Shown here: positions 1 to 64,000 of the stretch, piece by piece
Layout of the letters: every line of letters starts with the position of its first letter
Position numbering within the stretch: position 1 is the first letter of the stretch
From: Ochromonas danica
Lineage: Eukaryota > Sar > Chrysophyceae > Chromulinales > Chromulinaceae
NCBI GenBank assembly: GCA_015146655.1
Contig: VKHL01000027.1
Coordinates: 1 to 64,000, forward strand
Direction of reading: 5' to 3'
DNA: 64,000 nt
The notes under the pieces: generated by a model
Seen by the model: the letters and a program-made list of their open reading frames with translations, nothing else
The model's database searches: none
Told to the model about the DNA's origin: nothing
Position numbers and translations under genes: made by a program

Positions 1-78
1 CTAACCCTAACCCTAACCCTAACCCTAACCCTAACCCTAACCCTAACCCTAACCCTAACCCTAACCCTAACCCTAACC
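1..78. repeat. Telomeric repeat array (CCCTAA)n
   Basis: About 13 perfect CCCTAA units read 5'->3' on the + strand, so the G-rich strand is TTAGGG and the array points to a left chromosome end. The repeats stop abruptly at unique sequence (ccgtttgctgctgg). TTAGGG is used by many stramenopiles, animals and fungi, so it does not identify the lineage alone. Confidence 0.98.
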
Positions 79-487
79 GTTTGCTGCTGGAAGAGCGAAA
101 GTCAAAAGGCCAGAAGGCCAGAAGTCTGGAATTTGGTGACTCGCTAACATCCCAGGTCCTGGATTGGGTTTGAAACCCTCCTTTGGAGAGTTTCACAGTG
201 GATTGGGATTGGTGAGGTGAGTAGCGAGACAAGCAAAAGAGGAAGGGAAGGGTCACTAGTCACAAGGGTCACTCACCGTCATTCTGGTCAAAAGGGTTTT
301 CTTTCATGATCTGACTTCTCCCATTGTGGTTGACTTAATAGACAGTAGCTGGAATTCTTGTTCAGAAAGGGATTCATTTTCTTTTTCCATTTGTTTGGTT
401 TACTAATCCGCCTCTTATTTCCAGCTATTCTCTTCGCTGTCAATCTTCGGCAATAGCATTGAATCTATCTATCTGTGCGCATATATA
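79..487. other. Short subtelomeric spacer and MAP3K upstream region
   Basis: About 400 bp lie between the telomere repeats and the first start codon. I see no gene and no long tandem array. There is a small direct repeat (ggccagaaggccagaag, near 107-124) and a repeated gggtcact motif near 249-271. The stretch must hold the promoter and 5' leader of the kinase gene. Confidence 0.6.
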
Positions 488-3400
488 ATGCAAGGCGGAT
501 ATGATCGCGAGGCGATGGAGCGGGCCTTCCGTCGTGGCCTCAAGTCGGCCAAGCTGATCTACCTGGACAACCTCAAGAAGAAGGCATTGCAGGACTATGA
601 GCTCCATGGCGAGCAAGTCAACTTGGAAAAGGCCTTCCAGCAAATGAAATTATTTATAGGAACGAATAGTCAAAAGGTGAATGCCATCAGCTTGAAGGAC
701 TGGCGGAGGTTTGGTTTGTCGGACTACATTGTCGACCGCCTCGGCTACATTGCAATGCAGCACGATAATCCTGGACACAGTGCGAGCTCGGGATCAATAG
801 GATCTACAACCAAGTCGTCTTCTTCTAGGCCCACTCCTTCCGGATCGATGCATACTGAGGAGCAACAATACGAGGAAGACTTCGAAGAGTTCGATGAAGA
901 GGAGTATACCAAACTAAAAAGCCTTCAAGATATGAACAAAGTGGACGATGATAGGGGCAGTTACGCGAAAACTGGAAGTAAAAAGACCAACCAATCCCCG
1001 GGATTGATTTCGGCTGTGGTTGAGGAAGAAAAGCTGCGGCCGAAGGCCTCTGAGGATATTATCACTCCGCGCACAACAACTCCGGCTGGTGGTGTGGTCT
1101 GTAGCATTATAAATGGGACTCGCGGAGAGGGCAAAGAAGCTACACCTCCGCCCAAGCTGCGCTATCCCACTCAAGAGAGTGTCGGTATTTCGGGTAGTAG
1201 CTCGAGTGGGAAGGGGGTCTTATCAGCTCCGTCCACTTCTTCCTCTGTCAGCAAAGATGCTGTAAGGGCCAGTGATGTTCGATCCTCAGGCATTGCAAGA
1301 AAAGGACAGCAAGTGCCTACCTGGATCTCCAATCGAGAATGGAGAATGGGAGAGAAGATTGGAGCAGGCTCTTTCGGTGAGGTCTTTCAAGCGATGAACA
1401 ACAAGGTTTGTGGCTTTCTATCTGCAAGAGCTTTTTGTCCTATCGCTAACCGTAGTCTTTCATCGTCCAGGGCAAATTATTTGCAGTGAAAAAGATGAAT
1501 ATGAGCAATCATGCTGCAGAGCTCTCCAAGCTTTGGGATGAGATCTCGGTCATGCGCGGCCTTTGCCACAAGCACATTGTGGAATATATTGGAGCATTTG
1601 TCGACACCTCTGCCTGTTGCCTCTACATATTCCAAGAGTGGGTACCCGGTGGATCTGTTGCTCATCTATTGAAGAAGTTTGGCCCCTTCTCTGTCCCTGT
1701 AGTCCGTAACTACACACGACAAATTCTTTTTGGTTTGGTCTATTTACATGGAAAGAACATAATCCACCGGGATATCAAGGGGGGGAACGTCTTGGTGGAT
1801 GACAATGGTGTAGTCAAACTCGCTGATTTCGGTGCTTCGACTCGCTTGTCGGCGCTAAACAAGACGCAAGAAACCAGCACAATCCAAGGTATTACTGCTT
1901 GTCGTATTTCTTATTTACCAGAAGATGACTAGTGGTACTGTGTTATAAAGGCACGCCATACTTTATGGCACCTGAGGTGCTGTCGAACAATCGCTATGGA
2001 CGGAAGGGCGATATCTGGGCCGTAGGTTGCACAATGATCCAGATGTATACAGGTTGGGAGCATTGAAAGCTGAGCGTAACACATTCTCATAAAGTGCCTG
2101 TATGATTAGGAGAGCCTCCTTGGAAGGATATGCAGTTGAAGGGTATCGTGCAACTCCATATGCTGTTGGCCTCCTGGACTGCAGGCCCTCCTCCCTGTTC
2201 TCGTCCGGACCTCTCTCTTGAGGCACGAGCTTGCCTCGAGTTGTGTTTTGCAAAGCAACCAGATGATCGTCCCACGGCAACAGAGCTCTTGCTTTGCTCG
2301 TTCCTGCGTGATCGAGAAGAAGATTTGGAAGAGAGTGGAGCGCATCCTGGCGGGACGCTAGGAGGACTGGACGGTACTTTGAGAAGTCAAGGGGATCATC
2401 TGGAAGATAGCGGAATTATGTCTCACCTGAAGCAGCAGATGGCACAAGCTCTGCAACAACAGAGCCAACAGGGACAGCTGAATACTCCCGGAGGATCATC
2501 TGTTGGAGGGCCCAGTGGCAACAGCTCGACCGCTAGTCCCATTGATACATTCCAAGAGATTGATCGACGCTTGATTCAGCATCGTGCCAGTGTAAACACT
2601 CCACAAGGAAATTTACTGCCTGTGCCTTCTCGGCGAGGAAGTGGGAGTCAAAGCAGTATTCAATCAGGTGACATACTTCTAGTTATATCTCACCTCATTC
2701 CCAGTGGCTTTTGGAATCCTAATTAATCGTTTATGTTGTCAGATGCCGTGCTGCGATGGAACGAGCATTTACCAACAGGGAATAACTTCGGAAGTCCCGC
2801 CGCTACTCCTCGAGTCCCCACTTCTGTGTATCCATCACCCAAGAGCTCGCCGACGAAAGCACTCCAGCCAGGATCATCCAGTAATCCCTTCGCTCGAGGT
2901 AAAAGAATCATCCTCCTAGTGTCTGATCCTCGGATAATATCGGATGAATTTCGGGTAGGCTCCGGTCCTCGAACTGGAGATCTCCGACGAGTGGTCTTGC
3001 CTGGTGGGCCACCGTCGCAAGGCGAAGAAAAGGTGGATGCTCATGAGTATCGACATCAGAACAATCCGGTTGCTTCCGAAGCAGACTTTGATCTGCGGCG
3101 TTCATTGCAAGGGATCAAAAAGAAGGCTACTGCAGTCCGAGCGAGTGCTCTTTCCACGGCCTCTGCCACACCTCCGCGTTCTGGACGATCTTCGGCGCTT
3201 GGTCACCCAAGCCTCTCTTCGGCTCGGGATAGCGAAGATCTCACGCCTGAGCCCTTTGTGAGCGATAGCGAAAGTAATCCGGACAGTCCGCAGCGCTCTC
3301 GCCCTTCTCGCTCCTCACAACAATATATTTCTCGCCGAGGTCATATAAGTGGGATGGAAGATATTGAAGAAGAAAGCAGAGACTACAATTATGTTTCTTA

Positions 3401-4151
3401 TTCGCGGCAATCTCCTACTCAACATGGCTCGCCATCGGCCGTAACGCGTGGATTGACTCGCTATGACACAAGATACTTCGAGGCCAAACGTGAAGAACCA
3501 AGCGGTGGAATTCCTGGAATTATGCCGCCTCCACTAGGCGTCTCCATTCGAGAGCAGTCTGTTGAGAGTGTTGAAGATATGACGGAGGCCTACTACAAGG
3601 AAGTAGCTGCTGTGTCATCTCTGAAGGAGAGAAATTGTGACGATGGTTTGAGTGCTTCTCCCATCCCCGATGAAGAAGAACTCTTCTTCACAGCTCGTCA
3701 AGGCCCTAATCCGAAGCATCGAGAAGATGAGGTGGTCATGATGATGAAGAAATCTGCTAGTGCCGCCGACGGTGTAGGAATCGGAGCTCGTCGAGTGGTA
3801 CCTCGCTTGCAAGCCCTCGAGGTTGCCAGCACAGGGTCAACTCCTCAATGCTCTGTGGCGACACCAACAGCCACATCTGGAAGTAAAGCGTCCAAGTCTA
3901 TTTCAGCTCGAATCCATGTCTCAGAGCGCATGTATCCAATGGAGGAACATGTCCCACGTCCCTTCACTTCTAAAGCGGCACTGGGTAGTGTGGCTGGTGA
4001 AGCCGGTGAGAGACAGGCAAGTGGTGGGAGCTGGAGTTGTTTGAAATGCCGCACAAAGAACGGAAACAATGATACCTATTGCAGCAATTGTGCCACCACA
4101 CGTGGAGCTGCAGGTCGTCGAGGAAACGACGTGGCTATTTACCGAATTTAG
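488..4151 (+). CDS. MAP3K (STE11/NPK1-type) Ser/Thr kinase with C-terminal RanBP2-type zinc finger
   Basis: Predicted exons 488-1405, 1471-1888, 1951-2052, 2110-2667, 2743-4151, giving 1134 aa. A helical N-terminal region I do not recognise (about residues 1-95) is followed by an acidic/Ser-rich linker. The kinase domain spans about 285-546. Visible in it: glycine loop GAGSFGEVF, VAIK-like Lys in FAVKKM, HRDIKGGNV, DFGAS, and APEV of the APE motif followed by DIWAVGC. HRDIKGGN and the MAP3K-like C-lobe (EPPW) fit the STE11/NPK1 family, which phosphorylates MAP2Ks. About 550 Ser-rich, probably disordered residues follow. The last 45 residues hold W-x-C-x2-C-x3-N-x6-C-x2-C, a RanBP2-type finger (about 1095-1118). 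A 60-nt stretch (2899-2958) has GT...AG ends, no stop and a length divisible by three, so it may be a facultative intron. The gene converges on the dynein-like gene. Confidence 0.88.
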
Positions 4152-4343
4152 GTTGAGAGAGAAAATAAGATAGATGATGGAAAAGCAAAGCTGCTGAGGT
4201 CCCGTTGGCAGCGAGTGTGTATATATAATTTTACTAAAGAAGATGAGAGTGATTTCAATTTACTGATCTCCGCATTTATATTTATAGGTTGTTGTTTTTG
4301 GTTGCATGAGAAGAAAGGTGATGTGCTACAAGGAATGTTACCT

Positions 4344-7300
4344 TCACTTCGTTGGTTCGTGTTGTGCCTGCTGCTTGACAAAAGCGGAAAGACGCTTAAT
4401 GGAACGAAGTATCTTCATGCGATCTATTCCTCCGATGCGCTCGTTCCCTCCTTGTCCTGAACGACTACCATCAAGTGTCCATTTCACAAGGCACTGTAGG
4501 ACATCTTCCGGGGGCAATGCCCCAAATGCCACCTCTGGATCGGCAATCTTGAGATTGCCTTGGCTAAGGATGTTGACGTTCTGGCTTGGGGTAGTGCCAG
4601 TAATGATCGAGTTGATATTCATTTTGGTGGACTGCTTCCTTGCGTTAATGATGTACATTGCAGCTGCTTCGATAGCAGACGATGCTCGACGACGCTCAGT
4701 GGGCAGCGCATCCTGCCCTTGCGCCTCCGCCTCCTCCTGTGCCTCTACGCGATGCTGACTCATTATTGCAATAATCTCAGCCACAAAATGTTCAACCATC
4801 GCAATGAAGCGTCGTTGCATTTCCGAGTTTATTTCTTGAGTGACTTGTAGAACAGAAGCTTCAGCGAAAACACTATCACTAAGAGTGCCTGAAGCACAGG
4901 ATGCCCGCAGCATCAAGTCGTTCGAAAGGCCACGAACAAACTGCTGACGTCCTTCTTCAACTTTGCGCATCATCTTCTTCCATTGCTTTTTTGCTCTTGA
5001 TGATGATCCTGTTTGTCCTTTCAATCCCAGTGACTCTTTATCGCCTCCCTTCAGCTGACCCATGAGAGCTCTCCACCCACGGTTATCTTGTCGATTGTTG
5101 ATTTCATTGGTCGAGATACCTTGACCAGTGTTTCCTGATACTGTAGTTAAAGCCATAGCAGAGAGCAGACGACGTTTGCCAGTGCTTCCTCCCATATCAA
5201 CAAGGGAGGTAAAGGACATTCTGTAAAAGTCCTGTCCTGGTCTGCTGAAACTTTCGACAAGCACTTTGATCGCACGACGAAAAGTCAATTGGCCTAAAAG
5301 ATCTCGCCTGGTAACTTTTAAACTGCCATCTTTGCCCATCCATTCCGCGGAGAGGAGGTCAGAGAGCTTCAAGGTGAGGCGTGATAGTTGCCAGAGCTCA
5401 AGTTGATTGAGGCAACTGCTCCACACACCGCGCAGACCTCTCTTTTCGAGCGCATCGGCTCGCAAATAACAGTGTAATTGATAAATGGTTACTAAAGCTG
5501 CCAGCATACGTGTCTGAAGCTTGTTAGTTCGATTTAGCCGTTGGCGAATCTCGGAGGTTAAGCGAGTGCGACGAATGGCTTTCGAAGCGTTCAGCCAACG
5601 CAGGAGGTTGGTTTCTAGCTCTTCAAATAGGATACCACACGACTCAGGCAAGGAGATGTCTGGCCAGTTTCCCAAGCCTGAATTAGAGGAAGACGAAGAC
5701 GCTGATGTTCGCAATGTGACAACATCGGGAGCGAAGAAGCGTGGAAGCCACGCAAATGAGAGTTCTGACAACGCCACAGGTGGAAAGATGCCCAAAGGCC
5801 CACGGGAATTCATTCCCCAAGAAGAGGAAACGATAAACGGAATTCCTTCAGCCCAGCGCTTTCCTTCTTCTGAACCACTACTTGTACCCCCTATCTTTAC
5901 ATTCGTAGATGATCCCACACTGCTTCCCTCTACCATAACTTTAGTCATTGTGGCAGAAGGGAGTATAGAGGAATAGAAAAGGGCAGATGCAGCGGAAGAA
6001 GAGAGACTGAGCCGCTCCACCAGAGCTTTCCGAGCTGTCGAAAGACTGCCTCGAAGATTCTTTATTACCTCGACCATTTGTTGCTGGACAAGCTTGGAAG
6101 CCGCCTCCTCACTACTGGGGCCACTGTAGACATTACCAACTACACTACTGTCCAGCAGACAGTTGGAGTAGCAGCTGCCTCGATCAGCGGAGATTATATC
6201 GCAGAAGACGACTGGCAAATGTCTGCCTGTCAAAAGAGCCAACTCTCTAGCTCGTTGAGTAAATATTGACAGTTGCGGCTGACTAGAGTTATCGCTTCCG
6301 GAAAAGATGGGAGCTAAGAAATAGGTGGTAGTTGATCCACAGATACTATCTCGCAACTCCTTCATGAACACAAATTTATCCACCTCTAAACACTCCGCTG
6401 CCACTTCCATCACAACACCCTCCCAATCTCGTATCCCTTCTCTAAAGAACGGTGTGGTGGTGCAAAGCCCTCGCTCCAGTTTAGCCCAGCAGTTTGAAGG
6501 AGCAAGAAGCAAATCACCCAAATTTTGACCTCGTCGCTCAAGGTTTTCGCGCTGCTCACCGAGAGAGAAAGGTGCTTCAAATCGATCATCGTCTTCTTCC
6601 TCCTCCTCGCTGCTTTGATCTTCCGTCCTTTTTGTGGTCAAACTACTACTGTTCATTTCCATGTCATTCTCATCACTATCATCATCAGCGTCGTCATCAT
6701 CATGTTCATTCTCGAAATCCTTATCTTCATCTTCTTTGTTGTACTCATGAAGATGCCCGCCCATCTTCAAATAGTCTCGAAGGACAAGAAAGGCGAGTTG
6801 TAGTAAGGTTGTCGCGGAACCTGGCCACAAAGCCTCTGCCAAAAGCATAGACTGCAAAACAGAGAGTTCCGCGCCACGTGAAAATGCACCTCCAGAGGAA
6901 CTTTCCTCTATATCGAAGCACAATGGAGGTCTACCTGCCATCAAACACTCCAATACTTGGTCAGCCCTTGTCTTACTCAGTTCCGCCTGAGCCATATCGA
7001 GAAGACGTTCTTTCCAACTAAGTAGATCTGCGCGACATCGCAAGAGTTGTCCAGCAAGACCCTTAAAGATAGGTGCAAGAGATGAGTGGCTTTCGATGAG
7101 GATAAGACGCTGAAAGGCCTCTGAATTTTGCACGACATCGAATATATCTTCAACTTGATTAGTCGAGGGGTGAAATGAGGATATTGTTCCTTTGGATAAC
7201 ATTTTCTCCTTTCCAGAAGGTGTCTTTCGAGAGGTCAGCAGTATTCTATTGTTGGTCTGTTGTAGCATATCTTGAAGGAGGGGTGAAACACGCGTGGTTA

Positions 7301-10300
7301 ATCTCCGAGCGTTAAGTTGATGAGTCGGCTCTTCTTGTTGTTCCCTCTTTAACTCATTTCTCTCTGACCGTTGGTGATTCTGTAGCTTTGGCAACAATGT
7401 TTGCTTCCTCTGCTTAGGTAAAGAAGATAGCTTATTCTTCTGGGCAACCACCGAAACAACCGTTGGACGACGAGCTTGTGCGATTTCTTCTGTGGACCTC
7501 TGCGAAGCCCCCAATGCAGCTAAGGCCAGTGCGTTGTTCGTGTGGAAAGCTCGAATACCATGCAACTTGAGCCAGTCTATCTCAAAAGGATCGCCATACG
7601 TCACTGGACCGCGAGTCAAGCGGCTGCATAGTTTGACATCATCAATCTGATCAGCCACAAGGCTACATATCAGGTCATGTGGGGAGTGGGAACAGCAGGA
7701 GTACACAATTGTCCAATCGAAACACCGACGGTTGAAAAACAGGCCATCAGGAATACCGTATCCACGTTCCAGTAACTGCCCTGTTGACCACTTGATGCCT
7801 CTATCTTCCACTTTCGGCTTTTGAAGAACTGGGGCGGAGACAGCCAGAGTACGGAATGCCGTCACTCGCTTCAGAATTGATAGAGGCTGTGGAAATCCTT
7901 CTTCTTCTTCTTCTTCTTCTTGAGAAGTAACAACATCGTTCTTATCTTGTGTATTCGGTTTCAAATCCTCACTAGCTGGACCATGCTGGAACGGAGCTTG
8001 CCCAGCGTTAGCTGTTGAGCACCGACGCAACCGCTGAGTGAGATTATCACCACTGGAAATCAGATAAGCAGAACTCAGTCTCTTGGTTGAGAAAGAAGTG
8101 TCTTCAATGCCTCTCTTAATAGGTAAGAGATGCACAAATCGACGGTCAGGGATTCGCAGTGAATCCAACAATAAATAGGTCAATGCGCGTACTTCATCCA
8201 GAGGAACCGTGCTATTATCTTGAGCCCAACTGCACACCAACAATAGATACTTTACCAAATGTTCACAACCGGGACGGATTGTTAACTCCGCATAACGAGA
8301 AAGATCGCGCAGGAAAGGCTGTTTGAGGGGGTTCAGAAGGAAATGCAATACGTGTGATGCCTTCTGACGTAATGTTGGACTGAGACCCACCGATCGATTC
8401 CCTTCCTCAGCGACCTTCCTTGCTTGATCAGACAAGACAAATCGCTCAGTTTCTTTGCGCATTCCTTGCTGGTCATCTGTAGATGGAGAATCGACGGATT
8501 TCTCTCGAATTCCAGTCACTAAAGGAATTGTTTTATCGGCCTTCTTTGCACTTCGTAGGCATCTTTGGAGTGCAACAATACCATTCCAGACCTTAAGGGC
8601 ACCCAATAAGGAGCTCGGTACTTTCTTTATCAAGGCCTTAACACCATTTGAATTGTTGAAGAACATCGACAAGAGATGAGTTGCTAAGGAAGCAGGGGAT
8701 AAACTGTACGGGGCAAATAGATCCGCGGTCGGCAACAACAACCCACAAAGCCTTAAAAAGTCTGCTGACATCGAGAAGAGATTCATCACACAAGAAAGAT
8801 AAACCACCCCCTCTCTCCACAGTAAACGTGCTCTCATAATTTCTTCCTTTAACGACTCTCGGCGAACTATAGCTTTACAGAGAGTTTCGACTACTTGCTC
8901 GCTGGAAAGAATACTCAAAGAGACAGTTTCCTGGTCAACAAGTCCTTCAATATGAAAGACTTTTTCGCTACTGAGGATGTCTCCCTCTAGCCAATGATAG
9001 ACAACGCCAATAATCTCTCTTTCCATATCCAGTAGCGATCGGCATGTAAGTACAATTTGTTGACTAAGTGCTTGCAACTTGAAAGGCAACGATTGACCGG
9101 AGCCGGCTTGTATTGCTAAGAGCTTATGAGCAAGCCGATAGGCAAATGAATTAGAGGTTGCTGTATGCTTTTCACAGGCTGCATTCAGAGGATTAACTTC
9201 CACTATCAATGGTGAAGCAGAGCAAGTCCAGTGTAATATTGTTAGTTGTTGAAGGCAAGCGAGTGGTAACGGCGAACTGCGGCCATTTCCATCCAACACT
9301 GCGGATCTATTACTAATCAGAACTACGCGAAAACGCGGAGGTATGAGGATATGCGGAGCCAGCGATCTCTCACCGACAAGACAGCCCACATTGATGATTA
9401 GTCTGGGACACATCTTATCTGCTTCTAAGCAATTGTCTGAATCGAATCCGTAAGTTTCATCCAGTTCTGCACTCAACAACGTAATTAGGTCGTCTGATAC
9501 ACCTGCATGTACATCATAAATCACCAAGTAAATAGAAGCATCTCTGCTTTTATTATCCAAAGCATTTCTTCGCCAGGTGTCAAAAACAGGGAGAGAAAAG
9601 CGTTGTGCTGGAAGAGAATAAGTCTCAAAACCATTTGGAGCGGCATCTATTATAGCCGTAAGCGCGACATTATCAGGATCTACTACTAAAGTATGGGCGG
9701 GAGACAAATAAAGCAAAGAAAGACAATTCATTGAAGGTATATCATATGATGCGCTCACTTCCGAAAAGGAGCAAAAGGATCGAAATTGTAACCGATCAAA
9801 AATGGAACCTGCTAATATTGGAGTTTCGGTGCATGCTATTTTATGGAAGCGCATATGACGACGCATCATATCTGCACAATCTTGCCGTTGTGAATCTGGT
9901 AACCATCCACTGCGATATAATACAGCCACAATCAAGCAGAGATCGCCAACTAGATTCCTCAATATCTTGTAGAGATGGTCCACCTCCTCCTCAATAAACA
10001 ACCGGAATTGGGTCAAACCCTTCATAATAACAGGCTTCCTAGTCCTATTTTTTTCCATTATATCTATTTTCTTGCGATTTGATAGCATGCTGCCTTCTAT
10101 TGATGTCATTTTCCCCATAAGATGTTCCAATTTAGCCTTAAGTTCGTTGGACTGACTGGCCTGTGCATCAGCATTTGCTTTTCTCAAAGAAATTAATTCC
10201 ATTTCAAGCACTTCAACATGGGGCCGGCGCTCCCTCACACATTGATTGGCCACAATATGCAAGTCCAAACTCAGTAAAAATCTACGTAAACAATCTGCGG

Positions 10301-13300
10301 TAGGTTGCTCATCAGGATTTGGTCCAGCAAGAGTTTCTTGCATTTCAAACCTTTTCTCAGGAGAGCAAAATTCCGTGTCAAAATACGGCACAAACTGACT
10401 ATTCAGTAGAGAGTTCATCACTCTCAAGGCATTACTCTGTGCTGAAGACAGATTAGTAGCCTGTACGGCACAGAGTTGATTCACGAAATCATGTGGCTTT
10501 ATCAACAATGTCAATGCACATTTGGCGACCACTTCATCATCCATTTTAACGTTTCCCGCTCCAGACTTATCGCCCTTTAGGATTTTGGGAGGAGAATAGT
10601 TGATGACTACCATTAGAGCCCTCATCATCTCAATATAGGCTTTAGGAGTTATCTTTCCATTATAACTCTTGCTTAAAACGTGCCAATCAGAGGCAGAGAA
10701 AGAACGCAGTTGGTTCTTACGTTGTAAGACTTGATTTTCAACATTTTGAATGAACGAATCAATGTGCCAGGACATGCATGAAATTTCCTCTTTCAACATC
10801 AATTCTATTTCGTAGTTTGAGCTCTTTTGGAATGAAATATGCAAGTTCTCGAGATTCTTTCTTGTATCGTCAACCTCTTTTGAGAGTTCTCTTACAATTT
10901 TGGCCAATTCCTCATTGTTTTCGGCCAATCGCTGGTTCATGTCCTCATCATGCTCAAGAATGCTGCAAGATTCTTGCAGACCAACCAAGACGTGCTCGAG
11001 AACACACTTGCTCTTCAACAACTCTCGTCCCTGATAACTGAGAATCCACATGACAGTTTGCATCGCTCTCTGTGAGATCGATTCCATGCTTTCTGTGTAT
11101 GCGTGCTCCTTAAGAAAAAGACCATCGCTTGGCAAGGACAGAGTAAGAAGAGACGGCAAGAGAACCTTCGCTTCATCCAAGAAAAGTGGCAAAGCCTTTT
11201 CAGCTTCTAGGTTTGCCATCTCACTTCGAAGATACTCAGTCTCGAAAGAGCGAAAAACGCCAAAAAGATGGACAATAGAAGAGATTTTTTCATGTTGCCA
11301 GCAGCTTAATGAGCAGTGGTTGGGTCCATTTGTAGTGATCAGGTGAAGATGAATAGATCGAGATTCTGTCGAGGAGGATGTGAATTTCACACGGCGCTGT
11401 TCATCCTTTTCTTGCGCTTCTTTTTCCACAGCGGTTAGCCTGCGCGATGTATTAGTATCTGGGAGAGTTTCAGATAAAGCGGACGTGTGATAGCTTCCGA
11501 CTGGCAAAGTTCGCAAAGGCAATAGCAAAACATTGTCAAGACTTCTGCCTGAATGGATAGCTTGCTTATTCCTCATAAAGACCGTCGCAAGGCCATTTAC
11601 CGCTTCATTACTTCCAATTTCATACCAGATTAAATTGAACTTTCTATTCAGAATAGGGCCCAGGATGGGACACGTGAAAATGCTCTGTGCCAAAGGAACG
11701 CCGAGATTGCTGTTATTGCCTACCACCCCTCCCAATCCACCAACACTGCCTCCATTTACTCCATTGGAGGTTTCAACGCCAGATTCATCAATCGCTGCAT
11801 CAGACCGGTTTCCCACAGTAGTCAAACTTGCTGCTGGATTGAAGAGGACTTGTGGCTTATCCATTCCTTGGTCAGAAGAGCGAGCAGTTCGCATAGAGAA
11901 TCTACGGCCCATTGTTGGTTGATAGAAACCAGGGGATGACCCTGAAGGCGATGGACTCTGCAGGCCAATATGCTTTGCATCAATTCCCCCGCTAACACTC
12001 AATTTTTGAATTGGTGCAGCTTTCTCGCCATTAGCCTTGTTTGATGACTTTGCATGACTTTGTCCAACCGATTTACGCAACAATATTGAACAATCCTGAC
12101 CGGAATAATACATCGCAGGACTGATCTCTACCACTGCAGCAAGACTTAAATTCAAGATCACACAGAAGTTACCTTGCAAAGATGAACGCAAATGCGACTT
12201 AATCCAATGAAAGCTATACCCTGTTAGTCCTTGCTTCGATTTGAGTGCCGAAGAGGTAACGACTTTTTGTGATGTAACTGGGAGCGATTCATCTTTCACA
12301 TCGGTGGTACTTTCATCGAAAGACTCCTTGGATATATCTTCTGTAGCTCCTCCCCCAGTGCTAACCAAGGCGGTATTTTCTCCAAGATTTTCAACAAGTC
12401 CTTCCTTGAGATCCGCTGCGTCAACAGATCTCGCAGCAGAGAGGGCTTCCATAGACGGATTGCTCATTGCATTAGGAATATTAGCATGAAGTGCCGTGGC
12501 TGCAGGCCCTGTATCTTGTTGTGATTGAATATGTTCATGTTTTACTTGAACTTCTCTTTCGCGTGTGCTTTTAGCTTCTCTTCGAAGAGCGTCAATCATG
12601 CCTAGTCCAAAGGAAGTAACAATTAAAAACTAAATAGCATGGCAGTTTAGAAAAATGTGTACCCGTACTTACCAAGCAATTCTGCGTCTTCAAAGAGCAC
12701 CGTAGGGTCCACGAAATCCACAATATGTAAAAGATAGCGTCTTTCGATTTCACTAAGTTGTTGGGCCTCGTTGACAACATAGACAATGTTCTGACTAGGG
12801 CAGATAGAATAATAGACTTGTTCTGGAAAAAGGGGAATTGATCCTAGGTCTGGACGACGTCCCTGCTCAATATCGTCTGCTCGAACTGGATCTGAGAATC
12901 CTGTTGCTCGGAGTACAGCTGCCTTCAAACTTTGTTTGAATTTGAAAGCAGGCGAAGCAATTTCAGAGCGAGTGTCAGCAACCGATTGAGATGGTTTCGC
13001 AGCAAATACCATGGCTTCCAGCCGACAGATCCGAGCAGCCAACATCAAGGCTGATCGTTTCGAGCAGCCAGGATAGCCAGCAACGACGAGATGTCTCTTC
13101 TGGACGGAGAGCACTCGAACCAATCGGAGGAGAAGAGAAAGAGCTGAGGGATAAAGAAGAGCTCGTGCCTCAGAGTCACTGAGATAGCCTGCCAGATTGA
13201 TTTCCAACGTTTGAGCATTACAAAACGACGAAATTTCGTTCGCTGGAATTATTTCCTTATAGTCAAGGCTCTGTGCGCACCATTCCCCGCTTTGGAGCCA

Positions 13301-16300
13301 CTTCTTAATCGGAGCAACATTTAAAGATACAGGAAGATAGAGACTCATCCAAGTCTTTGCTAGCAGTTCTCGATTATTGTCTCCTTCTTGAGCAACACCG
13401 TTGGTTTCGGTTACTTCCGGCTCAAAAATCAAAGAGTTCATCCAAAGCTTGTCATTGGTTGAAGAAAGCTCTTCTTTTATCTCTTTAATCCAATCGTGAG
13501 AAACTGCCCAAACCTTTTCGTCCAGATTGTCCAAATGTTCATGCATAAGTCCAAGAAGACGATCTCTTTGAGCCCCAAGAGGCAAAGGATCCAAGAAATA
13601 GCGCTTCCACTCATGTGCATATAACTGCAGAAGTCCACCAGGGTTCTTTATGTGAACACTTCCATATCTTAGAGAAAGAGAGAATCTAGAAACAGCCCCA
13701 ATATCCAGAAGAATCATAACCCGCAAAGTTCTCTCCAAGGTGGTAGTGAGCTGTAGATCAACCGAACTAATGGTTTTTAAGCCCAAATTCAAGGTGATCC
13801 GAGAAAGATCGGATACCTCTGACTGTAATAGGCTTAACAGGCTAAGATCCTCTACAACGGTGGACATCATCACAAAAGCACCTGACACTAAGGCGACGTG
13901 GAGCTCAGCCACAGTTAGACTAGGCAGACTCAGCATAGCAAAGTGAGAAGCGATGTGGTTTAACCAAGACTTGTTTCGATGATCATTGTATTGGCCGCTA
14001 GCAGCACTAATTAGGCCAAGTTGTTGCAATAGATAGTTATCCCTCAAGCTTTGCTGTACTCGAATATCTGTGAATGTTTCTCGATGAAGAAGAGGCAGTG
14101 CTTGATTGCTTGCGAGAAATCCTCCATCATTCGATCCACGGTGATGACCTAACGTTAAAGGACTGCGCACAGTTGGGTTGGCACGAATTCCGAAACATGG
14201 ATGGCCATACAATAGTCCGCGTAACAACTCATCGATCCGGTCGGCAACAAGAGAAGATCGTCCTGGATCGTTTATGCACTCGCTTCTCAATGAAAGGACA
14301 TGAACGTCATCGATAAAAGCCACACCATAACTGAAACGGGCAGTTTCGAGAATTCCATTAACCTCAGTGGCAAACTCTCTCTCCAACCAGCTTCGTACTC
14401 CCCTAACACTTTCATGCACACATAAACTTGTTGATGCGCTCGAAACAGCTCTTGCAACGCAATTAGCTCTTGCTGAACCATGCGCGAAAGTCTAAAGAAA
14501 GAAATCGACAGAACGAATTGTTAAGCGTAACACTGAATTGTATGATGACATTCATTACCTCGAGGTCTGAATTAATAGCCCTCCAAAGGGTATTGAAATC
14601 GTTTTGATCGTCTTTCTCGCGCAATTGAATATTTGCTGACTTGAAGAGAATCGTACGAATAATCTCCAGTGCCCGAAAGATTCCTTGGGGGACAGTCGCT
14701 CCACAGAGAATATCCAACAACTTCTCGATTATTTGCCTGCGAAGATCTGAAGGAGAGGGGGTTTCTTGTCGGAAATACTCCAAAGTGCCTTGAATTAAAT
14801 GGGTTTTGCCACTTCCTTTCTGTCCAAAGAGTAGTACGTTTGCACCAGCTGTTACTAACAAGCGAAGGACAGAAGATACAGCTCTCGACGACATGGAGCG
14901 AAAGACAAGCGTTCCTGGGCCTGAGGAATTGTCTATAAACTCACAGAAGATATTTTGTTCGAGCTGTTTCGCTGTCAAACAGGAATTTTGGAGAATCTGC
15001 CTACCACCTTTCCCATACTCCAATGCCGGAACCAATTCAGCATTATCAACATCAAAATAGAGCTCAAAGACAAGACAATCTGACGGAATAACAACATCTG
15101 GATCCATGTAATGCTGGACTGTGTCTCGAATGATACTGTCAAAGAACTTCCTTTTCTCACTGCTGTTCAACGCTCCACCAAAGCCCCAAATTGCTGCGTA
15201 AACGACTGAAAGGCGGGCCCTTCGTAATAAAATTTCCCTTACCCGGGGAGAAAGGGACATTGTACCTGCAAACTTGATGCTCTTCGACAAGCTCGGTCTC
15301 CATTCGACACCCATTGAGCTTCTGGACTCTCCTTTGTCGATTTCAGTGGATTCCGCCCAAAGAGACGAATGTTTGTCGTTTGGAAGCGCCTTGGTATCAT
15401 TTTCTTCGTCGGAATCACTTGCGGATTCTCTGTCAGTAGCAACGAAGGAAGCAAACGGTAACACCGATTCCTGCACTTGGAGCAACAACTCCTCGAGAAG
15501 ACGCAAGAAAGAACCAAGCTGGGAATTAAGAAGAGCTAAAGCGGGCGTTTCTCCACTGGATAAGTGCTCATAAAGCATGTCCTCAACAAAGTTTGTTTCA
15601 AGCAGCAATTTATTCATCTCATCCATAAAGTCAAGCCACGGAGCAAAATCGCCCAGCCAATGGGTTACGCTTCGTGTCCAAACAGTTATTATTCGATTAA
15701 TGCATTCCGCCGATGTAGCAGAGAAGTTCATCAAGGGAATGAGGCTAAGGCAGTTCGGAGAAGCCTGACTAATATCATCGGTTTCCACCAGGATCTTAGT
15801 GCTTGGAGGCACAACAAGAAGTTCATTGGTGGGCAGCATAATACCTCGTTGTTGTACATTAAACCCAGCAACAGCCGCTGAAACGACGACACGAGGTGTT
15901 TGAAAGTAAATGGAATGAAGGAGCTCCTCTATAAATAAGTTCATAGGACCATCCAGAATGATGAAATACTTGCTTTCAATCGTTTCAAGATGGGAAAGTC
16001 CCTTAAGAGAACTGCTTCGTCTCTCTTCTTCAGAATGGTCGCGATCCACAAATCTACGGAGGCTGCGCACAAGCAAACCATCCATCCACCGACCCGCCTG
16101 ATCATATCCGCCTAGCAGTGCACTGGAGGATATAGAAGCATGAAAAATTATAGCCACATTCGCTCTCGCTGATTCGATCTTCTCTTTCTTGGTTGATGAA
16201 GGGATATTGTGGTTCTCCACTGGCAGTTGGGCGGAAATATCTTTGTCATGGTTGCTTTTGTCTCTCTTCTTCATCAAGATATTTCGTTTGAGAAAAAAGC

Positions 16301-19300
16301 CAATCTTCTGCGCTGCAATTCTCAACATGACAGGTTTAGCTATACTGGAAAACTCAATTTTCTTTAGTTCATGAGATGGAACATTGTTCAGAGCCTCAAT
16401 AGCTATTTTCCACAGAGCAGTCTTTCCACTGGCAGCCTCACCATGCAGAATAACGACAGGAGAGTTTGTGCTTTGAATCAAATTTAGAAAGAGTGCTGCG
16501 GTATGAACAAACTTGTGCTTGCAGACCAATCCAACTGAGTAAGCAGCTTGAACAATGGCACGAGAAATAGGTTCTCGAATATGCAGTTGGTCATTATCAG
16601 CGCACTCTCGAAATACTCTAAGTTCCTCCGCAAGGGCCACACAGTCTAATTTCTTTAGGAAGGGACCTAAAAACTGCTCTCGAAGGCTCTTAAGGACGTC
16701 AGTGTCATAGCAAACCAAAGCGAGGATGCGATGCCAAATATTGCCCACAAAGCAGCTAATCTCGTCTTGGTATCTACACACATTGTTTAATTGACCTTCT
16801 TTCACAATCTCACTTTTTCTCTCTTCCACTAGGCTAGGCCGTCTAGCATACAGGGCTAAAGAGATTTGGCAATCTTTGATGAGCGACTCCAGGGAAGTTT
16901 GCTTGATGATCTCTTGAATGCATTGAACCCTTTGACGATGCCCCTTACTACTGTCGCCAGAATCAGTTGTTGGTGAGAAGATGCCTTGCAGAGACTGCAG
17001 GAAGGTAGCTTGGATATCCAAACCATAAAGAAACCCAGCACTGGCGAGCAATAGACCCAGATGATGACAGGCAGAAGCAAAAGGAACTGTCACAACATCG
17101 AAGATGCTTCTATATAGCTGATCGCCTTCCCACCCTGTTGAGAACTCTGTTTCGGTCGCAAACCCAACAAGAATGAAGTGCACATGCATATTCAGCTTCT
17201 GCTTCATAAAGATATCATTCCGAAAACTCTTTAGCGCAGCTTTCCTTCGTTCACTGTGTGTTTCATTTCTTGTGAACCGAGCACGCAGCGGAAAGTGCAA
17301 AGCGTCTTGCACGGCTTGATCGCTCCTGCTGTCCAACATAGACCAGAAATACTGTGCGGCCTGAACAACGTTCTGCATACCATCCTGCCTTATCATAGTG
17401 AAGTCTAGGCAGCCAATAGCATCCAGAAGAATAACTTTTGCGAAGAAATAGCGCACGCTAGGCATATGAGAAGCTTGTGTGAGAGTAACACTTAGCCGAC
17501 CAAGTGCGCGTGCGATATCCGCAGCAGATATTCCATATTCTTCATTACCTCCTCCAGCCATTTTTATATTCTCTGAGGCATGGACAAGGGTGGTACCATG
17601 CCAACAAAAAGACGCGCTGAGAACACGGCTGAGAACGAAATCAAGTTCTCTTTTGGGTAGCCAAGCACACCCAGACTCTTGATATTCCATACCATAGCAC
17701 AGAGCTATGTTACCAACAACTATATCGATAGGACAATGATTATAACGTTGCTCCTTAGCATACTGAAATCGTAATTGATAATGAGTCATCCAAAGCTCCA
17801 AGGCACTCTCCAAACAATCGCAATCCAACAGGTTCCGAGCTATTTGCATATGATAAACTTCCTGAACTGCAAGACCTGACAATATGGAGCGGCTCTTAGC
17901 AAGAGAAGTGCGTGTAAGAGGCATGCAGGTTCCAACCAAAAATTGGAGTCTGGACAAATTTTGCTCACAGCAATTTATAAACTCCGCCAAGTGTTCTTTC
18001 CATCTAGAAGCGAATGCCACATTTTCAATGATTAAATCTGGCCGAGCCATAATAATACTTCCAGTAGGATGGCCTAAACACGTCCATAGGTCTTCTGCAA
18101 AGCTTATGGAATTGGAAAGTAAAAAGGCCGAGTTGATAACCTCATTACTTATCGAACTTTGAAGGTGGTCACAACGTAGATGAAAGAAAGACGGCATATT
18201 CTTGAGGACAAGATCGGCATTACCATCCGACAGCAAAGCCTTTGTGCAATTAATACGATGTACCATCAACAGATCACATGCCTTTTCGATAACAAGACGT
18301 AACGAATCGGAGAATTTCAAGACAAACTCGTCCAGGGAAAGAGTAAAAGGAATTGGCTCTGCAAATACAACTTTATCTACTTTATGGCTGCTGATAAAGC
18401 CAGTACAACCGTAGATCTTCTGACTGCTCAACAGCACCACTGTCAATCTACCCACTCCTTCAAACATCCCTTCCATACACGACGAAACGAACGAGAGTTC
18501 AGATTGTGGACCCAGTAACCACACTCTCAGCAAAGACAAGAGACGAGTGTACGACAATAATGTTAGTCGAGGGCAGCCTTCCAGCATGGATTGAAGGCAG
18601 CTATGAACATCATCCGATACAGCTGACAGACTAGTTCGAATGCTATCAGTGTTAAGATCACTGTCGGCAGCGGAGATAAAAGCAGAGAAGAGGTTTCCAC
18701 TCTTTTGTTGCAATAAATTTTCCATCTTCTTCATATCCTCTGTACAATTGTTGTACGATCGTATCGAGTCGCGGTCAATCTCTCCACGAGGTAGTAGTTT
18801 CACGAAGGGGAGCAGGTGAATCCACCACAGTTGCACTTCCATATAGCCTTGAATAAAGCTATCAATGCGTAAAGCAAGGCTTTTCGACTTGAACAGTCGT
18901 GTGTCGAATGTGGAAAGACCCATATCTTGGGCGGTGGCTTCGACAATCAAAAGTGCCTTCCAACAATAGCGAGATAGCAGACGAAGAGGGAAGAGATTCA
19001 CTATTTCGTTCACCTCCACACCAACTTTATCATGCAATCGTTGATCCCGAAGCCATTCTCCAGAACTTTGTACAGAGGCAATGCGCAAGGCTTCCTCCAC
19101 AGAATCAAGCGTTTTCTCAAGGAAAGATTCGATGACGGCCTCCGAAACAATATATTCTACCATGTCCAGGTTTTTCCATACATTTCTATATATGATATTG
19201 TGTGTATTCATAAAAACTCGAAAACCAGAAAAAGTTAAAACTATACTAACGGGAATATGACTGACCTGGAAAAGAGATCTCTCGAATAGACTCTGCTCAC

Positions 19301-22300
19301 ATGCCCCAAACCAACAGGCTCTCTTCCAGAGACATCCAAAAGACTTACAAATTCGGAATTCTTGCCTGAAAGTTTAACGTCAACGCCGCTCTGGAGAAGC
19401 ACTTTTTGCCTCAAATAAACCCAATGATGTGGTCGAAGAACCTTGCTCGAGAGAGATGCCACAAGTCGAACTTTTGGAATAATTTCTTTGATGCAACGAT
19501 CTAATTTGGAGACTAAGTCGAGATCGCTGAGGTTATCTCTAAGATAATTCATGGCATCATTAAGAGAGACATAGCGCACATGCAGATCAGGAAGACTTAA
19601 AGAACCCAATCGAGAAGCGTTCAAAATATCGACCAATGAATTCACACTTTCAAGAGTCATCCATGCTCGGCATTTAGCATCGTAATCCTTCTCCAATTGC
19701 TCCATAGAAAGAAATGATTCCACCTGATTGGGCAGCAGCACCATATTGGCTGCCCCAACAATATCATGAGCTTCTACCAGCAATTGCTGAGCATCAACAT
19801 TCTCTTCCACTTGCTTCCTCAGTTTTGCCACTTCATTTCCTTGCCTTGTGATAACATTCTTCTCCTCTTCGCCAACAGATTGCAAACTTTCATCAGGTCC
19901 TTCTTCAGCCGCGCGCAGCTCGCGAATGTCAGAAGTCATAGAAGATATTCTCAGTTGAAGCTTGTGCCTGCTAATTAATACTGCATCTTTGAGATCGACT
20001 AGCTGGGTGAAGAGATAGGACCTCAGCTTGGCAATAGCTATCGTCATACGCTCTAACGCCTCGTTCAAAACTCTATGCATTTTCTCAGGATGAATTGCTG
20101 AAGCATGTGCTTGATGACCGCGAGAAGAAAGCAAGTTTTCAATCATAACTTCTCGCATAGAGATATCTGCAAGCTGTCTTCGTTGCTCACAAGCAGAAAT
20201 TATTTGATATACGGCCTCACAGAACTCAACTTCTCCATCCAAGAACTCTTTCATTTGGTCAAAGTATTTCAATTTACGCATCAATTCCATGAGCTCCATG
20301 GTAGATTTATTTTGCGAATCAAATATGCTTTCCAACTTCCGCACAAAATCATGTAAAATGGTGCACCTTGTGTTGTAGGCGGTGGGCAAGCGTTGAAACA
20401 GTACATACTCCTGGATAGCGCGATAAATGCCGATCTGTTCTAGTAAAGGCCCGAAATTGGTTACCAGGCCTATTCGGTGTTTTAGATTCAAGAAATTATC
20501 AAGCTGTGCTTGTAGTTTCTCGAGATAGGCTGCCGCTGCACGGAAGGCCACTAACCGGCTTTTGTCGCGGGTTTGAGCGCGTTTAAGGTCCTCCAAGGAA
20601 TCGGGATGGTCAATGAAAGTTCTGAGTTTAGGCAGACATGCACTTCGCTCGATCTGCTTAGCCAGCATCAAGGGTGAAACACCACAAAGCTTTCTTAGCG
20701 TTTCAAAAAGGCGGGAGATGAACGCCTCTATATCAGAAGCTTCTTGATAGGCCTGATGGATGAGGCGGATGAAGTCAACGGCCAATTGATAAGCAAAACG
20801 ACTATTGTAAATAGGTCGCATAACAAGAACAGTGAAATAATTGCTACTTTGCGCATTCTGCAGCTCGCCAAGTCCCAGATCGATATTGTGATTTGACTCC
20901 AAGCGTACCGTCGTATTCAGCAGGTCTTGCTGTGGATCATAAATCAATTCATGTTTGCGCAGATCAGGGAGGGAGTCAATTATTCGTCCAAGAGCTCCAC
21001 ATAGGTTGTGAACTTGCTGTATTAACGTAGACTTGGAGGGTGATAATGCTACGGAAAGGCAATCCAGCCCTCCGAGGCCAATAAAATCCTTGGCCTCCGC
21101 ATGTCGCCCTCCGACCGTTAAGAATACAGCAATAGAAAGATGACTACCTTGACTCTCCCATTCTTTAGTAACCTTTGCGAAGACCGATCGATCTCTTGAA
21201 ATTAGCAACTGCTCTGATTGGTCTTCTTCGTTCTCCACCTTCTCATCTTCCTGTTCCATATCCTTCTGTAGATCATGCAACGAATTAGCTTGTTCTTCAG
21301 TGACAATTCCAGCATTCTTGCCACTTCCTCTGTTAGGTCCAGTAGCTGATGCAAGCAACTCATTCGCGTTGAAGGCAGTAGATCGCAAAGAGCCGCTGGA
21401 TTGGAACAGAAGTTCATTGAGAGGCCAGAAGACAACACTATCATCCGCCGTTTTCTTCCTTGGTAGATTGTGGAGACCAATCAAAAACTGCTTAAGGCGC
21501 AACCAGAATATTTCGAGTAATCTCGAAACGGAGACTTCTAGCGCAAGTTGTGCCATCTGCAACACTTTTACCAACTTCTGTCGAAAGTCTTCGCGCAAGC
21601 GTTGGACTGATCTTAGACGCACCCAATCAATAGATTCCTCTGTTTTCTCATTTGTCATCGTTACAAGAGGCATCTCTCCACGCAGTGGATGGTGTCGCCG
21701 AACCTCCTGTTCTTGTTCCTGCAATCGCTGGCTCCCTAGAAAGGATCGATAATAGCTATGCATAGCTTCACTCAGCTCGAGAATACGCTCTGAAAGCTCC
21801 TCTCGCACATCATCAAGATATGCTAGCTGGAGATTAATGTAATCTTGGAGGTTAACGAGGCCTGACCGAGAAGGGAAACAAAAGAGCTCAATCTCCGTCT
21901 CAATAGCATAAGTAGCCTTGCCCACTTTCCATCGAGCTTCCACTAATTCGGAATCGGAGAAGAATGTACTTTTGGCCAACTTTGTTCGCGCTTGGCTCAC
22001 AGCCTCTCTTCGCGCAGCCCCAGCCCATGCACGAAAGATCTTGAGTGCACGAAAATGACGGAAGAAGGGCTTACTCTGTAATATATCAAACTGCTGCATT
22101 TCCTTAAGTAGGGTAGGAATGGGAATAAGCTCCGCGGAGTCTTCATCGTCGTCAACTTCGACTGGCGGCACTAGCAGACCATGCAATGAGAGTTGGAAAA
22201 CCGACGACCTCCCCTTTCTTCGATCACCATTCCGCCTCTCCCTCACTCTTTCCATTACTTCCTTCCTGTTTTCTCCGGACCGAAGTGATAAAGTTGATTG

Positions 22301-23044
22301 CCCAGGCAATTCTAGAACGACCAGGTCATAGAAGTGATCTCGCGGAGTGACATGTAAAAATGCTTCTTCCCCACAAGATAGGAGAAATGCTAATGCCTCT
22401 TTTACAGTCATTTGGGTGATTTGCGTTGATCCCAAAGAGAGTAGAGTGTTGTTTTGCGATGAGTAACGAGTTTGAGATGAAGGAAGATGTGCGCTGCGCC
22501 TCTGTTCTCCTCGTTCAGACATAGGCTGTGATGGCTTTCGGGCATCTTGGTGAGCAGCTTTATATAGTAGACTTTCTTGTGAACCAATAATTTCTCTTTT
22601 AGCATCACCTGCGGCGGCTATGACAGTTGGAAAGGGCGAGATATGCGCCTGCAATCGATGACTCAAAGATGTGCTTCTCACAGAAGCAGTTAATGGGCGC
22701 GGAGATCTATCACCATGACCAGATGGTTTGAGAAAGGAGTTGCCCATATCTTTCGCATTAAGAGGGGTTGTCGGTATGTCTGCGTGAGGGATAGGGGGAG
22801 TACCTTCTCCACCCCTACTCCTCCGCCCAGGGCTGACGTTTCCCTCGATAAGAGGTGCACTAGCAGGAGGTCCTGAGGCCCACTCATAGAAATTCAGAGA
22901 AACTTGCTTAGGAGAAAGAGTGCGATAGGGTCTCTTCGTGGCACGACGCGTTTGATCTGGAGGTGCCGGTGCAAACCCGCCGCCTTGAGTGAAGGGACGT
23001 GCCCAGCGTTCATCCTTACCTCCTCTCCCTCGAATATCTTCCAT
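4344..23044 (-). CDS. Giant divergent dynein heavy-chain homologue with degenerate AAA1 (predicted non-motor pseudo-dynein)
   Basis: Exons 23044-19266, 19185-14559, 14491-12673, 12601-4344 join at GT-AG sites in continuous frame (18,483 nt, 6160 aa). The dynein order is intact. Axonemal-type tail elements: DHFYDLVVL near 235, FFRHFRALKIFRAW near 325. Linker about 1110-1500. AAA1 about 1730-2060. AAA2 has Walker A GEAASGKT (2175-2182) and Walker B FIILDGP (near 2335). AAA3 has GQKGSGKT (2714-2721) and FIDDVH (near 2861). AAA4 has the altered P-loop GYPGCSKRS (3274-3282). The coiled-coil stalk (about 3930-4060) is followed by a microtubule-binding-like segment with YSPPKIL near 4080. AAA5 is marked by VVDP near 4378 and PPRFRVVLIS near 4495, and AAA6/C-terminal modules follow. 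In AAA1 the invariant GPAGTGKTET is absent: the aligned segment reads HGTTLVHASENIK, and CFDEFNR is GCLDFTMIR (1851-1859). Normal chains are about 4000-5000 aa; extra length lies in Ser-rich (3415-3900) and acidic (5363-5413) insertions. DNHD1 is a possible relative. Confidence 0.85.
19186..19265 (-). other. Intron 1 of the dynein-like gene
   Basis: TTTTCCAG|GTCAGT donor and ATATATAG|AAATG acceptor, 80 nt. Splicing makes an AG|A Arg codon and joins the linker sequence without a frame change. The other two introns are 14490 to 14558 and 12602 to 12672. All three are short and have GT-AG ends. Together they show that four long open frames form one gene. Confidence 0.85.
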
Positions 23045-23259
23045 TTATCTGTCAAGAAAGCTAAGAATAAATAATCAAATAATGTGTTCAAACCCAGCCA
23101 GCAACTTTCCCTTGAAACGCCCTACGAGTTATGTTATTCCACTATATTTACGTAATAACATTCTAATTTCAACTGAAATCTGGAAATGGTGCGGCGGTAT
23201 GAAAGCCCACATTGCAGACTACATTCCCACTAGTTTCTTAAGCACACTCTCTGCACAAA
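23045..23259. other. Spacer between PRP6 3' end and the dynein-like gene start
   Basis: About 215 bp. It holds the upstream region of the dynein-like gene and the last noncoding bases of PRP6. No gene or clear motif is visible. Both genes run leftwards, so this is the only available promoter space for the 18.7-kb dynein-like gene. Confidence 0.5.
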
Positions 23260-26200
23260 CTACACAAAGGTATCCGGTAGCAACTGGAACCCCAGCACGT
23301 GCTCCACCACTCTTTTGAGCTTCTCTCGCACCGGCAAGCGGCGAATAGATACCTGTTTTGTGAAGGAACACCACAGCTCACCCATATTAGGTTCAGCAAT
23401 TTCGCACCTTCTGGTGAGCTTGGCCAATACATCAGATGATGCGGAAGCAGAAGCGCTAAGAACCGAAGCATCTTCGACTTTGCTAGAGGCATCTGGGAGT
23501 GTAGGAGATGTTAAAGCATCTGGTGACTCATCGTCATCATCATCGACACCTGCCATTGCTTCACGTCCCTCATCTTCCTTCTCTTCCCCTCGAGTGGAGA
23601 CTTCATTCGTGTCATCTTCCTGCTGTCCGTGAACTCTTTGTACCGCAGCAATAGTTCGGCGATAATGTACACTTTCTTCCGCATCTGCCATCAGTGGTTC
23701 TCCACTTCCAACACGTATCTCTTCCTCTAGATATGTTGCAAGATCTCTTTTGTGCCTTTGAACATAGAGACAAACCCAATAGTAGACGTACACGTCTCCG
23801 TGACGGGGTTGCAGTGCAAGCGCGCGCTCGAAGTATTTTGTTGCTTTTAGAGGAAGGTGACAGCGATCAAATAACCTCGCCACGGCAAGCAGAGCTTCAC
23901 TATCTTGAGAGCATTTTTTAAGCGCCTCCACTGCACGACTCTTGTACTGGTTACGAGGGATATGTAAAAGAATTTCTTTATGGACCAAACCAGAGGTGGG
24001 GCAATCGGCTAAAGCGCGCGCTGCCAGACCTTGGTAATGCTTTGAAAGCACGGCATTGGTGATTGAGGTGGATGCCTGCGCATGACGACGTTCGAGACGC
24101 AAACATTCAACCCATACTTCAGCATTTTTAGGGCAGGACAGACGAGCCTTCTCTCCAATGGAACGAGCTTTCAAGAGACCACGGCTGGTTTCTTCGAGGC
24201 GGAGCAGAGCTTTCCAGAGAGTAGCACAAGTAGGTATGGTCTTCAATCCATCCTGAAAGGCTATACGAGCCTGGTCGATGTTGTGGAGATCCTCTCCCAA
24301 AACCTGTCCCAACATGAGATAGTACTTGGTGAATGTCGAGAAACGTTGAATACCCAGCCGTAAGGTGGCAACGCATGCTTCGAAAGCACCCTCTTCTCGC
24401 TCAAAAAGTGCTTTTTTGAGAAACAAACGCGGCGATGGTTGGGGTAGATGATCAACAGCCTTCTTTAGGAGTGCGCGAGCACGATCAATTTCTCCTGCCT
24501 CCCATTCCAATTTGATAGCCGCAAGATATATCTCTTCGCTAGCGGGGTTGGCTTGAAAGCCACGCATCAGTACCTCACGTGCTGCTTTAACATCTCCAGC
24601 CGTCGTCCACAGTTCCTTGGCATACAACAGCCAGAAGACTTCAACTTGTGGCAAAGCATGACAAGCCTGCTCGAGGCGCCGGAAGAGTAAGTTGGAGTCA
24701 CCGAAGTCTTGCTCAAGCGCAATAGCGGCGAGATAGATTGATCGTCGTTGAGGAAAGGCATTGATCGTCACATCAAGAATAGCACGTGCTGTCATGAGTG
24801 GTATCTTTGGAGAGCTGCTGTTGGATGCTGAACGTCCTTCGTAAATTAGATGCTGAACGTCCTCTAGCATAACACGCTTGCGATCCTCAACATCCAACCC
24901 TACCATTATCGTGCGCGAGACAAGTGCTTGACAAGTGATGGGAGCCCCATGAAGAAGTTCGCAGTCGACTGCTTCTGCAAGCCAATCCTCTCTTTTGACG
25001 ATTACCTCCAGCTGAGCAAGAGAAAGCAACATCTTGTCCAAGATTCGCCCCACCAACTGACTTTGACCATTTACTTCCTCCAATACTGCAGCCATGATCC
25101 AAACCTTGCGTTCTGTTGGTAAGTTCTCTCTGGCCAGGTTAAGTACTTTTCGCGCAGCTGCATGTGTCTCCAAGCGTGCCAGCGCAAGATAGACATCTAG
25201 ACACTTTGGAATACACTCAATGGCACGAGAAAGCAAAATTTTCGCATCCTGTGCATCTTCGAGATCAACAGCAGCTTTCCACAGCGTCACACTGTTTGGT
25301 ACATTCTCTAAACCCAAACGCAATATCGCTTTTTTCTCTTCCACTCGCTCCTCCTGCGAAGCAAGCTGTAAGTAGAGTTTTACCGACTGTGGCAGTGCAC
25401 GGAGTGCATTGCGAAGAATAACACGAGCTTTATCAGGTGGATGAAGCCGGGACGCTTCGAGCCAAACATCTTCACTGTGCGGTGCCTGTATACAATACAT
25501 ACATAACAAAAATAAAAATCTGGAAGGATAAATCGCGGTAAATGCGATATCTCCTTACCTTCTCACAGCCGTCTAAAATAACCTTACGGGCAGCAACAAT
25601 TTTGTTCGCATACTCCTCCACTCGAGCAGCGGCAATCCATCCCGGTCCATGAGTTGGGTTGGTTGACGTCACTGATTGTAGAAGTACACGAGCTTTTTTG
25701 ATATCTCCAACTTCCGCTTCGGAGCTCACCTTGATTGCGCTTAGAGAGGTTAGATATCCCTTAGGGTCAACTACTGTTTGTCCAGAGACAGAGTCAGAAA
25801 TTTTATCTAATCTGGAGGTGAGTACAGATGACTGTCTGCCAAGGGAAGTGGCGGCGCCTTCCAATGGATCAACACTTCGCTCAAGAGCTGTCACTTGGTT
25901 ATTCTGCAGCATCACGCTGTCAGGTAAAGGCATAAAACTATCCTTTTTGCGAGTCTGTTTTAGTTTGAGGCTATGATCACCAATTTCTGGAATGGCATCC
26001 CATTCAGCAACAGAGACCGCGGCCAAATCTCTTTTAAGATCGGCAAACTGATCAGCTATGCGTGGCCGCTCGTGCTTACTTCGTTTAAGTTGATCTTGGA
26101 TAAGTTGCTTTTCTCTCACCCTTTTTCTGCGTGCTTCCATGGCATCGTCGACACTTGTATAGATGGCGTCCGCCTCAACATCATCTTCTTCATAGGCAGC

Positions 26201-26591
26201 ATGAGAGAAGAGGCGCTCAGAATATCCTGTAAATTCATCATAATTGCTCTCACTGTAGTCCATACGATCCATTTCAGTGGCTGCAAGAACATTGGTTAGT
26301 GTGGCGCCAAACAGCTGTCTAAAATGGAGAAAACGTCTTACCGGCAGGAACAGGGGCTGCCACTCCCTGACTACGAGCAAGGTCTCCCATGCCACGTCCT
26401 AGGCCTGCCACATAACCTGGTGGTGGCTGCCCAAAGGCAGCATCCACAGAAGGAGCGCCGGTCGCTGGTCGGGCGGGACCTATGTCTGATCGCGTCGTGA
26501 AACCCAGGGCACCGCGACCAATACCCGCAACATAATTGGATGGAGCAGAGATGTTATAAGTGGGTGCTGATCTGGGTCCAACGCCACTCAT
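23260..26591 (-). CDS. PRP6: Pre-mRNA-splicing factor PRP6 (U5/tri-snRNP HAT-repeat protein)
   Basis: Exons 26591-26342, 26280-25559, 25485-23260; 1065 aa. PRP6 bridges U5 and U4/U6 in the tri-snRNP in the nucleus. The N-terminus carries GYVAGLGRG and [12 protein letters not shown], the hallmark of the PRP1_N domain, in an unusual double form: [22 protein letters not shown] first, GYVAGLGRG again about 40 residues later. Then come [19 protein letters not shown] and [14 protein letters not shown], all conserved in PRP6. From about residue 290 to the end run HAT/TPR-like helical repeats (for example [33 protein letters not shown]). The C-terminal part has an acidic insertion ([10 protein letters not shown]) before the conserved MGELWCSF segment. 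Human PRP6 is 941 aa. The start was chosen as MSGVG because the conserved domain begins soon after it. It encodes part of the machinery that removes the introns seen throughout this window. Confidence 0.95.
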
Positions 26592-26891
26592 CTTTTTTCC
26601 CTTATGCTCTGAATAGACTGAGACGCCACCGACATGCACCTTCCCCCTCCCTAAGTTAACCGAATTATGGAAATACACAGCTTTTTTAAACTTCATTGTT
26701 GCCAAGATTTGCATTGGGGAAAACACAATCTCTATTGTTGGTCAACATTCCATTCAGTACTCACATCGGTATACAATTAATCAAATGGCGAAGAAGGGAG
26801 TGCTACCGACGAACAAACACAAAGCCGAGCACGCAACTTCATAATTAATAGTAGTAACTTATTATTACTTGTCAGCATCAGACATCAACAT
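26592..26891. other. Spacer between ABC1K 3' end and PRP6 start
   Basis: About 300 bp containing PRP6 upstream sequence and ABC1K 3' sequence. An AT-rich tract with ataattaatagtagtaact lies near 26840. I see no gene here. Confidence 0.5.
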
Positions 26892-29547
26892 TCACCGCAT
26901 CATCTTTGTTGTCGATCTTGTATCGATAGAAGAGGTGGACGAGAAAGAATCTCCTCGTAAGACTCTGCGTACCATTTTTGTAGATAATCGCTCTGAAAGC
27001 TCGGCAACTATTTGTCCAATCATTTCCTGAAGCACGGGCTCACGAAGAATCTTTGAGCAAGAAATAAAAGAGAGTAAGCTGCAAATTCAATCTCAACAAA
27101 TAAACAAGACACAATTAACAATTACCTTACGTGCGATCTGCGTCATAGTGGTAGTATTCATCCCTCGACTCTGTCGCACAATTTTCATCAACCGGCCCAC
27201 GTTGTGCAGTGCAGCACCAGGAGGAACCTGGGTGAGAAGATAGTTTAGCACGTTTCCATAGGCCTCCTCAAGACTATGTGGAGACTGCAACATTACACCG
27301 CTCGTCCATAATCGCAATTGATTTACCAGTGCTTTCAGCCATTCTTCTCTATGCTGAGATAAAAAGGCTGAAGTCTCCGTCTCAAGCTGGTCAACGTTCT
27401 CGATAAGCTGTCGTACTAGCGTTTCGCGCAACGGACGAGCCGCTGACGAGGTGAGGTACGCGATGAGCTGATCGACAGCAAGCGCAACCTGGTAATCCTC
27501 AACACTGCTTGCTTGATCGAGCAGGTCCTCCAAACGATCAAGATGGATAGCTCCCTGGGGAAAGAGAAGCTGCTGCAAGGCACTGCGTAGCTCTGAAGAT
27601 GTGTCAGTGAGCAAGCGAGATGCTATATAAGGATAAGCTTGGTGCACAATGCGGAAGTGTGAGTCTATCTGCAAAGCAAGACCTTCTAGGACACCAAGAC
27701 ATCTGCCATGGAATATAATGTTATGGGCAAAGATACACAATAGTAAAAATGATCTGATTACCGGATAATCGCGATATAGAAGGGTGGCAGAGAGAAAGGG
27801 AACTTGTACATGACATCACCCAGCTTGCTGATAACATTCTTAAAATTGAAGTCACTGACAGGACTGTTGAGCACATCAGGTAAGGCTGTTTCTAATGCTA
27901 AGATAATTGGCCCAGTATCTTCGTCCCTGTTTACCGTGGCTAGTCAGATGCTAAACGTAAAAGAGGCAAAAACATCTCCCTTACTTTGGAATGAATCCCA
28001 TGCGTCTATAGAGCTCCGTTAGGGCCCGAAAGTCTCTATTGACGAGGTGAACAACTGCTTCAATGATACTGTATCGCTGACTAGCCTCAACGTACGACAC
28101 CATGCCGAAATCCAGATAACAGAGCTTTCCATCCTTCATGGCGAGCAAATTGCCCGCGTGGGGATCAGCATGAAAAAATCCATTTTCAAGCATTTGCCGT
28201 AGACTACATTGTACTAAGATATCCACCAAACGAGCAGGGTCTAGATTTTGGTTGGCTAGAGACTTAGCATCGGTCAAACGGCAACCATCAACCCACTCCA
28301 TGACTAATACCTTACTAGTGCTATACGAGGTGTAAACCTTGGGCACAAATACGTCCTGGATATTTGCATAGAGCTCAGCAAAGCGCTGTGCATTAACAGC
28401 CTCGGCATTGTAATCAATTTCTCGATATAGAAGCTCTCCAAAATCATCCACCACAGACACAAGATCAATATCTCGTTTCAAGGCAAGGAGAACGGTCTGT
28501 AGTCGCGCGGCATACCAACGGAGGATAAACATATCCATTGCAATAGAGTCTTCACACTTTGGTCGCTGTATTTTGATGGCTACAGAGGCGCCATTCGTCC
28601 GCAACCGCGCTTTATATACCTAGAGATCAATAAAACTACTTCAGAAAGGCGAAGAATAGCACACGGGCAAAGCGCCTTGCCTGTCCGATGCTTGCCGCAG
28701 CAATTGGTTCGGGATGAGCCAACTCAAAGACTTCCTCAAAATCATAGCCTTCACATGCCAGATGTCACAAAACAAGCAACAGTGTTGAAGGTGTAGTTGC
28801 TTACCCAATTCCTCTCTGAAGAGAGCGAAAGCTTGATCATTCGGGAAAGCTGGACAACGATCCTGAAGTTTTTGTAAAGCTTCCAGGTATTCCTTGGGCA
28901 ACAAATCAGATCGACTCGATAAGGCTTGACCTGGAAAAGCCCACAAATCCATCAGATCTATCCCTTAACTACACAGATACTGGTACCAACCTGCTTTAAT
29001 TAGCGCAGGAGATTGCGAAGAAATAATCTTTAGCAACTCTTCAGCTCTTTGAGAACGCAACTCTTCTTCTCGTTTCAGCACGATGTCTAGAATTACTTTT
29101 GTTGCAAAAAGGGCCAGCGGTACAAAGATCTGCGCGTTCCGCAGGAGCCACCGTGCTGGTTGCTTGAAAAGTCTGCGTGAGGCCAGAATAGGATCGTACT
29201 TCACCTCCGGCTCCGCCACACGCCACGATATCTCGCGAACTTTAGATAAGTTTGGCATTGCTTTCAGGTCCTATGACATGGAAATGGTTAACGACCACGC
29301 ACCAAGTTGCTCAGGAAGAGTTGCTGACTTTGATATCTTCCAATGGGAGGTCACTAGTTCCAAAGGGGAGCAAGCCCTGAGCTTCAGCGAGACGTAACTT
29401 CGCTTTCTTTAAACGGATTGAATCGTTCTCTTCAAATATCGCGTCAGGGGCAGCTCTAACAGAGAATGCTCGCCTAAGAAGAAAGGTGGAGCTACGCCAT
29501 GACCAGCTATGTCCCAAGTAGAGAAAGAAAAGCAAAATAAGTAGCAT
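26892..29547 (-). CDS. ABC1K/UbiB-family atypical kinase, probably plastid-targeted
   Basis: Eight exons: 29547-29329, 29270-28991, 28930-28805, 28748-28681, 28619-27985, 27926-27762, 27702-27126, 27050-26892; 742 aa. The start was taken as MLLILLFFLYLG because the upstream in-frame codon is TTG. That N-terminus is a clean signal peptide followed by an Arg/Ser-rich stretch, as expected for targeting to a complex plastid. ABC1K features: the KxGQ motif (KAGQ, 165-168) with ALSSRSDLLP, the Ala-rich loop AAASIGQVYKA, the VAIKIQRP lysine strand, HADPHAGN (about 381-388) and LDFGM (about 401). The text SQRYSIIEAVVHLVNRDF is typical of cyanobacterial/plastid ABC1Ks, which act in plastoglobule prenyl-lipid and quinone metabolism; the substrate here is unknown. 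HADPHAGN has Ala where HADPHPGN is usual. The intron at 28620-28680 has a GC donor (CAG|GCAAGG). The gene is head-to-head with the receiver-domain gene. Confidence 0.9.
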
Positions 29548-29811
29548 TCTATTGCCCAGCGAACTGACTGTCAATCAACCTATTTGTTTCTGACTCGTTT
29601 GCGTTTGAGAATTCTGACGGCACTTCTTTCTCGAAATTTGAGACTCTGTTCTGGGGAAACTTCGAGTTCGTGTCGTCAGGTGCTGCTCGTTGCGTGGGAG
29701 AGGTGCGCATCGGACAAGACGGAAGACCAGTTCAACCACTAGATGAGGGAAGAAGAAATTCTCTTTGGGGTGCTGTTAAATTTCTGCGATTAGACTTCTA
29801 TTCCCTATAGC
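29548..29811. promoter_or_regulatory. Probable shared promoter of ABC1K (-) and receiver protein (+)
   Basis: The two divergent start codons are 264 bp apart, so both promoters must lie or overlap here. I see no recognised box. The assignment rests on gene geometry only. Confidence 0.5.
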
Positions 29812-32241
29812 ATGGACCTTAATCCTCATTCGTCGCGACCGACGGATGCATATGATGGGGGCGATGGAATAATTGGAACATTCATTGGGAGCAAAGACCT
29901 CCTGCCGCCTGATTCTGGCATTCCCTACCATCCCAGCGACGATCCCTCGAAACAACCTTTTCTGGTCATCAAAAACTCCTTTCCAAAATCCTCTATTACT
30001 CAAATTATGTCAAACTATTTTAAGAAGTTCGTAAACAAATATGCTTTCCACAATGACTCGAAGGTCTATGTAACGGCCAATGAGGAAATGGATGAATATC
30101 TCGGTGCCTCAGGGAAGATGGAGCGAGGCAACAAATTCCATTCGAATGGGTTGGAGCAGACCTTTGCTGTGACATGTTATTCCTCGGCTGATAGCAACGA
30201 CTGTTATCAAGTAATTGCTCCCAGAGATGAGACGACGGGAGGTAAAGGGCCCGATGCTGCCAAAATTCCTTCCCGAAAGAGCATTCCCCGTCTTGCTGTC
30301 TCGTCTTCATCTAATTCTTCCCAAGAGTTGCTGGATACGGATTCAGATGGGAGTAGTCCTTGTGGTCGAAATGTCATAATCGTGGATGATTCAGTTGTAC
30401 ACCGAAAAATCCTCACAAAACTATTCTCAGGTCATGGGTTTGAGGTAGTCGAGTTAGCTGATGGATTGGAAGCTGTTGAATTGCTGGCACGTGTGATGCA
30501 GACCTTGCCAGCGTATGAAATGAGCTTCCAAGATCTCCATAAGATCCAACAGATGGAGCGACATGGAAGCAGCGTTAAAGTTCTACATGACAGTATCGAG
30601 CAGTCGCTGAGTAGTGTCAAGGTGAATAGTTTCGTGAAAGCAGCAGCTCAACCTCATGCTCCCCAACACATGATCTCAGCGGACAGCTCAAGAAGCCTAA
30701 GCTCCAGCAGTGGAAGTTGCAAATTAGAAAAGGAAAAGGTCTCACCATCTTCCCAAGCTCGTCAGCAACTTCTATTGCGTTCTCGCATGCTCAGTCATCG
30801 CTCATCCTCGTCAAATTTGGTCGCTGTCTCACCAGAATCCGCAATCAGTTGTGCGCAAGAAGTGATGATCGACAACGACCGTATTGCCAATTACAGCAAA
30901 TTCTACTACAATGTCAATAGCCACCTGGCCATGGCTCCGCATTTTGCTTTGGATCGCAACTGCTCTTTTACTGCTCCCTCCAGCAGCTGTACTACAGCCC
31001 GGGGCACACCGCGTTTGCTGCAATATGCCTTGATTCATAGCCACCAACAACAATCCAGTCGAAGCATCGTGTCTTCCGAGGATAATAGCCCGAAATTCCC
31101 GTCTCCCGCTGAGGAGAAAAGTGTTGCTCCTGAAAGCTACAGTTTAACCGATGGAAGCACGCTATCTCTGGAGGACAGTGTGGTGGATTGCATTGCACCA
31201 CAAGTGATGTTGAAGATTCGCAAAGAAAATATTGATCTATCAGAATTTTTGGCCAATCGTGCAGAGGTTTTAGAGCAGATTGACAACCAAGCCTTCAACG
31301 ATGCTTATTTTGCCCAGACCCGACAGAACTCCTCCTTTCCCCCCTCCAATTCTATCCCATGTTCGTCAACAAATGGCTCGCCCATCGGCAAAGATGGCGA
31401 GCCGAAACCAAACAGGGAAGTGGCCAACCCTGCACCTCAGCGACGCATTTCAGGAGATCACGAGTTCTCCACTGCTTTGGAAGGCGATGGAGATAATGAT
31501 ACGAATGAAGATCATCCGCTATGCCCTGCTATTGGCATTATTGGCCGTCAAAACAGCACGGTGGTCCGAGAGATGGTTCTTAATAGCCCACGCATCATGA
31601 ATGATATCCTTATCCATTTATCACCTTTCCATGGTTCGTCCGGAATCGTAGAAAGTGGGAGTAGCATGGCAGGGGTTACAGAGATGGCGTCCTCTTCATC
31701 GTTCCGTGTGGAGAGTTATGATGAAGCAGAGCGAGCACCGGTAAGCTGGGGAAGAAGTAAGCGCTCTTCTTTCTCACACATATCCAATGGTTTGGCTTCT
31801 AATGCTCGCACCAGTCTCCTCAAGAACTCTTTAACGAATACATCCCATGTTTACGCGGATTCGATGGCATCCGCGCTTAACATCAGTACAGCCTTTCAAA
31901 AGATTCTTTCGGAACGTTGGAAAGAAGTAGATATCATCATCATGGATTTCGTGATGGTCAATATGAACGGTCCAGAAGCTGTCGAATTGATCCGTTCAAT
32001 GGGATACAAGGGATTGATTATCGGTCTGACGGCGAAAGCACTGTCAAACGATATCAACATCTTCCTTATTCACGGTGTAGATGCAGTCTTCTCCAAGCCT
32101 CTCAATTGGAACCTCTTTGTGGAGACCTATGAGATTCTGTCTCGCCACAAAGCTATGCACCATGAAGAGGGGAAGGGTTCTCCAACTGATGGTGCAGTGC
32201 GGGAGCAGGAAGATAGTAGCAGTACAACAACGTCACGTTAG
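29812..32241 (+). CDS. Response-regulator receiver protein whose domain is split by a ~465-residue insertion
   Basis: Single exon, 809 aa. The N-terminal 180 residues are not recognised. A receiver domain begins with RNVIIVDDSVVHRK (acidic pair D192-D193) and helix 1 up to DGLEAVELL. It resumes only near residue 700 with VDIIIMDFVMVNMNGPEAV. There D712 is the phospho-acceptor, followed by GLTAKAL (T740) and VFSKPL (K762). All catalytic positions of a His-Asp phosphorelay receiver are therefore present, so it may be functional. The segment between (about 235-700) is Ser/Gln/Asn-rich and low in complexity, so probably disordered. The insertion falls between helix 1/strand 2 and strand 3, which must pair in the fold. 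The Gly-Tyr-x-Gly loop (MGYKGLIIGLTAKA) resembles receivers common in algal and stramenopile hybrid kinases. No kinase or output domain is seen. A partner histidine kinase is not encoded in the window. Confidence 0.82.
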   Translation: MDLNPHSSRPTDAYDGGDGIIGTFIGSKDLLPPDSGIPYHPSDDPSKQPFLVIKNSFPKSSITQIMSNYFKKFVNKYAFHNDSKVYVTANEEMDEYLGASGKMERGNKFHSNGLEQTFAVTCYSSADSNDCYQVIAPRDETTGGKGPDAAKIPSRKSIPRLAVSSSSNSSQELLDTDSDGSSPCGRNVIIVDDSVVHRKILTKLFSGHGFEVVELADGLEAVELLARVMQTLPAYEMSFQDLHKIQQMERHGSSVKVLHDSIEQSLSSVKVNSFVKAAAQPHAPQHMISADSSRSLSSSSGSCKLEKEKVSPSSQARQQLLLRSRMLSHRSSSSNLVAVSPESAISCAQEVMIDNDRIANYSKFYYNVNSHLAMAPHFALDRNCSFTAPSSSCTTARGTPRLLQYALIHSHQQQSSRSIVSSEDNSPKFPSPAEEKSVAPESYSLTDGSTLSLEDSVVDCIAPQVMLKIRKENIDLSEFLANRAEVLEQIDNQAFNDAYFAQTRQNSSFPPSNSIPCSSTNGSPIGKDGEPKPNREVANPAPQRRISGDHEFSTALEGDGDNDTNEDHPLCPAIGIIGRQNSTVVREMVLNSPRIMNDILIHLSPFHGSSGIVESGSSMAGVTEMASSSSFRVESYDEAERAPVSWGRSKRSSFSHISNGLASNARTSLLKNSLTNTSHVYADSMASALNISTAFQKILSERWKEVDIIIMDFVMVNMNGPEAVELIRSMGYKGLIIGLTAKALSNDINIFLIHGVDAVFSKPLNWNLFVETYEILSRHKAMHHEEGKGSPTDGAVREQEDSSSTTTSR

Positions 32242-32692
32242 TGCCTCATTTTTAGGACTTGACCGTTCATGTATTTTTCAATCATAGGCATCTTGGCCGA
32301 GTGATGATATTCTTTATTTGCATATAATGTGGCGATCCTGTTGTATATAGTGACTTTGATTAGGTAGTTAACTGGATTGGGACGATTGTGTTTTTCTGTC
32401 GTTGCCGTTTCTGCCCCAATACTTGAGGAACCGGTGAGAGAGTGTGTTGTTGTATGGAATGAAAGTATCGATTATATTTATGTGGTAGATCCTGGGAGCA
32501 TTTGTTTCACAACATTGTAGACTAACACAGATTTTGTGCTCTGGTCTGTTAGTTCATTGACACATGTACTGTAGCAAGCTGCTGTCGGTTATTCTGAGTA
32601 CTAGAAGTAGACTTGCAACAGCTTGTTTGCGGCCTTTGGAGTTTCTTCTGAGCTATGCACCCCTAATTGTGTATGGTTACCGGTAATAAACA
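32242..32692. other. Convergent 3' intergenic region
   Basis: About 450 bp between the 3' ends of the receiver gene (+) and the coiled-coil gene (-). The AT-rich sequence has no open frame of note. It probably holds both 3' UTRs and polyadenylation sites. Confidence 0.5.
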
Positions 32693-33979
32693 TTAACTGC
32701 ACGTTTTAGCGGCTGATGAGACAGTTGGTCTGTCCATCGGCGGACGTACTGCCACTATCACTTTCTCCTGCTGCTGTTCTTGCTTCCGTCGTATCATCAT
32801 GCGAGTGGAGCCTCTCTGCCGCTCTTCGCTTGAGGGATTACTAAACAATCCATTGGTAGGTGAAACTGCAAGGGTCCTTGGAACGATAGGAGAGCTCCAG
32901 GGATTACGATCTTCTTCGCTATCAACCACTTCAACAACTTTCGGCTGAACAGTCTGAATGATTATCGGAGTAGTGACTTCTCTGTTCTTTATCTCTCCAA
33001 ATAAACAAGGCGTCGCTATAGCAGATTCACTATAATCATCTCCAGTCAACAGATCAAGAGGATGAGGAGAAGTGTAAGTCGGCATTGGGGTAGCATTGCT
33101 GTTGACACGGCGGGAAAGTTCCCTTTTAGCATTTTTTGCACCAAGTTGAGGCTGTGTACGATTAATAGGAAGATGCAAAACCTTCTTGAGGTCTTCTATC
33201 TCAATCCGAAGCCTCTCATTCTCTTTGACAGCATAATTGTGCAGTCTTTCCTTCGCCGTGCGTGAATGGAGGACTATTGAATGCTCTTGCTTCATATTAA
33301 GCAGTGATTTCTCGAGGTCAGCTATCCTCTCATCTTTACTCATGTTAATAGTCTCTAGGTGACAGTATTCCTCCTTAATCCGTTGGACAGTCTCCAATAA
33401 TTGCTGATTCTCTTTCTCTTTCTCCTCACACTTTCTCTTCCAGTGAACGATATTTTCAGCCAGTTTTCGTCCTTGAGACTCCAACCATTCTTGGTGACCC
33501 TCGAAGACCGATAACTTCTGTAAGAGGCGATCTTTCTCTGCTTTAATCTGAGTTAGGATCTGTTGGGCCTCGAGATGACTAGAGGAAGTCTCCGTCAAAG
33601 ATGCCAATGTTTCTTTGAACTTCAGTTTTAGCTCATCGTTTTCAAAGCGTAAAAGGTCTCGCTCTTGGAGGATGTGTTGTAAGGAGACTTCAGCCTCAGC
33701 TTGGCGCAATTTGGCAGTATGGACCTGCTCGTCTAGGGCTTGCCATAGCCCTCGATATTCCAACTCCACTCCGTTTGATTGGGTTGAAGCGACCGACTTG
33801 CCACCAACTTTCTTCATGTGCTGGTATAATTCGCAAATTAAATGAGAACTTTGCTTTGCACTTTTTGAAAAATGACCTCCAGTTATTATATTCCCACGCA
33901 AGCAACGTTGCTCTCTGCTGGCTGATGTGCACACCATAAAAAGGGCTGCAAAATACCATCTTAATCTTATAGTAATCAT
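32693..33979 (-). CDS. Coiled-coil protein of unknown function, possibly with an N-terminal signal or anchor
   Basis: Read as one exon from MITIRLRW (428 aa). A longer frame would need a non-ATG start, and an alternative ATG is MKKVGGK at 33817. The first 22 residues (basic n-region, then WYFAALFMVCTSAS) look like a signal peptide or anchor. If translation starts at 33817 this segment is 5' leader instead. From about residue 65 to 265 the sequence is a charged heptad-rich coiled coil with ERDLLRFENDELKLKF and KCEEKEKENQQLL. The last 150 residues are Pro/Ser/Thr-rich and probably disordered, ending in a Gln-rich basic patch (MMIRRKQEQQQEK). I recognise no family. It lies tail-to-tail with the receiver gene and next to the gene-poor island. 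Confidence 0.65.
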   Translation of the reverse strand: MITIRLRWYFAALFMVCTSASREQRCLRGNIITGGHFSKSAKQSSHLICELYQHMKKVGGKSVASTQSNGVELEYRGLWQALDEQVHTAKLRQAEAEVSLQHILQERDLLRFENDELKLKFKETLASLTETSSSHLEAQQILTQIKAEKDRLLQKLSVFEGHQEWLESQGRKLAENIVHWKRKCEEKEKENQQLLETVQRIKEEYCHLETINMSKDERIADLEKSLLNMKQEHSIVLHSRTAKERLHNYAVKENERLRIEIEDLKKVLHLPINRTQPQLGAKNAKRELSRRVNSNATPMPTYTSPHPLDLLTGDDYSESAIATPCLFGEIKNREVTTPIIIQTVQPKVVEVVDSEEDRNPWSSPIVPRTLAVSPTNGLFSNPSSEERQRGSTRMMIRRKQEQQQEKVIVAVRPPMDRPTVSSAAKTCS

Positions 33980-34668
33980 TAGCACAGTTCTATTCTGCAA
34001 AAGCTATTCAAGCAATATTGTTCAGTAAAGAAGGGTCTAAGCAAGGTAAGTTTAATCAATGGTCGTTATTCTTTCACCTCAATCCCCATACCATTCATTA
34101 TTTGTCATTAATGTACATAGTGTTCCACCCTCGGTATTTAGTCTTACACGAGTTAACAGTATTAGCGGTGGCGTTCACGAGCAAACTACCCTTGAGAGCC
34201 GGTGGTATTTTCGGCTCCCATTTGCTGCGGCAGTTGGTTGCGAAAACATCCGACCACGCTGCCTGGTGACTAATAAGTTCCTTCGATCTGGTTGGTGTTA
34301 GCATGAATTTTGGGGTGTTTGTATGTGGTATGTAAGTTAAAGTGTTTTCCACCTTACGGATGAGACCGCTGAGCAAGAATCCCTAGCATCTGATCCACAT
34401 CCCCCTATCTCTTTTCCTACCTGAGAAAACCTTGCTCTAATTATAACTCAACCCTAGGTCGCTAATACATCAGAAGTTTAGGCACTAAAAGAGGTGAACT
34501 TGGTGTAATTTTCGAGATGGTTGCTTACCTCGGTGCTGCTGACACAGAGTGTGTTATGTGTGTACCGTACCGTACCTCCTTGGTAATGTTGATTATAAAT
34601 AGAGTATACTTTGTGATGCAGTTGATAATAGTGAACATGGATGACGAAGGCGCCTCCTACCTCACCTG

Positions 34669-34696
34669 GGCTGGCTGGCTGGCTGGCTGGCTGGCT
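34669..34696. repeat. (GGCT)7 microsatellite
   Basis: Seven tandem perfect GGCT units between a cctg flank and a cttttcc flank. It lies in the gene-poor island and encodes nothing I can support. Confidence 0.9.
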
Positions 34697-35068
34697 TTTC
34701 CTTTTCTCCTCCACGATGCCGTATTGATCAAACGAGGAAAAAAGAAAAGCCTGCCAACAACAGAAAGACGAAGACCCCACATGTTGTGAGTGAGACCTTT
34801 CTCCATTTAAATATATGTCCGTCCATATCCACGATTTAAATGAAATAGGATTTTCCTAGTAGCCTATTGAGAATTCTCTGGAAATAAAGACAGATTAAGT
34901 GGCGCAATCGAGCTTTCCGCTCAGGAAGATATAGGTCAGGGTTATGATAGGGGGTTAAATAGTGTATGTGGTCGGGTCCATCACAATTCCAAATATGAAG
35001 TGTCACACTCACCATTCGGCAGAACCCGTAAAAATGGGGACTAGTATTGCAGCTTTCACGTATTGCAG

Positions 35069-35110
35069 CTAACCCTATTAACCCTACCCCTAACCCGGTA
35101 ACTAACCCGG
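35069..35110. repeat. Interstitial telomere-like tract
   Basis: Degenerate CCCTAA-like units: ctaaccctattaaccct, then acccctaacccgg, then taactaacccgg. The C-rich strand is on +, the same orientation as the true telomere at base 1. It is preceded by a direct repeat of tattgcagct at 35045 and 35061. This may be a scar of a former chromosome end or of telomerase-mediated repair, or chance CT-rich sequence. Confidence 0.6.
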
Positions 35111-36598
35111 TGATGGATGATTTAAGTAGCACTGAGTTTCCCGACTCAACGAAAACTTATGCTAAAGTGCGACAACTTTTGATTGATGTAATTACAAAAG
35201 AAAAATTGTATTTGATTCAGAGAAGAAGTATTTACCATTATAGAATAACAAGAAATTTCAAATTTCAATACTGAAAATGGGATTCCTTGGAGAGATGATA
35301 ATGTTTTCAATTGCAAAAACATTCCAAATACATCATCGTGGCATAAATTGCTTTATTTTGGTGATGAAAATTTGTGGACGTTAGTTGGATGCTGCTATTC
35401 GCGATAAGAATGCTGTTCGCGAATTTGTACCCTTAATTGACAATATTGGAGGTCTTTTGCCTTTTCTATCTGGTGTATGAGAGAGTGATGTAATATCACT
35501 TAAGAATTAGTTAGCGGAATTGACTTTTTCTCACATTTGATCGCCAATTAGTGATCCATTTTTACCAGAGATGAAGCACATGACAGCACGACGAAAAGAC
35601 GCAACATGGACGGACACTGTTGATTGCATTTTCATTGCGTCCGAGTATGTCCCATTTTAGTATTTTCAAAATCGTCTTTTGATTTCATCAAGTTTGATGC
35701 CTTCAGTTTCCGACAAACGCCATTTCCACATGCACACGAGCGCTTGTGCGTCAAGTTGAAGCTGCACTTCATGTTGTGGGAGCGAGCGCAGGAAGCTGCC
35801 ACGTTATTAAGTTAACAACTGCCCTGTTTGCATCATTAAGTCCGAGGTTAGAATGGCTTTCCAACTCGCCCTAGCCAACTTTCGTTCTATGCTATGAAAC
35901 ATACAGGTAACCTAACTCCAAGCAACATGCATGAACGGGAGGAGGATGGAATGTGAACTTGTAATATTATGTTATGTTTTCTTTAGTGTTGAAGTTTGTG
36001 GATTTTTCAAGTGTTTGTTATCTGTTGTCCTCTTTGTGTTGCTTAACCTTGATTTAACCATAATGAGCTCGATCTTGATCTTGCTTCTAACGATAAGAAG
36101 ATGAAAGAAAACTTCTGCTTGCTAAGTAAGGTGTGAGTGAGACTAGTGGAGCCTTCATTAAACTTGATGGATGCCTTGGAGTGTTCCAGAAGGAAAACTT
36201 CCTCAAGATCTTGCGCTCAGCTCAGCTCAACTGTCGTTCATTTTGCTGGAGACAGATTCTGTTTGTTAACTAAAGCCTGATGTAATCGTTAGGCTCACTC
36301 AGGGCTACTGTTGACTTGTAACTACCTTATAATACGTGGGAAACCAACTTTTAGCTGATTTATTCCACTTCACGCACCTTATGATAGTAATCAATCCGAT
36401 GCCAATGGTGAAAGAAGAATCTATTGTCACCGTTGGCCCTTTTTAATCAATTACTAGTATACATGACTATTCTATCACACAATATGCCAATACAGAGTAG
36501 AAAGCAGAGAATGGGGGCATGTCAGTGAGCAACCTCAAAGTGGCTCATGTGAACTACAACTTCAGACTATTCTACTTAAATCCAACTACTCTACCCTG

Positions 36599-36624
36599 CT
36601 ACCTACCTACCTACCTACCTACCT
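36599..36624. repeat. (CTAC)n microsatellite
   Basis: About six tandem ctac/acct units in the gene-poor island. No coding role is visible. Confidence 0.85.
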
Positions 36625-36983
36625 TCTGACCCTACAGAAACAGAATAGAAGTGGGTGGCCGACTGGCGCACTCGCTACTTGAAGCAAGAACTGGCTTCAA
36701 GTTATTTCTATTGTTTTGTTACCAGAGCCTCAGCTTGGAAATCAGTAGTGTAATACACTGGGAGTTATGTAATAACGCCCACAGCACCGTTTGGACAACA
36801 GCTGCAAACGCCCACATAGCCACATTACATTTTCAGCATATATGGTCCTATGATTTTACCCCGATTGGCTTTAAGGAAACAATCTGTCGTTTTTAAAAAA
36901 GAAATTTCATTATTTTCTGCAAAGTTTAATTATCTTAAGGCCAAATCTGATTCCATCCACTACTTTCAAAGACCAACATGATT

Positions 36984-38709
36984 TCAACCTTTCCTTGGCT
37001 TCTTGTTCCTATTACTCTGAAAGAAGAAAAGCAAAATTTCCATTAGAGAACTTGATTCGTTTGCTCCACAGTTTATCTTTGCATACCTGTTTTCCACCAG
37101 AATCTCCATTATCATCGTCGTCGTTGCTCATATCGCTTTCTTCACTTCCTTGCGACTCAGAGCCGCTGTAGTTTTCATCATCTTCTTCGTCATCTTCATC
37201 TTGATCCAGCTCTGCAAGCAGCGCTGACCCACTATCCGCCTTAGTCTAAACACGTCATAGCAAGACATCATGATAGTCAGAGCAAGCAAGACATCAAGAA
37301 CCTCATCGGCAAGAATCACCATCACCTGAGCATTCTTAACTGGAATTTCTTTACTGCGAATATAGTCGGATAGATATGGGTATTCAGATCGGTCGATTGA
37401 CATGAACACATACTCTCGAGTGTCACCAACAGTAGCAGAGGCGGAATCCTTCAATGTGATTGCCAAATCAAAGTTGCGGGTAGCTATATACATATGAGTG
37501 AGGAAAAGCGGAAGATACACAAATCCATTCGCGTGAAAAAGAGTTACTTACCAGCATTCGCCACACCTTCGTAACGCCGGAATTCAACTTGCAAAATATC
37601 TTCAAATTTGATAATGATGGTGGGCTTATGAATGAAAATGAAAGACTTCGCCAATGGATAGAGCAGACCTTCGTTGGCTTTTATTGAACAGCGAACACAA
37701 AAGGCTTCTCGAGCAGATGTGAATTGCTTGGGAATAAACACCTGACCAGCGATATTTTAATCAATATTTCAACAAAAAGTAATTTATGACACAAAGACTA
37801 AGCCTAACAAGCTAGAAAGCAAGCAACATGTACTTACCTTCTTACCAGAGAGAGTCTTGAAGAGCTTAGCGATAAGGTTTGACAAAGGCATGGTCAACTC
37901 AGGTTCCAGCTGTCCTTCATACTTCGATCTCAACTCTTCTGCGCTGACGTTGATTTTCATTGTCTGTTCAAGATTATGCGTGTCGATGACAAGATGTTGA
38001 TAGCGTTGGTTGCCTTGCTTGATGGCTTTGTCGAGAGAGATGACGAAAGCAATGCGACCACCATCCAATTTAGGAAGAAGGAAGAGGGAGTTGATATCGT
38101 CATAGAGGATTTTGTAAGCATATTGGGCGCCCTGCATATAGAAATAGGAGGAGGTCAGTTGGAGCGCATATTTGCCCCGAGGAGTGACGAAGTTTCCTTG
38201 TTCCTTGCTGAACTCTGCGATTATGTCGCCCGTGATTGATTTAATGATGCCTGCATCCAGGATACTCTTGTGGAAGAGTTGTGCATGGGAGGTCTCGGAC
38301 TTGTCTAGAACGGTGGGGAAATGGAGGGTGATCTGCACCAAGGCGTCTTCTTTGCGCTCTGCCTGGTCGGACAAGGAGAACTGAATCTCCAGCTCGTCTC
38401 TGTTGTTTGTGGGGACTACACACAAGGCAGCATTCTCTAGAGGAGCTTCCAAAACTTTGCCTCGTGTAGTGCTCAAAAGAATAGTCGACCCGGTGAGGGC
38501 CACTTCTCCGAAGTTCTCGCCTGAAGTGGTGAACTATCATGGATGATATGAATGAAGAGAGCAGAAAAAAGAACACAAGAGAAATCGCTTAGACACACAG
38601 TGAAGGAAACAGCGAGGAGGAATCTTACATCGAGAAGGCTTCCAGAGCTCATCGTGGGATTGGCTTTGAATTCCTCGCTCAACCCATTTTGGACCCATGA
38701 ACGGCCCAT
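36984..38709 (-). CDS. SSRP1: SSRP1/Pob3 subunit of FACT, short form lacking the N-terminal domain and HMG box
   Basis: Exons 38709-38629, 38533-37838, 37741-37552, 37483-37326, 37245-37087, 37016-36984; 438 aa. FACT is the nuclear histone chaperone that reorganises nucleosomes during transcription and replication. Conserved signatures: ITGDIIAEF, TPRGKYALQL, ISLDKAIKQGNQRY, IKANEGLLYPL (compare KANEGYLYPL of Pob3), FIHKPTI, TRNFDLAI and an IDRSEYPYL region, covering the tandem PH-like middle domain. The C-terminus is an acidic tail (DQDEDDEEDDENYSGSE) ending in the basic KKPRKG. There is no HMG box, as in yeast Pob3. The N-terminal ~110-residue domain of SSRP1/Pob3 is missing: homology starts at GENFGEVALTG, equivalent to the WNWG segment, after only 27-30 extra residues. 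The start is crowded by the divergent SNARE gene 87 bp away, so a longer local N-terminus looks unlikely. Confidence 0.9.
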
Positions 38710-38796
38710 TTGGGCTTGCTCTTGGTGGAACGTGTTGGCAGTATCTCGGGTATCTTTGGCCTTAATCGTCAGCCGAGAGTTAATTAGTTATTTTCC
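38710..38796. promoter_or_regulatory. Very short divergent promoter (SSRP1 / VAMP7-like)
   Basis: Only 87 bp separate the two divergent start codons, so the core promoters and 5' leaders must overlap each other or the coding sequence. No box was recognised. The assignment rests on gene geometry. Confidence 0.5.
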
Positions 38797-39745
38797 ATGG
38801 CTACATTTTATGGAAATGTCTTCTTCTTAGGCGTGGCCCGAATGGCTGGCCAGGGTATTGTCGTGGCCTCTTACTCCTACAACACCGACACCGACATTGG
38901 AGGCATCAAGCAGGTGTTGGAGCAACCCAACATGAACATGTCGCCGGGCAAGCACTATAGCTTCTCCGTGGCACAAATGGCCTGGCACTTAATTGCTGGT
39001 ATTTAATTATACTCATTATTATTATCTTGGTTACTTATTTCACACCTCTTTTTTGTTTGCCCCTTCTTCCAGATGATCTCGGATTAATTTATATTTTGAT
39101 TTGCCAGATTAATTATCCTCAGCGCACTGCGCATGCATGCTTAGAAGAGTTACAGAGAACGGTATGATAATGGCCTGATTGATCCATCTTTGCGTAATTT
39201 TTCACATTGCTCCAAACACTATGTTCCTTCAGTTCGTAGCCAAGTTTGGCGACAGAGCAACCACTGCAAAGGAACGCTCTTTGGACAAGCCAAGTAGCAA
39301 CTTGCTGCAGCTGATGTGTCAGACTTACGACAATCTCGCGGCTGTGGATAAGCTATCTGCAGTTTCCAAGAAGGTTGAGTCTGTCAAGCTCACCATGCAG
39401 GAAAACGTCGACATCGCCTTGCAGAATTGCGTCAAGCTGGAGACCATAGAAAAGGCTGCTGGTATGAGATACTCAAAACTAGTCTTTCAATTGTTCGCTA
39501 ACAGTCTTTCAATTTGTTGATAGCGGAATTGCAACAACAAGCTGGAGTGTTTAAGCGCAATGCCAATGAGCTGAAGAAAAAGATGTGGTGGAAGAACATC
39601 AAGGTTGGTGTAAAGCACTCGAGCTGTCATTATTTATTTAACTTTGTTTTCATCTTTTTTGTAGATGAAGCTTATTATTGGCGGGGTCATCCTCGTTATT
39701 CTGGGCATTATTATTGCTATTGCTGTGGTCATGACAAAAAAGTAA
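38797..39745 (+). CDS. VAMP7-like longin SNARE with Asn at the zero layer
   Basis: Exons 38797-38998, 39073-39161, 39233-39461, 39524-39603, 39665-39745; 226 aa, typical of VAMP7/VAMP72. A longin domain (about 1-125) starts MATFYGNVFFLGVARM and contains SPGKHYSFSV and DDLGLIYILICQINYP. A SNARE motif (about 133-192) follows, with DKLSAVSKKVESVKLTMQEN and FKRNANELKKKMWWKN. A single C-terminal membrane anchor (about 201-224) has LIIGGVILVILGIIIAIAVV. VAMP7 R-SNAREs mediate fusion at the plasma membrane, endosomes and vacuole. The central layer, QRGE in VAMP7, reads QNCV here, so the diagnostic Arg is Asn162. The spacing on both sides is unchanged, so this is a substitution and not a misalignment. 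Confidence 0.92.
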
Positions 39746-39806
39746 ATTCTGGCATGGCAATTTTGTGTGTTGGGCGGGTGGCGCCACCTACATCGTAAGG
39801 ACTGGA

Positions 39807-42800
39807 TTAAGCATTTAACTTCGTTAAACTATCTTGTAGAGTAACAATCTGAGCTCTAAAGTCTTGTGCTTTCTTTTCCACCTCTTCCACAAGATGGACA
39901 GGCGCTTTGGAGCGGAAAGAAACACTCCCAAGCCTTCCCTCCAATACAACGAGGTCTTTATGAATTTTCTCGATTTGTTTGGTCAGGCGCTGAGATTCCT
40001 TCTCCTTGTCAACAAGGCTGGACAGAGGGAGAAAGATATCTAGACAATTATCAACCACTGCATGGACAACATTGGGATCTCTATTTATTGCTTCTTTATC
40101 AGAGATGAATTTAATTTCCTCATCACATCTTGACAACAAAGCAATCAGCGGGGCTTCAGATCTCAAGTTTTCCACCACAGAATCTGAGGCACGAATGAGC
40201 AATTTAACCTTCTTGCCAAGATCAACCTTGTACTCCGTCCTGATGTTGCGAATAGTTCGAACGAGCAATTGAATTCTTTGAAATGATTCAACTGCCTCTA
40301 CATCGACCTCTTCACGTCTTGATCTTGGCCAGGGGGATACCATAATGCTCTCCTCCTGTGGGTGGACAAGTTGCCACAATACTTCCGTCACAAATGGAGC
40401 GAAGGGATGCAACAGTTGTAACGATGTCTTCCACACATAAATGAGGACCTGCTGCGCCTGAGCTCTCGTTTCCGGCTTGGTACTGCGAAGACGAAGTTTG
40501 GCGACCTCTACGTACCAATCTGCAAACTCATCCCAGAGAAAATCATAGAGGAGTTTTCCTGCCTCACCGATTCGCAGCTGCTCCAAATGCTCTGTCGCCT
40601 CCAGGATGGTTTGTTTGCACCGACTGACAATGTAGCGCTCGGGTATGGGTAGGTGCGAGGATAACAAGACTTGGTCATCCGGGGAGATCGAATCATTCTG
40701 CACAGCCACTTGGATAAACTTGCCCACGTTCCAAAGTTTGTTGATGAAGTTCCTAATTAGAGAGCCAGGAAAAGTCGTTACTGGCACTGTCATGGAGGGT
40801 AGATAGACTTTTCAGTACCTGTTGGCCTCCACTTTTTCGAGTGAAAGAGGAACATCTTGGCCGGGTGTGCTACCCGTGACAAGGGAGAATCGAAGAGCAT
40901 CACACCCATACTGGTCGATGGTGTCCAGCGGATCAATGACATTACCTTTCGTCTTGGACATCTTTTGTCCTTCTCCATCACGCACCAATCCATGCAGATA
41001 TATGGTATGGAATGGTACCTTATTCGTAAGCTCCAGGCCCATCGTCACCATTCTCGCTACCCAGAAGAAAAGAATATCATATCCAGTCTCCAATACAGAT
41101 GCTGGATAAAAGCGATGCAAATCACTGTCGGTTTTGTGCTCATCATGAGGCCAGCCAACAGTTGCAAAGGGCCAAAGTCCCGAGCTGAACCAAGTGTCCA
41201 ACACGTCCTCATCTTGTTCGATTACAATTTCTTCTCCAAACTTGGCGATGGCCATGCGACGAGCTTCTTCAAGACTGCGGGCCACAATGAAATCTGGGTT
41301 TCGAGACATCTTTTCCTTGTCCCAAACATAATACACAGGGATACGATGACCCCACCAAAGTTGTCGACTGATACACCAGTCGTGGATGTTCTCAAGCCAA
41401 TTAAACCATGTCTTTTCAAAGCGCTCAGGAAGGATGCGTAGTTCTCCAGTCTTAACAGCTTGCACTGCCCGTGATGCCATTCCATCCATCTTGACAAACC
41501 ACTGCGAGGAGAGTAGAGGTTCCACAATTTCACCACCACGTTGACTGCGAGGTATGCGTTGCATGCGCTTTTCTTCTTTAATCACAAGGCCTGACATGCC
41601 AAGGTCTTTCCACAGTCTACTACGGCACTCGAAGCGATCTAATCCAGCATATTGACCGCCCAGCTCGTTGATAGTGCCATCCTTGTTCATCACATTGATG
41701 GCAGCCAATTGATGCCTTTTACCTATGGCATAGTCGTTCACATCGTGGGCTGGAGTTATCTTTAGAGCACCAGTTCCAAATTCCATATCAACGTAGTCAT
41801 CAGCGATAACTAAGCCCAACACATCTTGCATTAGAAATCGTTAACATTAAGAATATTCCACTAGTTAGCTTACCTGGGATGGAACGATTCATGAACGGCA
41901 CTTTTATCAACTTTCCAATGAAGTGCTTGTAACGCTCATCAGCGGGATGAACGCAAACTGCCGTATCTCCCAATATGGTCTCTGGTCTCGTCGTTGCGAC
42001 AGGAATGTATCCTGATCCATCAGCCAGCTCGTATTTGAATGTATAAAGTATGCCTTGCTCCTCGAAGTACTCCACCTCCAAGTCACTCACAGCTGTTTGT
42101 AGGGCGGGGCTCCAGTTTACCATGTATTCTCCTGCAATAGGCGAACAGTGACTCGGGTATGTGTTTAGTGCCAGATTAGTACATCATTTGCTCACCTCTA
42201 TAGATCAACCCTTTCTCATACAAACGAATGAAGGCTTCAGTGACCGCTTCGCTCATAAGAGGGTCCAACGTGAACTTCTCTCGACTCCAATCAGCAGAGG
42301 CTCCAAGTCGTCGCATTTGATTCAAAATATAACCACCTTTGTCCTCCTTCCACTGCCAGACCTTGCTCACGAAAGCATCTCTTCCCAGAGATCTTCGTGA
42401 AATGCCTTCCTTGCTCAGCTGCTTTTCGACTAACAACTGTGTGGCAATGCCCGCATGATCTCTTTGGGGTACGAGAAGCAAAGGAGCAGTGGGTTAGTGT
42501 GGTGAGTGTGAGTGAAGGACGAGGGCGGTGACTTACGTTCCTGGCAACCACAGCGTTGGCTTCCCAGTCATGCGGTGGTAGCGCACCATTATATCTTGCA
42601 AAGCCAGAAATATCGCGTGACCCATGTGCAAGTATCCGGTGACGTTAGGTGGAGGCATCGGCACCACGAACGGCCTAGTCTGGTCAGAAGTGGCACTCCT
42701 CTTAGGCTTAAAATATCCAGACTTCTCCCACCATTCGTATATTTCACTTTCTAATCGCTTGTATTCGAAATATTTAGCTGTCTTTTCTTCGGAGAAATCG

Positions 42801-42967
42801 GGCTTGGCAATGCTGCTCAGGGGTCGTTGCTTGGAGAAAGCTGAAGCTGTGTTGCGCAAAGGAGAGGCTCGAGAGAGGTGCCTCAATCTCAAAAGACATT
42901 GAGACATCTGCACGTGCGCAAGAAGCATGCAGACGAAGAACAGATGGAGTCTGGGCGACAATGCCAT
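39807..42967 (-). CDS. Valyl-tRNA synthetase, organellar precursor
   Basis: Exons 42967-42537, 42461-42196, 42131-41874, 41824-40819, 40752-39807; 968 aa. It charges tRNA-Val. Class I signatures: HIGH-type [14 protein letters not shown] (about 103-116) and KMSKT (QKMSKTKGN, about 605). Also DHAGIATQ, the editing-domain text [41 protein letters not shown] and [11 protein letters not shown]-terminal coiled coil ([18 protein letters not shown]) typical of bacterial-type ValRS ends the protein. The start was set at MALSPRLHL because the upstream in-frame codon is GTG. The N-terminus ([14 protein letters not shown]) is signal-peptide-like, followed by an Arg/Ser-rich stretch with TASAFSKQ. It is therefore an organellar enzyme, plastid or dual plastid/mitochondrial. 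A cytosolic ValRS, if separate, is elsewhere. The 3' end converges on the SNARE gene with a 61-bp gap. Confidence 0.95.
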
Positions 42968-43396
42968 GCTTCCTCTGCTTTGCACTGGAGAGAAGCATTG
43001 CTATTGCGCTGGAGGTAGTCGTCCCTCATCCCCTCATCGCCACCACCTTCGTATTGTACAGAATTGCTGCTCTTTTGGAGCCATCATTCTTATTTTGGAT
43101 TCTTGTTTATGCTCTTCCGTGGTTAATAAGCTGTATCATGCATCCACAAATGGTAACTTGAGCTATATTAGCAAGTGTCTTTTTCTTCACTTAAAATTAA
43201 AATTCTGGTGCGCATGTGTAATAAGATGGTATCATGCAATGTTGATGATAATTCAATAATTCTACAATATGCCTATATACTACATATCCTAATACCAATA
43301 AATATGGAATACGGGTAACCTAAAACTGGAAGTTGGTTGGTATCGGGGCACTGTACTGTATGGCGTGACCGTTGCTGAAACAGCGCAATAACAATA
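42968..43396. promoter_or_regulatory. Divergent intergenic region (ValRS / coiled-coil gene)
   Basis: About 430 bp between two divergent genes, with no supported gene. Short open frames here lack conserved content. It presumably holds both promoters. Confidence 0.45.
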
Positions 43397-44963
43397 ATGG
43401 GATGGCGGTGTTGTCCGCAGTCGACTGGCCCTGCTGTCAATCTTGGCTTCAAGCCCTTCTCTGATATGCATGGCTTAGCTTCACTGCTGAACTTCGTGGG
43501 TATTCTTTCCGTTACCCTTGCAATGAGATGGGGTGAGTATGGTCTGCGGAGTGGAAAAGCCCAGTCTACTTTCAGACTTCAGGCGGCTTTGAACAATGGC
43601 ATTCCTGACCTCGACGGCCTTCAGCAGTTTTGGAGGTTGTTATCCTCTCTGCGTGTGGGCTCGCTATCTATACCCGATGAAAGTAAGAATTACTGACTCT
43701 GCTGACATGCTTTTACTCGCGCTTAACTTTTGCACTTCTCACGAACTAGCGAGTCAATTACTTTCATCAGCTCTTGAGCAGAGTGAAGTGCTGAAGAGTC
43801 AGGTGTCAAATGCTGTGGATGGCTTGATACAGCACTCTGCAGATGTAGATGTTGCGGTGAAGGCAGCTGTGGCCAAGGCCGGTGCTGCAACTTCTGCTGC
43901 AGTGGCCGACAACGCGCCCATCATTGGCGCAGGGGCTGTCACAGCTGTTTTACTAGCCGATTTATGGCAAAAGAATGGGCAACTAGCAGATACTTTATCG
44001 ATGCAGACTTTGGAGCTGGAGAGATTGAATGCGTCTTACCAATTGCTGGCTCGAGAGAAAGATCTCGCTGACCAGCTCCGGAGAGAGCTGCACCATATTC
44101 AACACCAGTTAGTCGAGAAAGAGGCTGAAGTTACTTTATTGACAAAGACCGTACGAACGTTACGTGCTGAAGTAGACGAGTCTCTTGTGCGTGATCTGCG
44201 TTCGGAAACTGAAGCTTTGCGAGCCGAACTGCTACCCCTTCGGAAGAAGATTGAAGCATCTGATCCATCTATCCTCTCGGCAAAGGAGAAAGAGATTGGC
44301 AAGCTAAAGGAGGAGATTAACGAGGTTTCTCGTCGAGAGACACGGGTACTGGAAGCTGTCAAGCACTTTCTCATTACGAGCAACCTTCTCCCTGCCGAGC
44401 AAGCAAGTGGAATTGCCTTTGATTCGTTTTTTGATACATTGGACGTGGTTGCAGCTAAACAAGCATCTACTGCCAGTTCTGACGCAATTTCTGCTCAGTT
44501 GAAAGTCGCGGCAGATATGAAGGTTGAACCAGGGCCAGTTGAGGAAGTAAGCGTTGTTATCATCATTGTTGTCGAAGAGTTAGTCGCTTATTATACTAAC
44601 CTTGGCTTTACTCCCTTTTGTTAGGTTTCTGAAGCTGTTGACCTGTCCGTGGAAGATGCAACGCTGTCAAAGCGCTTTGCTGCTATGGAACAGCTTTTCT
44701 ACCTTTCCAAAACGAAGGTGAGGAACAGCAATATTAAGAATGATGGATACCTTTTTCATCTAATCGACACTTTTCTACAGGTAGCAAGAATGAGTAAAGT
44801 AGACCTTGCCGAGTTCGCACTACTCTTGTCCACCAACAGTACTTCGAAGGAAGAAGAACTCACGAGCATGAAGAAGCCTGAGTTAGTATCTCTCGTCCTT
44901 GATCTTGTTGCTGCACATGAGGAATGGTTTCTGAAAGAAAAGCACCGCATTGCTGTGGACTGA
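43397..44963 (+). CDS. Coiled-coil protein of unknown function with N-terminal hydrophobic segment
   Basis: Exons 43397-43682, 43750-44546, 44625-44717, 44781-44963; 452 aa. The alternative start at 43466 (MHGLASLL) would place a hydrophobic stretch (LASLLNFVGILSVTLA) right at the N-terminus, as a signal peptide or anchor; this may be the true start. A second hydrophobic Ala/Gly-rich stretch (APIIGAGAVTAVLLADLW, about residue 155) could span a membrane. From about 180 to 300 there is a strong coiled coil (EKDLADQLRRELHHIQHQLVEKE, LRAEVDESLVRDLRSETEALRAEL). The C-terminal 60 residues (MKKPELVSLVLDLVAAHEEW) form a short helical unit resembling a SAP-like motif, which I do not claim as one. No family is recognised. 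With the leader it could be plastid or membrane-associated. Confidence 0.7.
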
Positions 44964-45053
44964 AGAAGAATGCACTCAAATAGCTATTGATGTTGTAAAG
45001 GTAAATATAAAGGTGGCGATTATGAAGAAGGAAGATGATGAACAAGCATTGCC

Positions 45054-47962
45054 TTAATTATCCACCAAATATACCCTCTTGAGTGCATTAAATCGCTGTG
45101 CATCGATCTTAGTTTGCCCCTCCGCTGCAATGAACAAATCTCTGACAATTTCCAACTCCTCTTTTGGCAACATCGTCAACTCGAATGCCAGGTTGTTTAT
45201 GGCTGACAAACCGGAGAGAGTCTTAACAATCAAGTCTGCATCATTAGCAACCTTCAGGGCCTGGAATAGGCTTCCCAGCAACTCTGTCGCAATCGCGTCT
45301 TTAAATATCTTCTTGAAGGTGGACAGTTTAAACAACTTCAGGTAGGAAGCTTGAAGCGCCTTGTCACTATTCAAACCTCGCCAAACCCGCTCAAACCTGA
45401 TCGATGACATCGACGATTAGTGTTACGAGAGATCAGGGAAACGTATTTAAGACAAGCACTTACTCGTAGAAAGTGCGTGGCGCCTCAGTTGGCACAACAA
45501 GCTTCACTTTCTTCAAAACACTAACTGAGGGCAGCGAGTAGCCGCGAGTGATCTTCGATTGTGGCACATTAGCACTAGGTTCAGATTGGATTTCCTTCTC
45601 TGCAGGAGAGGAGGGAGGCTTCTCTACCGTTGCGTTATGCTTTTCTTCTTCTTTGTCATTTCCACGAGGTTGCGGTTCCTGCTTTTGCACGTGAAGGGCG
45701 GCTATGATATTTTCCTTCAGTTTCTCAACAACCTCCGACGACTGGTCTAGCATATTAATATCTTCCAATGCTTGAGTAAGGTTAAGGGCATCCACAGGAT
45801 CAAGTTGAAACCGTATATTAGCTCTTCGAAATAGAGCCTTCTGCACCAGCGGACTCGAGGGACAATGTTCAATGACGAAAGTAGTATCTCTCTCAGCCGC
45901 TCTCAGTTCTCCAGTTCTCAGGTAAGCCATTGCACGATTATTGTAGGCAGCGTAGTTCTCGGAGTAAAATCGAATTGCCTCGGAATATTGATGAATGGCA
46001 TCCTGAAAATTCCCACGCTCCATAGCTTGATTGCCAAGAACCTTCGCTTCTTCGCTACGTTGAACAAGCACATCCAGCACCTCCAATTGTAATTGCTGAG
46101 TAGTAGAGCGTGTACCAGTCAGCAGTTGCAAAGCCTCGATGTCTTGCAGACTGCTAAGAGGATCTTTCAGTCCCAAAAAGGCCTTAGCGCGACGAAAAAG
46201 CGCTTTTTCGTTGTTGGGGTCGTGTTTAAGCACTTCGTAGCAATCTTCCACCGCCCCTTCATAATCCTTCTTCACGAGCTTTGCTTGAGCTCTGTTATTA
46301 AGAATAATAACGTCAGTCGGTGCAAAGAAAAGGCTCAACGTATACACCACGATGGCCTCTTCGCTACATCCGGATTTGAGTAGCTCATTACCAATATCCT
46401 TCAGGCGTATGGCTCTAACTGTTGCATCCTCAACATCATTTCCGCGACCATTATAAGTCAATAAAGGATCGACACGTCGCCTGGTGTCCTCTGACAGAGA
46501 AGCTAACAATGAAGCATCAGGGCCGCTTGTCTCTTCTTCCCGTCCTTTCTGGTCGTCCTCTCCTTCTCCTTCTCCTTCTTCTTCAATTTGAATCTTTACA
46601 GAACAAAATTCCTCCCTTTCCTGTTTTCCATTGACCTCCTCTAAGTCATCGCTCGTTTCTCCTCCCTTTTCTTCTCTATTGTCGTCAAAGTCGGCTTCCG
46701 TTTCGATCTGGATCCGTACAAAGCGATTCTGCGTGCTGTCCCCAGTTGAGACGATAGGCTGATCTCCGATGGAAGCAACCAGCGCTCCACGACACATGAG
46801 CTGCATTCCCATCGAAGGAAGGTGCAGTTGACCTAGCCCATCCTGCTTTTGTGGTATTACTTCCCACACACTTTCAGAGTGTGGCTGAAGGAGGAGGGGC
46901 CGTCCTTCAGTCTCCTGATACTTCTCACAGATGCGCTGCAGCATCTGTTGAGCCTCTTTGTCCTGGTCGCCCGAAAAACGCAATACTTCAGAGTAGTCTA
47001 AAGCTGCCTAGATAAACACACAGAGATAACGACGTTCGCCTCTTTGCAAGAACAAAGCAAAGGCACCTACTTCCTTATACTTGCCACGCTTGAAGCGTAT
47101 CAACCCCCTTCGCATATACGCCTTCCTATAGGCGGGATCTAGAAGGAGGGACACAGAACAATCAATCTCGGCCAGGTCAAACACGTCCATTTTAATGTAA
47201 ACAGCTGCACGATTAGCCCAAACAGCCGCGATACTATCTTTGCATGCCAGGCTGTTGGTGTAATGCTTCAAGGCAGCGGAGAGATCACCAGCACGATAGC
47301 ATTCATTGCCTTTTCTCTTCTCAATTTCTAAAATAAGAGTGGGATTTAGTCATGGAAACCATCGACATTGGACCGTCTCACCTGCTATGCGTTCCCTCTG
47401 GATTGCGCTCAACTCCGCTGCTTTTAATTGCTTTCGCGCAGCTTCAATCTTGTCCACTTGCGCTTTGCTTTGGGAAAGAAGGAGCTGCCAATGGTCGTCA
47501 TTCTGATCCTCACACTTCTGATTTTCCGGAACTAAAGCCCTCTCGCACTTCTGACGCAAGGTCCCATCTAACTCAGAAGCACTACAGAGCCAGGCAGCAA
47601 GATCTTCCTCGGCCTCAGCAATTTGTTGAGGGCTTGCGCTGCATTTTACAGCCAGGTAGCGCTTCTTGGCTTTCTCTGGCATTATGGCCAGCAGCTTGGC
47701 CTCCGTCACGCTCTCCAGCTGATCATGGGAAGGAAGCAAAGATATATACACTTAATATAAAACACGATGAACACATAAGAGATAAACCAAGGCTTACATC
47801 AGGGTAGTGCCCTTCTCTACCAGAGCGGAGGAGGCGCAGGATCTTGACGAGCTCCTTCCAGTCCTCGCAGTTTCTGACATAAGCGAAATCCAGCTTATCA
47901 ACCTCTATCGTGGAGGCACCATCAAATGTTGATCCGAGCCAAGGATCTTCTAGCTCTGCCAT
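45054..47962 (-). CDS. SPAG1: SPAG1, TPR/RPAP3_C dynein-arm assembly factor
   Basis: Exons 47962-47798, 47718-47382, 47327-47071, 47007-45464, 45396-45054; 881 aa. SPAG1 is a cytoplasmic HSP90/HSP70 co-chaperone (R2TP-like) needed to pre-assemble axonemal dynein arms. The N-terminus matches the SPAG1-specific start: VDKLDFAYVRNCEDWKEL and LRLLRSGREGHYPDLES (compare human LDFKYIEKCSDVKHL and LRSGEEGYYPELTE). Three TPR blocks follow: about 190-260 (EKRKGNECYRAGDLSAAL), about 451-560 (LKDIGNELLKSGCSEEAI) and about 569-670 (AKVLGNQAMERGNFQDAI). The C-terminus is an RPAP3_C domain beginning EFERVWRGLNSDKALQ and ending with ALKRVYLVDN. The linker between the first two TPR blocks is acidic. This gene implies motile cilia and is functionally related to the dynein-like gene 25 kb away. 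Confidence 0.93.
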
Positions 47963-48253
47963 GATCGAATGAAGAGATTTCTTTTTTTGTTTGTGTGGAA
48001 GCTTCGCTTTCCAGAAAGTTGGCAGTTTCGCAGTGCGTTGGAAAAGTCGTAAAGTCCGCACCAAAACACAGAAATAATGAGATAGGAGTTGTATATCTGC
48101 TGCTGTTTTGCTATTTACATTGAGACTATCATTTATATACTGCTTGCACACGTCAACCAAAGAACTAATCTCGGAATACAACTTGGCTCAATCAAAGCGA
48201 AGAGTACGTATCGGGTATGTACAGCCACCACAGATGTTTTGTGCTGGAAGGTT

Positions 48254-49131
48254 TTATGTACAAATCAAAGCAAGGGGGTGAATTTGATCGCCAGCAACTC
48301 GCGAGCTCGGTGTAAAAGGCTTCTCCAGCACTCGTCGATAAGTTAGTCCAGAGGCTAGGAAGCGCTGCAAGGCCGACCGTGCCGAGGACACATCAATATG
48401 TTCACGAGATAAGGATGCATTATCATTGTGCGTCCCATTGGATATATCTCCTTCTTCGCTGTTGGGTTGTGTACCTTTGCTTTCCACGTTGATGTTTGCC
48501 AGTGAGGAGGACGGGGACGGTGACCGTTTCAACTTGCGAGTTTCTGTTATATCTCCATCCGTCTGATCGGGAGAAGAAGGCTGTGTATATATTATTTTCA
48601 AGGCGTCCTTTGTGCTACTCATTTCTTTGTAATCCATAAAAGCACGAAGCTCCTCGAGAGCATCTTGTTTGAAGTCCTTATATTCCTCTTCTGTCCACCA
48701 CAGATGAGGTGCGAGTCCTGCCGCGCAATACTCGCTGATGTTGGGAATGAGGACAACATGCACCATACCACTGAACATGACTGACTTCTTCCTGCCGAAA
48801 GGGCTCTGCGCACCCGAAAGATCGGGTAGGTCGTTGGTAGTGGCCCATTGTTTGCCTCGCCCAGCATGCTTTGAGGAGGAAGGCAACGACTGCTCAGAGA
48901 TCGAACGCACACTCCCAGGTCCTCTATCACGAGAGCGCGTCTATTTTGAGAATCAAAAGCGAGGAGGGAGAGACAAGGCACGCATCCGCGGCGTGAGAGC
49001 GAGAAAGGTGGCGAGGAGTTGAAGGTTCAACAGAGCGAGCTCACCTCAAAATACTGAAAATCGTGGGGACAGTGCCGTCGTCCAATACTTTGACGCCGCC
49101 AAATTTGTTTGTTCGTCAGAATTCCGGGCAT
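48254..49131 (-). CDS. Small protein of unknown function with a conserved-looking IP-x3-EY / LWW segment
   Basis: Exons 49131-49045 and 48940-48254 (GT-AG intron), 257 aa. The first exon supplies the only good ATG; the second-exon frame alone would start at GTG. The middle (about 75-135) holds VMFSGMVHVVLIPNISEY and, 10 residues on, HLWWTEEEYKDFKQDALEEL. From memory, the pattern V-x-F-x5-V-x2-IP-x3-EY-x6-L-x2-LWW-x3-EY-x2-F is a recurrent short module in stramenopile proteins, but I cannot name a domain. The rest is Ser-rich and low in complexity. The gene lies head-to-head with the coiled-coil gene at 49371. Confidence 0.72.
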
Positions 49132-49370
49132 GAAAATTTTATTTTCTAGAATCTGAGATGTAACGTTATAGCGTGGACAGAAACAAGAGCTGTCTCATCA
49201 ACTTCTCCTTGACAACTTCGACCATTTAGAGATTTAGATATCTAGAGTTTTCTCCTTTCCGGGTTTTCGATTTTCTGTGTTTTAGTTTCCACTCTTTGAC
49301 CGTTTCCAACAAACATACCTCTGACCATTATTAGCGAGGAAAACGAAATATTGAAGCAATTGAGAGGAAA
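49132..49370. promoter_or_regulatory. Probable shared promoter (small unknown / coiled-coil gene)
   Basis: 239 bp between divergent start codons. No recognised element is visible. The assignment rests on gene geometry. Confidence 0.45.
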
Positions 49371-50279
49371 ATGTCGGAATCAGTCAACGACAGTATCCAC
49401 CAACTAAGCATCTGCAAGCATGTCAAGAAGAAGGCAGCAAATGATGCTCAACTGCTTATGTAAGCGATTCTGCTTTTTTGTCATTTCCATCTCTCCATCT
49501 GAGAAAGCCCTTTTCTCTCAAGGAATCGCATCGCCTTGATCCAGAAAGAGGAGGAGAGAGCCCGAAAGAAAATTCAGCAGACTAAAGAACGAGCTGCTGA
49601 GATTCTCTCACTGCGCCACGACACTGAGGAGCGTCTGCGTGCCTACTCTGCTGCTGCGAACGAAGGCAAACAGCTACAGCGTGTGCTCCTTGCCAAAAAC
49701 AGAGAGCAGGAGATTGAAGGCAAGAAGTCTCGAGAGCAGAGATTTGAGATGTTACATAATCGCAGGCGCGAGGAAGTGGGCGAGATGCTCATGGAGAAGA
49801 AGTACCTGACGCAGCTTATGATAGAAGAGCAACAGCGGGACATCATCTTGAAGCAAAGTCGCCGAGAAAAAATCAGAAAAATGGAAGAGGAGGTGAGGGC
49901 TAAGAAAGAAGAAGAGAGAAAGGAGCGTGAGAGGAGAACGAGAGAAATGTATGAGAAAAAGCTCGCCGCTGAGGCAGCGGAAGCCAAAAGGGCCGAACAG
50001 CTAGTGAAAGCGTTGGAGAGGAAAGAAAGAGAATGGATTGAGAAGCTTCGTGCTGCCCAAAGCATACAAGAAAGTGCGTTCAATCAATTGGAACGTGCTT
50101 TGTCAGCAACAAATGCAAACGCTCTCTCACGAAGTCCGAGTCACGACAGCAATCGACGAATTCGATCCACGAGTGCCAACTCCCGGAGATCGACTTCCAC
50201 AACAAGGAAAGAAGGAGTAAGCCCTGGGAGGCCATCCAGCAAAGGGAAGATCCAAGAAATGACACCAGCCTATCGATGA
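49371..50279 (+). CDS. Highly charged coiled-coil protein, unknown
   Basis: Exons 49371-49459 and 49523-50279; 281 aa. The first exon (MSESVNDSIHQLS) is joined by a GT-AG intron that splits a Met codon (AT|G) and restores the frame. Residues 32-205 are an almost uninterrupted Glu/Lys/Arg helix (KEEERARKKIQQTKERAAE, RRREEVGEMLMEKK, RAKKEEERKERERRTREMYEKK) with a high single-helix or coiled-coil tendency. The C-terminal 75 residues are basic and Ser/Arg-rich (SANSRRSTSTTRKEG). Such proteins are common among microtubule and axoneme-associated factors, which would suit the nearby SPAG1, but sequence alone does not show that. Confidence 0.78.
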
Positions 50280-50408
50280 ATGGGATGGAAGCTCTTTTGT
50301 TGCTTTTCTCATTCTTCGGTGTGTAATAAATAAAACGACAATGCTCTGTTTACGCGGAAAATAAAATTATCTATAGAGGAAGCAGTGTAGGTAGGTTTGT
50401 ATCCTTCG

Positions 50409-53321
50409 CTAAACCGTCTTCATGAAATTAGGGGTCGCCTTTCTCATGGCATTGTCCAGAGCACCAATAAACTCTTGGATGTCATCCTTCGCCACTTTCA
50501 CACAGCAGGGCTCAAAGACTACAGCAATTGTCAGCATATCAAATTAATGAGAGAAGAAAGGAATGGCTTACAATCAAAGTGGACGTCAATATGTAAATCC
50601 TTGGCGGCAAGCTTGAAGAACTGCTGAAAGTTCGTCAGAGGCTCCAGCTTCCCCTGTAAACATTAATCCATGGTCAGTACAGTTGGCTAAACTATGGAAG
50701 AGGAAACTCACTAAGTACTGAGGATCAACGGAGAAAGCGTGGGTGGAATGCAAGAGCGGTGAGATTCCGACCACAAGGTAATGCTCGTCAAGCAACTCCG
50801 AGAGCAGCACGAGCGGCAACAAATTCTTCCCATTCCATCCCCCACTACTACGAGGTAGAGTTCTCTAGAGAGTCATTCAAATCCAGTTAATTGGCTCTTT
50901 ATCATACAGTTAATATAGGAATGCCTCACTTTGACGGTCATGACATACTGCCCTAGTCTCAGGAGGGCACTGGGTTGGCCAAAAATCTCGTCGTGTACTC
51001 TACCCTTAACTTCGGAGTGCTTGGAACTGATCGCTTTCTCCGCTTTGCTTCCAGCCAGGGCATTGCGAATGTACGCATAATAGATGCGGTGGTATCGCTG
51101 GATGAGGTCCTGACTATCCAGCAAAGCAGTCGCCTGCTTCAAGATGGCCTGCAATATACGACAATCTACATGAATATTCAAAATTGCTTGAAAACTAGGG
51201 AAAGCATGTTGTTTACTCGTTGGATACCAATGGCAATATCTACTGCAGAAGAAAGACCCTTAGAGCTCTGAACAGAAAGCAATTTGGAAGCTTGAAAATA
51301 CTTGGCACTGGCGAGGTCATCTCCTGTATTTCCAGTATCCGCCATTTCCAGCAAGGCTTCAGCACCAATTGCAATATCGACCGCCGCTACAGGATTCTTG
51401 AAATCGAAGTGTCGACAAAAGGACTTGAAAGTGAGTTCTTCCGCTGTCAGGTTGTACTTGGTAAGGAGAGTGGGGTTTAAAATCTCCCTTTCAAACCGTC
51501 GACTGTACCAACCCAATCCATTAGTTTCGAAGTTATAACTATCTGTTAATCAAGACATCACATACCGTGCCTGTGGCTCGATGAAAGGAAAGGCTTGTGA
51601 ACATTGTTGAAGAGAAATGCCAACTTCGGCGAGCAGCACCTGATTAGAATAATAGAAACCATTTAGCAAAGAGCAAAAGGTTGCAGTATCTTGCAACTTG
51701 CCTGAAGCTTCCGCAGTCCATCTGTTTTCCAAACAGGGAAGACAGTGGCCACAGCGAGGGAATGTGAGATGGCATCATAGAGGGGCCAGTGGCGGTACAT
51801 GAAGAAGCGATACTCAAGAGACTCCATGATCTGTCCCTCACAACTTGTCGTCACTGTCACTGTCTCTGTGTTTTCTGTCGTGGAATCCAGCTCAACCGTG
51901 AGGCCAGATGCCTGGGTGAGATGATCGCCCAACTCGATCTATTAAGCAACAAAAACATACGATCAAGCTTCCATCACAACCACTATCTAGAACAGCACAA
52001 ATCACCTTAAGTAATTGACAGCAAAGATTGTAGTATTCCTCTGTAATATTGTAGCGAAGGTATTGATCGGTCATTCCCAGGATGGCTTGCCACACGACGT
52101 CCACAGGAATGTAACTGTTTCCACTGAACTTGGCCTTCACAAAGGGCAACAAGACAATGGCAGTAGGAGGAGCATAGCTTGGAGCTAGGGAAACAGCCGG
52201 AGGTTTTTGTTGTTATTAGGTAGTAGTATGAGAGGAAGGAGTGTAGCTACCTTGTCGATAATACTTCAGAACACGCTGCCTCTTTAGCTTTTGGATGGCC
52301 GACTCCGTCATAATAATTCGCCGCTTCTTAAGGATTGGCTGAATGCTATCATCGTCTTCAACTGGTTTATCGTCATCAACATTCCTCAACGCACCATCTC
52401 CATCTTCTTGAGTCTCTTCTCCCTCACCTTCCTCCACAACTGCCTCCTCGTTATCTTCTTGTGACGACTCTTGCTCCTCTTCATCAGGTTTTGATTGGCT
52501 TTGCACATCGTTCCGTTCAACTTCTTCGCCTTCCAGTTCTTCTTCCTCATCTTCACGGTTCTCTTCATCGTCTGCTTCGTTCTCTTGCACAGAACTCAAC
52601 TCCCCAAACAGTTCTTCTTCCTCCTCCTCCTCCTTTGGCACCTTGTTTCTTTCATCTAACGCCTATATATGCACAGAATAAAGCGAAGAGATAGGAGTAG
52701 ACATCAAGGCTCTCTCTCACCTCTTCCTCGGGAAGATCTTCAGAATCTTCAGTAGCACGGCTCGCCTCAGAATCATCGGAGTCGTCGGAATGCTCTGAAG
52801 ACAGCTCTGATCCATCGCTAGGAATGTCTTGGAAGTCTGATGGCCCACCGAAGACGACTACATTGTGTTTGGAATAGTAATTCTTGAGGTGGATTGGGCG
52901 GTGGTTGTCCAAGATGAAGCAGCGCAGATCTCCACCCTGTTCTAGTTCTAAGAGCTTGGGAATATCATGTATAGCCCCGCAGTTCACCAAGAAAAGGGTT
53001 TTAATGTCAGAGGTTAGACTGGTCTGGAAGGCACTCATCATTTGTCTTAAGTTTGTCACCGCGCGCACAGTGTAGGCTATGTGGTCACCACGCAGCAACT
53101 GGCATAACATTGTCGTGGATGCAATGGCATCAACCTAGCGACAGTGTGGCATGAGAATGGCACTGAAGTTCCAAAGGAAACAGAGATCAGGAAGTAAGTA
53201 AGGCGTGGGTCCTGACCTCCAAGGCGACAATAATCAACACTGTACAGGACTGTCTTCCACACGAGTTTCTTCGAACATGTTCATAATGATCGTCGAAATC
53301 ATCGAACGATACAAATACCAT
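50409..53321 (-). CDS. CDC45: CDC45, replicative CMG helicase subunit
   Basis: Eleven exons: 53321-53217, 53134-52721, 52662-52251, 52184-52006, 51938-51702, 51639-51566, 51538-51217, 51148-50930, 50864-50712, 50653-50572, 50518-50409; 768 aa. CDC45 joins MCM2-7 and GINS in the helicase that unwinds replication origins. Recognisable blocks: VLIIVALEVDAIAS, GDHIAYTVRAV, LFLVNCGAIHDIP, CFILDNHRPIHL, YIPVDVVWQAILGMTDQYL, YRFFMYRHWPLYDAI, EVGISLQQCSQAF, LTFKSFCRHFDFKNPVAAVDIAIG and the C-terminal KDDIQEFIGALDNAM. It is longer than human CDC45 (566 aa) because of an Asp/Glu-rich insertion at about 150-270 (PKEEEEEEELFGELS and following), where other CDC45s have a shorter acidic loop. The intron at 51640-51701 has a GC donor (CAG|GCAAGT). 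The gene is intron-dense, unlike the dynein-like gene. Confidence 0.94.
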
Positions 53322-53576
53322 TCCAATCGTGCGCTTTAGGCAGAGCAGGCTGGCAAATTTAAAAAAACAAAACTAGTCATATTTCCCACTCAAACAACAA
53401 TTATCAATTCTTCCCACACACTAAGCATTCTTCCCACATAAAGTAGTCTCTGCTGGAGATTCTTCCCACGGGATGGTCAGTGTTTGAGAGAGGGTGGGCA
53501 GCTCTGGCCCAGAACAAGGTCCAGATTCTGTCCCAACTCTACTGTGGCAACTCTGATATATTTCAGATCAATTCTG
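53322..53576. promoter_or_regulatory. CDC45/ATG11 divergent promoter with repeated ATTCTTCCCAC motif
   Basis: 255 bp between divergent start codons. The 11-mer ATTCTTCCCAC occurs three times exactly, at 53407-53417, 53427-53437 and 53459-53469. A fourth copy of the core TTCCCAC is at 53384-53390. The first two copies are 20 bp apart, about two helical turns. This is a strong candidate for a repeated transcription-factor site; the factor is unknown. Confidence 0.6.
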
Positions 53577-56500
53577 ATGTCCATAAGAATTGAAAGTGCG
53601 GAGACTGGAGAAGTGCGAAGTCTTCGAAGAGAAAATAGGTTGGTAAACATGCCTCCCTTCCCCACTTGCCTCTCTCTTCCATCTCCTCCTTGTGTGTGGA
53701 ATATTTATTCTCAATCTTCTTTCTTCCTGTGTTTTCTCCTCACAGCATTGACTACCTGAAGTACGAGATTGGTCTTCATTTCTCTGTGCCCATCCAGGAT
53801 CAAATCCTTCTTTATGGGCCACCTTATCGGACGCTGGATGGGCAGGTATCTTAGTAACCCTCTCCTTGCCTCTGCTTTTGATGGCTGATGTGTACTATGC
53901 GGATTTGGTGGGTGTTGTGTGGCGTAGTATCGCCCCGATGTAAATCTTGAGGGTAAGAGGGTCTTCCTCTACGACCGCAAGATGCTGGCGGCAGGCTCAG
54001 GGCCTCGAGCGAGCGTCCGCCTGCAGCCAGCAGATCTGTCAGAAGATGATAGTGTGGATGAGAAGGAGTGGGGAGAAGTTGCCTATGATCAGCTACCACA
54101 GAGCTTTCTGCCTTATCTCGATTTCTACCGCCGCCTCTTCTCCAGGTATGCATATGCTGGACTAGTACTAGTATAGCACGAATATCAATAATATTCTGCG
54201 AAAGAAGAATTTGCAGTAGCGAATGATGATATCGTACAGTGAGACTATACTATACGTACAGCGCTAATGTTGAACTGATTGTTGATATATTTTGGTGATG
54301 TGATTGAATTGATGGTATAGAGTGCGAAACTGGGAGTCTTATTTGAAGGACAGTGTGGACTCATGCAAGAAGTGTGTGGGACAGCATCAGGTTAGACAGT
54401 CTGGATTGTTGATTGTATGGGCTTCGCAGTTTCTCAGACTCTTCATTGGCATTCGTTCAGATCCAATTGGATGCCATAGCAGCTGCAATTGATAACCTTA
54501 AGGACAACTTCAACAATGTTATCAAGGATTACGATGTCTATGAGGTAGGGTCAAAACATGTGACAGCTGCATGTGTATGGTGGACAACTGTAGTAAAGTG
54601 AACGTTTCTTATCTTATCTCATTTGACAGGCTAAGTTAGAAGAGCAACAAGAAACCAATCAAAATCTCTTGGATAACTTTGAGGTGAATTTGGAGAAGTT
54701 GAAGGAGCACAATCTTCACCCGGCTGTTGCGATTGCTGTAGAACAAGCTGCGTCAGTACTGGCCGATGTAGTCAATGCTCCTGCCTATCTCAGTAGCATG
54801 TCTGGGTGTGAAAAGCGGTAAGGGCTTTGAAGATGATTGTTGAAGCTCGTGTCTAATAGGCTTATTCCTTCTTTGCCTGTTGTTGATGAATCTATCAGCA
54901 CACTGTATGACTGCATTCCAGTGGAGCGAGAGCGCTTATACTACAAGCAATGTCTAGAGAGCCACAACAAAGCAACGGAGAATTTCAAGAATGTGAAGTT
55001 GCTGAAAGGGGAGCTTTGTGAGGTCGTGCGGCGTTTGGTGCAGCCAGTTGTTGACAATACTACCTTAGAAGCTGCAGTGGCAAGAGTGGTAGCGGAGGAG
55101 ACCACAGCAAGGACTGTTGTGGAGGAGATAAGGCAATCGTACCGTTCCTTCTATGATCTCATACACGCTGATCCTGTGGATAATAACCATGGTGATGTCT
55201 CTTCCGTCGTCAACGTGTTGGAGGAGCACAAGAGCTCTTTGTTGGATCGTCTCAACCTTACGGATAAGATTGATCGAAGTGTTCGTGCGGTCAGCGACGA
55301 GAAAAAGAAGTTGGAAGAGTCTCAGGATGCTCTTTCTCGTGCAGTTTACTCCACGATGCAGAACATCGCCGCTTTGCAAACCCGCATCCAGCACCGATTG
55401 AAGGGTGATGTGGATTGGATGAAGAAATGGTCGACTGGCCGCAATCAATACATCTCTCATTTGCAGCAGATTATGGATTTTCCATTTACTTACAGAGCGT
55501 TTTTACAGGAAATCGTGCGTAGAAAGGGTTTCAACGAAAGTTGGCAGGCGGAACTCGCGGACATGACGAGAAGAGTGGGTGAGATGCGACAAGAGGAGAT
55601 AAGAAAACGAGAGGAATTCATGAAACAACATGGCATTCGCCTTCCTCCTTTACTGCTCGAAGCAGTTCGCTCTCTGAAGGAGAAGCCTCCCTATTTCAAT
55701 CACAGCTCAAGTCCAATGGAAGACCTTCCGGATCTGTGTGAAAACGACTTGTATAACAATGAGAGGAGTATGGAGGGAGAAGAAAGGAAGGAGGAAGAGA
55801 AGAACGAGACCACGGAAAAGGGTTTGAATGGCCCAGAAGAGAGTGAGAAAGAGGCTGGGGGAACAACAGCGACTGGTCCATTTCCCTTGGAGCAGTTGGA
55901 GACAGAGAATCGAGAGATGCGCAAGAAGATAGTTGAGTTGGAGGCACAGTTGGCTTCTTTGAAGGTAAGAGAGACCCCGTGTCGTGTTTTGACATGGTGA
56001 TGTGATGTGATTGATGAGAATGGGCATGTGGGACAGGATCGCGTGGCCGAAACTCTGGACGTGGCGGTAGAAGCGAGAATTATAACGGCAACAATCTCGA
56101 CAGAAACAAAAGAACAAGAGGAAGATGTGAATAAGATTGAAGAGACAACGATGAAGGAAATGGCCAGAGAAGATCACAAGCAGGAGAAACTAGTGGAGTC
56201 CAATGTTGCGGTCGTAACGGATAGTAACATTGGAGAAGAGACCAAATCAGAGGCAGTATGCAAGGAGGCAAAGTTGGAGAATGAAGCAATGAATCATGAA
56301 TGGCTGGAGAAGGTGTTTGCTTCTATCTTTATGGCTCGTAAGGCTGTGTTACGCACATATATGGTGAAATACCTCTTAATGAATAGGAGTCTACTTGGTG
56401 AGGAGTGCAAAGAGGAGGATTGGCTAAGGCTTTGTCGCCTTGGAGGTTTGATTGGCAAGAAGAGGGCGGAGCAACAACAGCCAGAGCAAGACCTGGCAGT

Positions 56501-57062
56501 CCGCGCTTGTTCATCTCCTTCTTCTTCTCCACCTGGAGGAGTGCAGTCAACCCAGTCACCTCATCACATCGCTGCTGACTTGGAAGAAATGGCTGGTGAT
56601 ATGGAGTTCATTTGTCAAGCCATATCGCCCCGCCTGCAGCGACCGATGATTGCTTTCATGACTTTCAAGGTGGGAGATGTTGCTCTATTTATGCCGGCAT
56701 TGGGAGAGAATAGCTCCATTTGGATGGCCTTCAATTCTGAGTGTCCCCATCACTTTTTGTCAGGGGTATGTATTAATTTTCCGCGGTTTGTTTAGCGAGC
56801 TCTCCATTTGTGACTAACTTACCTGTTGGTGTATGTTGATTCTCTACAGGATTCCTTGCAGGTCTTCATGCGCAAAGCGAAGAATCCAGAGAGTCGAACC
56901 AGCATTATTGGTCGCATCATTTGCATCGAACGACGTGTCGCCGAATCGCTCAAAAGTAATGAAGATTTTATGGCTCACTATGGCTTGCCTCTGGGCACAG
57001 AATATTTTATCTGCGATGCAGAACCGTTGAAGAAGTCTGATTTCGTGCATTACTCGGCATGA
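53577..57062 (+). CDS. ATG11/FIP200 (RB1CC1)-type autophagy scaffold
   Basis: Nine exons: 53577-53638, 53746-53845, 53952-54145, 54321-54390, 54461-54544, 54630-54817, 54860-55964, 56037-56765, 56850-57062; 914 aa. ATG11/FIP200 assembles the ATG1/ULK kinase complex and binds cargo receptors at the forming autophagosome. The N-terminus is a ubiquitin-like fold (MSIRIESAETGEV, DYLKYEIGLHFSVPIQDQIL, LYGPPYRTL). A long helical region follows with FYRRLFSRVRNWESYL and IPSLPVVDES. The ATG11 block is near 454 (RRKGFNESWQAELADMTRR, EEIRKREEFMKQHGIRLPP). The C-terminal Claw domain (about 803-914) has FKVGDVALFMPAL, WMAFNSECPHHFL, RIICIERRVAES and YGLPLGTEYFICDAEPL. It is shorter than FIP200 (about 1600 aa) because the central coiled coil is brief. 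The gene shares its promoter region with CDC45. Confidence 0.92.
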
Positions 57063-57369
57063 TTACTTCGTGATCTAATGTGACCCGACTTGTTGATTGC
57101 TCTTTTTTAGTGTGGGTGGTGGATCTGAACAAAACAGATCGAGAGATGGGGCAGCTCTATTAATTACATACAAATCCACACAAGCATACATATGTAAATT
57201 TAAATCGATACTTTTTTATGCAGGCTTTGCATAATGAACTGCATTATGGTTTAGCTTGTAATACGAAAAGTCTTCATGTTGTCTTATGTAAGCACGTGGA
57301 AATTTATCAATACACTTGACAGATGAGCAATTGAAGAAGTCAAAGCATAGATTCTGTGCTTCGGTGGCG
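57063..57369. other. Convergent 3' spacer (ATG11 / phosphatase)
   Basis: About 300 bp of AT-rich sequence between two converging genes. I see no gene in it. It probably contains the two 3' UTRs. Confidence 0.5.
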
Positions 57370-59335
57370 TTAGTGTTTGGGCTTGTGAAGCGATTGGATC
57401 TTGCCAGATAGGCTGGTAGGAGGCGCCGCCCGCACTACTGTGAGCGAAGTGTGATCGGTGCTCTCTCTCACAACTTCCGCAGTGCCCGAAGACATCTGCT
57501 CGCTGACTACTCGCCGAGCTTCAAGTAATGCGAGTTGTGTTGAACTTTGCAAAGGTTGTCGAGAGGGATTCTCCTGCGACGAGGTTTCAGAATTGACTAA
57601 CTCCTGCAAAGCCTGATGTACATGGACTGTCTCCTCCGAATTCAGACCGACCAGTACGTTATTATCCTCAGGTGACTCTCCTTCCAATTCAATCCGTGTG
57701 TTCACAGCAATCGGGGGATTTGCCGCTTGAAAGAACTTCACTGCAGCAGTCACTTGTGGGTCCAAACTTTCCTCTCGCTCAGGGGCTATATCTGACGAGA
57801 TGGGTTGCGAAGAAATGGATGTTCGAATATGGCTGCCCCTTCGGTGAGGATGATGAGAGGAGGAAGAAGAAACAGGAAGAGAAGGTGCATGTACTTTGAT
57901 GTTGCCTGGCGTAGTTGCGACTTGGGATGGCTCTAATGTCACTGCTTGCTCATCTTTCAATGGCATCCTTTCAACTACAATATTTCCCACAACTAAGGGC
58001 TTGCTGCCAACACTACCATTTGGAGAACTTTTCTTGTTGTTGTCATTGCTGCTACCAGCGAAGGATGGAAAAAAACTACCCGCTTTGTTCGTTTTGTTGG
58101 CGGGCGATGGATTCTCAGAACTTGAGCCCCAGAAACGAGGAAAGTGACCCTGCGCCTGGGTTGACATATCTTCTGGTTTGCTCGATTTTACTCCACCTCC
58201 ACCACGTAAGCTGTCATATAAACTATTGAAAGAGAGTCTGGACAGGCCTCCTCTCTTTACACGCTCTTTGCCTGTCGTTTCTTGAGCTTGTCTTATTTCT
58301 TCCAATTGGCTCGTCGGTGGCTTAGAAGTAAAATCGATAGAGACGCTATGGCGTCCAATGATTCTCTTTGTCGTTGAACTCGTCCCATCCACCACACCCG
58401 AGAGACAATTCAAGATTCGCACAACCTGGTCGCGCTGAGGTTGAGTCTGAGGCGAACCAACATTGACAGGACAACGGCGAAGATCATGCACTGCCTGGCA
58501 GCGTCGCATTGCTTCTATGGCGGATAAGCCGTACATCAGGTGCAGCATGATCGAGACCACAGTCCCGGTGCGCCCATGACCACCCCAGCAGTGAATGTAA
58601 ATGACTTGGCCGCGACTAATATCCGCCACAAGTTCTTCTGCAAGTCGTAGCACTTTGCTGTCGTCCGTTACTCCACAATCAACGATAGGACAGTGCACGA
58701 AGCTTAACGACTCTTCATTCACAACATTGGGATGATTGACCAGGTCTGGGAAGCGATTCTTCTCGCGTACAATTCGCCTAACATCCTCGAAATAGGGCCT
58801 AAGCGCGGCACCAGATCTCCATGCAGGCTCGGAGACCGCGGGCACATATTCCAGCTGGAGGCAAACAAACTTTCTTATGCCACATTTGAGAATGCCTGAG
58901 ATGAGATCGAAAGTCTCCTCGTCACTTAAGGAGGCAGGATAGGCACCAACCAGCAACAAGCCAGGAATGACCCAATTGCTCTCCGGAGTTGGACCACAAT
59001 ACTGCTCTCACAGCATAATACAACATTAGACATAAGTCATATCAGGTATGGTAGACAGCAGCGCTCACCTTCGCCAAAGTTAGTTTATCGTAGGGCTCGA
59101 GAGCAGGAAACGCAAAGTTTGTGTGATCAACGCGACCCTCTCCAGAGATATTCGCGGACCCCGCCTGGCTCTTGTCGATTGATCTCGGCTGCGCATCGAA
59201 AACATCGCCACCGTCTTCAGACTCAAACGACGGTGCAGCCAAGGCTCTCATCGGCTTCTTGTTGTTGCTTTCATCATTGACACTATTGGCTGTATCAACT
59301 GAAGTGTTTTGAGTGACAACAGCGGGCGAAGACAT
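57370..59335 (-). CDS. Cys-based protein phosphatase (PTP/dual-specificity fold) with long disordered tail
   Basis: Exons 59335-59069 and 59001-57370 (the acceptor could be 3 nt earlier); 632 aa. Residues about 90-300 form a phosphatase domain: NWVIPGLLLVGAYPAS at the start, then HCPIVDCGVTDD, and the signature HCWGGHGRTG (CX5R with C227 and R233) followed by TVVSIMLHLMYGLSAIEAMRRCQ. The P-loop HCWGGxGRTG is typical of a plant, protist and bacterial tyrosine-phosphatase-like group. The substrate (phosphotyrosine or other) cannot be told. The acidic residues in VDCGVTDD could supply the general acid. The remaining ~330 residues are Ser/Pro/Asn-rich, with a short folded-looking patch (AAVKFFQAANPPIAVNTRIE). 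A longer N-terminal frame exists upstream, but MSSPAVV is preferred as the start. Confidence 0.85.
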
Positions 59336-59884
59336 CGTCACTTGAGACCGCTCAGTTACTCTGCGGGCAGAGAGCCAGTGACAGTGTGGCAAACAGATAT
59401 AGAAAGAACGGAGTGAAAGATACAAGCTGTAGCTTTTATTCAAGCAACAGAGATTTAAAGCAGATGAAATTAACCCAAAGGGAGAGTTCTTTTCCTTTCT
59501 TGGCCTTCGACTTCCGACTTGGCAAGAGTCCACAGAGTGAGTGCACCGCCACCATGACAGCGTAACGGGCCTCGGAAGGTCAGAAAATCTCAGAATTACA
59601 GACTTACAACTTGGAGACTGATCTAGTTAAAAGTTTATTACCATGAATTTAATCATCATATCGAAACTTGCAAGCGACTTTCTTCGGATGAAACATCATT
59701 ATGTTTGGGATCTTCTGATGTCATAATCTATCATGGTTACGAGCTTACAGTGAGTGCATCACGAATCAAATGTTGTAGCTGAGCAGAAAAGCATTACTTT
59801 GCGTGGGGTGGCATGATGTGCGTCTTCTTAGTTTGTCGTTGTTGCAGTCCTTGATTTATCTGGCGCTTCTTGCTCGTCTGAGAG
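59336..59884. promoter_or_regulatory. Divergent intergenic region (phosphatase / IspG)
   Basis: About 550 bp. The part next to the phosphatase is open in its frame for another ~65 codons and may be 5' UTR. No RNA gene or repeat is recognised. Confidence 0.45.
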
Positions 59885-62243
59885 ATGATAGCTGTAAACT
59901 TCATTTTAGTGGTGGCACTTTTATGCGGGGTATGCGATGCATTTTCCCCCATCAAGGTTACGTCCAGACGTATGCACGTGCACTTCAGCCAACTGCTCAT
60001 GCATGAAGAGGTAAGGCAAACCGCACAGATTTTGCCAAGAAAGATTTTCTCCAACAGCCCCGCTATTTTCTCTCTCTCTGGACAGGGGGAGGTTGAAAGG
60101 CTCAAATATTGTGAAGATGTTACTCGCACAATTCGCAGACCCACCAGGTAACTGCAGTTTGCTCATTTCAGGTCTCAACAAGCTTAACCAGGCGGGTGCT
60201 GATAGAACTGTGACCGTTGGCAAGACTAAGTTAGGCTCAAGCCATCCCATAGCTAAGCAAACGATGACCACCACTAGTACGAGAGACGTGGAGAGTTCTG
60301 TCAACCAGGTGAGTGAGCTTTTCTTTTCTTGTCCGTTTGCCCAGACAGAACTAACCCTTGCTTAGATTCTTAAAATTGCGAAAGAAGGAGGGGATTTGGC
60401 TCGCCTCACAGTACAAGGAAAGATTGAAGCTGATGCTTGTATGAGTATCCGCGAGTCATTGTGGCAGAAAGGTTGCGACATCCCACTCGTGGCAGATATT
60501 CATTTCACGCCATCCATTGCCATGCGAGTGGCTGAAGCCTTTGAAAAGATCCGTGTCAATCCAGGAAACTTTGCAGATGGCATGAAGAGCTTTGAGGAGA
60601 AGGTCTACAACTCTCGCGATGAGTTTGATGCAGATCTCGAGGATATCGAGAAGGTCTTTGTGCCCCTCGTACAGAAACTAAAAGAGAAAGGGCGTGCTCT
60701 ACGTATTGGAACTAATCATGGCTCTCTTTCTGCTCGTGTGATGAGCTATTGGGGAGACTCTCCTCGCGGAATGGTGGAATCTGCCTTGGAGTTTGCGAAT
60801 ATCTGCCGTAAGCAGGACTTCCACAACTTCGTCTTCTCTATGAAGGCATCAAATCCTCTGGTCATGGTTCAAGCTTATCGTTTGCTATCTGCTGAGATGT
60901 ACAAGCGTGGATGGGATTATCCTCTTCATTTGGGTGTTACCGAGGCTGGAGAAGGAGAAGATGGACGTATGAAAAGTGCAATTGGCATTGGCACCCTTCT
61001 TGCTGATGGCCTTGGAGATACTGTGCGTGTTTCTTTGACTGAAGATCCAGATTTGGAACTTAAGCCATGCAAAGCTCTCATTGGTTTGGGCGAGGAGCTT
61101 TTGAATGAGAAGAAGTTCGAAGCTATCCCGGCTTGGGAGGAGACTCACCGAAACTTCCAGCACATCGTCAAGCGCCGAGGCGTCCTTCCCAACGCTGAGG
61201 AGGGAGAAACCTTTGATGCTCGTAACTTCCTGCATCGCGATGGTAGCGTCTTTTCTGTCGTTAGCCTTGAGGAACTTCGTGAGGAGACACGTCTTTACAA
61301 TAGCCTTGCTGCTCGCACTGTCTTGGGCATGCCTTTCAAAGATATTTCCACTGCTGATAGTATTTATCTACCTGAAGTTCCTTCTCAAACTGATGGAGAG
61401 AGCAGAAGGACTCTTCGTAGATTGCAAGAAGGTGGCGTTGGGGTGTTTGCCCCTATCGCCCAATTGCAGGCAAATCCACTACCCAATTCTGCTGCTGTCA
61501 TCTCTCTCGATCAATTGACCACTCAAAGCCTTCCTGCTTTGCCATCAGGTAGTATCCGCTATGCAGTGAAAGTTACCGGCTTAGAGGCAGAGCATATGTA
61601 TAATACCTTGAAGTCGATCAGCATGCTCTCGTCAAAGCTCATCACAGTCATCATTGAGCCACCATCTCATGTGTCTCGAGTGCATGCTAGCAGACGCGCT
61701 TTCGAGATGATCCAGCGTACAGAGAACAATTTGCCCGTCATCCTCTCTTTGACCTTTCCGTCTGTGCACGACAAGGATGAGCTCATCCTGCGCTCAGGAT
61801 TTGAGCTCGGAGCACTTCTCGTTGACGGTTTAGGCGATGGAATCATGATCAGCGCTCCTCAAACAGATCTGGGGCTTCTTCGCACCACTTCGTTCAACCT
61901 TTTGCAGGGTGTTCGTATGCGCTCGGTGAAGACTGATTTTGTCTCCTGCCCCAGCTGTGGTCGCACCCTCTTCGACATCCAAGAGGTGACCGAACAGATC
62001 AAGGCACGCACTGGACATCTCCCTGGCGTTTCTATTGCTATCATGGGCTGCATAGTCAATGGACCTGGAGAGATGGCGGATGCAGACTTCGGTTATGTTG
62101 GCGGCGCTCCAGGTAAAATCGATCTCTACGTAGGCAAGGAGGTGGTTCGAAGGGCTATTCCCAATGCTCAAGCTTGCGATGAACTTGTCAAGTTGATTCA
62201 GGAGCATGGTCGCTGGCAAGATCCTCCCACTCAGACACAGTAA
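59885..62243 (+). CDS. ispG: IspG/HDS, 4-hydroxy-3-methylbut-2-enyl diphosphate synthase, plastid precursor
   Basis: Exons 59885-60010, 60086-60147, 60206-60308, 60366-62243; 722 aa. It reduces MEcPP to HMBPP in the plastid MEP isoprenoid pathway, using a 4Fe-4S cluster. The N-terminus MIAVNFILVVALLCGVCDA is a signal peptide. It is followed at once by FSPIKVTSRR, so cleavage gives Phe at +1 and a basic transit peptide, the bipartite import signal of red-derived complex plastids. The mature part starts around TVTVGKTKLGSSHPIAKQTMT. Family text: LVADIHFTPSIAMRVAE, KIRVNPGNFAD, RIGTNHGSLS, HLGVTEAGEGEDGRMKSAIG, and the plant-type central domain absent from most bacteria. The cluster cysteines are C625, C628 (CPSCGRTLF) and C659 (IMGCIVNGPGEMADADFG). 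Ending with HGRWQDPP makes it full length. It shows that the organism has a plastid. Confidence 0.97.
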
Positions 62244-62347
62244 AGATGAATAGAGAACAACCAGGCACCACGCGCCTTAAATTACAAAGAAAGAGTTTGA
62301 CCTGAAAAGGTGTCTATGTGCATTATGTCTTATCATCTTTATCAACC

Positions 62348-63022
62348 TTAGGCTTCTGGTGCATTCTTTAGCGCTTGTGCGCGGACACGTTTGCGGTATT
62401 CTGTCTTGTTGGAAAGGAATACCTCAATAGCCTCGCGCTGAGCAGGGCTATTGGGATTGGGGTTATCCAGCAACTCCTGCACACCAAGAAGGAGTTGTTT
62501 AATAGTGATAGCAGGCCTCCAGCCATCGTCTTCATTGAGGATTGAGAGACAGATCGTGCCTGAAGGATAGACATTGGGATGAAAGAGAGGAGGCACGAAT
62601 TTGCACTTAGGAGGCTATTCGGCATACATCATCATTATTATCCACGTGAGTTAGCAAACTAAACAACAGGTGTCTACTACCTTGACGGGGTACTCATCTG
62701 GGAACTCCATAACAATCTTGTAGACGCCACCCGCCCAGTCGGTATCTGTCAATCGAAGAAAAGGTCAGTTCATTCGCGAAGGAAGGAGAGCAAAGAAGGA
62801 AGCAAACGCACTTTCTTTCCCAGGGATGCCTTCATAAACATACAGAAAGGTTAGAGGAAGCTAAAACAGAAAGAAGAATGCGCTGAGCCCACCTGCTTCC
62901 CACACCATCAGATTGGTGGAGTTGTCGTCACGCTTCTGTGGGCGAGCATAGAAGCCAGGAGGATGATCCTTCCTCCAGTTCTTCCTCTCTTCAGACAGTC
63001 TCCCCACGGCGATCCCACTCAT
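62348..63022 (-). CDS. UBC9: UBC9/UBE2I-type SUMO-conjugating E2
   Basis: Exons 63022-62893, 62829-62813, 62745-62681, 62614-62348. It transfers SUMO from the E1 to substrates in the nucleus. The N-terminus [21 protein letters not shown] and NLMVWEA match UBC9 (human MSGIALSRLAQERKAW). They are followed by [44 protein letters not shown] with the active-site Cys in [25 protein letters not shown], and [16 protein letters not shown]. The expected length is about 159 aa. The second exon is a 17-nt microexon. With strict GT-AG splicing the frame is one base short between exons 2 and 3 (479 coding bases in all). The family alignment needs one extra base there, which a GT-CA or TG-AG junction, or a one-base error in this sequence, would supply. 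Exons 1, 3 and 4 are otherwise intact. Confidence 0.9.
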
Positions 63023-63367
63023 ACTCGAAAAAGCTGGCAGGGCAGTTGTGGTGATGACCTATTTCGATGACTTTGATTTTGTCTCGCTGGCTTAGTCTAA
63101 CCGTTAACTTCCCACAGAAAGGGAATGCACGGGGCTGACCACTCTACTGGACTATGGACTACATGCACTAGTCTACCTCCTGTCTATCTGATCATCTATC
63201 GGTTGGAAGAAAAAGAAAATCCTTAGTCTTTAAGAAGCTTTACACAAGCAATAATAAAGAATACCAGCAACCAAAACTACCACACATATCGCATGGCAAG
63301 ATACAAAGTCCTCATCAAAACTGCTTCAGTCAAAAATGGTAGCTGCAAAGCACATGCCTCGCACACA
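63023..63367. other. Spacer between thioesterase 3' end and UBC9 start
   Basis: About 345 bp with no supported gene. It should contain the UBC9 promoter and the 3' UTR of the thioesterase gene; both genes run leftwards. Confidence 0.5.
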
Positions 63368-64000
63368 TCAGTACTTGGCATTAAGCCATGCATCAATGTT
63401 ACCATGGATAACTTTTGCTCCTTGAACTAAGGTTTTAGCCTCCTCAGAAGTCACTGGCAAGACCTTTCTCAAGGCGACGTTGTGTCCGAAGCCGAAAGTA
63501 AACATAAAGGAATTGCTCACAAAGCTCGACGCCCTATGCCACAGTAGGAAAACGCAGAGATAAAGGAAAGAAGCTCGGTGACAAGAAGCGAAGATCTCAC
63601 CTCTCTGGACGAACAACTTGACAAAGCACTTCTACGACTACGCGCGGGTGAATGGGATCGTCCGACGTGAAGATCACACGACTTTTCAATCGCAACAGAT
63701 CACCCACATCCACAGGACGGCGAAACGCAATGGAATCACTCTACGAGAATTTATCCAACCCATTTCATATACCAAGTACAACAAACAAAACGGAATTCAC
63801 TCACCTCCAAGAAAACTGGATAGCAACCTGCAAATGTATAACACGTAGCCAACGCGAGATCATAGGCGCGATGCACTATAATAGTATGTAATCGCTAAAA
63901 TATAGTTTCTGAAAGCATTATGCGTACAGTCACTTACTAATAAAGCCTCCAAAAACTCTGCCAGCGGTGTTGACGTTCTGTGGATGACAGACAAGACTAT
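63368..64000 (-). CDS. ACOT9-type acyl-CoA thioesterase (hotdog), 3' part, cut by window edge
   Basis: The C-terminal exons are visible: right edge to 63938, 63875-63805, 63740-63601, 63533-63368. Joined in frame they give HPQNVNTAGRVFGGFIM, HRAYDLALATCYTF, SIAFRRPVDVGDLLRLKS, PRVVVEVLCQVVRPER and SNSFMFTFGF, then KVLPVTSEEAKTLVQGA. These match the second hotdog domain of ACOT9/ACOT10 enzymes (compare FGGFLM, RPVDVGSLL, a Phe-rich strand, and VVPETYEEAM at the end), which hydrolyse acyl-CoAs, usually in mitochondria. The N-terminal half and any targeting signal lie beyond base 64000. The intron phases agree at every junction. Confidence 0.85.

Follow-up and report, generated by a model that had tools for sequence, protein, structure and literature searches.

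The activity taken to define dyneins is ATP hydrolysis at AAA1. Can a dynein heavy chain (DHC) be maintained after this site has been erased, and what might such a protein still do? This question is raised by a giant gene in the window, i.e. the whole stretch of 64,000 nucleotides of Ochromonas danica DNA that was analysed. The first-pass annotation described the gene as a non-decaying DHC homologue without its AAA1 site, and homologues, profiles and structure comparison all agree with this description.

A giant gene encodes a dynein heavy chain relative

The gene lies on the minus strand at 23044-4344, and its four exons give a spliced translation of 6160 aa, a DHC relative with no internal stop:

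23044-19266, minus strand, exon 1
19265-19186, minus strand, intron 1 (GT-AG, 80 bp)
19185-14559, minus strand, exon 2
14558-14492, minus strand, intron 2 (GT-AG, 67 bp)
14491-12673, minus strand, exon 3
12672-12602, minus strand, intron 3 (GT-AG, 71 bp)
12601-4344, minus strand, exon 4

The three splice junctions of the first-pass model hold, as the GT-AG introns join 6160 open codons and each junction is matched by another protein: P0008 is continuous across the first, P0007, predicted from O. danica, has the same reading at the second, and P0011 and P0012 are collinear across the third, where P0007 leaves intron 3 unspliced. The very start of contig C27 (1-78) consists of 13 perfect CTAACC units, a telomere-like repeat, and because this repeat opens the contig, the gene is probably located about 4.3 kb from a chromosome end. 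At 23260-26398, the upstream partner of a divergent gene pair, noted as being on the same strand, encodes a HAT/TPR-repeat protein that we take to be a PRP6-like splicing factor. Further along the window are an 815-codon open frame encoding a response-regulator receiver domain (29794-32241), a class I aminoacyl-tRNA synthetase exon (40812-41840, best Pfam match tRNA-synt_1), a frame with an ATG17-like autophagy domain (54837-56000) and a GcpE frame of the isoprenoid pathway (60366-62243).

The linker, AAA5 and the C-terminal part of the protein are located as follows:

17697-19747, minus strand, linker (DHC_N2), residues about 1100-1756, by Pfam below cut-off and family profile, interrupted by intron 1
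9027-9821, minus strand, AAA5, residues about 4336-4600, by family profile and hhalign
4344-8729, minus strand, C-terminal part, residues about 4700-6160, with blocks conserved in P0011 and P0012

In this C-terminal part of 1460 residues, acidic low-complexity runs lie between the conserved blocks, and no known domain was found in it. Pfam matches follow the canonical dynein order, with the linker preceding the dynein-type AAA series. Dynein_AAA_lid and AAA_7 scored above the cut-off and AAA_8 below it, as did DHC_N2, which is split by intron 1 and matched on both of its sides; AAA_6 had no match in the gene at E<=10, and exon 4 gave nothing dynein-like in Pfam. The profile check agreed with the first-pass reading. 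When profiles of the protein family were compared with the DHCs of the same genome, matches were obtained for the linker (E 4.3e-7), the AAA1 lid to AAA2 (E 7.5e-12), AAA3 (E 5.8e-8), AAA4 (E 8.2e-5) and AAA5 (E 5.7e-5; 1.4e-4 by hhalign). AAA1 alone was not significant by hmmsearch (best E 0.03), nor were the stalk, AAA6 and C-terminus profiles, and neither AAA6 nor the C-terminal domain was detected by family profiles or hhalign. The module series found therefore comprises the AAA1 position and AAA2-AAA5, and the sequence comparisons establish the protein as a DHC relative.

The AAA1-AAA2 profile also matched yeast dynein in the stretch from the AAA1 lid to the AAA2 P-loop (E 1.7e-8), and human dynein is matched there as well. 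The window protein nevertheless differs from the cytoplasmic dynein 1 heavy chain in its dead AAA1 and its tail of DNAH6 type, and a separate cytoplasmic dynein-like chain is encoded on contig C19 of the same genome. An outer-arm-like chain is present on C28. In total, a canonical AAA_6 occurs together with a Dynein_heavy match on 16 contigs, C19 and C28 among them, so the window gene adds to a motor set. A 5171-codon frame with a weak AAA_6 match (L046 on C80) presumably encodes midasin (MDN1/Rea1), judging from its tandem AAA sequence; this is likewise a giant AAA protein, but a separate gene, whereas the window gene has a linker, a stalk model and a dynein lid.

The AAA1 site is erased in all six family members

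Protein searches returned four proteins (of 8000 scored), three (of 1480) and one (of 8000). P0007 represents the same gene, with 1608 of its 1615 residues identical to the window. Five further homologues were found, namely P0008 (2747 aa), P0009 (910 aa), P0010 (1724 aa) and the full-length P0011 (7739 aa) and P0012 (7062 aa), which align along nearly the entire window protein, and all five share its altered AAA1:

16695-17696, minus strand, AAA1 position with lost catalytic site, residues about 1757-2090
17529-17600, minus strand, HGTTLVH and a loop in place of the Walker A P-loop
17388-17414, minus strand, GCLDFTMIR at the Walker B position
17133-17174, minus strand, ILVGFATETEFSTG at the sensor-I position (canonical TMNPGYAGR)

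The segments YGMEYQESG, HGTTLVHASENIK (17600-17562) and GCLDFTMIR (17414-17388), on which the first-pass alignment was built, were found where it had put them. Its claim that Walker A is lost stands, but it placed the loss slightly too early: HGTTLVH probably forms strand beta1 of the AAA fold, and the erased P-loop follows directly after it (ASENIKMAGGGNEEY), ahead of a retained helix, ISAADIARALG (canonical TTKDLAKALG). In the window protein and all five homologues covering AAA1, the Walker A motif GxxGxGKT, the Walker B Glu and the sensor-I Asn are absent, as had been proposed for the Gly-Lys-Thr and the catalytic Glu, and even the relaxed pattern GxxxxGK[ST] is missing from the AAA1 position in 6/6 members. 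The family instead has its own motif, E-[YF]-x-[VI]-[ST]-x-x-D-x3-ALGR (6/6), the helix of which corresponds to canonical KDLAKALG. In an ungapped, helix-anchored alignment, the position of the catalytic Lys is Tyr or Phe in all six, and in the gapped alignment preferred by hhalign it is not Lys in five of six, the lone Lys (AKEEY, in P0012) being seen in that alignment only and not set in a P-loop. The Walker B segment is GC[LVI][DNE]F, with the Asp kept in 4/6 and Phe at the Glu position in 6/6, and at sensor I the family has [IV]G[FM][AG][ST][ED] in place of TMNPGYAGR.

For comparison, 20 AAA_6 loci from 16 contigs of the genome assembly (31.2 Mb, 337 contigs) were read. All 20 contain CFDEFNR or CLDEFNR and 15 contain TMNPGYAGR, while strict GP[AS]GTGKTxT is present at 16; two more read GPAGTGKTES, and the pattern was not found at L015 and L017, where the AAA_6 matches are split into several pieces. 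All nine canonical AAA1 sequences that were aligned contain GPAGTGKT. A profile-profile comparison of AAA1 (six family members against these nine) scored 56.8, with 60 column-shuffled controls at or below 26.5, and core against core scored 33.8 with shuffled controls at or below 22.2, so that by these scores the dynein-like pattern in the AAA1 position is more than chance. The structure prediction of AAA1 was poor (pLDDT 44). As read from the aligned proteins, AAA1 lacks the residues needed for binding and splitting ATP.

Is the gene then simply decaying? The canonical AAA1 residues are gone, divergence is high, and the telomere-like repeat is only about 4.3 kb away, but the first-pass annotation had already held the open frame of 6160 codons against decay, and the homologues of full length point the same way. 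Moreover, the AAA1 core (residues 1757-1956) is conserved above the whole-protein average: its identity to P0008 is 63.5%, above 91% of 125 overlapping 200-residue windows, and its identities to P0011 (42.0%) and P0012 (28.5%) are each above 80% of 298 such windows. As five homologues share the altered AAA1 and conservation in its core exceeds that over most of the protein, a pseudogene is extremely improbable, and on these comparisons the gene is a conserved one.

AAA2 and AAA3 P-loops, a DNAH6-type tail and probably a stalk are retained

The claim that AAA2 and AAA3 keep their P-loops was confirmed:

16419-16442, minus strand, AAA2 P-loop GEAASGKT
15936-15962, minus strand, AAA2 Walker B position IILDGPMNL
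14802-14825, minus strand, AAA3 P-loop GQKGSGKT (Pfam among the basis)
14297-14317, minus strand, AAA3 Walker B FIDDVHV
13052-13078, minus strand, AAA4 degenerate P-loop GYPGCSKRS (Pfam among the basis)

These two P-loops probably hold nucleotide and might thereby stabilise or tune the ring. With its P-loop in 5/5 and FIDD in 4/4 of the aligned family members, AAA3 could even be thought to serve as the main ATPase of a protein that is still a motor; yet the module next to the AAA3 site, AAA4, is degenerate, and in known dyneins, as far as the relevant part of PMC12338079 describes them, the stroke is driven by AAA1 and AAA3 is regulatory, which makes this reading quite improbable.

The stalk was assigned from a structure model:

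10701-10949, minus strand, stalk coiled coil 1, residues 3960-4042 (model)
10302-10700, minus strand, microtubule-binding-domain-like tip, residues 4043-4175 (model)
10050-10301, minus strand, stalk coiled coil 2, residues 4176-4259 (model)

The Pfam stalk domain was not found. The model, made from three sequences, has a pLDDT of 69.8 and its best structural matches are dynein stalks, with a comparison figure of 15.0 that is only a little above the level mostly helical models can reach. The modelling suggests that a microtubule-gripping stalk is probably kept in the family.

For the tail, one block is informative:

21485-22147, minus strand, DNAH6-type tail block, residues 300-520 (FFxxFRxxKxFxxW at 22066-22025)

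DNAH6 is a single-headed inner-arm dynein. The block matches one of eight DHC tail regions of the same genome (C56, E 7.4e-9; other frames at least 0.17, although introns could hide matches in the other tails), and the C56 tail itself is DNAH6-like (E 7.9e-27). The window tail alone found two chains of the Chlamydomonas axoneme (8glv; E 6e-5 and 9e-4), while its matches to DNAH6 chains were at E 0.10-0.24. Among PDB entries, the tail profile matched nine DHCs (E 3e-9 to 2.8e-4), three of them named DNAH6 (best E 3e-9) and six without a class name, plus one more unnamed DHC at E 5.5; up to E 10, no chains named outer-arm, cytoplasmic or other DNAH numbers appeared. An unrooted tree of linker to AAA2 with seven own-genome chains did not group the family with the DNAH6-like C56, and placed its branch (2.1 long) beside the cytoplasmic-like L010 with a support of 0.40. 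Judged by its tail, the protein probably derives from the DNAH6-type inner-arm class, with which it shares the tail block, linker, AAA2, AAA3, AAA5 and stalk-like region in the same order, but from which it differs by the lost AAA1, the degenerate AAA4, the undetected AAA6 and C-terminal domain, and a length of 6160-7739 aa in the family versus about 4150 aa.

A heavy chain that may hold microtubules

What could such a protein do? From established dynein mechanics, with the ATP-binding and ATP-splitting residues of AAA1 lost, neither a linker stroke powered by AAA1 nor an AAA1-driven release from the microtubule should be possible. Since the AAA1 cycle sets microtubule affinity through the coil registry, at least as outlined in the corresponding part of PMC12338079, the stalk should rest in a single state, most likely the tight-binding one. 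The tail would probably dock in the inner-arm row and the stalk probably grip a neighbouring microtubule, the whole serving as a tether, brake or scaffold, either permanent or tuned by AAA3, and because the tail is of inner-arm type, the flagellar axoneme would be the likeliest place for this. The window protein thus may hold microtubules instead of moving along them. We see about an even chance that it is, in this general sense, a conserved DHC pseudo-motor, probably DNAH6-derived, which has lost the AAA1 stroke, docks by its tail in the inner-arm row and grips a microtubule by its stalk. The more specific version, in which a non-motor inner-arm chain is fixed in tight binding by the AAA1 loss and forms a permanent doublet-to-doublet tether or mechanical brake beside active dyneins, is rather less likely than not. 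The DNAH6-type tail and the modelled stalk support the axonemal or scaffold function proposed at first pass, a role which itself we infer.

The tail might instead be reused outside the axoneme, in an AAA1-dead scaffold at the basal body, microtubule roots or an organelle. The large N- and C-terminal regions, in which known domains are lacking, and the remote identity of the tail to DNAH6 fit such a location, but every chain matched by the tail profile below E 1 is either of DNAH6 type or an unnamed axonemal DHC, and the modelled stalk resembles that of dyneins, so that we consider this somewhat unlikely.

Relation to DNHD1 and implications

In searches of an open-paper library we found no other AAA1-dead heavy chain. 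A 2007 survey, in its relevant section, set extremely divergent dynein sequences aside (PMC2239267), and a 2022 nomenclature review, in its entry on the subject, names a single dynein-related orphan, DNHD1, which it terms a ghost gene (PMC8754002). The closest known case is this orphan, compared by description only. Like the window protein, DNHD1 is a dynein-related heavy chain apart from the motor families, described in the same entry as an orphan that is possibly decaying (PMC8754002), and it has been linked to sperm flagellum defects, as stated in part of PMC9916431. Both points would suit a chrysophyte counterpart of DNHD1, i.e. an old orphan non-motor DHC, but DNHD1 is known from animals and has 4753 aa according to that part (PMC9916431), compared with 6160-7739 aa here, and by description such a kinship is very doubtful.

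A constrained heavy chain with an erased AAA1 that retains a tail, the AAA2 and AAA3 P-loops and a modelled stalk provides a natural experiment on the roles that ring and stalk have once the motor site is lost. The family would serve as a comparison for DNHD1, for which the choice between ghost gene and functional protein is unsettled, and passive dynein-shaped tethers in axonemes become directly testable.
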